64,000 bases of DNA. It comes from Branchiostoma lanceolatum (lineage: Eukaryota > Chordata > Leptocardii > Amphioxiformes > Branchiostomatidae). Each line of letters opens with the position of its first letter. The stretch's first letter is position 1. The stretch is taken from contig NC_089740.1 of NCBI RefSeq assembly GCF_035083965.1, positions 15,890,552-15,954,551 of the forward strand. Direction: 5' to 3'. The translations under genes and the position numbers were made by a program. This document shows, in pieces, positions 1 to 64,000 of this stretch. A model generated the notes under the pieces. It searched no databases. It was not told the origin of the DNA and saw only the letters and a program-made list of their open reading frames with translations.

Positions 1-1150
1 GCTGTTTAATTATATGGATGACATCTGTACGTGCATCAAGTTTTGACCATTCCCCAAAAAAGTTTCTACCTTAATGCAAATCGTGCAAAGCAGATAAAAG
101 ATGAGCAAAGATATGCCTTGAATTGCAAAAGGATTCGGAAACGGACACTAATGTCATAGAATGTCAAAGTCAAAGAAGAAGATGTGAAAAAAAAATGTCG
201 TATCCATTGTTTGATATAGTGTACCATTCCCTGTGTGTTAAGTCATTTGTTCCAGATCACATAAATTTTATAATGAAGACAATTTTTTATTTTTTTATTC
301 ACATGCTCGCATCAGTTTTGGGGTTCCCAGAGGATGTCACCATATGATGAAAACAACATGGCCTTACTGTAAAGACTAAAATGAAAGACGTTAGACTGTT
401 TCCTAACGTAGAGGTCATTTTGTAGAAATTATTTCTGGTCGCTCCCTCTTTTAATGGGTCTTTAATATTTCAGGCCATGCCAATAACATTTGCCTGTGCC
501 ATATGAATTGGGAGGTTCTTCCAAAATGTAGCAGTGCAGCGGCGCCGCCTATTAACAGTAATGTGAACTGCAACCTGGCAGCCACAAGGAAAGCCCCGCG
601 GCCCTGTCAGGTTTCTGATAGAGCAAGGAGGTTATGTCTATATAACCTCCTTGGATAGAGTAAATGCCACATATTTTCTCAACACTTGGAAGATACGTTC
701 GGGTGTACATTTAGACCTTTACACACAGGGCTAGGTATGTATTAGTAAGGTGAAAACTCTTCTCCAAAAATTAACTAAAAAAGTTGTTCAGTATCTATGA
801 ATAAGGCCAGTCCCACTTGTGACGATGTCAGTGGCGTTCCACTATTAGAGAATAATGAACTCGCTGCTTTGTAGCCCGCAGGCTTTCTTCCCAACTCGCA
901 TATTCTTTACTTCATCTTAATATATTCTATTTAATATCAGTGTAACGTCCACGCTTATGTATAGCAACAGTAGGGTCGATTGCATGTAGAGCCAAAGTAT
1001 TAAAGCACTTTAATCTAAATTCTAGTTTTAATCCCCAGTCAAGAGTGACACAGTACGTTGATTTGAAGCGTGCATGATCTAGTGATATTCCTCTGGGTTT
1101 TAGGCTAATTTTTCCCGCTTTAATAATTTCTGACACGAAGTTATCCCCCT
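1..1150. other. Upstream intergenic stretch, no gene supported
   Basis: AT-rich DNA with no convincing gene. A minus-strand open stretch (about 927-1136) has protein-like composition but no ATG start and no convincing splice sites; it may be a relic of a mobile element or an exon of a gene to the left. A perfect 12-bp hairpin stem lies at 624-635 / 642-653 with a 6-base loop. Confidence 0.4.
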
Positions 1151-1380
1151 CCCGGATAGGTCCTTACTGCTCACACACTACTACTTCTCGGCATTCCCTT
1201 GCATGGATCCCGCCAAATCCCCGTCCCAGCGGACCAATCAGCGGGCGCGCTGCGGGTCACGTGAGGAGAAGTTGACCTACGTGATCAGCAACCTTCGATG
1301 TTGGCCGTGTCCAGAATGGCGGAAACCTCGGCCCAGCGCGATTCTTTCTCGTTCCTGTCGTGAGCCAGCCGCGCCAGAGG
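1151..1380 (+). promoter_or_regulatory. Probable promoter and 5' UTR of the DDT-BCL9 gene
   Basis: This GC-rich stretch lies immediately before the first coding exon. It holds a CCAAT box (1234-1238, within GGACCAATCAGCGG) and a palindromic E-box TCACGTGA (1257-1264). There is no TATA box, which fits a broadly expressed gene. The transcription start cannot be placed from sequence. Confidence 0.5.
1316..1363 (+). CDS. Upstream ORF of 15 codons in the 5' leader
   Basis: An ATG in good context (AGAATGG) opens a 15-residue frame beginning MAETSAQRDS and stops at TGA 1361-1363, 17 bases before the proposed main ATG at 1381. It is out of frame with the main protein. If it lies in the mature leader it could reduce translation of the main frame; that is inference. 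Confidence 0.3.
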   Translation: MAETSAQRDSFSFLS

Positions 1381-4300
1381 ATGCCGAGGGCCCGCAAGAA
1401 TGCAGGTGAGCGTGCGGAGGCGGCGTGTGGGCGGGCGGGGTGGCGCTGCGGCCCGCCGAGCCGGGGAGGGGGAGGGGTGGAGGGAGGGAGGGTGCCATGT
1501 TGGTCAGCTCAGACGGCTGCATGCTTGCCTGGGATCGGCGCTGGGAGGGAGAAGCCGGCCTGTTTACGCGATCGCGACATGTGGGGGGTAAACAGGCCCT
1601 ACACGCTACAAACCACGCAAACATCGCGCCTCCAGCCGGCTATTAACGGCCTCAAACCCGCCGGAATCTCTGCCCAGATCGGCAGGGTGTGTAGCCCCGC
1701 CGCCTCTGTTTACTACAGCTTGAACCTTCTCTATAGATATGCAGACGCCCCCCTTCCCCATTCACACACGCACCCCTCCCCTTTTCATCTTTACACACAC
1801 TTCTCTTGCGCATTCACACACACACACACAGACCATGTAGGACTAGTAACACACTCCGTTCTGTTCACGATCCGCCTGAATGACAGTTTGCACGCTAACT
1901 GGTTTGTTTGTATATCTATGTGTGTATCTCTGATCTGATGGGAATTTTGGTTGTTTTGTTTTCATTTGAAGCAACTTTCTCCAACTGGAGTCTGCATTTT
2001 TCCACTCCTTCACATGGACAAGGAGGTTAGAGTCTCGAAATGAGCTGAACAATGTTGACATTGCAACCATGCAATTCAAATTAACTTTGTCTTTTTTTCA
2101 AGTATACATACAAGCACATGCCCCCCTCCCCCCAAGCTGTTTGTATTTATTGTTTACTTGTTTGGTTTTAGGGCTGCATCTGACTTTTAGTGAAACGTTG
2201 TTGTTCAGGTCGCGTGGAAGATTTCACGTTCATGATACTGTTTCCGTGGAACGTTTGCGGTGGTTGCATTTTCACGTTTTTCCTTCTTGATCTCTTCCCA
2301 CGAAGTCGTTACTCTGAGTATGTGTTGATGTAGGTTAGAGTCCAGGTAATGTGATACGCAAGGCAACAGTTACTCAAGCAACTGGATAAAATTTGGAAGA
2401 CATATCCAAATTTCATCTATTAGCATGAGTAACTGTTGTTACCTTGGATGCTTTGAATAGGTGTTTTTGAATGCTCCAGTACGGTACTATAGAATTGTTT
2501 AAACTGCGAAATAAAACCATTACATTTAATGTACACTGATAGTGATAGATACTGAGAGAAGGCATGTCGCTGCAGGGTTGTTAACACTTGAACCAAAGCA
2601 CGGAGGTGAACCCTAACTCCTATCCAGTAGTAAGGTGACTCTGAAACATGCTGGTTGATATCTCCTGAAATGTGGGAAATCCAAACTTCCCCTTGAAAGA
2701 AGATGAGATCACAAAAGTTGTATTGTGAGACTGAAGGTTCAGGTACTTGCAGAAAGTTTGAGCAAGTGAAATTTCTGGTAACTTACGTAGATAAAACATT
2801 GAAGGTAACAAATAGAAAAAGTAAACGGGTCTCAAGCTGTCATCTTGGCTGTTGGGCAGAGTTTGAGTTTATTCAGATCCACAATTGGCTACATTACAGC
2901 TACAGTTAGTGTTCGGTACACAGAAGTGGTCACCTGAGTCAACTCCTACCTTGGGAGCCCGACCTGCTAGGTCCCGACCTGCCTGGTCCCGACCTGCCTG
3001 GTCCCGACCTGCTAGGTCCCGACCTGCTAGGTCCCGACCTGCTTGGTCCCGACCTGCCTGGTCCCGACCTGCCTGGTCCCGACCTGCTAGGTCCCGACCT
3101 GCCTGGTCCCGACCTGCTTGGTCCCGACCTGCCTGGTCCCGACCTGCCTGGTCCCGACCTGCTTGGTCCCGACCTGCCTGGTCCCGACCTGCTTGGTCCC
3201 GACCTGCCTGGTCCCGACCTGCTAGGTCCCGACCTGCCTGGTCCCGACCTGCTAGGTCCCGACCTGCTAGGTCCCGACCTGCTAGGTCCCGACCTGCCTG
3301 GTCCCGACCTGCTTGGTCCCGGCCTGCTTGGTCCCGACCTGCTTGGTCCCGACCTGCTTGGTCCCGACCTGCCTGGTCCCGACCTGCTAGGTCCCGACCT
3401 GCCTGGTCCCGACCTGCTAGGTCCCGACCTGCTAGGTCCCGACCTGCTAGGTCCCGACCTGCCTGGTCCCGACCTGCTTGGTCCCGGCCTGCTTGGTCCC
3501 GACCTGCTTGGTCCCGGCCTGCTTGGTCCCGACCTGCTTGGTCCCGGCCTGCTTGGTCCCGACCTGCTTGGTCCCGACCTGCTTGGTCCCGGCCTGCTTG
3601 GTCCCGGCCCCGGCAGAGGATCTGTTCGGCAGCCAGGCAGGTCTTCCCGAGGTCCTAGACCCGAAACACACTGGGAAAATTTTCTGGATGTATATATATG
3701 GCCTCCGTCGGTCAGTATTCACCATGGTAAAATCCTAATTCACAACAGCCCTACAGCATTGACTATGGCTAAACAGCCCTATACGAGAATGGCAGTCTCT
3801 GCCACAAAAATCACATCTGTAAGCTGACTCAGTTCTGTTGCAAAGCTCTTTTCTGTGGATCCGCTTTTCTTCTGCGCTGTGCATCAGTCTGGCTTCTCCT
3901 GATTTGAGCTGTCTGGACAGTGTGCATCTCCACCTGGATGTATGACAACGACATAGTCTTTGACGTACGCCAACTTTTTTCCTGGGCGTTAATCGGCCCC
4001 ATGCATTGTACAACAGGCATTCTTACGGCCCGTACGAGACTCGCGGGGCCGAATCGCACCCAGGGAAAAGGCTACGTATGTCAGAGACGTACTTTGTTGT
4101 CGCACGCCCAGAAAATTTTCCCAATGTGTATCAGATCCTAGATTAGCATTAGTCGGGATATGTCCCCCATCTGTTTTTCTGGTATTTCTCTCTAGAAGGC
4201 AGAAGTCATACTTTTTTAAGAATTTGTTCCAATAATTATATAAAGAAGTTAGTTTTTGACAAACATTTAAGCATTACATGCATTAAGCAAGAAGTTAGTT

Positions 4301-7300
4301 TGATTGAATCTTTATTTATTCATAAGGCTGCCTACCGTAAATCCAGTTCATTTTTCAGCGGGTTTATTTATACTTAAATCATGCAGCTTAAAGTTAAATG
4401 TGTAGTCTATGAGCAGAGGTGGTATATTTCATGTAAACTGTCTCGTTTGATAACTGAGGTTCTGAAATCCGTTTTGCTCTGTAGTGTGAGAACAATGTCA
4501 GCTACTTTAATTTCAACTTTTGCTCTCAAGATGTTGATATGCCTCAGAAAACTAATGTTGTGTGGTGGTACATTCTTGTGGATAGATAAGGAATGTTCTT
4601 TTTTTCTAAGATTGAGGTTGAAGTGATCCTACAAATACAGTTTAACAATGTTAAATTAAAATGCACCAGGACACTGAAATCTTAAATTCAGGGACACCGA
4701 AATCTTAAATACAGGGACACCGAAATCTTTAATACAGGGACACTGAAATCTTTAATACAGGGACACCGAAATCTTAAATACAGGGACACCGAAATCTTAA
4801 ATACAGGGCTCCAAATTCTTCAAACACACCCAGTATTTCGAGCCCTGTAACATCATAGTATACTCATACAGATGTACATTGTAATACTGTACATACACAT
4901 ATACTAAACGCAGAACTAGAAGTACAATATTTACAACACATTCTTACATTAATCGTTCAAATTTGTATCACTCCGATACAAGACAAATTTCATGTCCCTT
5001 GCCAGCGTTCAACCAAAAGAAGGCTAGGCTAGGCAGGTTTTTGCAATGGTTGATCGGGTAAACAGAAACACAACTTTCATTTCCCTGGGCCTTTGACAAA
5101 CTTTGCTTGAAATTGTGGAACTTTTGCACATGTAACAATGTACAATAACATGGTTGACCCCTGTAACTTGTAAGGGCAATGAAAAGGAGTAGAATTTAGG
5201 AAATTTGGCATGAAAACGTCGAAAATGTTTTTCCCCATCTTTATGTAATAAGACCTTCTGGTTTCTTCAAGCGTGTTGGTTACCGTTAGGTTTGGTCAAA
5301 CCTTTTCTGGAATAACTAAGATTTCAACTGTTCATGGACAAAATGTCACACCCACATGGCGGGAAATGTCCAACATTACAAACACAAACATCTCACACAC
5401 AGCAAGCCCTGCGGGAGCCTGGGAGATCTATCTATCTATTTATTTTTATATAATGACTATCAGCACAGTTAGCCTGGTACCCAGACTGTTCAAGGCTGTA
5501 GTAACACGTGAACGTTCCCTTACAGAACCCGAGGTGCGGCAGGACCTGCGAGGAGCCTGGGAGCTAGTTGATCAGTACAGTTAGGCTGTTTAGTGCTGTA
5601 AAAACATGTGTTAGTCTGGTACCCAGACTGTTTAGGGCTGCAGTAACACACGTGCGTTCCCTTACAGAACCCGAGGTGCGGCAGGACCTGCGAGGAGCCT
5701 GGGAGCTAGTTGATCAGTACAGTTAGGCTGTTTAGTGCTGTAAAAACATGTGTTAGTCTGGTACCCAGACTGTTTAGGGCTGCAGTAACACACGTGTGTT
5801 CCCTTACAGAACCTGAGGTGCGGCAGGACCTGCGAGGAGCCTGGGAGCTAGTTGATCAGTACAGTTAGGCTGTTTAGTGCTGTAGAAACATGTGTTAGGC
5901 TGGTACCCAGACTGTTTAGGGCTGCAGTAACACACGTGTGTTCCCTTACAGAACCTGAGGTGCGGCAGGACCTGCGAGGAGCCTGGGAGCTAGTTGATCA
6001 GTACAGTTAGGCTGTTTAGTGCTGTAGAAACATGTGTTAGGCTGGTACCCAGACTGTTTAGGGCTGCAGTAACACGTGTGTGTTCCCTTACAGAACCTGA
6101 GGTGCGGCAGGACCTCCGCGGAGCCTGGGAGCTAGTCCAGGTCGCCCAGTTCCTCCGGCTGTTCAGATACAAGTTCGGATTTGCCGACATCAACACGCAG
6201 GTTTGTTTGTTGGTTTGTTTGTTTGTTTGTTTGTGTATGGCAGGTATTTTTGGTTCTGGTAACTTTGGAATTTTAGTGAGATTCTGAGCTACTGTAAATG
6301 CAGAAGTTCGCGGTGGTTTGATGTTTGCAGTTTTCGCGGCGACAGTTTCACCACGAACTTAAAACCACCACGAATATTTTTGTCCAACCTTATGGCTGCC
6401 GCAAACTTAAAACCACCGCGAACACTCCATTTTTGCCTTAGCGAGAAATGAAAACCACCAAACTTAAATAAATTTACAGTATGCTATTTTTCGATTACCT
6501 CAATAACTGTTGTACATGCCTACCCTGTGGACCCTGTCAACATAAAATGGCACATTCCATATGCACTGACTTGTTACAGGGAGAAAAAGGGATGATAGCC
6601 TTTAGTTTTACTGATATAAGAACAGGGTGTTCCTGCAGTTATGTTTTAATTGTGTTGTTAGCAGGGTTCACCTACATATGTAAGTGTTATTGTTAAGCAT
6701 TGATGTTATTAGGGGTGATGCTGATAGTCTTATACAGTAACTTGTTGTTTACAAACTGTTCACAGCTTTCTTTACTTTATCATGTTGTTTGCAATATCAT
6801 TGCTACCACCTACACATGTACTATTGAACCATCCTGAAATGTCACAGCATATCAATTCAGAGTTCTGGTTTAAAACCTGGTTACTCCACTCCTTCCCTTT
6901 AGTCACTGATAACAGACAGCGGATGCCGTCTGAAACGTCTGTTTCTGAATTCTATCCAGTTGCTTGAGTAACGGTCATATGGCATTGCTCACAATATTGG
7001 TAACGGTGTTGTTGACATTGTTGTTATTGTTGACATTGTTGTTATTGTTGTTCCAGCGGCTCGAGGCAGAGCTACGTCAGCGTGAAAGCGTCCCGATAGC
7101 GGACACACTCGCGCGACTGCTGCGATACCTCTTCACACGCACAGATATCAGGTGGGTCATAGGTCAGAGTTCATACTATACCTCTTCACGCCACGACATC
7201 AGGTGGGTCAAAGGTCAGAGCTCATGCGATTCTTTATCACATGCAACGATATCAGGTGAGAACATATGTAAGTCAGAGCTGCCCAGCTGATTATAGCGCT

Positions 7301-10300
7301 ATCGCGAACTCAACACCGCTGCAAACACCCCGTTTTCTCCTTACTGCAGACTAAATCACATGAACTTAGATATATTTACAGTGTCGTGAGATTGCAGAGG
7401 ACTTTAGAGGCTGTAAACAGTCATATTTGGACCTGTAGGCTGCAGATGTGGGTTTTATTAAACATGAAATTTCCATAAACACAGACATCAAGCAGATTAT
7501 GTCTGGCAGGGGATCATATGGGGGCCGTCACAAATGTTCATTTTCTCTCCCTTTAAGATGACAGTTTGTTATGCAACCTGCTTGGTTCTACCTATTATCT
7601 TGAAGTTAGCTTTTTGCAGTTACTAAGTTAGTGAAATTAATGGGTTAGTGAGAATTTTTGATTATTGATGTGATTTCTTAGAATTATTGCGAATGAGAGT
7701 TGCTATGTAACCAGTAGCATTATTCTAGTGTACATTTCGGCCAATCAGAAGGCTTATAGGAGTGCAGGTTTAACCAACCAGGGGGCCTGATACATGCAGT
7801 TTAACCAATGGGTGTCCTTGGAAGTTTAACCAATCAGGGGGCCTGATTTATCCAGGTTAACCAATGGGTGTGCTTGTTCCTCCAGGTTGGGCAGTTGGGA
7901 GGCTGATGTGAAGAGAGTTCTGTCGGAGACCGGCAGCCAATGGAAGCCCTTCGCTTCCGGGGCGCAATTCGCAGACATGGAGCCCTACCATCGGGTAGGT
8001 CCGCTGCACGGCTTATGTTGCTGTTGTTGTTGTTGAGTTTTATGTAGATCCACAATTAGCCTCATAAGAGGCTACTCTTCCTGTGGTCTTCACATTTATA
8101 TTTACACATTACAATTAAAATATACAAAGGTATACAAAGTGGCAGTAGGGCACAAAATTAACATAGTTACAGTCCAGTACTTTACTGATTGTTGGCCATT
8201 GTTGTTATTGTCACTGACAAGCCGTGCCATGATGTGGTTTTCTTAGCAAACTAATATTAATTAGAGGTTGACCTCATGCTGATGAGCTGGTCCCCAGTTT
8301 TAATCATCAGTCTGGCAGGCAAATTAATGTCGGTAAGAAGGGACATGGCACTGCTGAGCCAGTCCACCTTGTAATTTATTCATTACAGACATGGGAAATA
8401 AAACAATGTCGTTAAAAAGTGACATGGTACTGCCAAGCCGTTCCCCGGATGTAACATATTCATTACAAATGTAGTCTCGGTTCCTGGCAAACTGATACTG
8501 ATAAGCAGCTGACATGGCACTGCCGAGTCGGTCCCCTTGTGATATATATTCATGGAAAAGTCTGAGACGGGAAATGAAACTGCTGACATCAGCGCAGCGC
8601 CGAGTCTACAGCTCACGGCAGGCACAGGGTTACAGCCCTCCGGCAGCCGATATCGCTGCGTATCTCTGATATTTCTGCGTATGGGACAGGTTTCTGGGTA
8701 AGAATGGTATTTCTGCGTATGGGGCAAGTTTCTGGGTTTGAGTGATATTTCTGTGTATGGGACAAGTTTCTGGGTATGAGTGATATTTCTGCGTATGCGA
8801 GAAGTTTCCAGGTACGTATAGATACGAAAGATATTTCTGCGTATGGAACTAGTTTCTGGGTATGACAGATATTTCTGTGTATGGAACAGGCTTTTTGGGT
8901 TTGAGAGATATTTCAGCATTGACAGACATTTCAGGGTACAGGACACATTCTTTAGTATAAGAGACAGATTCAGTATGATAGTGTTTATCAGTATGACAGT
9001 AGCACAGTTCCAGTGTGATAACAGCACGTGTTGTTTTGTGCAGCTGGTGTTCCTGAAGGGTGTGTAGAACAGTATGACAGTAGGACAGTTCCAGTGTGAT
9101 AACAGGACGTGTTGTTTTATGCAGCTGGTGTTCCTGAAGGGTGTGTAGAACAGTATGACAGTAGGACAGTTCCAGTGTGATAACAGCACATGTTGTTTTG
9201 TGCAGCTGGTGTTCCTGAAGGGCGTTGCGGACCACGTGTTCGAGGAGAAGGTCGAGGAGTTGTCGGAGTATCTGGATGACACGTACGACCCAGAAGACAT
9301 GGTGAGCACTTTCACTTGTTCCTCAAGACGTGGTGAGCACTTTCACTTGTTCCTCAAGACATGGTGAGGACTGACCGTTGTTTGTAGAGTTGTTAAGACT
9401 GCAGTATGTGCAGTAATCACATGTTGTTATTTACCTGTTGTTATTTACCTGTTGTTGTTACTGACCTGTTATTGTTGTCTGCCCGCCCAGCGAGCCGTTC
9501 CCATTGGCCAGGACAGTCTGAAGAACACCTACTGGTACTTTGATGGTGAGTCCTCCTGGAGTCGAGCTTGTAGATGACTTACTAGGAGATTAAGACTTGG
9601 TGCTTCTAGGATGGTGGCATGTTTTATCTGGGCAACATTGTAGCACCTCCAAGTAGAAAACATACATTTTAGTGTGCATGCACAACAGCTTTCATTTTTA
9701 TTAGGTTATTTTAGTGCAATCTACAATTCTATGCAAAGTACCCTGATGTTCTGTAGTCTTACTTTGTCCTATCAAGGTCATCTAAATGTTAAACTCTGTC
9801 CCCTTTAGGTCATGTGCAACCTAAATTTTGACCTCTGACCCCTATAGCCCATTTGTACATACCTGCTCTGTAACCTAAGAGATAACTCACACATCAAGGA
9901 AACAATAAAGAAGGCCAATAGGGTAGCAGCTGCATGTAAATCTACACTATACCATCATGACAACTTCAACCGGTTCGAGTATGGAGACACGTTATGGAAA
10001 AGTATAATCACACCGAGTATTAATTACGGATGTGCTACATGGGCCCCCTCTTCACTAAATGACACTAGAAAAATACAAAGTATACAATATCAGTTCGGGA
10101 AGTTCCTTTTCAAGGCCCCAAATGGAACATCTAAAACGGCCATTATGGGAGAGCTAGGATGGCTTCCAATAAACAAACTACAGGACAAGTTAAGACTCAA
10201 ATTTTATGATAGGATACTCAGGATGGAAAACCATAGATGGCCAAAAATGATCCTTGCACAAATATTTGAATTAAGCAGACTAGGTAAGAAGATCCCTTGG

Positions 10301-13118
10301 AACTGGACGATCTACATGAAGAAACTGCTTACATCCATTGGCCTAGACCATATATGGTGCAATATTTCCCCTATTAATATGCATTGGGTGAAGTCCGCGT
10401 TAGATATACACAATTACACTTGCAGAGAGGAATTTAAAAATGACACTAAGCTACTTAAGTCCCCACTTACCGACCTGAAATATAACTCTAAATTCGAAAA
10501 CTATCTGAAAGACTACTCACGCCCAGAATCATGTACACTAAAATTCAAGGCCAGGGCTAATGTCTTAGAATTAGAAGGGAGGAAACTAAGCTGGAAAAAC
10601 TATAAAGGGGATGGTAAATGTAAAATATGCAACACGGGGGAAACTGAAACCATTGATCATTTCATACTAACTTGTCCGGGTTATCTTAAAGAAAGAACAG
10701 AAATGCTGTTACGTATGGAGAAGGATCTGTCCCGAAGTGGAGAAATGGAACCCTGGTATATGTTCATGAGCGGGAGCGCTAAAACCAAGCTGACATTCCT
10801 TCTAGGCTATGAAGGCCCCTCTGAAATAAAGATCGACACATACATTAAGACTTATCTGTGTAAGGCTTGGAAGATACGAAACTCGTAGGTAGCCCCATCA
10901 ACGACAATCACTCTGTATCATGACCGGGACCTTTTCCTTCCTCTCCGACACCATACAGCTCTCACAAATTACTTTTTATGTTATGATTTACATGACTTAA
11001 TATGCTTTATCTATAGCTAAGCGACATTATGTTCTGATCAAGACGTTAAGTTCTGTTCTATACGCTTTAATTTGCTTACATTATGTCCCGTTCAAGAATT
11101 TAAGTTCTGTCTTATACGACTTATTTTGCCTACGTTATGTTTTTGTCCTAGACCTTAAGCTCTGTTCTATACGACTTAATTTGCTTACATTATGTTTGAG
11201 TTCAAGGCTTTAAGTTTTGTTCTATACGACCTAATTTGCTTACAATATGTTTTGTTCAAGACCTTAAGTTCTATCTATATGACTTAATCTGCCTACTTTA
11301 TGTTTTGTTCAAGACTTTAAGTTTTATTTTGTACGACTTAATTCACCTACATTATGTTTTGTTCGAGACTTTATGTTTTGTTTACACGACTTAATTCGCC
11401 TACTATCTTAAATCAAGCGACAGCATGTTCTTATACACGACCTTCTGTTATGACATATACGGATATATCATTATCACCATTACTATGCTATTGTTATTAT
11501 GTATTGTTGTATTTATAATTGTCCATACTTGATTTGATTTGATTTGTAACGCACACGTGACAGGAAGCGTTGTGCCACCGATTTTAAGGTGAAATAAAGT
11601 TCAAAGTTCAAAGTTCAACCTGAGGGGGGAAGTTGGGGAAGGTCGTATCTAGGTCACCAAATGGCAGCCGCCCAGACCCTTAAGACAGGATGAGCATTGT
11701 TCCCCCCAGACCTGAGATTGTACAAGGAGACGGTCAGGAGGAAGGGGGGGAAGTTGGAGTGTGTCTGCAGCCCCCCCTCATGCTGCAGCACCCCCCCCCC
11801 CAAACCTCACCCCTCATGTGTAATAAGTGACCATTGTTCCCCCCAGACCTGAGACTGTACAAGGAGACAGTTGGGAGGAAGGGGGAGAAGTGGGAGTGTG
11901 TCTGCAGCAGTCTTAAGGAGTGGACTTCCTTCGTGAAGAAGTTCCGCAAGTCGTCGCACCCGCAGGAGAAGGAGCTGTACGAGTTTCTGCACGGCCAGCT
12001 GCTACCTCTGATCCTGGGGCCGCTACAGACCCTGGAGGGGATCTCTCAGGTAACACCCCCCCTCTAACTACCCCCCTCTAACTACCCCCCTACACACACA
12101 CAGGTAACCCCCCTCCAGCTGTTACCTCTGAATAGTCTGATCCTGGGGCCGCTACAGACCCTGGAGGGGATCTCTCAGGTAACACCCCCGTCTAACTACC
12201 ACCCTCTGGTAAAACCCCCCTCCCCCCTCCCCCCCTCTCAGGTAACAACACCCTTTAACCCTTTAACCTATCCCCCTTCAGGTAACCCCCCTCTAACTAC
12301 CCCCATATTTACTATGTACAATAGTTGTTGCCAAGTTCTTCTTTATGTCGTAGCAAAGTCAGCATCTTAAAGATTGGGTTAAGATTGTTGTTCCTCCTTA
12401 GGGTATAAGAGTGAAAGTTAAGATTGTTGTTCCTCCTTAAGGAATAAGAATGAGAGTTAAGATTGTTGTTCCTCCTTAAGGAATAAGAATGAGAGTTATG
12501 ATTGTTGTTCCTCCTTAAGAAGTAAGAATGAGAGTTAAAATTCTTGTTCCTTAAGGAGAGAGGATGAGGGGTAAGGAGGGAGGATAAGAGTTAAGATTGT
12601 TCCTTAAGGAGTGAGGATGAGGTTTAAAATTGTTGTTCTCTCCCAGGATGCTGACAGGAAGAGGTTTGAGACGGCTGAGTTCTTAAGGAGGGAGGATGAG
12701 GGTTAAGATAGTTCCTTAAGGAGGGAGGATATAAGAGTTAAGATTGTTCCTTAAGGAGTGAGGATAAAAGTAAAGATGGTTGTTCTCCCCCAGGATGCTG
12801 ACAGGAGGAGGTTTGAGACGGCCGAGTTCTTAAGGAGGGAGGATGAGGGTTAAGATTGTTCCTTAAGGAGGGAGTATGAGGGTTAAGATTGTTCCTTAAG
12901 GAGAGAGGATAAAAGTTGAGATCGTTGTTCTTCCCCAGGATGCTGACAGGAGGAGGTTCGAGACGGCCGAGTTCTTAAGGAGGGAGGATGAGGAGGTGAA
13001 CCAGGTCGTGCGACCTTCCCGCTACGACGGCAACAACATCACCCGACGCCGAGGGCCCCTGGCAGTTCCGAGCAGTACTGCAACCTCCGCCGCCTCAGTT
13101 GCCCCACCAGAAAATGCG
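1381..13118 (+). CDS. Exons 1-8 of the fusion gene: DDT/WHIM, CECR2-like part
   Basis: Exon 2 encodes WELVQVAQFLRLFRYKFGF, matching the start of CECR2's DDT region. Exon 3 continues with RLEAELRQRE and LLRYLF. Exons 4-6 give a WHIM-like stretch, including FLKGVADHVFEEKVEELSEY and the PIGQDSLKNTYWYFD motif, which corresponds to the 'G-x-YWYF' motif of CECR2 and RSF1. Exon 7 encodes LRLYKE, then a Trp-rich block (KWECVCSSLKEW) and ELYEFL, again in CECR2 order. Exon 8 (60 codons) is basic and acidic (RRRFETAEFLRREDEE); I cannot assign it to either parent. The family binds ISWI ATPases. Exon 8 starts and ends in phase 0. Reading on past its donor gives about 16 more codons before a stop, so a short DDT-only form is possible. 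Confidence 0.7.
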
Positions 13119-16100
13119 GTAGGTTTAACGGCAGCGTTTCCTGTTGTCCTTTCTGAATGGGTTCCCTGAGAGCAGATCCTCTGACAAGGTTCTGACTGAC
13201 CAGGGATGCCGCTAGGTCACCTGTGGCCACAGTCTTCAACTGTGAGCTGTCGGACAGTAATTTTGCCCCTCAGGAAGCCTTAGAATGCCCCCTTTTAACT
13301 AGAAAAACCCTGCTGAAAGGATTCTTCAGTCGTTCCCTATGTGTATCTAAGAATGTTGTAGAGGAATGTTGAAAGTTTTTACAAGAGTTTCTCAACATAG
13401 AAGTCCTGTATAACAACAGTGCCTCCCTCCCCCCCATCCCACCCCCAGGCTGAGACCCATGCGCTGGAATCAGAGCAGAACTCTGCCCAGAACGATCCAC
13501 CTGAGAGGGAACCAGACGTAACCAGTCCAAACCAGTTCAGACCTGTTCCAACCCAGGATGGAACCGGTCCCAAACCGGATAGAACCAGTCCCACACCAGA
13601 CAGAACCGGTCCCAGCCAGGACGTCACCAGTCCCAACCTGAACATAACCAGTCCAAACCAGGACAAAACCGGTCCAAACCAGTTCAGAAGCGGTTCCAGC
13701 CAGTCTCAGGAGGACACAGCTGGTTCTGACTGGTCCAGCGCTGACCTGCTGCCCGTCAAGCCCTCAGGAAAGAAGCGGAAACGAGAGACGTCGACGGATT
13801 CGCGGGACAGCAGTGGGACGGGACAGAGCGACACAAGCAAGGGTGACATGAGTAAGCCGTTTTCTGTCCCCTCTTTACTAGAGCTGTGTACCTAAACAAA
13901 TTTTAGGTACAGGTACAGGTACATGGGTTAAGGTACAGGTCGGGACCTGAACCAGTACCTGAACTACTTGTTTGGAAAATGCTAGATTTTTGATAAGGAC
14001 AAAAGCATGTTTGAACTGGTGAAAACATAATTTTTGATTGTGCCAGGTATTATTTTTATGAAAACACAGATGAAAATTTGACTCCAGCCATGCAAATGTG
14101 TTTTCTGTGCTTTAAAGTGGCTTTAGAGCACTGCCACGGTAATTTCATAGTAATTTTATCTGTCAAAGTGACCATCCCCTGAGTCAGGTCCAGTACCGAT
14201 ACAGCAGGGTCAGGTATTTTGGACCTGTACCTAATTCATTGTACCAGGTACTGTATCGGTACAGCGTACTGGTACACAGCTCTACTCTTTACGTAACCAT
14301 GCCAGTAACTGTTCACTGTGACGTCACATACAGCCAGTAAACAATGATTTGATCACCTTAGAAAAGGAAATGTCAAGAGGGAATAATTTTGTTTCAAGGT
14401 GTGAGATTTAGTCATGAAAGAATGGTGTATGGTTTGCACCGATGCATATCTTTTGTGATTGAATAATGCCATTTCTGTAGAGTACAAACAGGAAATATTG
14501 CCTTGTTTCTGAATTGAATTGAAATTTCGTTTTTAGGATGTAAGGATTCCGGAGTTGCCAAAAGAATGACAAGGCAGGACGGGGAAAAAAAGTGTTTCAA
14601 ATGTTGGTCCAACCCTGACGGTTTGTTTCAGGAACCCCTGAGCTGATGGGACCCCCTCCCGCGCCACCCCCCTCCAGCCTCCCCCCTGCTGCCGATGCCC
14701 CCCCTCTGCAGAACGTCCCAGCAAAGAAACAGCAGCAGTATGCCTACATCTTTTCTACGGAGCTGGCGAACAAGGCGAGTCTTACATAACTAAAACCAGC
14801 ACACAACAAACAAACAAACAAACAAACAAACTATCAAGGTTCATAAGCTGGCGAACAAGGCGAGTTCTGTGGAGTAGAGTTTGTCACACATGAGTATAGA
14901 GGTTCATAAGCTGGCGAACAAGGCGAGTTCTGTGGAGTGTGTTGCACATGACTATAGAGGTTCAGAATCTGCTTCAAACAGCTCACAGTTTGCTGCAATA
15001 TGATCCTTTTGTTATATGATCCTTTCGTAACATGATTCCCTCTGTAACTTGATTCCCTGAATTTGATACATCTATAATCCTTTCCTTAAGTAACATGATC
15101 CTCCTGTCCCCCTAGGCAGCAGAGGCCGTACTGCAGGGGCGAGTGCAGTCCATTGTGGCGTTCCACATGGAACACGTGACACGAGCACGGATCGACCGCG
15201 TGCGTCACAGCGAACAGGTGGGTTACGTCAGCTTTATTCTGCCTTGATTTATCTATTAATTAGCTTAGAACTGAATACCCCATATATTAGTAATGTCTAG
15301 ATAATCAAATACTCCAAATTTCATATGCTGTTTCCATAGCAACAGCTGTTTCAGTTACAGTCTGTTAACCCATGGCAACAGCTGTGTCAGATGCAGTTTG
15401 GTAACCCATGGCAACAGCTGTGTCAGATGCAGTTTGGTAACCCATAGCAACAGCTGTATCAGATGCAGTTTGGTAACCCATAGCAACAGCTGTGTCAGAT
15501 GTAGTTTGGTAACCCATAGCAACAGCTGTATCAGATGCAGTTTGGTAACCCATAGCAACAGCTGTTTCAGTTACAGTCTGTTAACCCATGGCAACAGCTG
15601 TGTCAGTTACAGTCTGTTAACCCATGGCAACAGCTGTGTCAGTTACAGTCTGTAACCCATGGCAACAGCTGACAGGTGCTCTCCCCATCTCTCCCCATCT
15701 GCAGGTGCAGTCTGGTAACCCGTGGCAACAGATGCAGGCGAGCCAGCTGGGGTTCGGGTCGGACCTGGGGCTGAACCCCTCCGCAGGGGGTCCGGCGCCC
15801 CAGCTGCCGTCCAAGCCGCCCCCGCCCTACCCGGGCAGCGCCACTCTGGAGGCGGGGGGGACGGAGGGCCTGACCCCGGAGCAGCTGCGGCACCGGCAGG
15901 AGCGGCTCATGACCATCCAGCGCATGCACAAGCTGCTGTTCCCCGAGCAGGCCCAGACAGCGCCCCCTAGCGACTCTCTGGCGGCGCAGCAGCAGCTCGA
16001 CCTGGCCAGCCTGCAGGGACAGCTGCAAGGTCAGGCCCTGCAAGGTCAAGGCCAGCCGCGGCCCGGCATGCAGATTGGCCCGGCCCGACCTGTGGGCCCG

Positions 16101-19100
16101 GGGGGGCTCACCATGCAGCAGCCCAGCCCGGGAAACCTGCCCAACAACCAGATGATGTCACCGCATGGACTGATGACATCACAGGCAAACATGATGACAT
16201 CGCAGGGTTGGAGTGACCCTTCCCAGGGTGCACCAGCCCACAAGGCGGCCATGATGGGGCTGGGGTCGCCGGGGTCGGAGGGCATGGGGTCGCCGGGGCA
16301 GCTGGGGGAGGATCAGATGTCGGCGGCGCAGATCGAGTGGCGGCGGCTGGAAGAGAGCTTCTACCGCGAGAAACGGAAACGGATGCTGGAGCAGCAGATG
16401 ATGCGCGGCCAGCCCTACCCGGGACAGAGGTAACCTAACTTTCACTTTCTCACAGAGGTAACTTTCACTTTCACTTTCTTACAGCCCTCCCCTGGACAGA
16501 GGTAACACACTTTCACTTTCTTACAGCCCTACTTGGGACAGAGGTAACCCAACTTTCACTTTCACTTTCTTACAGCCCTACCTGGGACAGAGGTAATGCA
16601 AGTTTCACTTTCTTACAGCCGAACTGGGAAAAACTCCATACAAGAAACACCATTTCCAGGAAAAACTGTTTCCAGGAAAAAAAACTTGTTCAGGAAAGAA
16701 AAAATTTCCAGGGAATGCACTTTTCAGGAAAAAGGCTTTACCAGAAAATCACTTTCCAGGAAAAAACTTCTCCAATAACACACTCTCTGCTCCCCTTACA
16801 GGTACCCCGCTCCACAGCAGTTCTTACCTCAGGACTACGATGGCCCACCAGACGCCCAGGAGGCCTCGCAGACTATGCAGCCCCCGCCGCCCTACCAGGA
16901 CCTGGCGCGGTTACCGCGACAACCACGACAGCAAACCGGCTTCTCTACCTCATTTGGCGAGCCCTACGCGCTGCAGTCCCAGCCACAGGCACAGGGGGCG
17001 CCCCAGGACAGACACCTGCTGCTGCAGTCCCAGTCCCAGCCACAGGGGGCGCCCCAGGACAGACACCTGCTGCTGCAGTCCCAGTCCCAGCCACAGGGGG
17101 CGCCCCAGGACAGACACCTGCTTCTGCAGTCCCAGTCCCAGCCACAGGGGGCGCCCCAGGACAGACACCTGCTGCTGCAGTCCCAGTCCCAGCCACAGGG
17201 GGCTCCACAGGACAGACATCTGCTGCTGCAGTCCCAGTCCCAGCCACAGGGGGCGCCCCAGGACAGACACCTGCTGCTGCAGTCCCAGTCCCAGCCACAG
17301 GGGGCTCCACAGGACAGACATCTGCTGCTGCAGTCCCAGTCCCAGCCACAGGGGGCGCCCCAGGACGCCCCTAACTTCAGTATTAGCCAGCAGCTGCAGG
17401 AAAGGGCGCGGCTGTCGGCCCAGCGGGAGCAGCTGCCGCAGTACGCAGCAGGTCACGCAGCAGGCCACGCAGCCGGTCACGCAGCCGGGCAGCCACACCG
17501 CTTCATGTACCCCATGCAGGACCGCCCTCGCCCGCAGGTCTGTATCTGTGCAACTGGTGGAACCATGTAAAACCGGTATAACGGGTTTCGTCTTGTACAG
17601 CCGGTCTATCCGGTAGAACCATGCATAACTGCATAACACACAAGCTTCTGTATCTGATTATGATTTTGATTATAGTTCTAACAGAAACAAATTTTGGAAT
17701 GCTTCAATCCTGGGTTAATTAGTCTGATTCCTGTAATGACGACTCGTTCTTGTTTCTTCTTTTCTGAACAGGTCTCCCCTTCACAACAATCCGCCATGCA
17801 GAGACTGATGATGTCACAGCAGAGTCTGATGATGTCACAGCAGGGACCGATGACATCACCGGGCATGATGTCACCGGAGGGCTCAAACGGAGGTCTGCTG
17901 ATGGAGTTCCCGCGAACCGGCGCCGACCGGAACACACGGCCACGACCGCAGTCTGCCACCGGGAACGACATGATGTCACCTAACTCCGTAGCCAGCCCGC
18001 AGGGTCAGAGGCCACTAGGGGTCAAGGGGCAGAGTTCAGGTGCAGAAGACACCCCCTCAGAGAGCAGCCAATCGAGTCAGCAGCTGCTAGACCAGCCGGA
18101 AACCAGCAAGCCGAGGTCTAACCAGCCGCCAACATCCCAGAACCAGCCCCAAACCAGTCAGCATCTGCAAAATCAGCCCCCAACCAGTCAGCATCTGCAA
18201 AACCAGCCCCAAACCAGTCAGCATCTACAAAACCAGCCCCCAACCAGTCAGCATCTGCAAAATCAGCCCCCAACCAGTCAGCATCTGCAAAACCAGCCCC
18301 CAACCAGTCAGCATCTGCAAAATCAGCCCCCAACCGGTCAGCATCTACAAAACCAGCCCCAAACCACAACCCAACCCTCGCCCAGCCAGCCGATGACGCC
18401 CCAGCCCCCCTCCAACCAGGCAGCAGCCAACGCACCAGCTACCAGCCGGCCTGGGGCAAGCCAGCCACAAACCTTTGCCCCCACGACCTTCGCCCCCACG
18501 ACCTTTGCCCCCAGCTCCCTGCAGCAGCTGGAGCAGCATTTCTCCAAGCGGTTCATGCCGGGTTTCGACGAAGCGCCCTTCAGCAAAACCACGGCAATCA
18601 CCACCACTAACGCCCTGACAGCCGTGTCCACTACCGTTACCATGACAACTGTGGCTGTGTCCAGTCGCACTGGAACCTCGGCTTCCGGTGGTTCTGTTGC
18701 CACGGTGCCCAAGTTCAAGGCTCCCCCTCCCCCGACTAACGGGGTGAAGCCCGTGCCCAGCAGTGAGACCGATAGTGTGACGTCCCCCGCCAGCTCAGAG
18801 ACCAGAACTCTGTCGCCTGCCGTGTCATCGCCAGCACAGGTCAAAGGCCAAGGGTCAGCGGAGGGAGCAGGGCAAAGTTCAAAGCCCATGTCCCCAGCAG
18901 TGAAGTCGCCTGCAGTGCCCCAGGCTGCCCAGCAGGGGTCCTCGCCAGCCCCCGTGCCGTCGCCCAAACCGAGACGGCAGCCATCGCCGGCCATGGTTGC
19001 CTCGCCGGCGGGGAAGTCGCTCCGCTCGCCCGCCCCGGGGTCGCCCTTCGCCCAGCCCCTCAAGTCACCCCTGGAGAAAAAGTCCCCAAAGATTCCGCCG

Positions 19101-21233
19101 CCATTGAAGTCGCCCTCCGAGGTCAAATCTCCCATGATGCCTCAGCGTCAGTCGCCAGGACTGAGGTCTCCCACAACTCCTCAGGAAACGGCCAGCGGTG
19201 TTCCGAACTCTCCCGCTGTGTCCATCAAGTCCCCCGCAGTCCTTAGGTCTCCCAGCATGCCCAGCAATTCTCCCATGATGCAGCAGGTGAAGTCGCCTAT
19301 GAGGCGGCAGGAGAGCTCCCCCGTGGTTACCATGGTGAGGCAGGAAATACCCAAAACCTTACTGCCCGAGAGGTCACAGGTCATCCCCACTACGATGCGA
19401 CCTCTGTTACCAAGGCAACCACAGCAGCTGGACACCATGAGTCAAGGTCAGAGGCTAGCCATGATGGCAGGTCAAAGTGCAATGTTAGGTCAAAGTTCAA
19501 TGGGGCCACAGATGTCAGTATCCGTAGGGCAGTTCAGCCATCAGATGAGCGGTTTCCCGCGGCAACCATCGCCAGGGCAACGGCAACTGATGGGCCGCCC
19601 AGCGCAGTACTTGGCCCGTCCTTCAGGGGGCGACTTGGAGAGCCAGTCGCGAGGGAACATCATGTACTCGCAGTCGCAGCTGGTGCAGATGCAGGCTCGC
19701 TACATGGCCGGCCTGAGGCAGGACACCCCCGCCGCAGCAATGGTACCGCCTGGGCTGAGACAGGACACTCCAACCCCAGCAATGGTACCATCCGGGCTGA
19801 GACAGGACACCCCCGCTGCAGCAATGGTACCTTCCCAGCCCAGGCCTACCTTTGAACCCCAGACCCCTGTGGAAATCGGACCAAACACGGAGTTCGCGCT
19901 GGCTTTCCAGAAACGGGGGCCCCCCTCCCCCCCTCAGAACAGGTTCCCCAGCCCCCAGCAGCCACACCCCGGGGATCCAAGATATCCCCACCCCGGGGAC
20001 ATGCGATTCAGTGAGCCTCAACAAATAATGGATGCAAGATATCACCACCCTGATGACAGGTTTACCCACCCAGGGGATACTAGGTTACCCCACCCCGGGG
20101 ACAGTAGATTTACCCATCCCGGGGACACCAGGTTTCCCAATCCAGGGGAGAACAGGTTTCCCCACCCAGGGGAGAACAGGTTTCCCCACCCAGGGGACAG
20201 CAGGTTAACCCACCCTGGTGACAACAGGTTTCCCCACCCAGGGGACAGCAGGTTTCCCCACCCCGGGGACAACAGGTTTCCCCACCCTGGGGATATTAGA
20301 TTCCCCCATCCAGGAGACAGCAGGTTCCCTCACGCTCAGCAAGGTAACCAGAGATATCCCCACCCAGGGGAGAGACATCCCCACCCCATGGACAGCAGGT
20401 TTCCCCACCCCGGGGATGGCCGTTACGTGCCGGGGGAGGGGCGGTACGTGCCCGTGGGGGAGGGGCGGTTCATGGCGGCGCGGATGGCCGGGATGCTGCA
20501 GGATGGGCTGGAGGAGGCGTCTCTCATGGACCGCTCCGTCGCGCTGCAGAACCTACAGAACATGCTCGGCCCCCCGCGCTCCGTCGCAGAGTCGCTTAGC
20601 AACAACATGGAGGCGTTTCCCGGACAACGGCAAATGGTGGAAGAGATGAGGTCGCAAGAGGCAGTGCAAAGCATGTTGGGAAGGATGATGCAGTCCCACA
20701 ATGCCTTGGGAAATGCTCCCATGCAAAAGTCTGGCATGTCTGCTGGACTTTCCCATGGTGCAATGCAAGGACCTCGGATGACCCCACCATACAGTGCAGC
20801 GGACGGCAGCATGGCAGCAGGTCAAGGTTCAGTGGCGGGTCAAATGTCAGTAGGTCAAATGTCCCCCGGGGGTCTGATGTTCAAAGCGCCGGTGGCAGTG
20901 GGGGAGGGTGGCATGGGCGGCCCCCGGGGGGTGGGGGAAGCCCCCATGGGCCCCATGCAGGACATCCAGCAGACCAGGAAGGCTCAGCGCTTCGTGTTGC
21001 CCACGGAAACACCAACCAGAACTCTGCAGTACTTTCCCGCGGGGAAGCCGGAGCGCGCGCCGCACCCCGGCATGATGCAGCCCGCCATGAGCGTGCCGAA
21101 CCTCTCGGCCAATCAGGAGCCGCAGAAGAGGATTTCCTTCTCGGAGGAGAACCTGATGCAGGCTGGGGGCAGAGCAATGAACCCTGGGTATCCTGCAATG
21201 AACCATGGGTACTCAGGCTACCCTGGACAGTAG
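1381..21233 (+). CDS. Fusion gene: CECR2-like DDT/WHIM region joined to a BCL9/Legless protein
   Basis: Fourteen exons join with consistent phase: 1381-1405, 6094-6200, 7057-7151, 7886-7994, 9206-9301, 9491-9545, 11847-12049, 12939-13118, 13449-13851, 14632-14774, 15116-15217, 15705-16429, 16802-17537, 17772-21233. The total is 6441 nt, about 2146 residues. Residues 9-230 resemble the N-terminal module of CECR2, an ISWI remodeller partner. Residues from about 291 are BCL9-like: a KRKRE-type basic motif, HD1 near 461-490, HD2 near 562-588 and LQYFP near 2077. BCL9 bridges beta-catenin to Pygopus in Wnt-driven transcription, so the product should be nuclear. No bromodomain, normally present in CECR2, was found. 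The start ATG 1381 is chosen because exon 1 (MPRARKNA) joins exon 2 in phase. Intron 10 uses a GC donor. The alternative is two overlapping genes; no separate BCL9 start is visible. Confidence 0.75.
2960..3609. repeat. 15-bp minisatellite in intron 1
   Basis: About 43 copies of the unit CCCGACCTGCYWGGT, varying at two positions (C/T, T/A, A/G). Because 15 is a multiple of three, one frame stays open on each strand and translates as RPAWS/RPARS. It is not a gene. Confidence 0.9.
3650..4142 (-). mobile_element. Retroelement fragment with zinc finger, bounded by inverted repeats
   Basis: Near-identical 22-bp inverted repeats bound the segment (CTGGGAAAATTTTCTGG core at about 3667-3688 and its complement at about 4109-4130). 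Inside, the minus strand (about 4013-3735) encodes YRCDFCGRDCHSRIGLFSH, the zinc-finger tail typical of non-LTR retrotransposon ORFs, followed by a stop. No intact reverse transcriptase remains. The combination of inverted termini and a LINE-type tail is unusual; it may be a composite or a captured fragment. Confidence 0.5.
4663..4808. repeat. 23-bp minisatellite in intron 1
   Basis: Six copies of CAGGGACACCGAAATCTTAAATA with a few substitutions. Confidence 0.85.
4804..4847. mobile_element. Miniature palindromic element with CAGGGCTC ends
   Basis: A 44-bp segment begins CAGGGCTCCAAAT and ends ATTTCGAGCCCTG, an inverted terminal pair of the hAT type. It resembles the ends of the larger element at 43805-44191. 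No clear target duplication is seen. Confidence 0.4.
5482..6093 (+). repeat. Mirage array: four decoy copies of the exon 2 acceptor
   Basis: Four 142-bp tandem copies precede real exon 2. Each contains the intron end, the CAG acceptor and the first ~45 nt of the exon. Decoy acceptors fall before 5526, 5668, 5810 and 5952; the real one is before 6094. Each decoy diverges after GAGCTAGTT and reaches a stop within a few codons, with no evident donor. Confidence 0.88.
6290..6481. mobile_element. MITE with TACTGTAAAT termini in intron 2
   Basis: A 192-bp segment starts TACTGTAAAT and ends ATTTACAGTA, with internal inverted segments containing GCGGTGGTTT / AAACCACCGCG. A related half-copy lies at about 7300-7384. 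This looks like a short non-autonomous DNA transposon. Confidence 0.5.
7127..7256 (+). repeat. Mirage array at the exon 3 donor
   Basis: Three imperfect ~52-bp copies carry the exon 3 end plus donor (GATATCAG|GTGGGTCA). The first is the real junction at 7151/7152. Confidence 0.75.
7765..7885. repeat. Two-copy ~64-bp repeat before exon 4
   Basis: The phrase GTTTAACCAAT...GGGGGCCTGAT...CCAATGGGTGT occurs twice and runs into the exon 4 acceptor. Only intronic sequence is repeated. Confidence 0.6.
8280..8900. repeat. Two degenerate repeat arrays in intron 4
   Basis: About 8280-8560 holds roughly four ~80-bp copies built on GACATGGCACTGCCGAGTCGGTCCCC. About 8655-8900 holds five to six ~40-bp copies built on GATATTTCTGCGTATGGGAC. 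Neither codes for protein. Confidence 0.6.
8990..9205 (+). repeat. Mirage array at the exon 5 acceptor
   Basis: Two ~81-bp upstream copies (decoy exon starts near 9041 and 9122) repeat the acceptor GTGCAG and the first exon bases CTGGTGTTCCTGAAGGG, then reach TGTGTAG, a stop. The real exon starts at 9206. Confidence 0.82.
9292..9366 (+). repeat. Mirage array at the exon 5 donor
   Basis: The exon end plus donor (AAGACATG|GTGAGCACTTTC) is repeated about 2.5 times at 31-33 bp spacing, placing further GTGAG donors downstream of the real one at 9302. Confidence 0.7.
9870..11618 (+). mobile_element. 5'-truncated non-LTR retrotransposon (LINE) in intron 6
   Basis: An open frame from about 9870 to the TAG ending at 10888 encodes the C-terminal end of a LINE polyprotein. 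It includes INYGCATWAPSS, IQYQFGKFLFKAP, GELGWLP and a Cys-His motif (CKICNTGETETIDHFILTC) typical of LINE ORF2 tails. The reverse-transcriptase catalytic core is missing, so this is a dead 5'-truncated copy. The 3' UTR carries ~58-bp repeats (11020-11410, TTAATTTGCTTACATTATG type) and ends in a short (AAAGTTC)n tail at about 11596-11618, as in L2/CR1-like elements. It lies in sense orientation within the host gene; the clade is not certain. Confidence 0.82.
11700..11846 (+). repeat. Mirage copy of the exon 7 acceptor
   Basis: One upstream copy (about 11708-11776) repeats CCCCCCAGACCTGAGATTGTAC and the following exon bases; the reading frame is damaged by base changes. The real exon starts at 11847. 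Confidence 0.78.
12003..12300 (+). repeat. Mirage copy of the exon 7 donor and C-rich repeats
   Basis: The end of exon 7 (ATCCTGGGGCCGCTACAG ... TCTCAG|GTAACA) reappears once at about 12116-12185, giving a second donor. Flanking DNA is a degenerate CCCCCCTCTAACTA repeat. Confidence 0.75.
12360..12640. repeat. ~39-bp minisatellite in intron 7
   Basis: About six copies of TTAAGATTGTTGTTCCTCCTTAAGGAATAAGAATGAGAG-like sequence, grading into the mirage units that follow. Confidence 0.7.
12640..12938 (+). repeat. Mirage array at the exon 8 acceptor
   Basis: Two ~146-bp upstream copies (decoy starts near 12648 and 12794) repeat CCCAG|GATGCTGACAGG and the first ~50 nt of exon 8, then read GATGAGGGTTAAG, a stop. 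The real exon at 12939 reads GATGAGGAGGTG instead. Confidence 0.85.
13449..21233 (+). CDS. BCL9: Exons 9-14 of the fusion gene: BCL9/Legless part
   Basis: Exon 9 ends with GKKRKRETSTDSRDSS, matching the conserved N-terminal basic motif of vertebrate BCL9. Exons 10-11 encode HD1 (IFSTELANK joined to AAEAVLQGRVQSIVAFH), the Pygopus PHD-binding helix. Exon 12 encodes HD2 (LTPEQLRHRQERL ... LLFPEQ), the beta-catenin-binding helix. Exons 12-14 are long, proline-, glutamine- and methionine-rich and disordered, as in BCL9. Near the end, PTRTLQYFPAGKPE matches the BCL9 C-terminal motif. Coding minisatellites expand the tail: a 17-residue unit repeated about 7 times (16990-17360), QPPTSQHLQN repeats (18120-18360), SP/KSP clusters (18780-19330) and HPGD-RFP repeats (19960-20420). 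Exon 9 has no in-frame ATG until its last codons, so it probably depends on the upstream exons for initiation. Confidence 0.88.
13879..14284. mobile_element. hAT-like MITE with 8-bp target duplication, intron 9
   Basis: A 406-bp element starts TAGAGCTGTGTACC and ends GGTACACAGCTCTA, and is flanked on both sides by CTCTTTAC (13871-13878 and 14285-14292). Eight-base duplications are the hAT signature. There is no transposase. Internal GGTACAGGT motifs relate it to the elements at 36255 and 53471. It sits 27 bp after the exon 9 donor. Confidence 0.85.
14775..14960 (+). repeat. Mirage copies of the exon 10 GC donor
   Basis: CTGGCGAACAAG|GCGAGT, the end of exon 10 with its non-canonical GC donor, recurs at about 14848 and 14913. 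A short CAAA array lies at 14805-14830. Confidence 0.75.
15340..15704 (+). repeat. Mirage array at the exon 12 acceptor
   Basis: About nine ~37-bp copies of CAGTYTGGTAACCCATGGCAACAGCTGTRTCAGATG precede exon 12. The real exon starts at 15705 with GTGCAGTCTGGTAACCCGTGG, so each unit repeats the exon's first bases and an AG. The copies carry E-box CAGCTG motifs. Confidence 0.8.
16412..16620 (+). repeat. Mirage array at the exon 12 donor
   Basis: The exon end plus donor (CCTACCCGGGACAGAG|GTAACC) and ~45 bp of intron (TTTCACTTTCTTACAGCC) are repeated about four times. Each unit contains both a donor and a CTTACAG acceptor-like site. Confidence 0.8.
16630..16790. repeat. Irregular TTTCCAGGAAAA repeats in intron 12
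   Basis: Degenerate ~20-bp units; a related array lies in the 3' UTR (21515-21750). Three contain the palindrome TTCCAGGAA (16654, 16670, 16754). Confidence 0.6.
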
Positions 21234-23470
21234 GACTGACTCATTATTGGTGCAGGGGTGCAGGGGGAAATGTTGCCATATCCAGTGAAAATACAAAGAG
21301 CAGGACATGAGATATATTTGTACATATGTGTTTTGCAGGGCATGATGGGTATGATGGCCCTCTGTATGACCTATGACATTGTTGTTCCATGAAGTTTTGC
21401 ATGTATTCTGGCCGTGGTGTGGACCGGCGACCTCTGACCCTGTTTGACCTGTCCTGCCAACTGTGATGTCACGTTACAGACCTGACCTGACCTGACATCT
21501 GTATCTTATATTTTACTTTCCAGGAAAAAGAAACACATGTTGAGGAAAGAACCCTTTCCAGGAAATACTCTTTCCAGGGGATAAAACTCTTTATAGGAAT
21601 CACATTCCCAGGAAAAAACACGCTTTTCAGGAAGAGGAAACATGCTTTTCAGGAAAAAGACATTTCCAGAAAAAACACTCAAAAAAACAAGAAACACACT
21701 TTTAAGAAACACAATAGCCAGGAAGCATTCTATCCAGGAAAAAACTTTTTACACGACACACTTCAAACATACAATGTATCCATCCAGTATGCAGTATAGG
21801 TTGTTTTTAGATGGAAAAAATCAAACAAAGAATTCCAAAATGCTGAATTATAAAGATCTTGTGAGAAAAGTCTCAGATTTCGCTCAGAAAGTACTGACGT
21901 CAGGTCAGGTCAGGTTAGAAATTTGATACGTGAATTTCTGGCCGCCCAAAGATGCAGCTAAACCGGCTTTTTCAGCCATCAGTTTTGTAGCAGTGTGAGG
22001 GTCCAGTCAGTGCAACAGTGGACGGGCGGGGTTTTGGCGACGCCACAGAGGCGGGACTTTTTGTTGTTCAGGTGGTTTTGTTTAAGGTGCCTTTTTACTG
22101 ACATTTTGGGCCTCTATGAGGTCGTGTCAACTGTGCCATATATGGGGTGGGAGGGGTCGGTTTGTGGTATATTGTATGATGGAATATACATGTACGTATC
22201 ATTGCCAAAGTCTACTGTATTCAATAAGGGGAAAACTTGTACACTGCCATACAAGGGAGCTCTTCGGAGAAATTGTCATCAGCGAGTTTTAGTCGGTTCA
22301 GTTTCCAATTTCGGTTTGGGATTTTATTTAACTGATTTTGTTTTTGACTGGTGCCGACACCATTTTGGGTCGTACCAAGTTACTCCTCGATTCTCTAACA
22401 TTTTAGAATACAGATTTATCGAGAGGAACCAGAGACGGCGATTTTCACCTCCTTAAACTCTACCAACATTGCTGCTTGTTTTGGGCCATGTTATTTGGTC
22501 GTTTTGGGTCACCAATCTCACCATCAACGTAGTTCTGAACCATGAAAGCATTTTTGGGTCTCGTTAGATGCCCTTTTGGGCCCACCATTGCCGCAGATTT
22601 GGGTTACACCGTAGAAATATTTTTGGGCGACTGGCCAAAAGTTTTGCCACCCATTTTTACCCCATCAGTGTTATTGTCAAGGTCAAATGAATTTTCGCAC
22701 AATGTTTGAAGGTTGTCTGTAGGCTGGACATTCAGATGGGAATCTCCCACGGGGGGGGGGGGGGTCATGTTCAACCATGGGGGGGTCAGCGGCAGACAGG
22801 CAGGTTTATGGTCAGTCCCGTTAAAGTTACTATCTGCAACCCCCTGCTCCACAGATTACATTGATTGATGCATAGCTCACGGGAGGGGGGGGGGACTTGC
22901 CTCACAGCAGGCAGAAGGGCAGGCAGGTCTATGCAATACTTGTGGGTCTCATGCTAGTGTTTCCTCACTGCTGAGGTATCACACTAGTGTAGGTTCATAG
23001 CTGAGGCATCACACCAGTGTTTGCTCACAGCTGAGGGTCTCACACCAATGTGGGTTCGCAGCTTTGGATATCATACCAATGTTGGTCTGCATTGGGGCAG
23101 ATATTTTCTATTTTTGTCAGTTTCTTGAGTTGTAAATGTTTCTTTTATCTTTTGTGGTACGGAGATGTTTATGTACAGTGGGGTGGGGACAGGACCAGGC
23201 TCCCCTGGGGTGGGGACAAGAAGCTCCCCTGGGGTGGGGAAAGACGGGCTCCCCTAACAAGTACTAAAGTCGGTAGGTTCTGTGGTAGGTCTGTACGTAG
23301 AGCTAGCGGAAAATCTGCAATATATGATAGGGAACAAGTTGTGTTACATACAAACTGTTTTCACGTTGAAATGTTCTTGTTTAAATCCTGTATAACTTTT
23401 GAGAGAAATACAACATATCTTGGAGGAAATATGCTCAACTTCAGCAATAAAGACTCTTTATATCACTACT
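21234..23470 (+). other. Likely 3' UTR of the BCL9-type gene, with polyadenylation signal
   Basis: No coding exon is recognisable after the TAG at 21231-21233. A canonical AATAAA lies at 23446-23451 and is the best candidate for the end of the transcript. The stretch holds an irregular array of CCAGGAAA-type repeats (21515-21750) and G-runs at 22750 and 22885. Assignment as 3' UTR is inference from position. Confidence 0.4.
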
Positions 23471-24454
23471 GACGTGACGGTTTATTGTCCCGTTTAATCA
23501 GAACAGAAAGTTTCAGCTAGATGCAGTCAGGGCTTATTCCTTTAGCCTAGGGATTCAGGGCCTAACAATACACATGTATATAAGCAATTTGAATTACCAG
23601 TACAAATGATTTGAAGCCGAAAGAAATAGATTATTCACGAAAATAACTGAAATCTCTGTAAGCTTTTCTAGATGAAGAATTTGACAAAGTATTATTCCTT
23701 CTGAAATCATCGAACCCACTCATCATCGAAAGTGTCGGACTTTATTTGCCGCTGCTTCCAAAGAAGAAGCCAACCCCTGCATTAGTGTCGTAGACATAGA
23801 AACGTTCGTCGCTGGTATCTATTTTTCACCTGATGTTCGTACGTCGTCATAAACTATTGTCAACTTTCAATTATCCTACGGGCATGAATTTGCAATTGTT
23901 TGAACCTTTGTTTACTCATAATAAGCTCAAAGCGGCACGCTGGCCGCTTTTCATTGAGGTCAGGAGGAAAGGGTCAGATACAATATAACAGAGACACACA
24001 GTCAATAAACTTATTGTTATTTAACATTCCTTACATTTGGAACCGCATTATTTAATTGTTGCTGGCAAAATGCCGATACGTTTGGGACCGAATTGTATCG
24101 GTAACAGCTGGCTTCAGTGCACAGTGAACCACCGAGTATTGCCATCGATGAAGATGACAGTCATCGAAACGTCGGCTTGTGTTAAATACGTGATCGAGAA
24201 TAAAGAACTTTGTTAATCAGTTATTCTCCAACCTGGTGAAGTTATTTACGGAGGGGTAATTCATAACGCTGAACCATATCATAGTGACGTTTACAGCTGC
24301 CCCCTACCGGTCTGACTGAGCACTGCCGGTACGTGTGCCCTGTAACCATGTTAACGGTGTTTACTTGGCCGCACGGCTGAACTCGGGCGTCAGAAATAAA
24401 TAATTCATGACGTCACCAGAGGGTTTCTGATTGCTTCGCGTACCCGCTAAACCG
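23471..24454. other. Intergenic DNA without a recognisable gene
   Basis: AT-rich and unique-looking. About 24140-24220 contains GATGACAGTCATCGAAACGTCGG followed by AATAAAG, a phrase I associate with the 3' tails of invertebrate retroelements; this is a weak call. Confidence 0.35.
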
Positions 24455-24584
24455 TAATCTCCAGGCAGATCTAACGGTGGCAAAGACCGGATCCAACTGT
24501 CAAAATGAGTTTTCATAGCCTCACAAGAACTCCTTTTGCTAGCTGGATACGGTCTTTGCCCCCGTAATGTCTGCTTGGAGATCA
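24455..24584. mobile_element. 130-bp MITE with 9-bp target duplication
   Basis: The element begins TAATCTCCAGGCAGA and ends TCTGCTTGGAGATCA. Both sides carry GCTAAACCG (24446-24454, 24585-24593). Inner arms are also inverted (GGCAAAGACCGGATCCA / TGGATACGGTCTTTGCC with small changes). It belongs to the CTCCAAGCAGA family seen elsewhere in this window. Confidence 0.78.
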
Positions 24585-24689
24585 GCTAAACCGCAACGCA
24601 CCAGGTTTGTACTGTAGGTAGGTACAAGTCGCGTATACTATTGTACTACAGGACTAGCGACAGACTAAAGTTTGATCCACTCACACCGG

Positions 24690-25070
24690 GAAGGTATGAG
24701 TTCGATAAGCGTGTTGGGTTCTTTAACGTCCTTGAGGTGTGGCTCTCCTCAGACACATCTAGATAACGTCCCTAACCAAAGCTGCATACTCATTTTAACC
24801 TGCGTCGAGTGAGGAAATACAATTAAATGTAAGTGTTAATTAGCCTGAGTGTCATCCTGTTTCAGTTCCAGGCTCTACCTTCTTGGTGAAGGTAGAGCGT
24901 AGAGCCTGGAACTGAAACAGGATGACACTCAGGCTAAGTGTTAATTACGTATACTGTAAAGTGCCTTGCCCTAGGGCACACCGGTACCGTTTGGGCCTAC
25001 TAGCCTAGGGACTCGAACCCAGAACCTTTCTAAGTAATCAACCCTTGTTGATTGCTGTTCGAAAAAATCC
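24690..25070 (-). mobile_element. tRNA-derived SINE-like repeat
   Basis: On the minus strand, GGTTCGAGTCC (25019-25009) is a perfect RNA polymerase III B box. Farther along are GTGCCCTAGGGCAAGGCAC and an AACCCAACACG segment, both recalled from dispersed invertebrate SINEs. A clear A box was not found. The repeat is interrupted by the hairpin at 24840-24936. Confidence 0.4.
24840..24936. repeat. Near-perfect hairpin with 13-bp flanking duplication
   Basis: Two ~43-bp arms (GCCTGAGTGTCATCCTG ... and its complement) pair without mismatch except for a 7-base insertion in one arm (GTAGAGC unit duplicated), with a loop of about five bases. TAAGTGTTAATTA occurs directly on both sides, suggesting a recent palindromic insertion. 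Confidence 0.85.
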
Positions 25071-25477
25071 TTTGCCCTATATTTACCTGACATTTACCTG
25101 ACCTTTTGTACATATTTGGCGGACGCGTTAATATTAGATGTGTTAATGGATGGTGACGTCATTGGCGGGAAAGTTACCAAATGTGTTAGTAAGTTGGAAA
25201 TGTCAAGGGGGCTGCAATGCACTAGAAGTGCTGTTAAGAAGGTTTGTTTCAACATTTGCATGCTTTAGTGCCCCCACCCCACCCCTGCACTTTTCGTATA
25301 TTTTTTTCAATATTCACATATGTATATATGCTTATAAGAAGCCCTCTTCTCGAGGAAATGGAGACAAAAAGTAAACAATAACAATGAATCAAAAACGCGA
25401 CATCATCAAAGTATACAAACCTAATTCTGTACCGTTGCTTGAAATTTGAGGCCTTTGTTTTTCTGCCGAGGCTGGTA

Positions 25478-25922
25478 TTTGCTATGGAAACGAAACGTTG
25501 ACGTTAAAATCGCGGCTCTATTTTCAGACCTGTACATTTTTAATTTCCTGCTCTAAAAGCTTTTCGGAAACTCCAAAAGCGAAGATTCGACTCCTGGGCA
25601 ACTGCGGCAATGACGTCACCGCGGTTGCTATGGGAACCGCCAATCACCGCCCAGTCTTAAAGTTTCCCACCAATCAGCGCTCAATCTTCCGAATGACGTC
25701 ACTGTTCAAGAAACACATGTAGTCTGAGCGTGTAAGACGTTGCTATGGCAACCAGGACGCCTGGAGGTCACGTGTCAACAGGTGTGTCGGCGGCTCACCT
25801 GTGCGGCGCTCCTGACGTTCCCACCTGCCGTCAGGCGAGGGGTTTAAATCCAGGCGCGCCGCCGGGAGCGTCAGACGAGACTGGAGAGCCGTCCTGACGT
25901 CACGCCCTGCTGTCCTGACGTC
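25478..25922 (+). promoter_or_regulatory. CRE/X-box/CCAAT promoter of peptide precursor gene A
   Basis: Four perfect cAMP-response palindromes TGACGTCA lie at 25611, 25694, 25895 and 25916. Two RFX-type X-boxes (GTTGCTATGGGAAC at 25624, GTTGCTATGGCAAC at 25739), with a weaker one near 25478, alternate with CCAAT boxes (25640, 25670). A TATA-like TTTAAA is at 25843. The last CRE overlaps the start codon. CRE-rich TATA promoters are common for neuropeptide genes. Confidence 0.7.
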
Positions 25923-27248
25923 ATGCTTAGCCGAGTTGGAGTCGTGCTTCTGCTGGCGGGGTTGAAGCTGGAACAGGTACGCTGTTAGCCTCCACCAGGC
26001 CTTCCTACGGGATAGGTACGCTGTCAGCCTCCACCAGGCCTTGCTACGGGTTAGGTACGCTGTCAGCCTCCACCAGGCATTCCTACGGGATAGGTACGCT
26101 GTCAGCCTCCACCAGGCATTCCTACGGGATAGGTATACGCTGTCAGCCTCCACCAGGCAGTCCATTATACTGGATACGGATCTTAGAATTCGGCAACGGG
26201 GAATAATTGGACGAAGAGTCAGTCCGCGAGAAGGTTTTACATTTCCCCTCCGAATTAGCTATAGGTTGTCGTGATATATATGATAGTGGTAGGGTTGCAG
26301 CCGGAACAGGTCAGCATGTAGGATAGACTGACGATTTCTCACGGCATTATCACTGACAGACTGAGGAAAGATATTTGAGTGGATGCGTGCTATCTGAAAC
26401 TTCTGCCCATTTACGGGGTCTGTCCCATTGCTTGAGTAACCTTTACCGATTCCTCCCCTCAGGCCAGCGCTCTCCCCGCCGCCCAGCCCCGGCAGGACCC
26501 GGACCCGTTCCGAGAGGGGGAAGGTAAGGAAACCAGCACTGCAAGTTACCCGTTACATCTCATGTACTTGTGGCTAACGAAAAAGGCGGCATGCTTCAGA
26601 GGTTCGACCGCTTTACTTTACCAGTAGTCACTCGGTCTGCCGGTTCATTCTAGTGACGCTGAAGGAAAGTGATGGATGTCACCTTAAACGTCAAGAAGTA
26701 ATCTCCGAATCTTGTCCTGTTGTAGAGATTGAATAATATTGTCTAAATAAATCACTGCAAGTCAGTCAGAAACATGTTAGTTTTATACATCACACTTTAT
26801 CTCCCTTCATGTTGTACGCGTGAGCCTACCGGAGCGAGCTTAACTTAACTCTAAGTTATACATCAGAGCTTTAGAATTGTTTGTTCACTATCTGATGATC
26901 TCTGATTAGTCGCATTCTTTTTCAGTGAAGCGGCAGTTTCAAGATCCCCAGGAGAACCTCGGCAACGGCTTTCCTGGCAAGCGGCAGTTTCAAGATCCCC
27001 AGGTGAATCTTGGCAACAGTTTTCCCGGAAAGCGGCAGTTTCAAGATCCCCAGGAGAACCTCGGCAACGGTTTTCCCGGAAAGCGGCAGTTTCAAGATCC
27101 CCAGGAGAACCTCGGCAACGGTTTTCCTGGAAAGCGGCAGTTTCAAGATCCCCAGGAGAACCTCGGCAACGGTTTTCCCGGAAAGCGGCAGTTTGCCTGT
27201 TACCCGGGCAGCGGCTGTGAAGGCGCGGGCGAAGGATTTCCCGGCTAA
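25923..27248 (+). CDS. Precursor A: multi-copy amidated peptides of the pQF...FP-amide type
   Basis: Three exons: 25923-25976, 26463-26523, 26926-27248 (438 nt, 145 residues); junction phases 0 and 1. Residues 1-22 form a signal peptide (core VGVVLLLAGL, likely cleavage after ASA). After a short spacer come KR and five peptides, each ending in GKR, the dibasic plus amidation signal: QFQDPQENLGNGFP in copies 1, 3, 4 and 5, and QFQDPQVNLGNSFP in copy 2. A sixth, QFACYPGSGCEGAGEGFPG, ends the protein with a C-terminal Gly and has two cysteines. Processing should give N-terminal pyroglutamate and C-terminal Pro-amide. I do not recognise the family. Pyroglutamate and Pro-amide ends recall TRH, but the bodies differ. 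Secreted neuropeptide or hormone is inferred. Confidence 0.82.
25972..26165 (+). repeat. Mirage array at the donor of precursor A exon 1
   Basis: About five ~42-bp copies of AG|GTACGCTGTYAGCCTCCACCAGG follow exon 1, each presenting another AG|GTACGC-like donor. Confidence 0.8.
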
Positions 27249-27785
27249 CGGCAGCCGGCTTTAGACCCACAGCAAGACGACGGCGAAGACCCCCTCCCCC
27301 CCTTACAATCGCCTTTGAATGTTCCGTAAGGTGAAACCACTGCGTCATCAACCATTCATCGTCCCTCAGGCTGCTCGTAACGCGACACCTAGCGTGCTGT
27401 GTCCTAAGTGCAGAGTTTGCATCCCGTTGTAGAAAACTTTCCTTGTAACTCGCCTGTTCGAAGACCCTGTTCTCCGTAGTGTGACTCTTCACGTTGTTCA
27501 CATCTCCTGTGTGCCGATGACGCGGCAGGGCGCCGTCCATATAACGGACGTTCCTGCTGCTTTTCCGGCACGGCACACTCTCCAAGCAGAGGTTGGCGGG
27601 GAAGATTGTGTCCTTCTTCAATTGCCCATTTTTAGTCCAAAAACTGGGCATATGATAGGAAGGTCACAATCTTAACTTCCCCGCCAACCTCTGCTTGGAG
27701 AGTAGCTCTTGATGTGTCCAACAGTTTCTACTTCTGCACTTCCTCCGCTGTGACGTAATAAAGCATGGCATGAACAGTGCTGACT
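27249..27785 (+). other. 3' UTR of precursor A with polyadenylation signal
   Basis: AATAAA lies at 27757-27762. A MITE (27573-27705) lies inside the presumed UTR and would form a strong hairpin in the transcript. Confidence 0.55.
27573..27705. mobile_element. MITE of the CTCCAAGCAGA family
   Basis: The ends are ACTCTCCAAGCAGAGGTTGG and its exact complement; about 28 bp pair perfectly (through GCGGGGAAG), and GATTGTG / CACAATC continue inside. No target duplication is evident. Confidence 0.75.
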
Positions 27786-27799
27786 GGGTGGACTTTTGT

Positions 27800-27995
27800 T
27801 TTTGGCTCGCCTCTGGGTGTATGTATATGTGGGTATGTATATATACGTGAGTGTGTACATATGTGGGTATGTACATTTACGTGAGTGTGTACATATATGT
27901 GGGTATGTATATACATTTGTATACGTGTGTGTGTGTGTATATGTGGGTATATATACGAAAGTGTTTGTGCATATGTGCGTGCGTGGATATGTATA
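27800..27995. repeat. GT/AT-rich microsatellite-like tract
   Basis: Degenerate GTATGTATATGTGGGTATG repeats; the open frames here are artefacts. Confidence 0.7.
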
Positions 27996-28149
27996 CTGTA
28001 TATAGAAACACAAAGTAGACTGAACCACAAATAACACGTATTCTGTACTCCTGATGTTAGATATAACTTATATGAACAGTTCAGCAAAAGATTCAACTCG
28101 TCAAAAGGAAAGCGGATAAGGTCTCCAAGCAGATGTTGGGGTAGAATAT

Positions 28150-28880
28150 CGTGATGTGACGGCCGGGCTTCTCCGATAGTCCCTTACCCCATATAACCAC
28201 ATGAGCTGTTGACTAAAAGGCCAAAGTTCTCAAAGGAAAGCGAATAAGGCCAATGTATATCCTTAACCTACTTCTAACGTGAAAATATGATGTATACATG
28301 AATGTAGGCGGCGCTTCGACGGGCGGACATGGTGTTACATGGGCTTCTCGCGCAGTGCCTGAATATCGACCCTTTATATGTCAAGAAGGGTGTTACAAGT
28401 AATTCTAGATGTTTGTAAAGATGTCTCGACCTTTTTGGGATAGTTTTTACTGGCTTCTTCACTCAATTTCTTGAACATATTCACATTTCATAAGTCGGGA
28501 CTACATACCCTATCATAGCCTCATCTGCAGTACCGCTCTCGGCCGCCCCCAGAAAAGTGGCTAAAACGCCCGTGAAATTGCCAAATTTCCGTCTTTTCGG
28601 GAATGAAGAAATGGTGAAGGCTTGCAAAGGGTTTTGCTTGTAGGGGTTTATTTAACATTATTTCTATTAATGCGACAATTTGAAATCAAGAATTACAACA
28701 TTTAAGCCATTTCTCAAACAAACCTATGGAATATTACGTGGTAACTGAAACGTTTCCTTTCCAATTTACCAACAGAAGTGGTCAAGTGTGAATTTCCTTT
28801 GAAAGGCTACCACGTCCACATTTTATTTTGTGAAACAAGAAGACGCTAACGAACAACTTTCACGGTGCTTCTGTGTTCTG
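28150..28880. repeat. Left copy of a divergent segmental duplication
   Basis: Blocks shared in order with 30515-31920 include CTTACCCCATAT, AAAAGGCCAAAGTTCTCAA, CATGAATGTAGGCGGCGCTT, CTGCAGTACCGCTC, AAATTGCCAAATTTC and AGAAGTGGTCAAGT. The identity is patchy. No stable reading frame is shared along its length. Confidence 0.65.
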
Positions 28881-30514
28881 TTAGACAGTTATTCATTTTA
28901 TCTTTAAAAGCGTAGAAGTGAGTGTGAAGTTTTTGTGGGTGCAATATAACCTTGGGCGCAGGGAGGAGCTGTTAGACGGGCTCTGGGCTGAATTAACAGA
29001 TTTATCTACTTATTTATTTATCTATTGGTTTGTGTAGATGTTAGTCTGCTACAGCGTCTTCTGAAACAATACAACCTACCGTTGCCTCCCGATGGAAGAC
29101 AATTATAAGGAGTTATTGTTTATCATACCGTATTCCGACTTTGTTGTATCAAACACGTATAGCAGTCACCTCTACATCTCCTACTGACTCGCGTTCGTAC
29201 CTAGACATAACAATGCATGTTCATTCACGTAACTAAATCTCTTAGATACCAGCAACACGATATGATGAAGTGGTAGAGGGAGGGGTGGAGTTAGTGTGCT
29301 GAAAACGTGTCCCGCCGGGGCGACTTTCTCGGGAGTCGCGGCGTCTGGAACCGCCACACGACGGCACAGAAACCGCCTCTCTCGCCTTTCCTATAACTGA
29401 ATAATCATCGTTCTTTTAACTGTGTTTAAGTCTGTGAACTGATAAGCTTACCTTTACCTAGGCTTTACCAAACTAGCATATGAGTAACAAAGTAGATAGT
29501 TTCGCAGAATATCTCTTCCATAAAATCTGTGAACTTATCAGCTAGTTTGGTTGAAATCGCCAGCTTTGCAAGCAAGCATGGCTCCAGTATAAAAATGGAT
29601 ACACGTGTTGTTTCATAAATGAGCTCGTGAGTAAAACATAACCTTTAGGTTGTGTCTGTTAGTCATTTAGAGTCGTGTCTGATTTGTTGTTTATGATTTT
29701 ACATAATCTCATATAGAAAAGTCGTCTGATAATTCAGACTCGAACAGTCAAAAGATTATATGAAACCCTGAACATGACATAAATAGCCCAAAAGATGATT
29801 GCATGTCTACCCTCCCCTAGGCCCTATGAGTCTGAGATGTCTTGTTTATTGTTTTACAGAATTTACCCATTATATAACAACAAAGTAGATAGTTTCGCAG
29901 AATATCTCTTTCATGAAATGACAAAACGGTGAATGCTTCGGGAGTCATTATCATAATTTATTAATCTGATATGGCTGTCAGATGATCCCTAAAGTTTTTT
30001 TTATCGGAAATGCATTTCAAGATTTGAATGTTGTACATTATGATGTACTGGTATCACAGTAGTAGTTTATCCACGTAGTTTAGCGGCTCTTGTTGCTGGA
30101 ATACTAATATTACCCGGATGTTTCATGAACAAGACCACAAACAAACCTTCCAGCGACAAGGGCTTGAACTGTGAGAGCTACTCGAGATATCGGAAGTGCG
30201 AATCATGTCTTTCTTGCTAAATGACAGCTAACAAGAGTTAAAACGAGTCGGGCGCGTCAAGACGTGAAGCAAGCCTGGCAAGAGGGCGAAGGCGTTTCCT
30301 TTATTTCAGCCTCCTTAAAGAAATGTTATGCCAGTAAAAATTACTGCCCTAAAAGGAAGAATAAGAATACATAACAGTTAAATTTGTTGTTCTTTTCTTT
30401 TCATCAATGTCTCTTTTTCCGAATCTTACCTAACCTAATCTAACGTGTGAAACGGGTTCAGGTCCAAGACGAGGCCATATGTCTTAGGCACTTGAGCTTC
30501 TTTAAGGAATTCGA
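28881..30514. other. Intergenic AT-rich DNA
   Basis: No gene recognised. A ~35-bp phrase (AAAGTAGATAGTTTCGCAG) occurs twice, near 29489 and 29883. Confidence 0.4.
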
Positions 30515-31920
30515 AGCTACCGGGCTTCTCTGACAGTTCCTTACCCCATATGAGTGGATGAACACTTAAGTAAAAGGCCAAAGTTCTCAAGAGAGGCAAA
30601 TGATGTTCTCAAATGTCCTAGAATTGATTATTACGGATAAGACTTGAAGTGTACATGAATGTAGGCGGCGCTTCGACGGATGTGAAATGAGCTCCACCCA
30701 GCACTTACAAATCGATCCTTTCCATGCCGGCGCGTGTTTTGTGTCTCACAAGTAATTCAGCATGTATGTAAAAGACTTCCTAGTCGGTTTGGTCGAGTGT
30801 TCATAGCCTTTAAGTGTAATGCTTGGAATATTATCGCGTTTTAAAAGACGGGAGTATATCCCCTATTGGAGCCTAATCTGCAGTACCGCTCCCGGCCGTA
30901 TCGGGAAAAGTGACAAAGGAGACCGTCAAATTGCCAAATTTCGGTCTTTTCGAGAATGGGGAAATCGAGAAAGACTCGCGAAGGGGTTTAAAGTTTTCAA
31001 TGCTTATTTGACCTTGACTAGACTACTTATCTAAGAGATTTCGACACAAATTGAATTGGATACAGAACTTTATTATATATTGCGCGATAATTGCTATTAC
31101 AATGTATGGCAACATGACAATTGAACTATTTCTAATATCTAACAATTGTAAAGAACTTATCTAATATGTAGATAACAGGAGACAATCTATCTAATAGTGT
31201 GCGTGCTAATGCTCCAGAGCAGTAGGTTGGTAATGATACAGTATGCGGCGTCAGGAATGTGTAACATTGTCTCGGTTTTTCAAAGCGTTGCATATAGATC
31301 GGCCGGCCTATATATACGTAGATATATGAACATGATAATATCATATCAAATATCTCTGTCTTGGTATGTGGTAATATTGTATCGGACTTATAACCATTCA
31401 GTCGATTGAAACAACTTATGTCGGTAGGTCATGAATCCTATCCAATATGATGTTGTCATGCGCTATTCATATATCCACCTACGGTAGGCCAATTTATATA
31501 CAACTCTATGCAAAAACGAGACATTATTTTACATTCCTGACACAGAATACTATCATCGTCACCATCATTACATTGTATACTGTTTTAGCCATTAGAATGC
31601 ACATTATTAGATCGATTGTTACTCATGTTGTAGATGAGTTCTTTGAAATTGTTAAATATTAGTAAAAGTCGATTGTTATGTATGTTTATGAATTCTTGCC
31701 ATACTTTGTACCATGTACAATTGTCGTGCAATAAAGTTCATATATATATATATATGTGTTTCCTTCACATTTCACCAATAGAAGTGGTCAAGTCTACTCA
31801 AGTCTACATTTGCGGTAAATTATTACTTTGTAAACTTGAAAGGGCTACGATATCAAAATCTCAATCGTTACCTAAGGAAGAAGAAGGCGTTGAACAAATA
31901 CACTGGTGATTCTGTCTATT
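30515..31920. repeat. Right copy of the segmental duplication, with insertion
   Basis: Matches 28150-28880 block by block, but about 730 bp (roughly 31030-31760), including the inverted repeat described separately, separates the last shared blocks. Confidence 0.6.
31128..31670. mobile_element. Foldback element: ~220-bp divergent inverted arms
   Basis: The left arm (about 31128-31345) and right arm (about 31440-31670) are inverted copies around a ~95-bp spacer. Both arms keep an open frame of similar length, pointing away from the centre: minus 31344-31132 (70 aa) and plus 31447-31662 (71 aa). Shared words include GRPIY, TFLT and a DxFFxIV(R/K)Y end. It could be a foldback transposon; coding potential is uncertain. 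Confidence 0.6.
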
Positions 31921-33040
31921 TATTGATCAGTGGATCCCGTCTCCTTTCATAATGTTGTAAGATGTTTGAATTACATACAGAGGATCGGTGGATGCCTTAT
32001 GTTGCTATTATCATAATCTATTTATGCAGATATGACTGGTAGCTAATATGCGAACATGTAGTCAATTTGTCGGGAAAAAGCATTTGGTTCCAGAAATGTT
32101 GTTTGCTACCTTGCAAACGAGCACCATGCGCATGTATGTATTACTGGTACATAGTATGTACAATTTCTCCACAATAGCATTGAGGATCCAGGCATCAGCT
32201 GGAAGATGTCCATTTGCGGGGCGGCAGGAGCCTGCTGGCTGCCCTTGTGCTAGTACCCGGTCTTCTAGTTCTGTAACTGCCAGTCACCCGACCCCCTGTC
32301 AGAAGGAGAAGAATGATAAAGGATGGGATGTTTGTAATATGATAATGTTCTATCTTTTCTCTACCTCCACTTTTCCTCTTTGTATGAATTCTAACGTGCC
32401 CCGCCTTTCCCCGAGGCACCTGTTCCAGAGTAAATACTAATAATAGTTTCCTGTAATGTCTCTGACGTTTGGTTCCTTGTTTGATATATCATGATTACCG
32501 GAAATGACGACAGAAGATGGTTCTGTAGCGGAGCCTGGGATGGACACGGCGCGATGTGGCACATCCCACTTCCGGTGGCGGGAATCAGACGACGACCGCA
32601 GCGGAATGTGATGTTTGTGCCGATGTTGCGGCGCCGGGAGCGCATGGAATCGCTAATAACCTCCCTTGGGATTTATGGCGCGGCTGCGCAGTTCCGTTTG
32701 CTCTGGTTAATGACCCCCGTACCAAGTTGATAACACCTGTCCGAAGCCAACATCAGGCAACAACCTCTCGATAGTTTCCGTTTAACAAAGCGACATTTGC
32801 AGGAAAACGGATAGACCGCCATATAGAATATTTGTATCGACTGTTTACTGAAGTCGTAATCGCTTCAGACCCGCTAATTCCTAAAGAGCAATTCCTAAAA
32901 CTAGACTTTCCGTCAAACTACATCAGAGCCTACCGCGTGAATCTGTCACTACGGGATTTGATATCGATAATGATTGATTTATTATCTATAGATCCAATTA
33001 TTAGTTTTGTGATTTACGAGCGAGACTTCTGACGTTTTCC
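31921..33040. other. Intergenic DNA upstream of precursor B
   Basis: I see no gene. Short open frames on both strands lack recognisable motifs or splice context. Confidence 0.35.
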
Positions 33041-33270
33041 CGGTGTGTGACGTCATACAGGTAGGTATAAATACGGCGCGTTTGGCGGGTTCCAGTCAGA
33101 ATCGTCTGAGCTGAGAGAAACGGCGTTTGGCGGGAAACCACAGAATCGTTTGAGCTGAGAGAAACGGCGTTTGGCGGGAAACCACAAAATCGTCTGAGCT
33201 GAGGGAAACGGCGTTTGGCGGGAAAATCACAGAATCGTCTGAGCTGAGAGAAACGGCATTTGGCGGGAAA
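33041..33270 (+). promoter_or_regulatory. CRE-TATA promoter and repeat-containing leader of precursor B
   Basis: A perfect CRE TGACGTCA (33048-33055) is followed by TATAAATA (33066-33073). From 33081 to the ATG run five 44-45-bp repeats, each containing TTTGGCGGG (33081, 33126, 33170, 33214, 33259); the last four read TTTGGCGGGAAA, an E2F-type palindromic site. The final repeat abuts the start codon, so most of the array should be transcribed as 5' UTR. Confidence 0.7.
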
Positions 33271-35310
33271 ATGGATCATGAGACGCGGAAACTTTTCTTC
33301 TTCTTCCTGGCAGCCGTCAGTGTGCAGGTGAGAAGATGGAGGTGGTGGGTTGGTTGGGTGGGTGGCAGAAAGTTTGGCTAATGCAGTGTCAATGTCGGTG
33401 TCAAATCTACAAGCAGGCTTGGGTCCGCCATTTTGTACCTCTTAGTGGTCCGCGTTTGTTTGGAAGGTGGGCAGAGAAAAAAACCGGACCATTCGGGAAG
33501 ACATCACAAAATTCCACAAAAACTGGATAAACTCCCTCTGTTCGTGTATGAATACTTTATGTTTGGGACCGCATCTGTAAGCAGCGACACCTAGCTGCAG
33601 TTCGAAGTAGAACCAGTCAGACTTGCCCTGAGGAAGGTGACAGACGGTCACTGATACATCGGTATTGAATAGAACACTTGGCTGCGTACAAAGAACTTGT
33701 TATCCAAACCGCATACCCGCAAACCGCTAACGGCAGCCAAACCTTATACCCGTCTGAGGGGAAGTTTCGGCCCGACCGCTCTGACGTCATCGTTATCTAT
33801 CGGAATCGCTCCGTAAAGACTACCAGACTTCTTAACTGGACTTCATATTTAGATCGCTAGGAGCCACTGTGTGCCCCATGCACACGGCCGGTTGACTTTA
33901 TCAATAGCCCAAAAGTTTCGCGGTTCGAATATTTTAGACGCCACTTGCTGCCGCCACACCGCAAAACTGTCTGTGTTCGCACTGGGCTGGTTATAAAGCT
34001 GCCTGATGGAGAGAATAGTTTTATCCTCCTCAGCCTGGCACGGCCACTTTTTACTTTCCCGTTAACGTTCCTGCTGATATCAAACCGACATGAATAACGG
34101 CCTTCCCTCCCCCAGGCAGGTCCGCTCGGCCAGGCTGCGGGGGACCGGCATGGCGGCGGCTTAGCCCAGGGCGCGGAGGGTGAGTATGGGGGTTTGGAAA
34201 CTATCAGTGCTGCCCCAGGAGACGAAGACAACTTTGAAGGGACATTCGCTAGCTTGATGTTGCATGTACTTTAAAACATCTATATCCACTTAATGTTACA
34301 TATACTTTAAAACATCTATATCCACTTAATGTTACATATACTTTAAAACATCTATATCCACTTAATGTTACATATACTTTAAAACATCTATATCCACTTA
34401 ATGTTACATATACTTTAAAACATCTATATCCACTTAATGTTACATTTACTTTAAAACATCTATATCCACTTAATGTTACATATACTTTAAAACATCTATA
34501 TCCACTTAATGTTAACATATACTTTAAAACATCTATATCCACTTAATGCTACATATACTTTAAAACATCTATATCCACTTGATGTTACATATACTTTAAA
34601 ACATCTATATCCACTTAATGTTACATATACTTTAAAACATCTATATCCACTTAATGCTACATATACTTTAAAACATCTATATCCACTTAATGCTACATAT
34701 ACTTTAAAACATCTATATCCACTTTATGTTACATGTACTGCTAAACATCTATATCTACGTAATATAACATGTACATCTATAGATATCTGAGTTCTCACGC
34801 TTGCGAGAAAATATCCAGCCAGTTCAGAACTTCCCGTCGTTATAAGACAGTATCTATGGGGGTGTTGATGTATTACTTGTTGTACCTTGCATTAGCACAA
34901 TTGTCACTGTTTGCATTTGTTCTGGTTTAACAGACTCAATTTTTGCCCCAGAAGTCTTCTACAGGCCGGAGATTCCGGATTCCGGAGTTCCGGAGAAGCG
35001 GTGGGGAGGGGCGTGTCTGGGCTGCCCTCCGGACCCCATCCTCATATCCGGACGGGCCTTTCCGGAGTCCGGATCCAAAGTCCCGGAAAATCCGCAACAC
35101 GGGAATCCGGATTCCGGACGGCCCGAGGTTCCGGAGAGTCCACAGCCGGAGAATCCGGATTCCGGACGGCCCGAGGTTCCGGAGAGTCCACAGCCGGAGA
35201 ATCCGGATTCCGGACGGCCCGAGGCTCCGGAGAAGCGGTGGGGAGGGGAGTGCCTCGGCTGCCCGCCCGATCCCATCATCCTCCTGGGGAAGAGAAAACG
35301 GTCAGAGTAG
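33271..35310 (+). CDS. Precursor B: amidated CxxC peptides of the WGGxCLGCPPDPI type
   Basis: Three exons: 33271-33327, 34116-34179, 34934-35310 (498 nt, 165 residues); junction phases 0 and 1, as in precursor A. Residues 1-20 are a signal peptide (core LFFFFLAAVSV). The mature region holds two related peptides after KR: WGGACLGCPPDPILIS followed by GR, and WGGECLGCPPDPIILL followed by GKRKR. Both should be C-terminally amidated. The two cysteines, only two residues apart, could close a very small disulfide ring. Between them are three Pro/Glu-rich repeats (PEVPESPQPENPDSGR type) that also end in GR. The protein ends RSE. I do not recognise the family. A non-hormonal secreted peptide is possible, but dibasic and amidation sites argue for a neuropeptide. 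Confidence 0.8.
34250..34790. repeat. 36-bp minisatellite in intron 2 of precursor B
   Basis: About 14 copies of TTAATGTTACATATACTTTAAAACATCTATATCCAC. The unit has no exon piece, unlike the mirage arrays. Confidence 0.9.
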
Positions 35311-36085
35311 AGAGGCCCATCATCATCATCATCATCCAACTTCTCCTGACAACAGCCGCACTTCTATTAGTGTAAACATCACAATCGCACTTAAAACGCC
35401 ACAACCGCACTTCTGTTAGTGTAAACGTCACGTCATGGACTGCTCCTAACTATTAACGGATTTCTTTTAGCGTAAACCTTGCGATACGAAATATTCCTTG
35501 CAACAACAAATGGATTTCTCTTAGTGAAGACGTCACGTTTTGAAACGGCTATTAGACAAAATAGAAGCACCAGCTTTGTGACGCTCCCTAAGACTAATGA
35601 ATTCCAACCGTCTCAAGTTACATTAAAAACGGTTGCACGACATCTTCTGCGTATACGGTGTTTTTTCTTGCGATTTGAGAGAATGATCTTTTTATTATCT
35701 ATGACTCAGTTCCTTATGAGTAAAGGATTCCTCTCAGCCAATCACAGCCCCTTTTATGTTGTAGTTTCGGCCGCTCTTAAGACGGAAACAAGTGCTGATG
35801 AAGATAGGTAGAAAGTACAGTGCAAGACTTAGTGGAAATGCGCGAACGTCTTTAATTAAGTTTAAGATCATACAGTGACGTCACCGGACAGTAGGATGAA
35901 CTGGATGTTGATGTCACTAAGAAACCAATAGTTGCTGTAAACGACAGCGTTTCAAGGTCAAATATTACCCACAGCTTTTCGAGTTATTCTGTCCACAAAC
36001 AACCAAACCCAGCCACACAAACGGCGCAGAAAACACAATCTTCCTCACGAGCGAAATAAAACATGTTCATCTGTTGGACATTAAC
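35311..36085 (+). other. Presumed 3' UTR of precursor B
   Basis: No coding signal; AATAAA at 36055-36060 is the first clear polyadenylation signal after the stop. Assignment is by position. Confidence 0.45.
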
Positions 36086-36254
36086 GTTACATGTAAAACA
36101 AAATATGATAAAAACTTACCTGTTGAAAAGCAAAAAAAGGAACGCTTTGATATCAGCCAAGGTGAGGCGACCACGCAATTTGGGACGAGCCATTACGAAT
36201 CGCGGGGGTGCATGTATGGAAGTGTTTTAGTACTTGGCCTCTTTGTGTCAAGAG

Positions 36255-36688
36255 TAGTACTGTGTACCGGTACTGTACCGTAAAAACTTGATTCGGTACA
36301 GGTCCAAAATACCGGATCATGAAGTACCGGAACCTTACCGCTATAAATTTACACCAAGCATGTGCTTATTTTGTGACTGATCTCCTGACCTCATACAACA
36401 CCAAACGTGACCAAACGTGACACCTTGGAACAGCGTAATTAATATGCAACAGATCATGCACGCAGGTCGGGAGTTTTGAGAGCAAGGCCAAGGGAGTTTG
36501 ACGGTAGCAAAGCTAGTTATGTTCTTTCATCAGAGATAGATCTACTGACAAGTTGAAAACAGTTCATGTTTTTGTCATTGAAGAAGTTCAGAAAAACACA
36601 TGTTAATTTTTTTTAAATTGTTCAGATACAGGTCCGGACCTGCACCTAAACCTCTGTACCTGATGTTACGATTAGGTACGCAGCACTA
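36255..36688. mobile_element. hAT-like MITE with 8-bp target duplication
   Basis: A 434-bp element begins TAGTACTGTGTACC and ends GGTACGCAGCACTA, flanked on both sides by GTCAAGAG (36247-36254, 36689-36696). An internal AGGTCCGGACCTG palindrome is shared with 53471-53885. No transposase. Confidence 0.83.
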
Positions 36689-36867
36689 GTCAAGAGGCAG
36701 ACTTGCGTTTATCTGGCAGTGCCGCTCCTCTCCGCTAGGAGGCACCTATGATCAGTTGGGACCACTTATCAATAGCTTTAATATGGGTATGACGTAAAAG
36801 GTGTGCATATCTTATATGTATGCGGTTTGTGTTTGTCATGTACTCTTACCTGTAATAGTTTTATATT

Positions 36868-37150
36868 GATATCTGACAAGTTTGTGCTAGAATCGTGCGT
36901 GCTGGGCTCTTTATTCTGACAGGTTTGTGCTAGAATCGTGTGTGCTGGGCTCTTTAGTTAGTTATCTGACAGGTTTGTGCTAGAATCGTGTGTGCTGGGC
37001 TCTTTATTCTGACAGGTTTGTGCTAGAATCGTGCGTGCTGGGCTCTTTATTCTGACAGGTTTGTGCTAGAATCGTGTGTGCTGGGCTCTTTAGTTAGTTA
37101 TCTGACAGGTTTGTGCTAGAATCGTGCGTGCTGGGCTCTTTATTCAGTTC
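36868..37150. repeat. Minisatellite of ~51 and ~62-bp units
   Basis: Six copies of CTGACAGGTTTGTGCTAGAATCGTGYGTGCTGGGCTCTTTA; some units carry an added GTTAGTTAT segment. Confidence 0.85.
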
Positions 37151-37364
37151 TTAATTCAGACGACCGCTGATGATGACTTCATGTGCTGCCTTGGGGGTCA
37201 CCAGTCTTGCTCCAGTTGACCTCTCGTACATGACCTCTAGCTTGATGTTGCAGAGCCCTCTGACATAACCTTTGACCTGCACCTCGATGTTGAAGTTTTC
37301 CTACTGAGGCACTTCTGGGATATTTGCTGAATCCAAGGAGACTTGACCTTCCTGTTGAACCCCA

Positions 37365-37478
37365 TATTCTCCAAGCAGAGGTTTGGTGGGGCGGCCGCCA
37401 TTATTAACGTCTCCCTACCTTCACTTTAAAAATCACGGCCAATACTAGCCCCCTGACCAAACCTCTGCTTGGAGATTA
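37365..37478. mobile_element. MITE of the CTCCAAGCAGA family
   Basis: Begins TATTCTCCAAGCAGAGGTTT and ends AAACCTCTGCTTGGAGATTA; 114 bp with a GC-rich centre and no clear target duplication. Confidence 0.72.
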
Positions 37479-38103
37479 TCATAATATTTCGTTTTTCGTC
37501 TATATCATACTTTCAAACCCCATTTCACCTCCCATTTGGAAAACTTTCTGCGAAAACTGAAATGTGCAAGGTCAAAGCTCAAGTTTGCTGTTAACTAGCG
37601 TCTATGTGATTCATCATAAAACGCCTGAAACCTTTTACCTTCAGGATGGCGAGTGTGTTTCACCTCCCATCTCCACACTTGTTGGGTTCTGCTGACATTA
37701 ACTTATTAAGTACTTCGATAAGGCCACACCAGTTTTTTCTTTAGTTATGATTTTCAGCAAAGTGAAAATGAAAACGGGGCTGGGAGGAAAGTCCCCATGT
37801 CAAGCCTCAAGGTACCGACTGAAATCTTATCTTCTGTTTTTATTTTTGATAGCAGGGAACCTTTTTTAACACATTGTCATGGTGTTGCCCAGCCAAGGCT
37901 GTCTCCAGCTTTAAACTCCTGTAGGTTTGGCTCTATGGGAGAGAGTGAGTGAGTGAGTGAGTGAGTGAGTGTGTGTGAGGTTTGGCTCGATGTCTGGGAG
38001 CCCATGTTGTTCATTTCCATGGTGAAATCTGTCATTCTAAGCTTAACAAAACAAATTTCCATCAGTTTCATGTCACAAAGCTCAGCTTTTTGGATGGACG
38101 GGT

Positions 38104-39480
38104 GAGATTTCCGTCCCGGGGGGCGGGGTGTGCGGGAGACAGCCCCGGGGGGCGGGGTGCGCTGGAGACAGCCCCGGGGGGCGGGGTGTGCAGGAGACAG
38201 CCCCGGGGGCGGGGTGTGCGGGAGACAGCCCCGGGGGGCGGGGGGGCGGGAGACAGCCCGGGGGGGTGGGGTGTGCGGGAGACAGCCCCGGGGGGCGGGG
38301 TGCGCTGGAGACAGCCCCAGGGGGGGGGGGGGGTGTGCGGGAGACAGCCCCGGGGGGCGGGGTGCGCTGGAGACAGCCCCGGGGTGCGGGGTGTGCGGGA
38401 GACAGCCCCGGGGGGCGGGGTGCGCTGGAGACAGCCCCGGGGTGCGGGGTGTGCGGGAGACAGCCCCGGGGGGCAGGGTGCGCTGGAGACAGCCCCGGGG
38501 GCGGGGTGTGCGGGAGACAGCCCCGGGGGCGGGGTGTGCGGGAGACAGCCCCAGGGGGCAGGGTGCGCTGGAGACAGCCCCGGGGGGCGGGGTGCGCTGG
38601 AGACAGCCCCGGGGGCGGGGTGTGCGGGAGACAGCCCCGGGGGGCAGGGTGCGCTGGAGACAGCCCCGGGGTGCGGGGTGTGCGGGAGACAGCCCCGGGG
38701 GGCAGGGTGCGCTGGAGACAGCCCCGGGGGCGGGGTGTGCGGGAGACAGCCCCGGGGGGCGGGGGGGCGGGAGACAGCCCGGGGGGGCGGGGTGTGCGGG
38801 AGACAGCCCCGGGGTGCGGGGTGTGCGGGAGACAGCCCCGGGGGGCAGGGTGCGCTGGAGACAGCCCCGGGGGCGGGGTGTGCGGGAGACAGCCCCGGGG
38901 GGCGGTGGAGACGGCCCCGGGGGTTGGGGTGTGCGGGAGACAGCCCCGGGGGGCGGGGTGTGCGGGAGACAGCCCCGGGGGCGGGGTGTGCGGGAGACAG
39001 CCCCGGGGGGCAGGGTGCGCTGGAGACAGCCCCGGGGGGCGGGGTGCGCTGGAGACAGCCCCGGGGGCGGGGTGTGCGGGAGACAGCCCCGGGGGCGGGG
39101 TGTGCGGGAGACAGCCCCGGGGGGCGGGGGGGCGGGAGACAGCCCGGGGGGGCGGGGTGTGCGGGAGACAGCCCCGGGGTGCGGGGTGTGCGGGAGACAG
39201 CCCCGGGGGGCAGGGTGCGCTGGAGACAGCCCCGGGGGCGGGGTGTGCGGGAGACAGCCCCGGGGGGCGGTGGAGACGGCCCCGGGGGTTGGGGTGTGCG
39301 GGAGACAGCCCCGGGGGGCGGGGTGTGCGGGAGACAGCCCCGGGGGCGGGGTGTGCGGGAGACAGCCCCGGGGGGCAGGGTGCGCTGGAGACAGCCCCGG
39401 GGGGCGGGGTGTGCGGGAGACAGCCCCGGGGGCGGGGTGTGCGGGAGACAGCCCCGGGGGGTGCTGGAGAGAGCCCCGGG
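38104..39480. repeat. GC-rich ~32-bp minisatellite with higher-order structure
   Basis: More than 40 copies of a unit like GGGAGACAGCCCCGGGG + GGCGGGGTGTGC. Variants (CAGGGTGCGCTGG, GGTGCGGGG, GGCGGTGGAGACGG) recur in the same order about 365 bp apart (for example near 38900 and 39266), so blocks as well as units were duplicated. Rich G-runs give strong quadruplex potential. Very long open frames on both strands are products of the repeat. Confidence 0.9.
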
Positions 39481-39499
39481 AGCGGGAGCGCCTCAATAA

Positions 39500-39672
39500 A
39501 CACGGGGCACGTTGGCGACCTCACTGCAAACCCAGCGCGCAATGACTTCCATCGACTAAAAACAATCTTTTTAGGCTGTGTGCTTTTTGCACTGCATTTG
39601 CATGATATACAGAGTGTCTGGGGTGACACAAATCCAACTTGGCGCGGTCGCGGTGAGGTCGCCAACGTGCCG
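39500..39672. mobile_element. Short element with GGCACGTTGGCGACCTCAC termini
   Basis: GGCACGTTGGCGACCTCAC near 39505 is inverted near 39652-39672 (GTGAGGTCGCCAACGTGCC). About 170 bp in all. It borders the GC-rich array directly; no target duplication was seen. Confidence 0.5.
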
Positions 39673-40249
39673 CAGTCTAACGAAATTCCTGCTTATGAGG
39701 AAAATAAATGGAGTCGGGAGCCGTGCGGAGAAACCAAAGCATCAGTTTTTATTAGCCACTCTACTCTGTGTTGTCTGACATGCAGAATGCAGACGAGCGC
39801 CCGCCGACAACACATCGCGCCGAGTGCCCCCCGCGGCGCGCCCGCGGCAGACCCGGGGCGAAGCCCGCGCTAATGAAACGGCAGGATTCGACCGCGGGCC
39901 TGGAGCATCATGGGAGCGGCCGAGGGGAGACAGGAGGAGCTGGAGTGTCGACAATGAGACAAAGAAACAGTATACAGGATCCCCCTATCAGAGCCCCAGG
40001 AATGGAGCCTTTAGCCATACAGGATTCCCCTATCACTGCTCCAAACAGTTACAGGATTTCTCCATGAGAGCCCTAGACAGCTACAGGATTTCCCCATCAG
40101 AGCCCCAGATTGAACGGTTTTAGAGTCACCCTATGTGGGACCGAGGTGGGGGCAGAGCCCCCCAATTTTAACCCAGATACCCAGAATAACCTGTCTGGGA
40201 CCCAAATGGAAATCCCCGTCTGGGCCCCTGACAGAGCCTTTCATGGAGG
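39673..40249. other. GC-rich stretch, no supported gene
   Basis: 39780-39960 is GC-rich and open in more than one frame, one of which contains a KRQDSTAGLEHHGSGR phrase. No signal-peptide exon or compatible upstream junction was found, so no gene is called. Short ACAGGAT-CCCCATCAGAGCCCC repeats follow (39980-40110). Confidence 0.35.
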
Positions 40250-40690
40250 AATACCCCTCTGGAGGAACCCCCCCTCTAGGGCCCTGATGGAAGAAACCCC
40301 CCTCTAGGGCCCTGATGGAGGAATCCCCTCTAGGGCCCTGATGGAGGAACCCCCCTCTAGGGCTCTGATGGAGGAACCCCCCTCTAGGGCTCTGATGGAG
40401 GACCCCCCTCTAGGGCCCTGATGGAGGACCCCCCCTCAGGGCTCTGATGGAGGAACCCCCCTCTAGGGCTCTGATGGAAGAACCCCCCTCTAGGGCCCAG
40501 ATGGAAGAACCCCCCTCTAGGCTCTGATGGAGGAAACCCCCTCTAGGGCCCTGATGGAGGAACCCCCTCTAGGGCCCTGATGGAGGAACCCCCTCTAGGG
40601 CCCTGATGGAGGACCCCCCTCTGGGCTCTGATGGAGGAACCCCCCTCTAGGGCCCTGATGGAGGAACCCCCCTCTGGGCCCCAGGAAACA
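40250..40690. repeat. ~27-bp minisatellite
   Basis: About 16 copies of CCCCTCTAGGGCCCTGATGGAGGAA with single-base and short indel variants. Confidence 0.88.
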
Positions 40691-43417
40691 GACATCCTTG
40701 ACAGAAGGGTGAGAATTGCACTTGCGGGCTGCACACGTTCTACACAAAACACTGAGTCTTTCTTCTGATTGAGGAAATTGTCCAAGACGTCTGGAGTAGC
40801 CCAAGACGCCCGGAGAGTCCCGACCCCACCGTCTCGAGAAGAGTCCCACAGAAAGGGCAGAATGTTGTGTACATGCTTCGCTACACACCAGCTAAACACA
40901 GACAGCAGAAAGGTTCACATGGTCCTTGGCACGTGTCACATTGGCGATCGCTCCTAGCTACTCTCCAACAATGATGCTACGTCAACCTCCTACCCCACCG
41001 TTGCCATAGTAACAAGTGGTCACTGGGGTTACACTACATTTCTCAGTTTGTTTAAACAAGTAAATGTTGGTTGAAGCGTGGCAAGTGGAACGTGCTTGCC
41101 TAGGTTTGATATGTGCACGTGGGTGGGGAGGGGGGCAAACAAAGCCACAACTATCGCACCAGCATCCTTTTCCAGGTAGTCTCAGTATCCTGGAAACACG
41201 GAAACAAACAAAAAGTGGTACTACCTGGCTCTGGCAGGTTAGGGCGGTTAAAACTGGTTCTGACTGGTTGTGGTAGGCTGCAACTAGTTTTGACAGGTTG
41301 TAACTGGTTTTGACAGGTGATATTAACAGATTCTACTAAGTTGGGGTGGTTGCTAATTGGTTCTGACTGGTTGTAACTGGTTCAGACTGGTGCTAAGGAT
41401 GCTGGTGGGTTACAAGTTCTGGTTTTGACTGACATAACATCATTTGAACGCGATAAAGGTGGTCTTGAATTCAACACGACTTGAATATCTTGGCTTAAAA
41501 AGTTTTAGTACATTGACATTCTTTACAAAATACTTACAACTGAAACTTTCTGATTAGTAAAGTGGTTGAATAAAGGCGTGGGTTAGGGTTACAGGATATC
41601 GGGTTACAGGATATCTAGGCAGCTACGGTCAAAGTTCATTCTCGCCTGTCCTGAAGGGTCGCGACCCCACAGGTCAATAAGTACATTCAGTCAGGAAGGT
41701 GAAAGGTCATTATTGCAACACACAAGAATTTGGTCCCTCTCCAGATAGCGGTCCCCCCTCCCACAGCAGTGGACCGGTCCAATCCCACATGCACAGGGGG
41801 AGGGCAATATCTTCCACAAACTATTCTTTACATCCAAAGGACTCTCCTTCATGCTGCCTCCCCCATTTCTGACATGGACTTTCCCATTTTTACGGAGTAT
41901 AAGAAGATGCAGCAGAATAGTCCACATGCGGTGGGGGTGCAGCTAGAAGGGAATGTTAAAATTCTGGGCTACATAAAATCTGTGCCAGCTACAGTAAAAT
42001 ACATCACAAGGGACCTGTTGGTGTGAGAAGTGTGGTGAGAACCTATCCCCCCCATATACCATAGTGGTAGAACCTATCCCCCCCAAATACCATAGTGGTT
42101 CTGTCCTCCTGAGGTCATAATGGGTGATACCATCCCTGTGTGGGGGTCGCAGCCTCCTGTGAGGAGACAACATTCTGCCCTAGTCCTGCGGATGCCACAA
42201 AACTGATGAGTCAGCGGTTACCTAGGAGACAGCGAATCACAGGGCAGGGATGCGTTAACAAACTAGCTAGCTACGGCCTCGTGTGCACCTGTCTGTAAAA
42301 AAGTACACGGAGGTCCTAAAATCAACATTAGTTACGCTCAGTTCATGTCCTCTCCGCGCTCAACAGTAAAAATCTCTCCGGAACAAGCAAGTTAAAATCT
42401 CATCAGCAATTTCACGGGCCAGAACGCCGTTACCATGGCTACCCACACTTTCCACAATTGATCAAAATGCCCCAGACTGCGATGTCAATCATCTGTGGTT
42501 GCCCTGGCAACCCTCTGGCATGTACAGGCGTGAGAATCACTAGGCTAAATGTGCTAAAGGCCCCGCCCACGAGGCGTCGCCAAAAACATGTGTCAGGGCT
42601 CCCCACAGCAGGTACAGTTATTGCACTATCTAGGAGACTGGGATGGTGCCTACAACACCACTCCACCCCCTCGCTCAGGGGAGGGGGGCGCCCCCTACAC
42701 ACGGGAGGGGGCGACCCCCTCCGCACAGGGGAGGGGGGCACAGAAGAACAACACATTTACAGGAAAATTCCGTCCTTAAAAAAGCCAGAGGGTGACAGTC
42801 TTACATCACACATCCCAGGGACATAAATTAATGACATACATAATTTATGCGCATATTTAAAAATTGTCTATACAGGTCAGAGGTTAATCTTGACTGTGAA
42901 TGGGTGAAGCCGTGCAACAAAGTGTGGACAGAGGACAAAGGTCAAAGGCCGCCCGTAGATCGGGGGCAGATTTTGGTATGTACATGTATCGTCCACACTA
43001 GCCAGTAACAGACGTCGGCCCGGCCATGCGATCGGTCCGGCTCTCAGCGCCGGCTCTCAAACAACTTTTCACCCCCCAGCCAGACGTGGCATAACCCAGA
43101 CTGGTCCACTGCAGAAAGGGGGTGTTTGTCCCTCCCCCGTCCGAGGGAGGGTGGAATCAGGAGTCGCATGGCCGTGCCTGTAGCCTTCACAAAAGCACTC
43201 CACAAACCGGTTTTAATCGAGGTACAAACCACGCACGTACGCGCACGGACGTGACTCAGAGGACACGAGGTGTAAATATCTTAGCTGATCCAAGGGCGGA
43301 CGGAATGGCGGTGAGACAGACATTCCGTGCGCGATTGGGAGGGGGGTGGAGGGCCCAGGATTAGAGTACCTGATATGCGTACTAAGTTGTGACAGGCGCC
43401 CGGGACGCCCGCGCGTC
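40691..43417. other. Region downstream of the G-alpha-q gene
   Basis: Probably contains the 3' UTR of the minus-strand G-alpha gene, but no convincing polyadenylation signal close to the stop can be named. Short TGGTTNTGACTGGTT repeats lie at 41225-41400. No other gene recognised. Confidence 0.35.
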
Positions 43418-57008
<13,591 letters not shown>

Positions 57009-57335
57009 TTTGTTCATGCTGAAGATGTCAGTCTCTCTGCCAGCCAATATTGGGGCCCAGCCCTGCGGATCGCGCTTCCCTCCCGAACTAGCGGCTCGGC
57101 CGTGCGCCTGTGTGCCCCTGCCGGGTCCAGCGGGCTCCTGGCGTCTCGGGCTCGGTGCGTGCCGCCTGTTTGTGCCGATGAGCGGCTCCGTGTGGCTCCG
57201 AGCGGCGTCTGAGTCTCTCCGAGGTCTGCAACTCGCACTACGGCCTGGGTGGGGACGGAACCAGCTCGGCGGTGCCAGCCAGCGGAGCCACCCCCAACAT
57301 CGCGCCAGATTGGGCAAATTGCTCTTAAAATTCTC
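57009..57335 (-). promoter_or_regulatory. Probable 5' UTR and promoter region of G-alpha-q
   Basis: CpG-rich sequence directly upstream of the start codon, changing to AT-rich DNA beyond about 57340. No TATA box is evident. Confidence 0.45.
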
Positions 57336-59672
57336 GACTAGCATTAAGTGAATCGGAAGAGAAAGTATTTGAACACAAAATAAAGAAGGAAATATTGAAT
57401 TTTTTGGTGTTTCAAAGTGTTACACTTGTTTAATGTTCGTTTTAGCATTTCGAAGTGAAGGGGCGAAGGCGCGTAATGGAACAGCAAAGCTTGGTTTGTG
57501 TGATATTTGAAGGTAGTTTGTGGTAATTTTTGATACTTCACAAATAGTTAAAGACGTGTAAGGTATGTTCTATTAGAATACACTGACGATAAACGTACAC
57601 CACAGTAAAAGAACACATGTTCTCCAATTTATTTGATGACATATAATGTGTGAAAATGTTAAAATATAACGTTTCTCTGATATGTAGGTGACCGGCTAAC
57701 CCCTTACACACCCACAGAAGAAGCCTGACTGGGATCCCCCATATTGGCGCCCCATTTGCCCACATTGCCAATTCGCGATGTTCCCGAAGCGCAGAAAAAA
57801 TCGCTCATTTCTCGGACAATTCTGCCTTCCTTTTCCTGCCGATGCAGACGATAATTCCCCGCCTGTCCCGGGAAAAAGCGGACCCGTTTGAGGGGCGGCG
57901 GCGCCATATTGAGGGCGGGCGCGGGACGTTAGGGGTCGTTGTTTCACAGGCGGCTGCGGCCGTGGAGAGGAAAGTCATGAGCAGGGAGAGGAGGAAACAG
58001 CGGAAGGAGGCAGCACGGGCGCCATTTTGTCCGGAGTAAGACCGTTTAGACCGCCTGTGACGTTCGTACGACCGTCTGACGGCCGACAAGTGGCTCGGCG
58101 GGGACTCCCGGGGGACAGGCCCGCGAAAAGAGCAGGGCGGGACCGGCGCGCACAGCCAACAAGTGTCAGCATAGCGGGGATAGATAACCCAGGGGCCGGA
58201 CGCACCGGGAACCGGGGTGCAGCAAGTCACACACAGCTGTAAACAACAACAAACAAATAACAAATAAAAACTGTACAAATACAGATGTCAATCAATAAAC
58301 CGAATCAAGATATGAACTAAGAGTTTCCGACTAGTTGTTTTTAAACAGTGGGAAACGGCAGCAGACAGTTTTTAACCTCGCAAAAATCAGGAAACCAGGG
58401 AAAAAAAAACATGAAAAGTAGGTGACTCTGAAACGTTCAAAGTGAAAGATGATGAATTGATGGAAATAAATTAAATGAAACCAAGGAGGTCATATAACCT
58501 AATATGCTTCCCGTTCCCAAGCTGTAACTTGTGATCGTAGCCTATTCTCCAAGCAGAGGTTTTGGTCGGGGGGTAGTAGAGGCCGGGTTTTTTTAACATT
58601 GCCCCCGTTGCAGGCCTCCCCACGGCGACTTTTCAACTTCCTTATCGGGGCCAGTTTCTTTGGCTGGGCCGCTGGTGGGACCGTATCTGATTTGGGCCCC
58701 GTATCTGCTTGGGATCCTGTAACCACTAAAACTTACTAGTATATAGCAACCACAACAGCGAAACGACCAACCAAAGGCAAGAGGGTTTTTTTTCTCCCCA
58801 GGGTTAGCCCTTACAAATAGCTTTCGCTAGTTGGGCAATATGGTATGTACTATAAAATACAATGTACATGCTGAACGACTGAACAATGAATAGATAAATG
58901 CCAGAGGAAGGACAGTAGAGAAACCTGGCTGCCAGCGGCACACCGTTGTCAGACCACAGGCCTTGTGACACCAGGGAACGGGCGCTGCAGAAGCCTGGTT
59001 GCCAGGCTGTGTATTGAACCGCTGCCGTCCTTCGCGTGCAGAAATTAGAATGTGAAAGAAAAAATGAAAGAAAGAAAAGAAATAAGGAAATATCTTCTTG
59101 TAGACTACAGCAGTAAAGCATAGCTAGGCGTGAACGCTCCGTGTCTTTATCTTCACACTTAATTCATTGCCCAGCAATAGCATGAGTCGAACCGCAGGCA
59201 CAACTTGAGGGCCGTTCCATTTTAATATAACGTTACCAACAGCTACGACTATTCTCCAAGTATGGTTTCGGTCGAAAGCTCAGCTTGGAGAATACCGAAC
59301 TGACCGGGAATCAATGTGAATGCTCAAGGCGGACACGTTTCTGTCTATTCGGCTGTTCCGCAAGTCATCGACCTGCAAGCAGATGTAGGGAGAGAATCGT
59401 GAGGAACTCAGCACGCGAGCCGTAGCGAAGCCGCACTGCGCTAATAGCTGACGAAAAGCGTCCTCAGCCTGAGGTCGCCCGCCTTAACTTAACCCAACTT
59501 CCACTGAGTCGTCTTTCTACGTGACGATCTAGCGATTTCCCCGCCGCGTATCTGCTTTGAGACTAATCGTCGTCATCATGACGTCGTTGTCGCGTCGGCT
59601 CCCGAGCGATACAGAAGCGACGACCTGCGGCTGCCGTGCAAAACGCAGCACGCTGCAACCCACTCAGCGAAG
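57336..59672. other. Intergenic region between G-alpha-q and KIFBP
   Basis: A CpG-rich island (about 57720-58260) has GCCATATTG and GCCATTTTG (YY1-like) motifs and an open stretch with a good donor (CCGGA|GTAAGA near 58037). It might be an unrecognised first exon on the plus strand, but nothing downstream joins it convincingly. A single left end of the CTCCAAGCAGA MITE family is at 58543. The KIFBP promoter should lie just before 59672. Confidence 0.4.
59250..59294. mobile_element. 45-bp minimal element of the CTCCAAG family
   Basis: TATTCTCCAAG at the left and CTTGGAGAATA at the right pair perfectly; the centre is GTTTCGGTCGAAAGC. Probably an internally deleted MITE. Confidence 0.6.
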
Positions 59673-62600
59673 ATGGCGGCCATGTACCTGCGGAGCCAGG
59701 GGTTCGATGAGTACGCGCGGGCCCGGCGGCTCGGCGAGGAGGTACCGTAGGGGGCCGGGTGGGGGGTGAGGTACCGCAGGGGGCCGGGTGGGGATAGGGG
59801 TGGTGGACCTGGGTTTGAATCCCGGTAGCGCCATGTTGTTGTTGTTACTATTGTCAACAATTTGTTATTGCCAGTGGTGCCCCCCTCCCCACCACAACAC
59901 TGACAGGGCAGGCTAGGGATGCTTCTCTTCTTGAGTTGGTTTATTTGATTTATTCAACATCGTTGTTTCCTGTATCCCCCTCAGGAGTCCCGGCAGGACC
60001 CGGAGACCGAGCCCTACAGGTCCAAGTACAAGCCTTGTGGGTTAACGCTGTTTCCTGTATCCCCCCTCAGGAGTGCAAGGGTTAACGCTGCTTCCCGTAT
60101 CCCCCTCAGGAGTCCCGGCAGGACCCGGAGACGGAGCCCTACAGGTCCAAGTACAAGCCTTGTGGGTTAACGTTGTTTCCTGTATCCCCCCTCAGGAGTA
60201 CAGGGGTTAACGTTGTTTCCCGTATCCCCCTCAGGAGTCCCGGCAGGATCTGGAGACCGAGCCCTACAGGTCCAAGTACAAGCCTTGTGGGTTAACAATG
60301 TTTCCTGTATCCCCCCTCAGGAGTACAGGGGTTAACGTTGTTTCCCGTATCCCCCTCAGGAGTCCCGGCAGGACCCGGAGACCGAGCCCTACAGGTCCAA
60401 GTACAAGCCTTGTGGGTTAACGTTGTTTCCTGTACCCCCCCTCAGGAGTACAGGGGTTAACGTTGTTTCCTGTATCCCCCCTCAGGAGTACAGGGGTTAA
60501 CGTTGTTTCCTGTATCCCCCTCAGGAGTCCCGGCAGGACCCGGAGACCGAGCCCTACAGGTCCAAGTACAAGCCTTGTGGGTTAACGTTGTTTCCTTTAT
60601 CCCCCTCAGGAGTACAGGGGTTAATGTTGTTTCCTGTATCCCCCCTCAGGAGTCCCGGCAGGACCCGGAGACCGAGCCCTACAGGTCCAAGTACAAGCCT
60701 TGTGGGTTAACGTTGTTTCCTGTATCCCCCCTCAGGAGTACAGGGGTTAACGTTGTTTCCTGTATCCCCCTCAGGAGTACAGGGGTTAACGTTGTTTCCC
60801 GTATCCCCCTCAGGAGTCCCGGCAGGACCCGGAGACGGAGCCCTACAGGTCCAACTACAAGGCACGGGAGCTGCTGCTGCAGCTGGGCGAGGCTCTCCAG
60901 GGGTTTCAGCAGGACTCACAGGCAGAGGAGAATATCGGTCAGTTTAGGAGTTGACCATGAAGGCCTATAGAGCTATGATTGGGGTCAGCTTGGTCAAAGT
61001 TTTGTTTTAAGGATTGTCGTCTCATAGTTGGTTTCACCTTGGCTGTGTTTATTTCCTCGACTGTTCACTCCTGTGTTTGTTTACTCCCGTGTTTGTTCAC
61101 TCCTGTGTTTGTTTACTCCCGTGTTTGTTTACTCCCGTGTTTGTTTACTCCTGTGCTTGTTGTTGTTTAGAGTTGAAGCTGCAGCTAGCCGAGGTGTGGT
61201 TCCACCTGGGGGTGAACTTCAGCGAGACGGAGGAGGTTCCGACAGGTGAGCAGTACTTCTCCAGGTGTGCCGAGCTGCTGCAGGGACACAAGACGGACCA
61301 GCGCTGCGTCCACACCTGCCTCAACTGTCTCAACCAGGTAACACTTTCACTTTCGCCTGTCTCAACCAGGTAACACTTTCACTTTCACCTGTCTCAACCA
61401 GGTAACACTTTCAGTTTCACCTGTCTCAACTGTCTCAACCAGGTAACACTTTCACTTTCGCCTGTCTCAACCAGGTAACACTTTCAGTTTCGCCTGCCTC
61501 AACTGTCTCAACCAGGTAACACTTTTACTTTCACCTGTCTCAACCAGGTAACACTTTCGCTTTCACCTGTCTCAACCAGGTAACACTTTCAGTTTCGCCT
61601 GTCTCAACCAGGTAACACTTTCAGTTTCGCCTGCCTCAACCAGGTAACACTTTCACTTTCGCCTGCCTCACCTGTCTCAACCAGGTAACACTTTCACCTG
61701 TCTCAACCAGGTAACACTTTCACTTTCACCTGTCTCAACCAGGTAACACTTTCACTTTCACCTGTCTCAACCAGGTAACACTTTCACTTTCACCTGTCTC
61801 AACCAGGTAACACTTTCACTTTCACCTGTCTCAACCAGGTAACACTTTCACTTTCATCTGTCTCAACCAGGTAACACTTTCACTTTCACCTGTCTCAACC
61901 AGGTAACACTTTCACTTTCACCTGTCTCAACCAGGTAACACTTTCACTTTCACCTGTCTCAACCAGGTAACACTTTCACTTTCACCTGTCTCAACCAGGT
62001 AACACGTTCACTTTCACCTGTCTTTTTTGTTTGTTTACTGTTTGTGTTCTTGTTTACTCCAGCTTGGCATCCTGTGGGTGTCGCGATCGGAACCAGAGAA
62101 GGCCCTGAAGATTCTGCAGGTGAGACAAAACTGCTTTATATCGTGTAACCAGCCCTTCGTTTCTTCAACAAACAATAACACCAGGTACTAACAACAACAA
62201 ACAATAACACCACAGGTACTAACAACACCACAGGTACTAACAACAAACAATAACACCACAGGTACTAACAACACCACAGGTACTAACAACAAACAATAAC
62301 ACCACAGGTACTAATAACACCACAGGTACTAACAACAAACAATAACACCACAGGTACTAATAACACCACAGGTACTAACAACAAACAATAACACCACAGG
62401 TACTAATAACACCACAGGTACTAACAACAAACAATAACACCACAGGTACTAATAACACCACAGGTACTAACAACACCACAGGTACTAACAACACCACAGG
62501 TACTAACAACACCACAGGTACTAACAACACCACAGGTACTAACAACACCACAGGTACTAACAACACCACAGGTACTAACAACACCACAGGTACTAACAAC

Positions 62601-62954
62601 ACCACAGGTACTAACAACACCACAGGTACTAACAACACCACAGGTACTAACAACACCACAGGTACTAACAACACCACAGGTACTAACAACACCACAGGTA
62701 CTAACAACACCACAGGTACTAACAACACCACAGGTACTAACAACACCACAGGTACTAACAACACCACAGGTACTAACAACACCACAGGTACTAACAACAC
62801 CACAGGTACTAACAACACCACAGGTACTAACAACACCACAGGTACTAACAACACCACAGGTACTAACAACACCTCTTTTCCCAACACAGGAAGCTGAGGA
62901 CATTTACAAAGTGTACATGCACGACGTGGGACAACCCCCCCTGCTGCTACACGA
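59673..62954 (+). CDS. KIFBP: KIF1-binding protein, N-terminal part (runs off the window)
   Basis: Five exons: 59673-59741, 60814-60937, 61171-61337, 62063-62119, 62890-62954; phases agree and the last exon leaves in phase 2. About 160 residues are visible; the full protein is usually ~620. The start is MAAMYLRSQGFDEYARARRL. Exon 2 gives DPETEPYRSNYKARELL, exon 3 LAEVWFHLGVNFSETEE, exons 3-4 NQLGILW, and exon 5 YMHDVGQPPLL. These match the N-terminal helical repeats of KIFBP, a cytosolic regulator that binds kinesin motor domains (KIF1, KIF15, KIF18A in mammals) and blocks microtubule attachment. A second ATG at codon 4 is an alternative start. The rest of the gene lies beyond 64000. Confidence 0.92.
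59975..60813 (+). repeat. Mirage array at the KIFBP exon 2 acceptor
   Basis: Six decoy copies carry CCCCTCAG|GAGTCCCGGCAGG and the exon 2 start through TCCAAGTACAAG (starts near 59984, 60110, 60234, 60360, 60524, 60650), separated by shorter units with GTTAACGTTGTTTCCTGTAT. The real exon (60814) reads TCCAACTACAAG and continues. The ratio of full to short units varies. Confidence 0.9.
61338..62020 (+). repeat. Mirage array at the KIFBP exon 3 donor
   Basis: About 20 copies of CTGTCTCAACCAG|GTAACACTTTCACTTTCAC, repeating the exon 3 end (LNCLNQ) with its donor. The real junction is 61337/61338. Confidence 0.92.
62170..62875. repeat. 18-bp minisatellite in KIFBP intron 4
   Basis: Unit GGTACTAACAACACCACA: about 23 perfect copies in the second half, preceded by longer compound units with AACAACAAACAATAACACCACA. 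Each unit contains TACTAAC and CACAG|GT. It ends 17 bases before exon 5. Confidence 0.92.
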
Positions 62955-64000
62955 GTAAGTACCCCCCCTGCTGCTACACGAGTAAGTACACCCCCCGGGC
63001 TGCTACATGAGTAAGTACACCCCCCTGCTGCTACATGAGTAAGTACACACCCCCTGCTGCTACACGAGTAAGTACACCCCCCTGCTGCTACACGAGTAAG
63101 TACACCCCCTTACTGCTACACGAGTAAGTACACCCCCCTGCTGCTACACAAGTAAGTACCCCCCTGCTGCTACACGAGTAAGTACACCCCCCTGCTGCTA
63201 CACGAGTAAGTACACCCCCCTGCTGCTACACGAGTAAGTACACCCCCCGGGCTGCTACATGAGTAAGTACACCCCCCTGCTGCTACATGAGTAAGTACAC
63301 ACCCCCTGCTGCTACACGAGTAAGTACACCCCCCTGCTGCTACACGAGTAAGTACACCCCCTTACTGCTACACGAGTAAGTACACCCCCCTGCTGCTACA
63401 CAAGTAAGTACCCCCCTGCTGCTACACGAGTAAGTACACCCCCCTGCTGCTACACGAGTAAGTACACCCCCTTACTGCTACACGAGTAAGTACACCCCCC
63501 TGCTGCTACACGAGTAAGTACCCCCCTGCTGCTACACGAGTAAGTACACCCCCCTGCTGCTACACGAGTAAGTACACCCCCCTGCTGCTACATGAGTAAG
63601 TACCCCCCTGCTGCTACACGAGTAAGTACACCCCCCTGCTGCTACACGAGTAAGTACACCCCCTGCTGCTACATGAGTAAGTACCCCCCTGCTGCTACAC
63701 GAGTAAGTACCCCCCTGCTGCTACACGAGTAAGTACACCCCCCTGCTGCTACACGAGTAAGTACACCCCCCTGCTGCTACACGAGTAAGTACACCCCCCT
63801 GCTGCTACATGAGTAAGTACACCCCCCTGCTGCTACATGAGTAAGTACACACCCCCTGCTGCTACACGAGTAAGTACACCCCCTTACTGCTACACGAGTA
63901 AGTACACCCCCCTGCTGCTACACGAGTAAGTACACCCCCTGCTGCTACACGAGTAAGTAAGTACCCCCCTGCTGCTACACGAGTAAGTACACCCCCCTGC
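62955..64000 (+). repeat. Mirage array at the KIFBP exon 5 donor, running off the window
   Basis: About 40 copies of a ~26-bp unit CTGCTGCTACACGA|GTAAGTACACCCCC, the exon 5 end (LLLHE) and its donor. Nearly all keep the GTAAGT consensus. Variants include ACATGA and ACTGCT. The array continues past 64000. Confidence 0.93.

What the first reader, a model, noticed from the sequence alone, without database searches (positions are those of the whole stretch)
1381..21233. A single open gene model joins an ISWI-partner (CECR2-like DDT) module to BCL9
Seen: fourteen exons join with no phase conflict into one 2146-codon frame. The exon 8 to exon 9 junction, which links the two halves, is phase 0 on both sides with good GT and AG sites. 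Established: CECR2 partners ISWI remodellers; BCL9 links beta-catenin to Pygopus. Inference: a chimeric protein could deliver an ISWI remodeller directly to Wnt target genes. I know of no described DDT-BCL9 protein, and the bromodomain expected after this module in CECR2 is absent.
Basis: partly seen in the sequence, partly recalled or inferred. Interest (0 to 1): 0.9.

Follow-up and report, generated by a model that had tools for sequence, protein, structure and literature searches.

The report
Amphioxus BCL9 with ISWI-partner-like front end
In lancelets, the Wnt-pathway adaptor BCL9 carries an extra front part that resembles the region by which CECR2 holds ISWI chromatin remodellers, so one protein may join Wnt signalling to nucleosome remodelling; this is predicted from sequence and not yet tested.

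Summary
The 14 exons join into one 2146-codon frame. One donor (exon 10) is GC, not GT. The window is Branchiostoma lanceolatum or a very close relative (inference).

The fused protein is already predicted in two other lancelets: B. floridae "BCL9 protein-like isoform X2" (1979 aa) and B. belcheri "BCL9-like" (1271 aa). Both keep the exon 8/9 junction. I found no paper remarking on it. The public B. lanceolatum annotation splits the gene into Hypp9156 and "SPRR3"; a decoy exon 8 with a stop, a repeat-derived start exon and the GC donor can explain the split.

The front half is colinear with the N-terminus of CECR2/dikar (59 of 247 aligned columns identical, E 3e-25), with DDT-like and WSD-like parts and no bromodomain. 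The back half has BCL9 HD1, HD2 and a conserved WRKLQ-type box.

Best reading: a Branchiostoma-conserved DDT-WSD/BCL9 fusion that should bring an ISWI ATPase to beta-catenin/Pygopus at Wnt targets. Architecture is well supported. ISWI binding is inferred from CECR2, whose DDT is needed for SNF2L binding (PMC7948406). Presence outside Branchiostoma could not be settled.

The parts
1381..1405 (+). exon 1, start codon, MPRARKNA; the same start peptide is used in the B. floridae model
   Evidence: P0003 begins MPRARKNAE
6094..6200 (+). exon 2, first part of DDT-like region (DLRGAWELVQVAQFLRLFRYKFGFADINTQ)
   Evidence: aligns with dikar DIQSWWEVPSIAHFCSLFRTAF
7057..7151 (+). exon 3, DDT-like region continued
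7886..7994 (+). exon 4, DDT-like region continued
9206..9301 (+). exon 5, end of DDT-like region
9491..9545 (+). exon 6, start of WSD-like region with GQD (GxD) triplet and YWYF
   Evidence: WSD PF15613 E 0.013 (below curated cutoff), residues 144-195; invariant columns
11847..12049 (+). exon 7, rest of WSD-like region (LRLYKETVGRKGEKWECVCSSLKEW...)
12939..13118 (+). exon 8 (third copy, the one without the early stop); end of the module plus a 35-residue linker (residues 256-290)
13449..13851 (+). exon 9, first BCL9 exon; low-complexity linker; its only in-frame Met (residue 424) is not conserved
   Evidence: P0002/P0003
13758..13808 (+). KPSGKKRKRETSTDSRD box, resembles vertebrate BCL9L KGKVKRERSVSVDSGE (compared by eye)
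14632..14774 (+). exon 10, start of HD1; donor is GC (AAG|gcgagt)
15116..15217 (+). exon 11, rest of HD1 (AAEAVLQGRVQSIVAFHMEHV); HD1 spans 14733-14774 and 15116-15178
   Evidence: PDB 2vp7_B E 1.1e-7 (BCL9 HD1)
15705..16429 (+). exon 12, contains HD2 and the WRKLQ-type box
15864..15950 (+). HD2, beta-catenin-binding helix (EGLTPEQLRHRQERLMTIQRMHKLLFPEQ)
   Evidence: PF11502 E 1.6e-8; 3sl9_C E 0.03, 2gl7_C E 0.038
16314..16391 (+). conserved box QMSAAQIEWRRLEESFYREKRKRMLE
   Evidence: floridae counterpart aligned to BCL9L P0007, E 2e-6
16802..17537 (+). exon 13, includes 51-nt (17-aa) in-frame repeats
17772..21233 (+). exon 14, long low-complexity BCL9 tail ending with stop; C-terminal TLQYFP at 21021-21038; PHPGD repeats match the Cornifin/SPRR profile
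12647..12706 (+). decoy copy 1 of exon 8 start, in-frame stop after RREDEG
12794..12853 (+). decoy copy 2 of exon 8 start, in-frame stop after RREDEG; the public B. lanceolatum model Hypp9156 ends with the same peptide
   Evidence: P0001
5468..6136 (+). 142-bp tandem array copying the acceptor and start of exon 2
14948..14959 (+). 12-nt piece that, joined to exon 11, gives the start MTIE of the public B. lanceolatum 'SPRR3' model; it lies inside a repeat array

Best explanation
This is one lancelet gene whose product is a BCL9/Legless-type Wnt co-activator with a CECR2-type DDT-WSD module of about 250 residues at its N-terminus. Shown by sequence: a single open splice frame; the same architecture and the same exon 8/9 junction in the protein predictions of two other Branchiostoma species; an HD1 close to that of human BCL9; a recognisable HD2; an N-terminal module colinear with CECR2/dikar; no bromodomain. 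Inferred: HD2 binds beta-catenin and HD1 binds the Pygopus PHD finger, as in other BCL9 proteins; the DDT-WSD module binds an ISWI ATPase, as CECR2's DDT does; the protein therefore brings ISWI remodelling to TCF/beta-catenin target genes, with the Pygo-BCL9 module taking over chromatin reading from CECR2's lost bromodomain. I put the fused gene at about 0.9, ISWI binding at about 0.55, and recruitment of ISWI to Wnt targets at about 0.5.
For: (model). (fused proteins in B. floridae and B. belcheri with the same junction). (module 226 of 247 and 222 of 247 residues identical; exon 8 tail 29 of 35 and 30 of 35). (no ATG exon with a phase-0 donor of 7 or more of 9 in intron 8; the only exon 9 Met is unconserved). 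(no AATAAA between 11593 and 23446; weak evidence, as a 330-bp intron would seldom hold one by chance). (CECR2/dikar homology). (BCL9 HD1, HD2, box). PMC7948406, passages: CECR2 DDT needed for SNF2L binding. PMC2726290, passages: BCL9 HD1-Pygo PHD and HD2-beta-catenin. PMC8450413, passages: the beta-catenin C-terminus recruits ISWI among other factors.
Confidence: 0.6

Rival explanations
1. The fusion is real, but the module no longer binds ISWI; it is a divergent DDT-WSD used for another contact (DNA, another enhanceosome subunit, stability).
For: Only 24-30% identity to dikar/CECR2; Pfam scores below cutoffs; the GxD triplet it keeps is not required for ISWI binding in Paramecium (PMC11789628, passages).
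Against: About 90% identity to floridae and belcheri over 247 residues, with W, F, R, Y and E positions shared with dikar across both DDT-like and WSD-like parts, implies a maintained fold; the CECR2 DDT is needed for SNF2L binding (PMC7948406, passages).
Confidence: 0.28
2. Two adjacent genes (a short DDT-WSD gene and BCL9) were joined by the reader and by gene prediction.
For: The public B. lanceolatum annotation has two proteins, P0001 and P0004, listed with the same longest-contig length; exon 8 read through into the intron would stop after 16 more codons.
Against: P0001 ends on a decoy exon copy with a stop, and P0004 starts on a 12-nt repeat-derived piece joined to exon 11, so both ends look like artefacts; neither protein contains exon 9 or 10 although HD1 needs exon 10; two other species are predicted fused; exon 9 has no conserved Met and no ATG exon with a phase-0 donor of 7 or more of 9 was found in the 330-bp intron 8.
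Confidence: 0.07
3. The locus makes both the fusion and a truncated DDT-WSD-only protein, because splicing to the decoy exon 8 copies (12647, 12794) adds a stop after RREDEG; the truncated form could compete for ISWI or be removed by nonsense-mediated decay.
For: Both decoys keep an AG acceptor and read to RREDEG*; the public B. lanceolatum model ends with that peptide; the four-member B. floridae cluster labelled isoform X2 hints at several isoforms.
Against: In amphioxus Adh3 and globin genes such exon-edge repeats did not disturb regular splicing (PMC3087553, passages); the floridae and belcheri proteins seen here do not use a decoy.
Confidence: 0.15
4. The DDT-WSD module is an old feature of BCL9 kept in more invertebrates and lost in vertebrates and insects, so it is not lancelet-specific.
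For: My protein searches only reach relatives that share exact words with the query, so distant fused proteins could be missed (one search scored only the 7993 candidates sharing most words).
Against: made for the module alone with a 1979-aa query, returned only the floridae and belcheri proteins out of 2633 candidates; the two vertebrate BCL9L proteins at hand give only chance matches to it (E 0.79, E 3.6 and 6.3).
Confidence: 0.2

Closest known systems
BCL9 / BCL9L / Legless Wnt co-activators
   Same: HD1, HD2 (PF11502), WRKLQ-type box, KRKRxxSxDS-like box and C-terminal TLQYFP in the same order as in BCL9L (the last two features by eye); long Pro/Ser/Gln-rich tail
   Different: An extra DDT-WSD module of about 250 residues in front; BCL9L of Tiliqua and Cebus shows only chance matches to it
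CECR2 / dikar (ISWI-partner subunit; complex name CERF recalled)
   Same: N-terminal DDT-like plus WSD-like region, colinear over 247 aligned columns with dikar
   Different: No bromodomain; joined to BCL9 instead
RSF1 and other DDT-WSD ISWI partners (BAZ1A/ACF1, BPTF/NURF301, Ioc3)
   Same: Same general DDT/WHIM scheme (recalled; Ioc3, ACF and BAZ1B named as WSD proteins in PMC11789628); RSF1 matched at E 1e-7 (recalled sequence)
   Different: RSF1 similarity weaker than CECR2/dikar; BAZ1A and BPTF were not compared; no PHD finger reported by Pfam here
NURF in Drosophila Wingless output (Song et al. 2009; reference entry only seen)
   Same: ISWI complex acting on Wingless output (title)
   Different: There a separate complex (recalled); here the ISWI-partner-like module would be covalently part of the BCL9 adaptor
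Amphioxus 'mirage' minisatellites (Adh3, globins; PMC3087553)
   Same: Tandem copies spanning exon-intron boundaries with splice signals
   Different: Here several boundaries in one gene, with decoys that can explain a split annotation

Membership tests
BCL9/Legless | HD1 that binds the Pygopus PHD finger | tested here: met
   residues 171-200 of the 298-residue query (exons 10-11) against BCL9 HD1 in 2vp7_B, E 1.1e-7 (sequence match; binding not tested)
BCL9/Legless | HD2 that binds beta-catenin (PF11502) | tested here: met
   34.7 bits against cutoff 25; 3sl9_C E 0.03, 2gl7_C E 0.038 (sequence match; binding not tested)
BCL9/Legless | Actual binding to beta-catenin and Pygo | not testable with these tools
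   needs biochemistry
CECR2/dikar | N-terminal DDT domain | tested here: inconclusive
   Pfam DDT PF02791 not hit; KIAA2026_hel PF23450 E 0.0012, below cutoff; but colinear BLASTP to dikar E 3e-25, and dikar itself scores only 17.4 bits for DDT against cutoff 22
CECR2/dikar | WSD (WHIM2/3-like) region after the DDT | tested here: inconclusive
   PF15613 E 0.013, 16.1 bits against cutoff 25.4, 13.6 bits in P0001, not listed at E up to 1 for P0003, P0002 or dikar; GxD and YWYF aligned with dikar
CECR2/dikar | Bromodomain after the module | tested here: not met
   no bromodomain listed in the 1979-aa floridae protein (E up to 1), nor a convincing one in the window
ISWI-partner DDT proteins (function) | Physical binding to SNF2L/SNF2H/ISWI | not testable with these tools
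   inferred from CECR2 (PMC7948406); fold comparison inconclusive

The most novel reading that the evidence does not exclude
Lancelets have fused the ISWI-docking half of a CECR2-type subunit to the Wnt adaptor BCL9, so that nucleosome remodelling is hard-wired to beta-catenin/Pygopus. Read as a 'Rosetta stone' fusion, it predicts that in animals where the parts are separate, vertebrates included, CECR2-type ISWI complexes and BCL9-Pygo act at the same Wnt target genes, and that Pygo-BCL9 reading of H3K4 methylation can stand in for CECR2's acetyl-lysine-reading bromodomain.
Probability: 0.45. Interest if true: 0.8.

Novelty: new variant of a known kind. Interest (0 to 1): 0.62.

Why it matters
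BCL9 is described as an adaptor between beta-catenin and Pygopus (PMC2726290, passages). A natural BCL9, conserved in three Branchiostoma species, that carries an ISWI-partner-like module suggests a direct physical route from Wnt signalling to nucleosome remodelling, and gives a simple test in other animals: do CECR2/ISWI and BCL9/Pygo meet at the same genes? It also shows how repeat-rich intron edges can split and misname a conserved regulator in a public annotation ('Hypp9156' and 'SPRR3').

Tried and rejected
Genome-wide search for a separate bromodomain CECR2 in this species: no whole genome is held for this window. A paper that counted bromodomain genes in B. belcheri (PMC9454494, passages) does not say in the passages I saw whether CECR2 is among them.

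A separate start for BCL9: looked for ATG exons with phase-0 donors of at least 7 of 9 consensus positions in introns 6, 7 and 8; none. Three of the 13 real donors in this gene (exons 8, 9 and 12) score below 7, so this scan could miss a weak-donor exon, and introns 1-5 were not scanned. CpG observed/expected in 300-bp windows is 0.95 with GC 0.68 at 1200 and 0.28 with GC 0.49 at 13200; but other windows also reach high ratios at lower GC (1.1 at 6900, 1.13 at 11100), so this is no more than a hint of a promoter at exon 1.

Idea that exon-edge repeats are enriched at exon boundaries of this gene: not supported. With 40-nt probes, 6 of 26 boundaries had a tandem copy, against 51 of 249 intron-interior, 16 of 97 exon-interior and 79 of 300 rest-of-window positions. 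The locus is simply repeat-rich.

Protein searches were limited. One search was given the first 748 of 2146 residues, so proteins over 1309 aa were excluded; searches used the longer P0002 and P0003 to cover this. One search scored only the 7993 candidates that share most words. In one search the output was cut at 12000 characters, so the BCL9 rows of that search were not seen.

Papers: no paper describing a DDT-BCL9 protein was seen in the listings (BCL9 + amphioxus, 5 papers, 4 listed; BCL9 + CECR2, 6; two of Branchiostoma, BCL9, CECR2; 9, 8 listed; BCL9 + DDT domain, 0; 5, 4 listed; 10). The library holds open-licence papers only, and of these listings I opened only PMC8450413 and PMC9454494, by passages.

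Full report
What was checked. I rebuilt the exons from the sequence and joined them by script: 6441 nt with stop, 2146 codons, no internal stop, all 13 junctions in phase. Exon 8 (12939-13118) ends in phase 0 before gtaggt; exon 9 (13449-13851) begins in phase 0 after a pyrimidine-rich stretch and AG. Exon 10 has a GC donor.

Where it comes from. P0001 (B. lanceolatum Hypp9156, 479 aa) matches model residues 9-230 with 220 of 239 columns identical, 2 mismatches and 17 gap columns. P0004 (B. lanceolatum 'SPRR3', 1618 aa) matches residues 472-2146 with 1585 of 1675 columns identical, 30 mismatches and 60 gap columns. The window is therefore B. lanceolatum or a very close relative (inference). 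Both proteins are listed with the same longest-contig length, 15322015.

One gene, not two. In B. floridae, P0003 ('B-cell CLL/lymphoma 9 protein-like isoform X2', 1979 aa, a cluster of 4 member sequences) starts with the same exon 1 peptide and runs through the whole model (1637 of 2164 columns identical). In B. belcheri, P0002 ('PREDICTED: B-cell CLL/lymphoma 9-like protein', 1271 aa) also holds the module and PF11502. At the exon 8|9 join the three read PPENA|AETHA, PPENM|ADIHV and PPENA|AETQL. P0002 looks disordered after HD1 (repeated blocks and a tail that looks frame-shifted), so only its first 525 residues are used in the per-exon counts. Exon 9 has one in-frame Met, at residue 424, replaced by Thr in floridae and Ala in belcheri; the next is residue 430 in exon 10. 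No ATG exon with a phase-0 donor of 7 or more of 9 was found in introns 6, 7 and 8. No AATAAA lies between 11593 and 23446, which is weak evidence for so short an intron 8. These facts make an independent BCL9 start within intron 8 unlikely, though a weak-donor or distant 5' exon is not excluded.

Why the public B. lanceolatum annotation is split. Exon 8's start is preceded by two tandem copies (12647, 12794) that keep the acceptor but read RREDEG-stop; P0001 ends exactly with RREDEG. P0004 begins MTIE, which is a 12-nt piece at 14948-14959 inside another repeat array; joined to exon 11 it gives the first 38 residues of P0004. P0004 thus skips exons 9 and 10, and exon 10 has the GC donor. The name SPRR3 fits the PHPGD repeats, which match the Cornifin/SPRR profile. 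That these features caused the split is inference. Exon-edge tandem copies are known in amphioxus as 'mirages' and did not disturb splicing in the cases studied (PMC3087553, passages). They are not enriched at this gene's boundaries beyond the general repeat load (6 of 26 boundaries, 51 of 249 intron-interior, 16 of 97 exon-interior, 79 of 300 elsewhere).

The front half. Pfam gives only sub-threshold matches: KIAA2026_hel (E 0.0012), WSD (E 0.013) and SNAPC2 (E 0.19). Pairwise, the floridae protein aligns with Diabrotica dikar over residues 15-249, 59 of 247 columns identical, E 3e-25; dikar carries a bromodomain whose best PDB matches are CECR2. Against recalled human CECR2 the module aligns at residues 15-169 (E 4.6e-15) and 178-220 (E 5e-4), against recalled RSF1 at E 1e-7; the two BCL9L proteins give only chance matches (E 3.6 and 6.3). 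The module is ordered in composition (34% W/F/Y/I/L/V/C) unlike the rest (10-23%) and is conserved at 226 of 247 and 222 of 247 positions. Structure prediction was poor and its fold comparisons are not used.

The back half. HD1 matches human BCL9 HD1 (2vp7_B, E 1.1e-7); HD2 matches PF11502 above cutoff and the solved BCL9 HD2 peptides weakly (E 0.03 and 0.038). A WRKLQ-type box aligns with BCL9L. A KRKRETSTDS box and C-terminal TLQYFP also correspond to BCL9L (by eye).

How it probably works. BCL9 proteins bridge Pygo (HD1-PHD) and beta-catenin (HD2) (PMC2726290, passages). CECR2's DDT is required for SNF2L binding (PMC7948406, passages). A protein with both should bring ISWI to beta-catenin/TCF sites. 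ISWI has been linked to Wnt output before (PMC8450413, passages; Song et al. 2009, reference entry only). That the lancelet module binds ISWI is inference; the conserved GQD is not proof, since GxD was dispensable in Paramecium ICOPs (PMC11789628, passages).

How widespread. One search, made for the module alone with P0003 (so proteins of about 1088-3463 aa), returned only the floridae and belcheri proteins among 2633 candidates. One search, for residues 1-520 of P0002, returned those two, P0004, dikar and two vertebrate BCL9L clusters. The method needs shared exact words, and one search scored only the candidates sharing most words, so absence elsewhere is weak evidence. No paper on such a fusion was seen (listings).

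Verdict. A domain fusion conserved in three Branchiostoma species, present in public predictions but not remarked on in any paper listing I saw; a new variant of BCL9. Architecture about 0.9, ISWI recruitment about 0.5.

Noticed in passing
window 12572-12993, 5468-6136, 8989-9222, 11690-11910, 16424-16629: Tandem repeats that copy exon edges together with splice signals ('mirages'), seen at exons 2, 5, 7, 8 and 12; two exon 8 copies carry in-frame stops and can explain why the public B. lanceolatum model Hypp9156 ends early.
   Followed up: yes
window 14775-15115: Intron 10 is GC-AG; the public B. lanceolatum model P0004 lacks exons 9-10 and starts on a 12-nt piece (14948-14959) joined to exon 11.
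   Followed up: yes
window 45125-56990, minus strand: Exon pieces resembling a G-protein alpha (Gq-type by recall) subunit gene on the opposite strand downstream; one 40-aa piece gives PF00503 E 2.9e-4, below cutoff; the others were judged by eye.
   Followed up: partly
window 9848-10885: 346-aa open frame in intron 6 that looks like the end of a non-LTR retrotransposon; PF13966 zf-RVT E 0.001, below cutoff.
   Followed up: partly
window 37877-39873: GC-rich repeat stretch (GC 0.73 at 38001-40000) open in several frames on both strands.
   Followed up: no
window 2958-3606: 15-bp minisatellite of 43 copies in intron 1, open in several frames.
   Followed up: no
window 62379-62960: Short-unit repeat array giving long TNNTTG-type open frames.
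   Followed up: no
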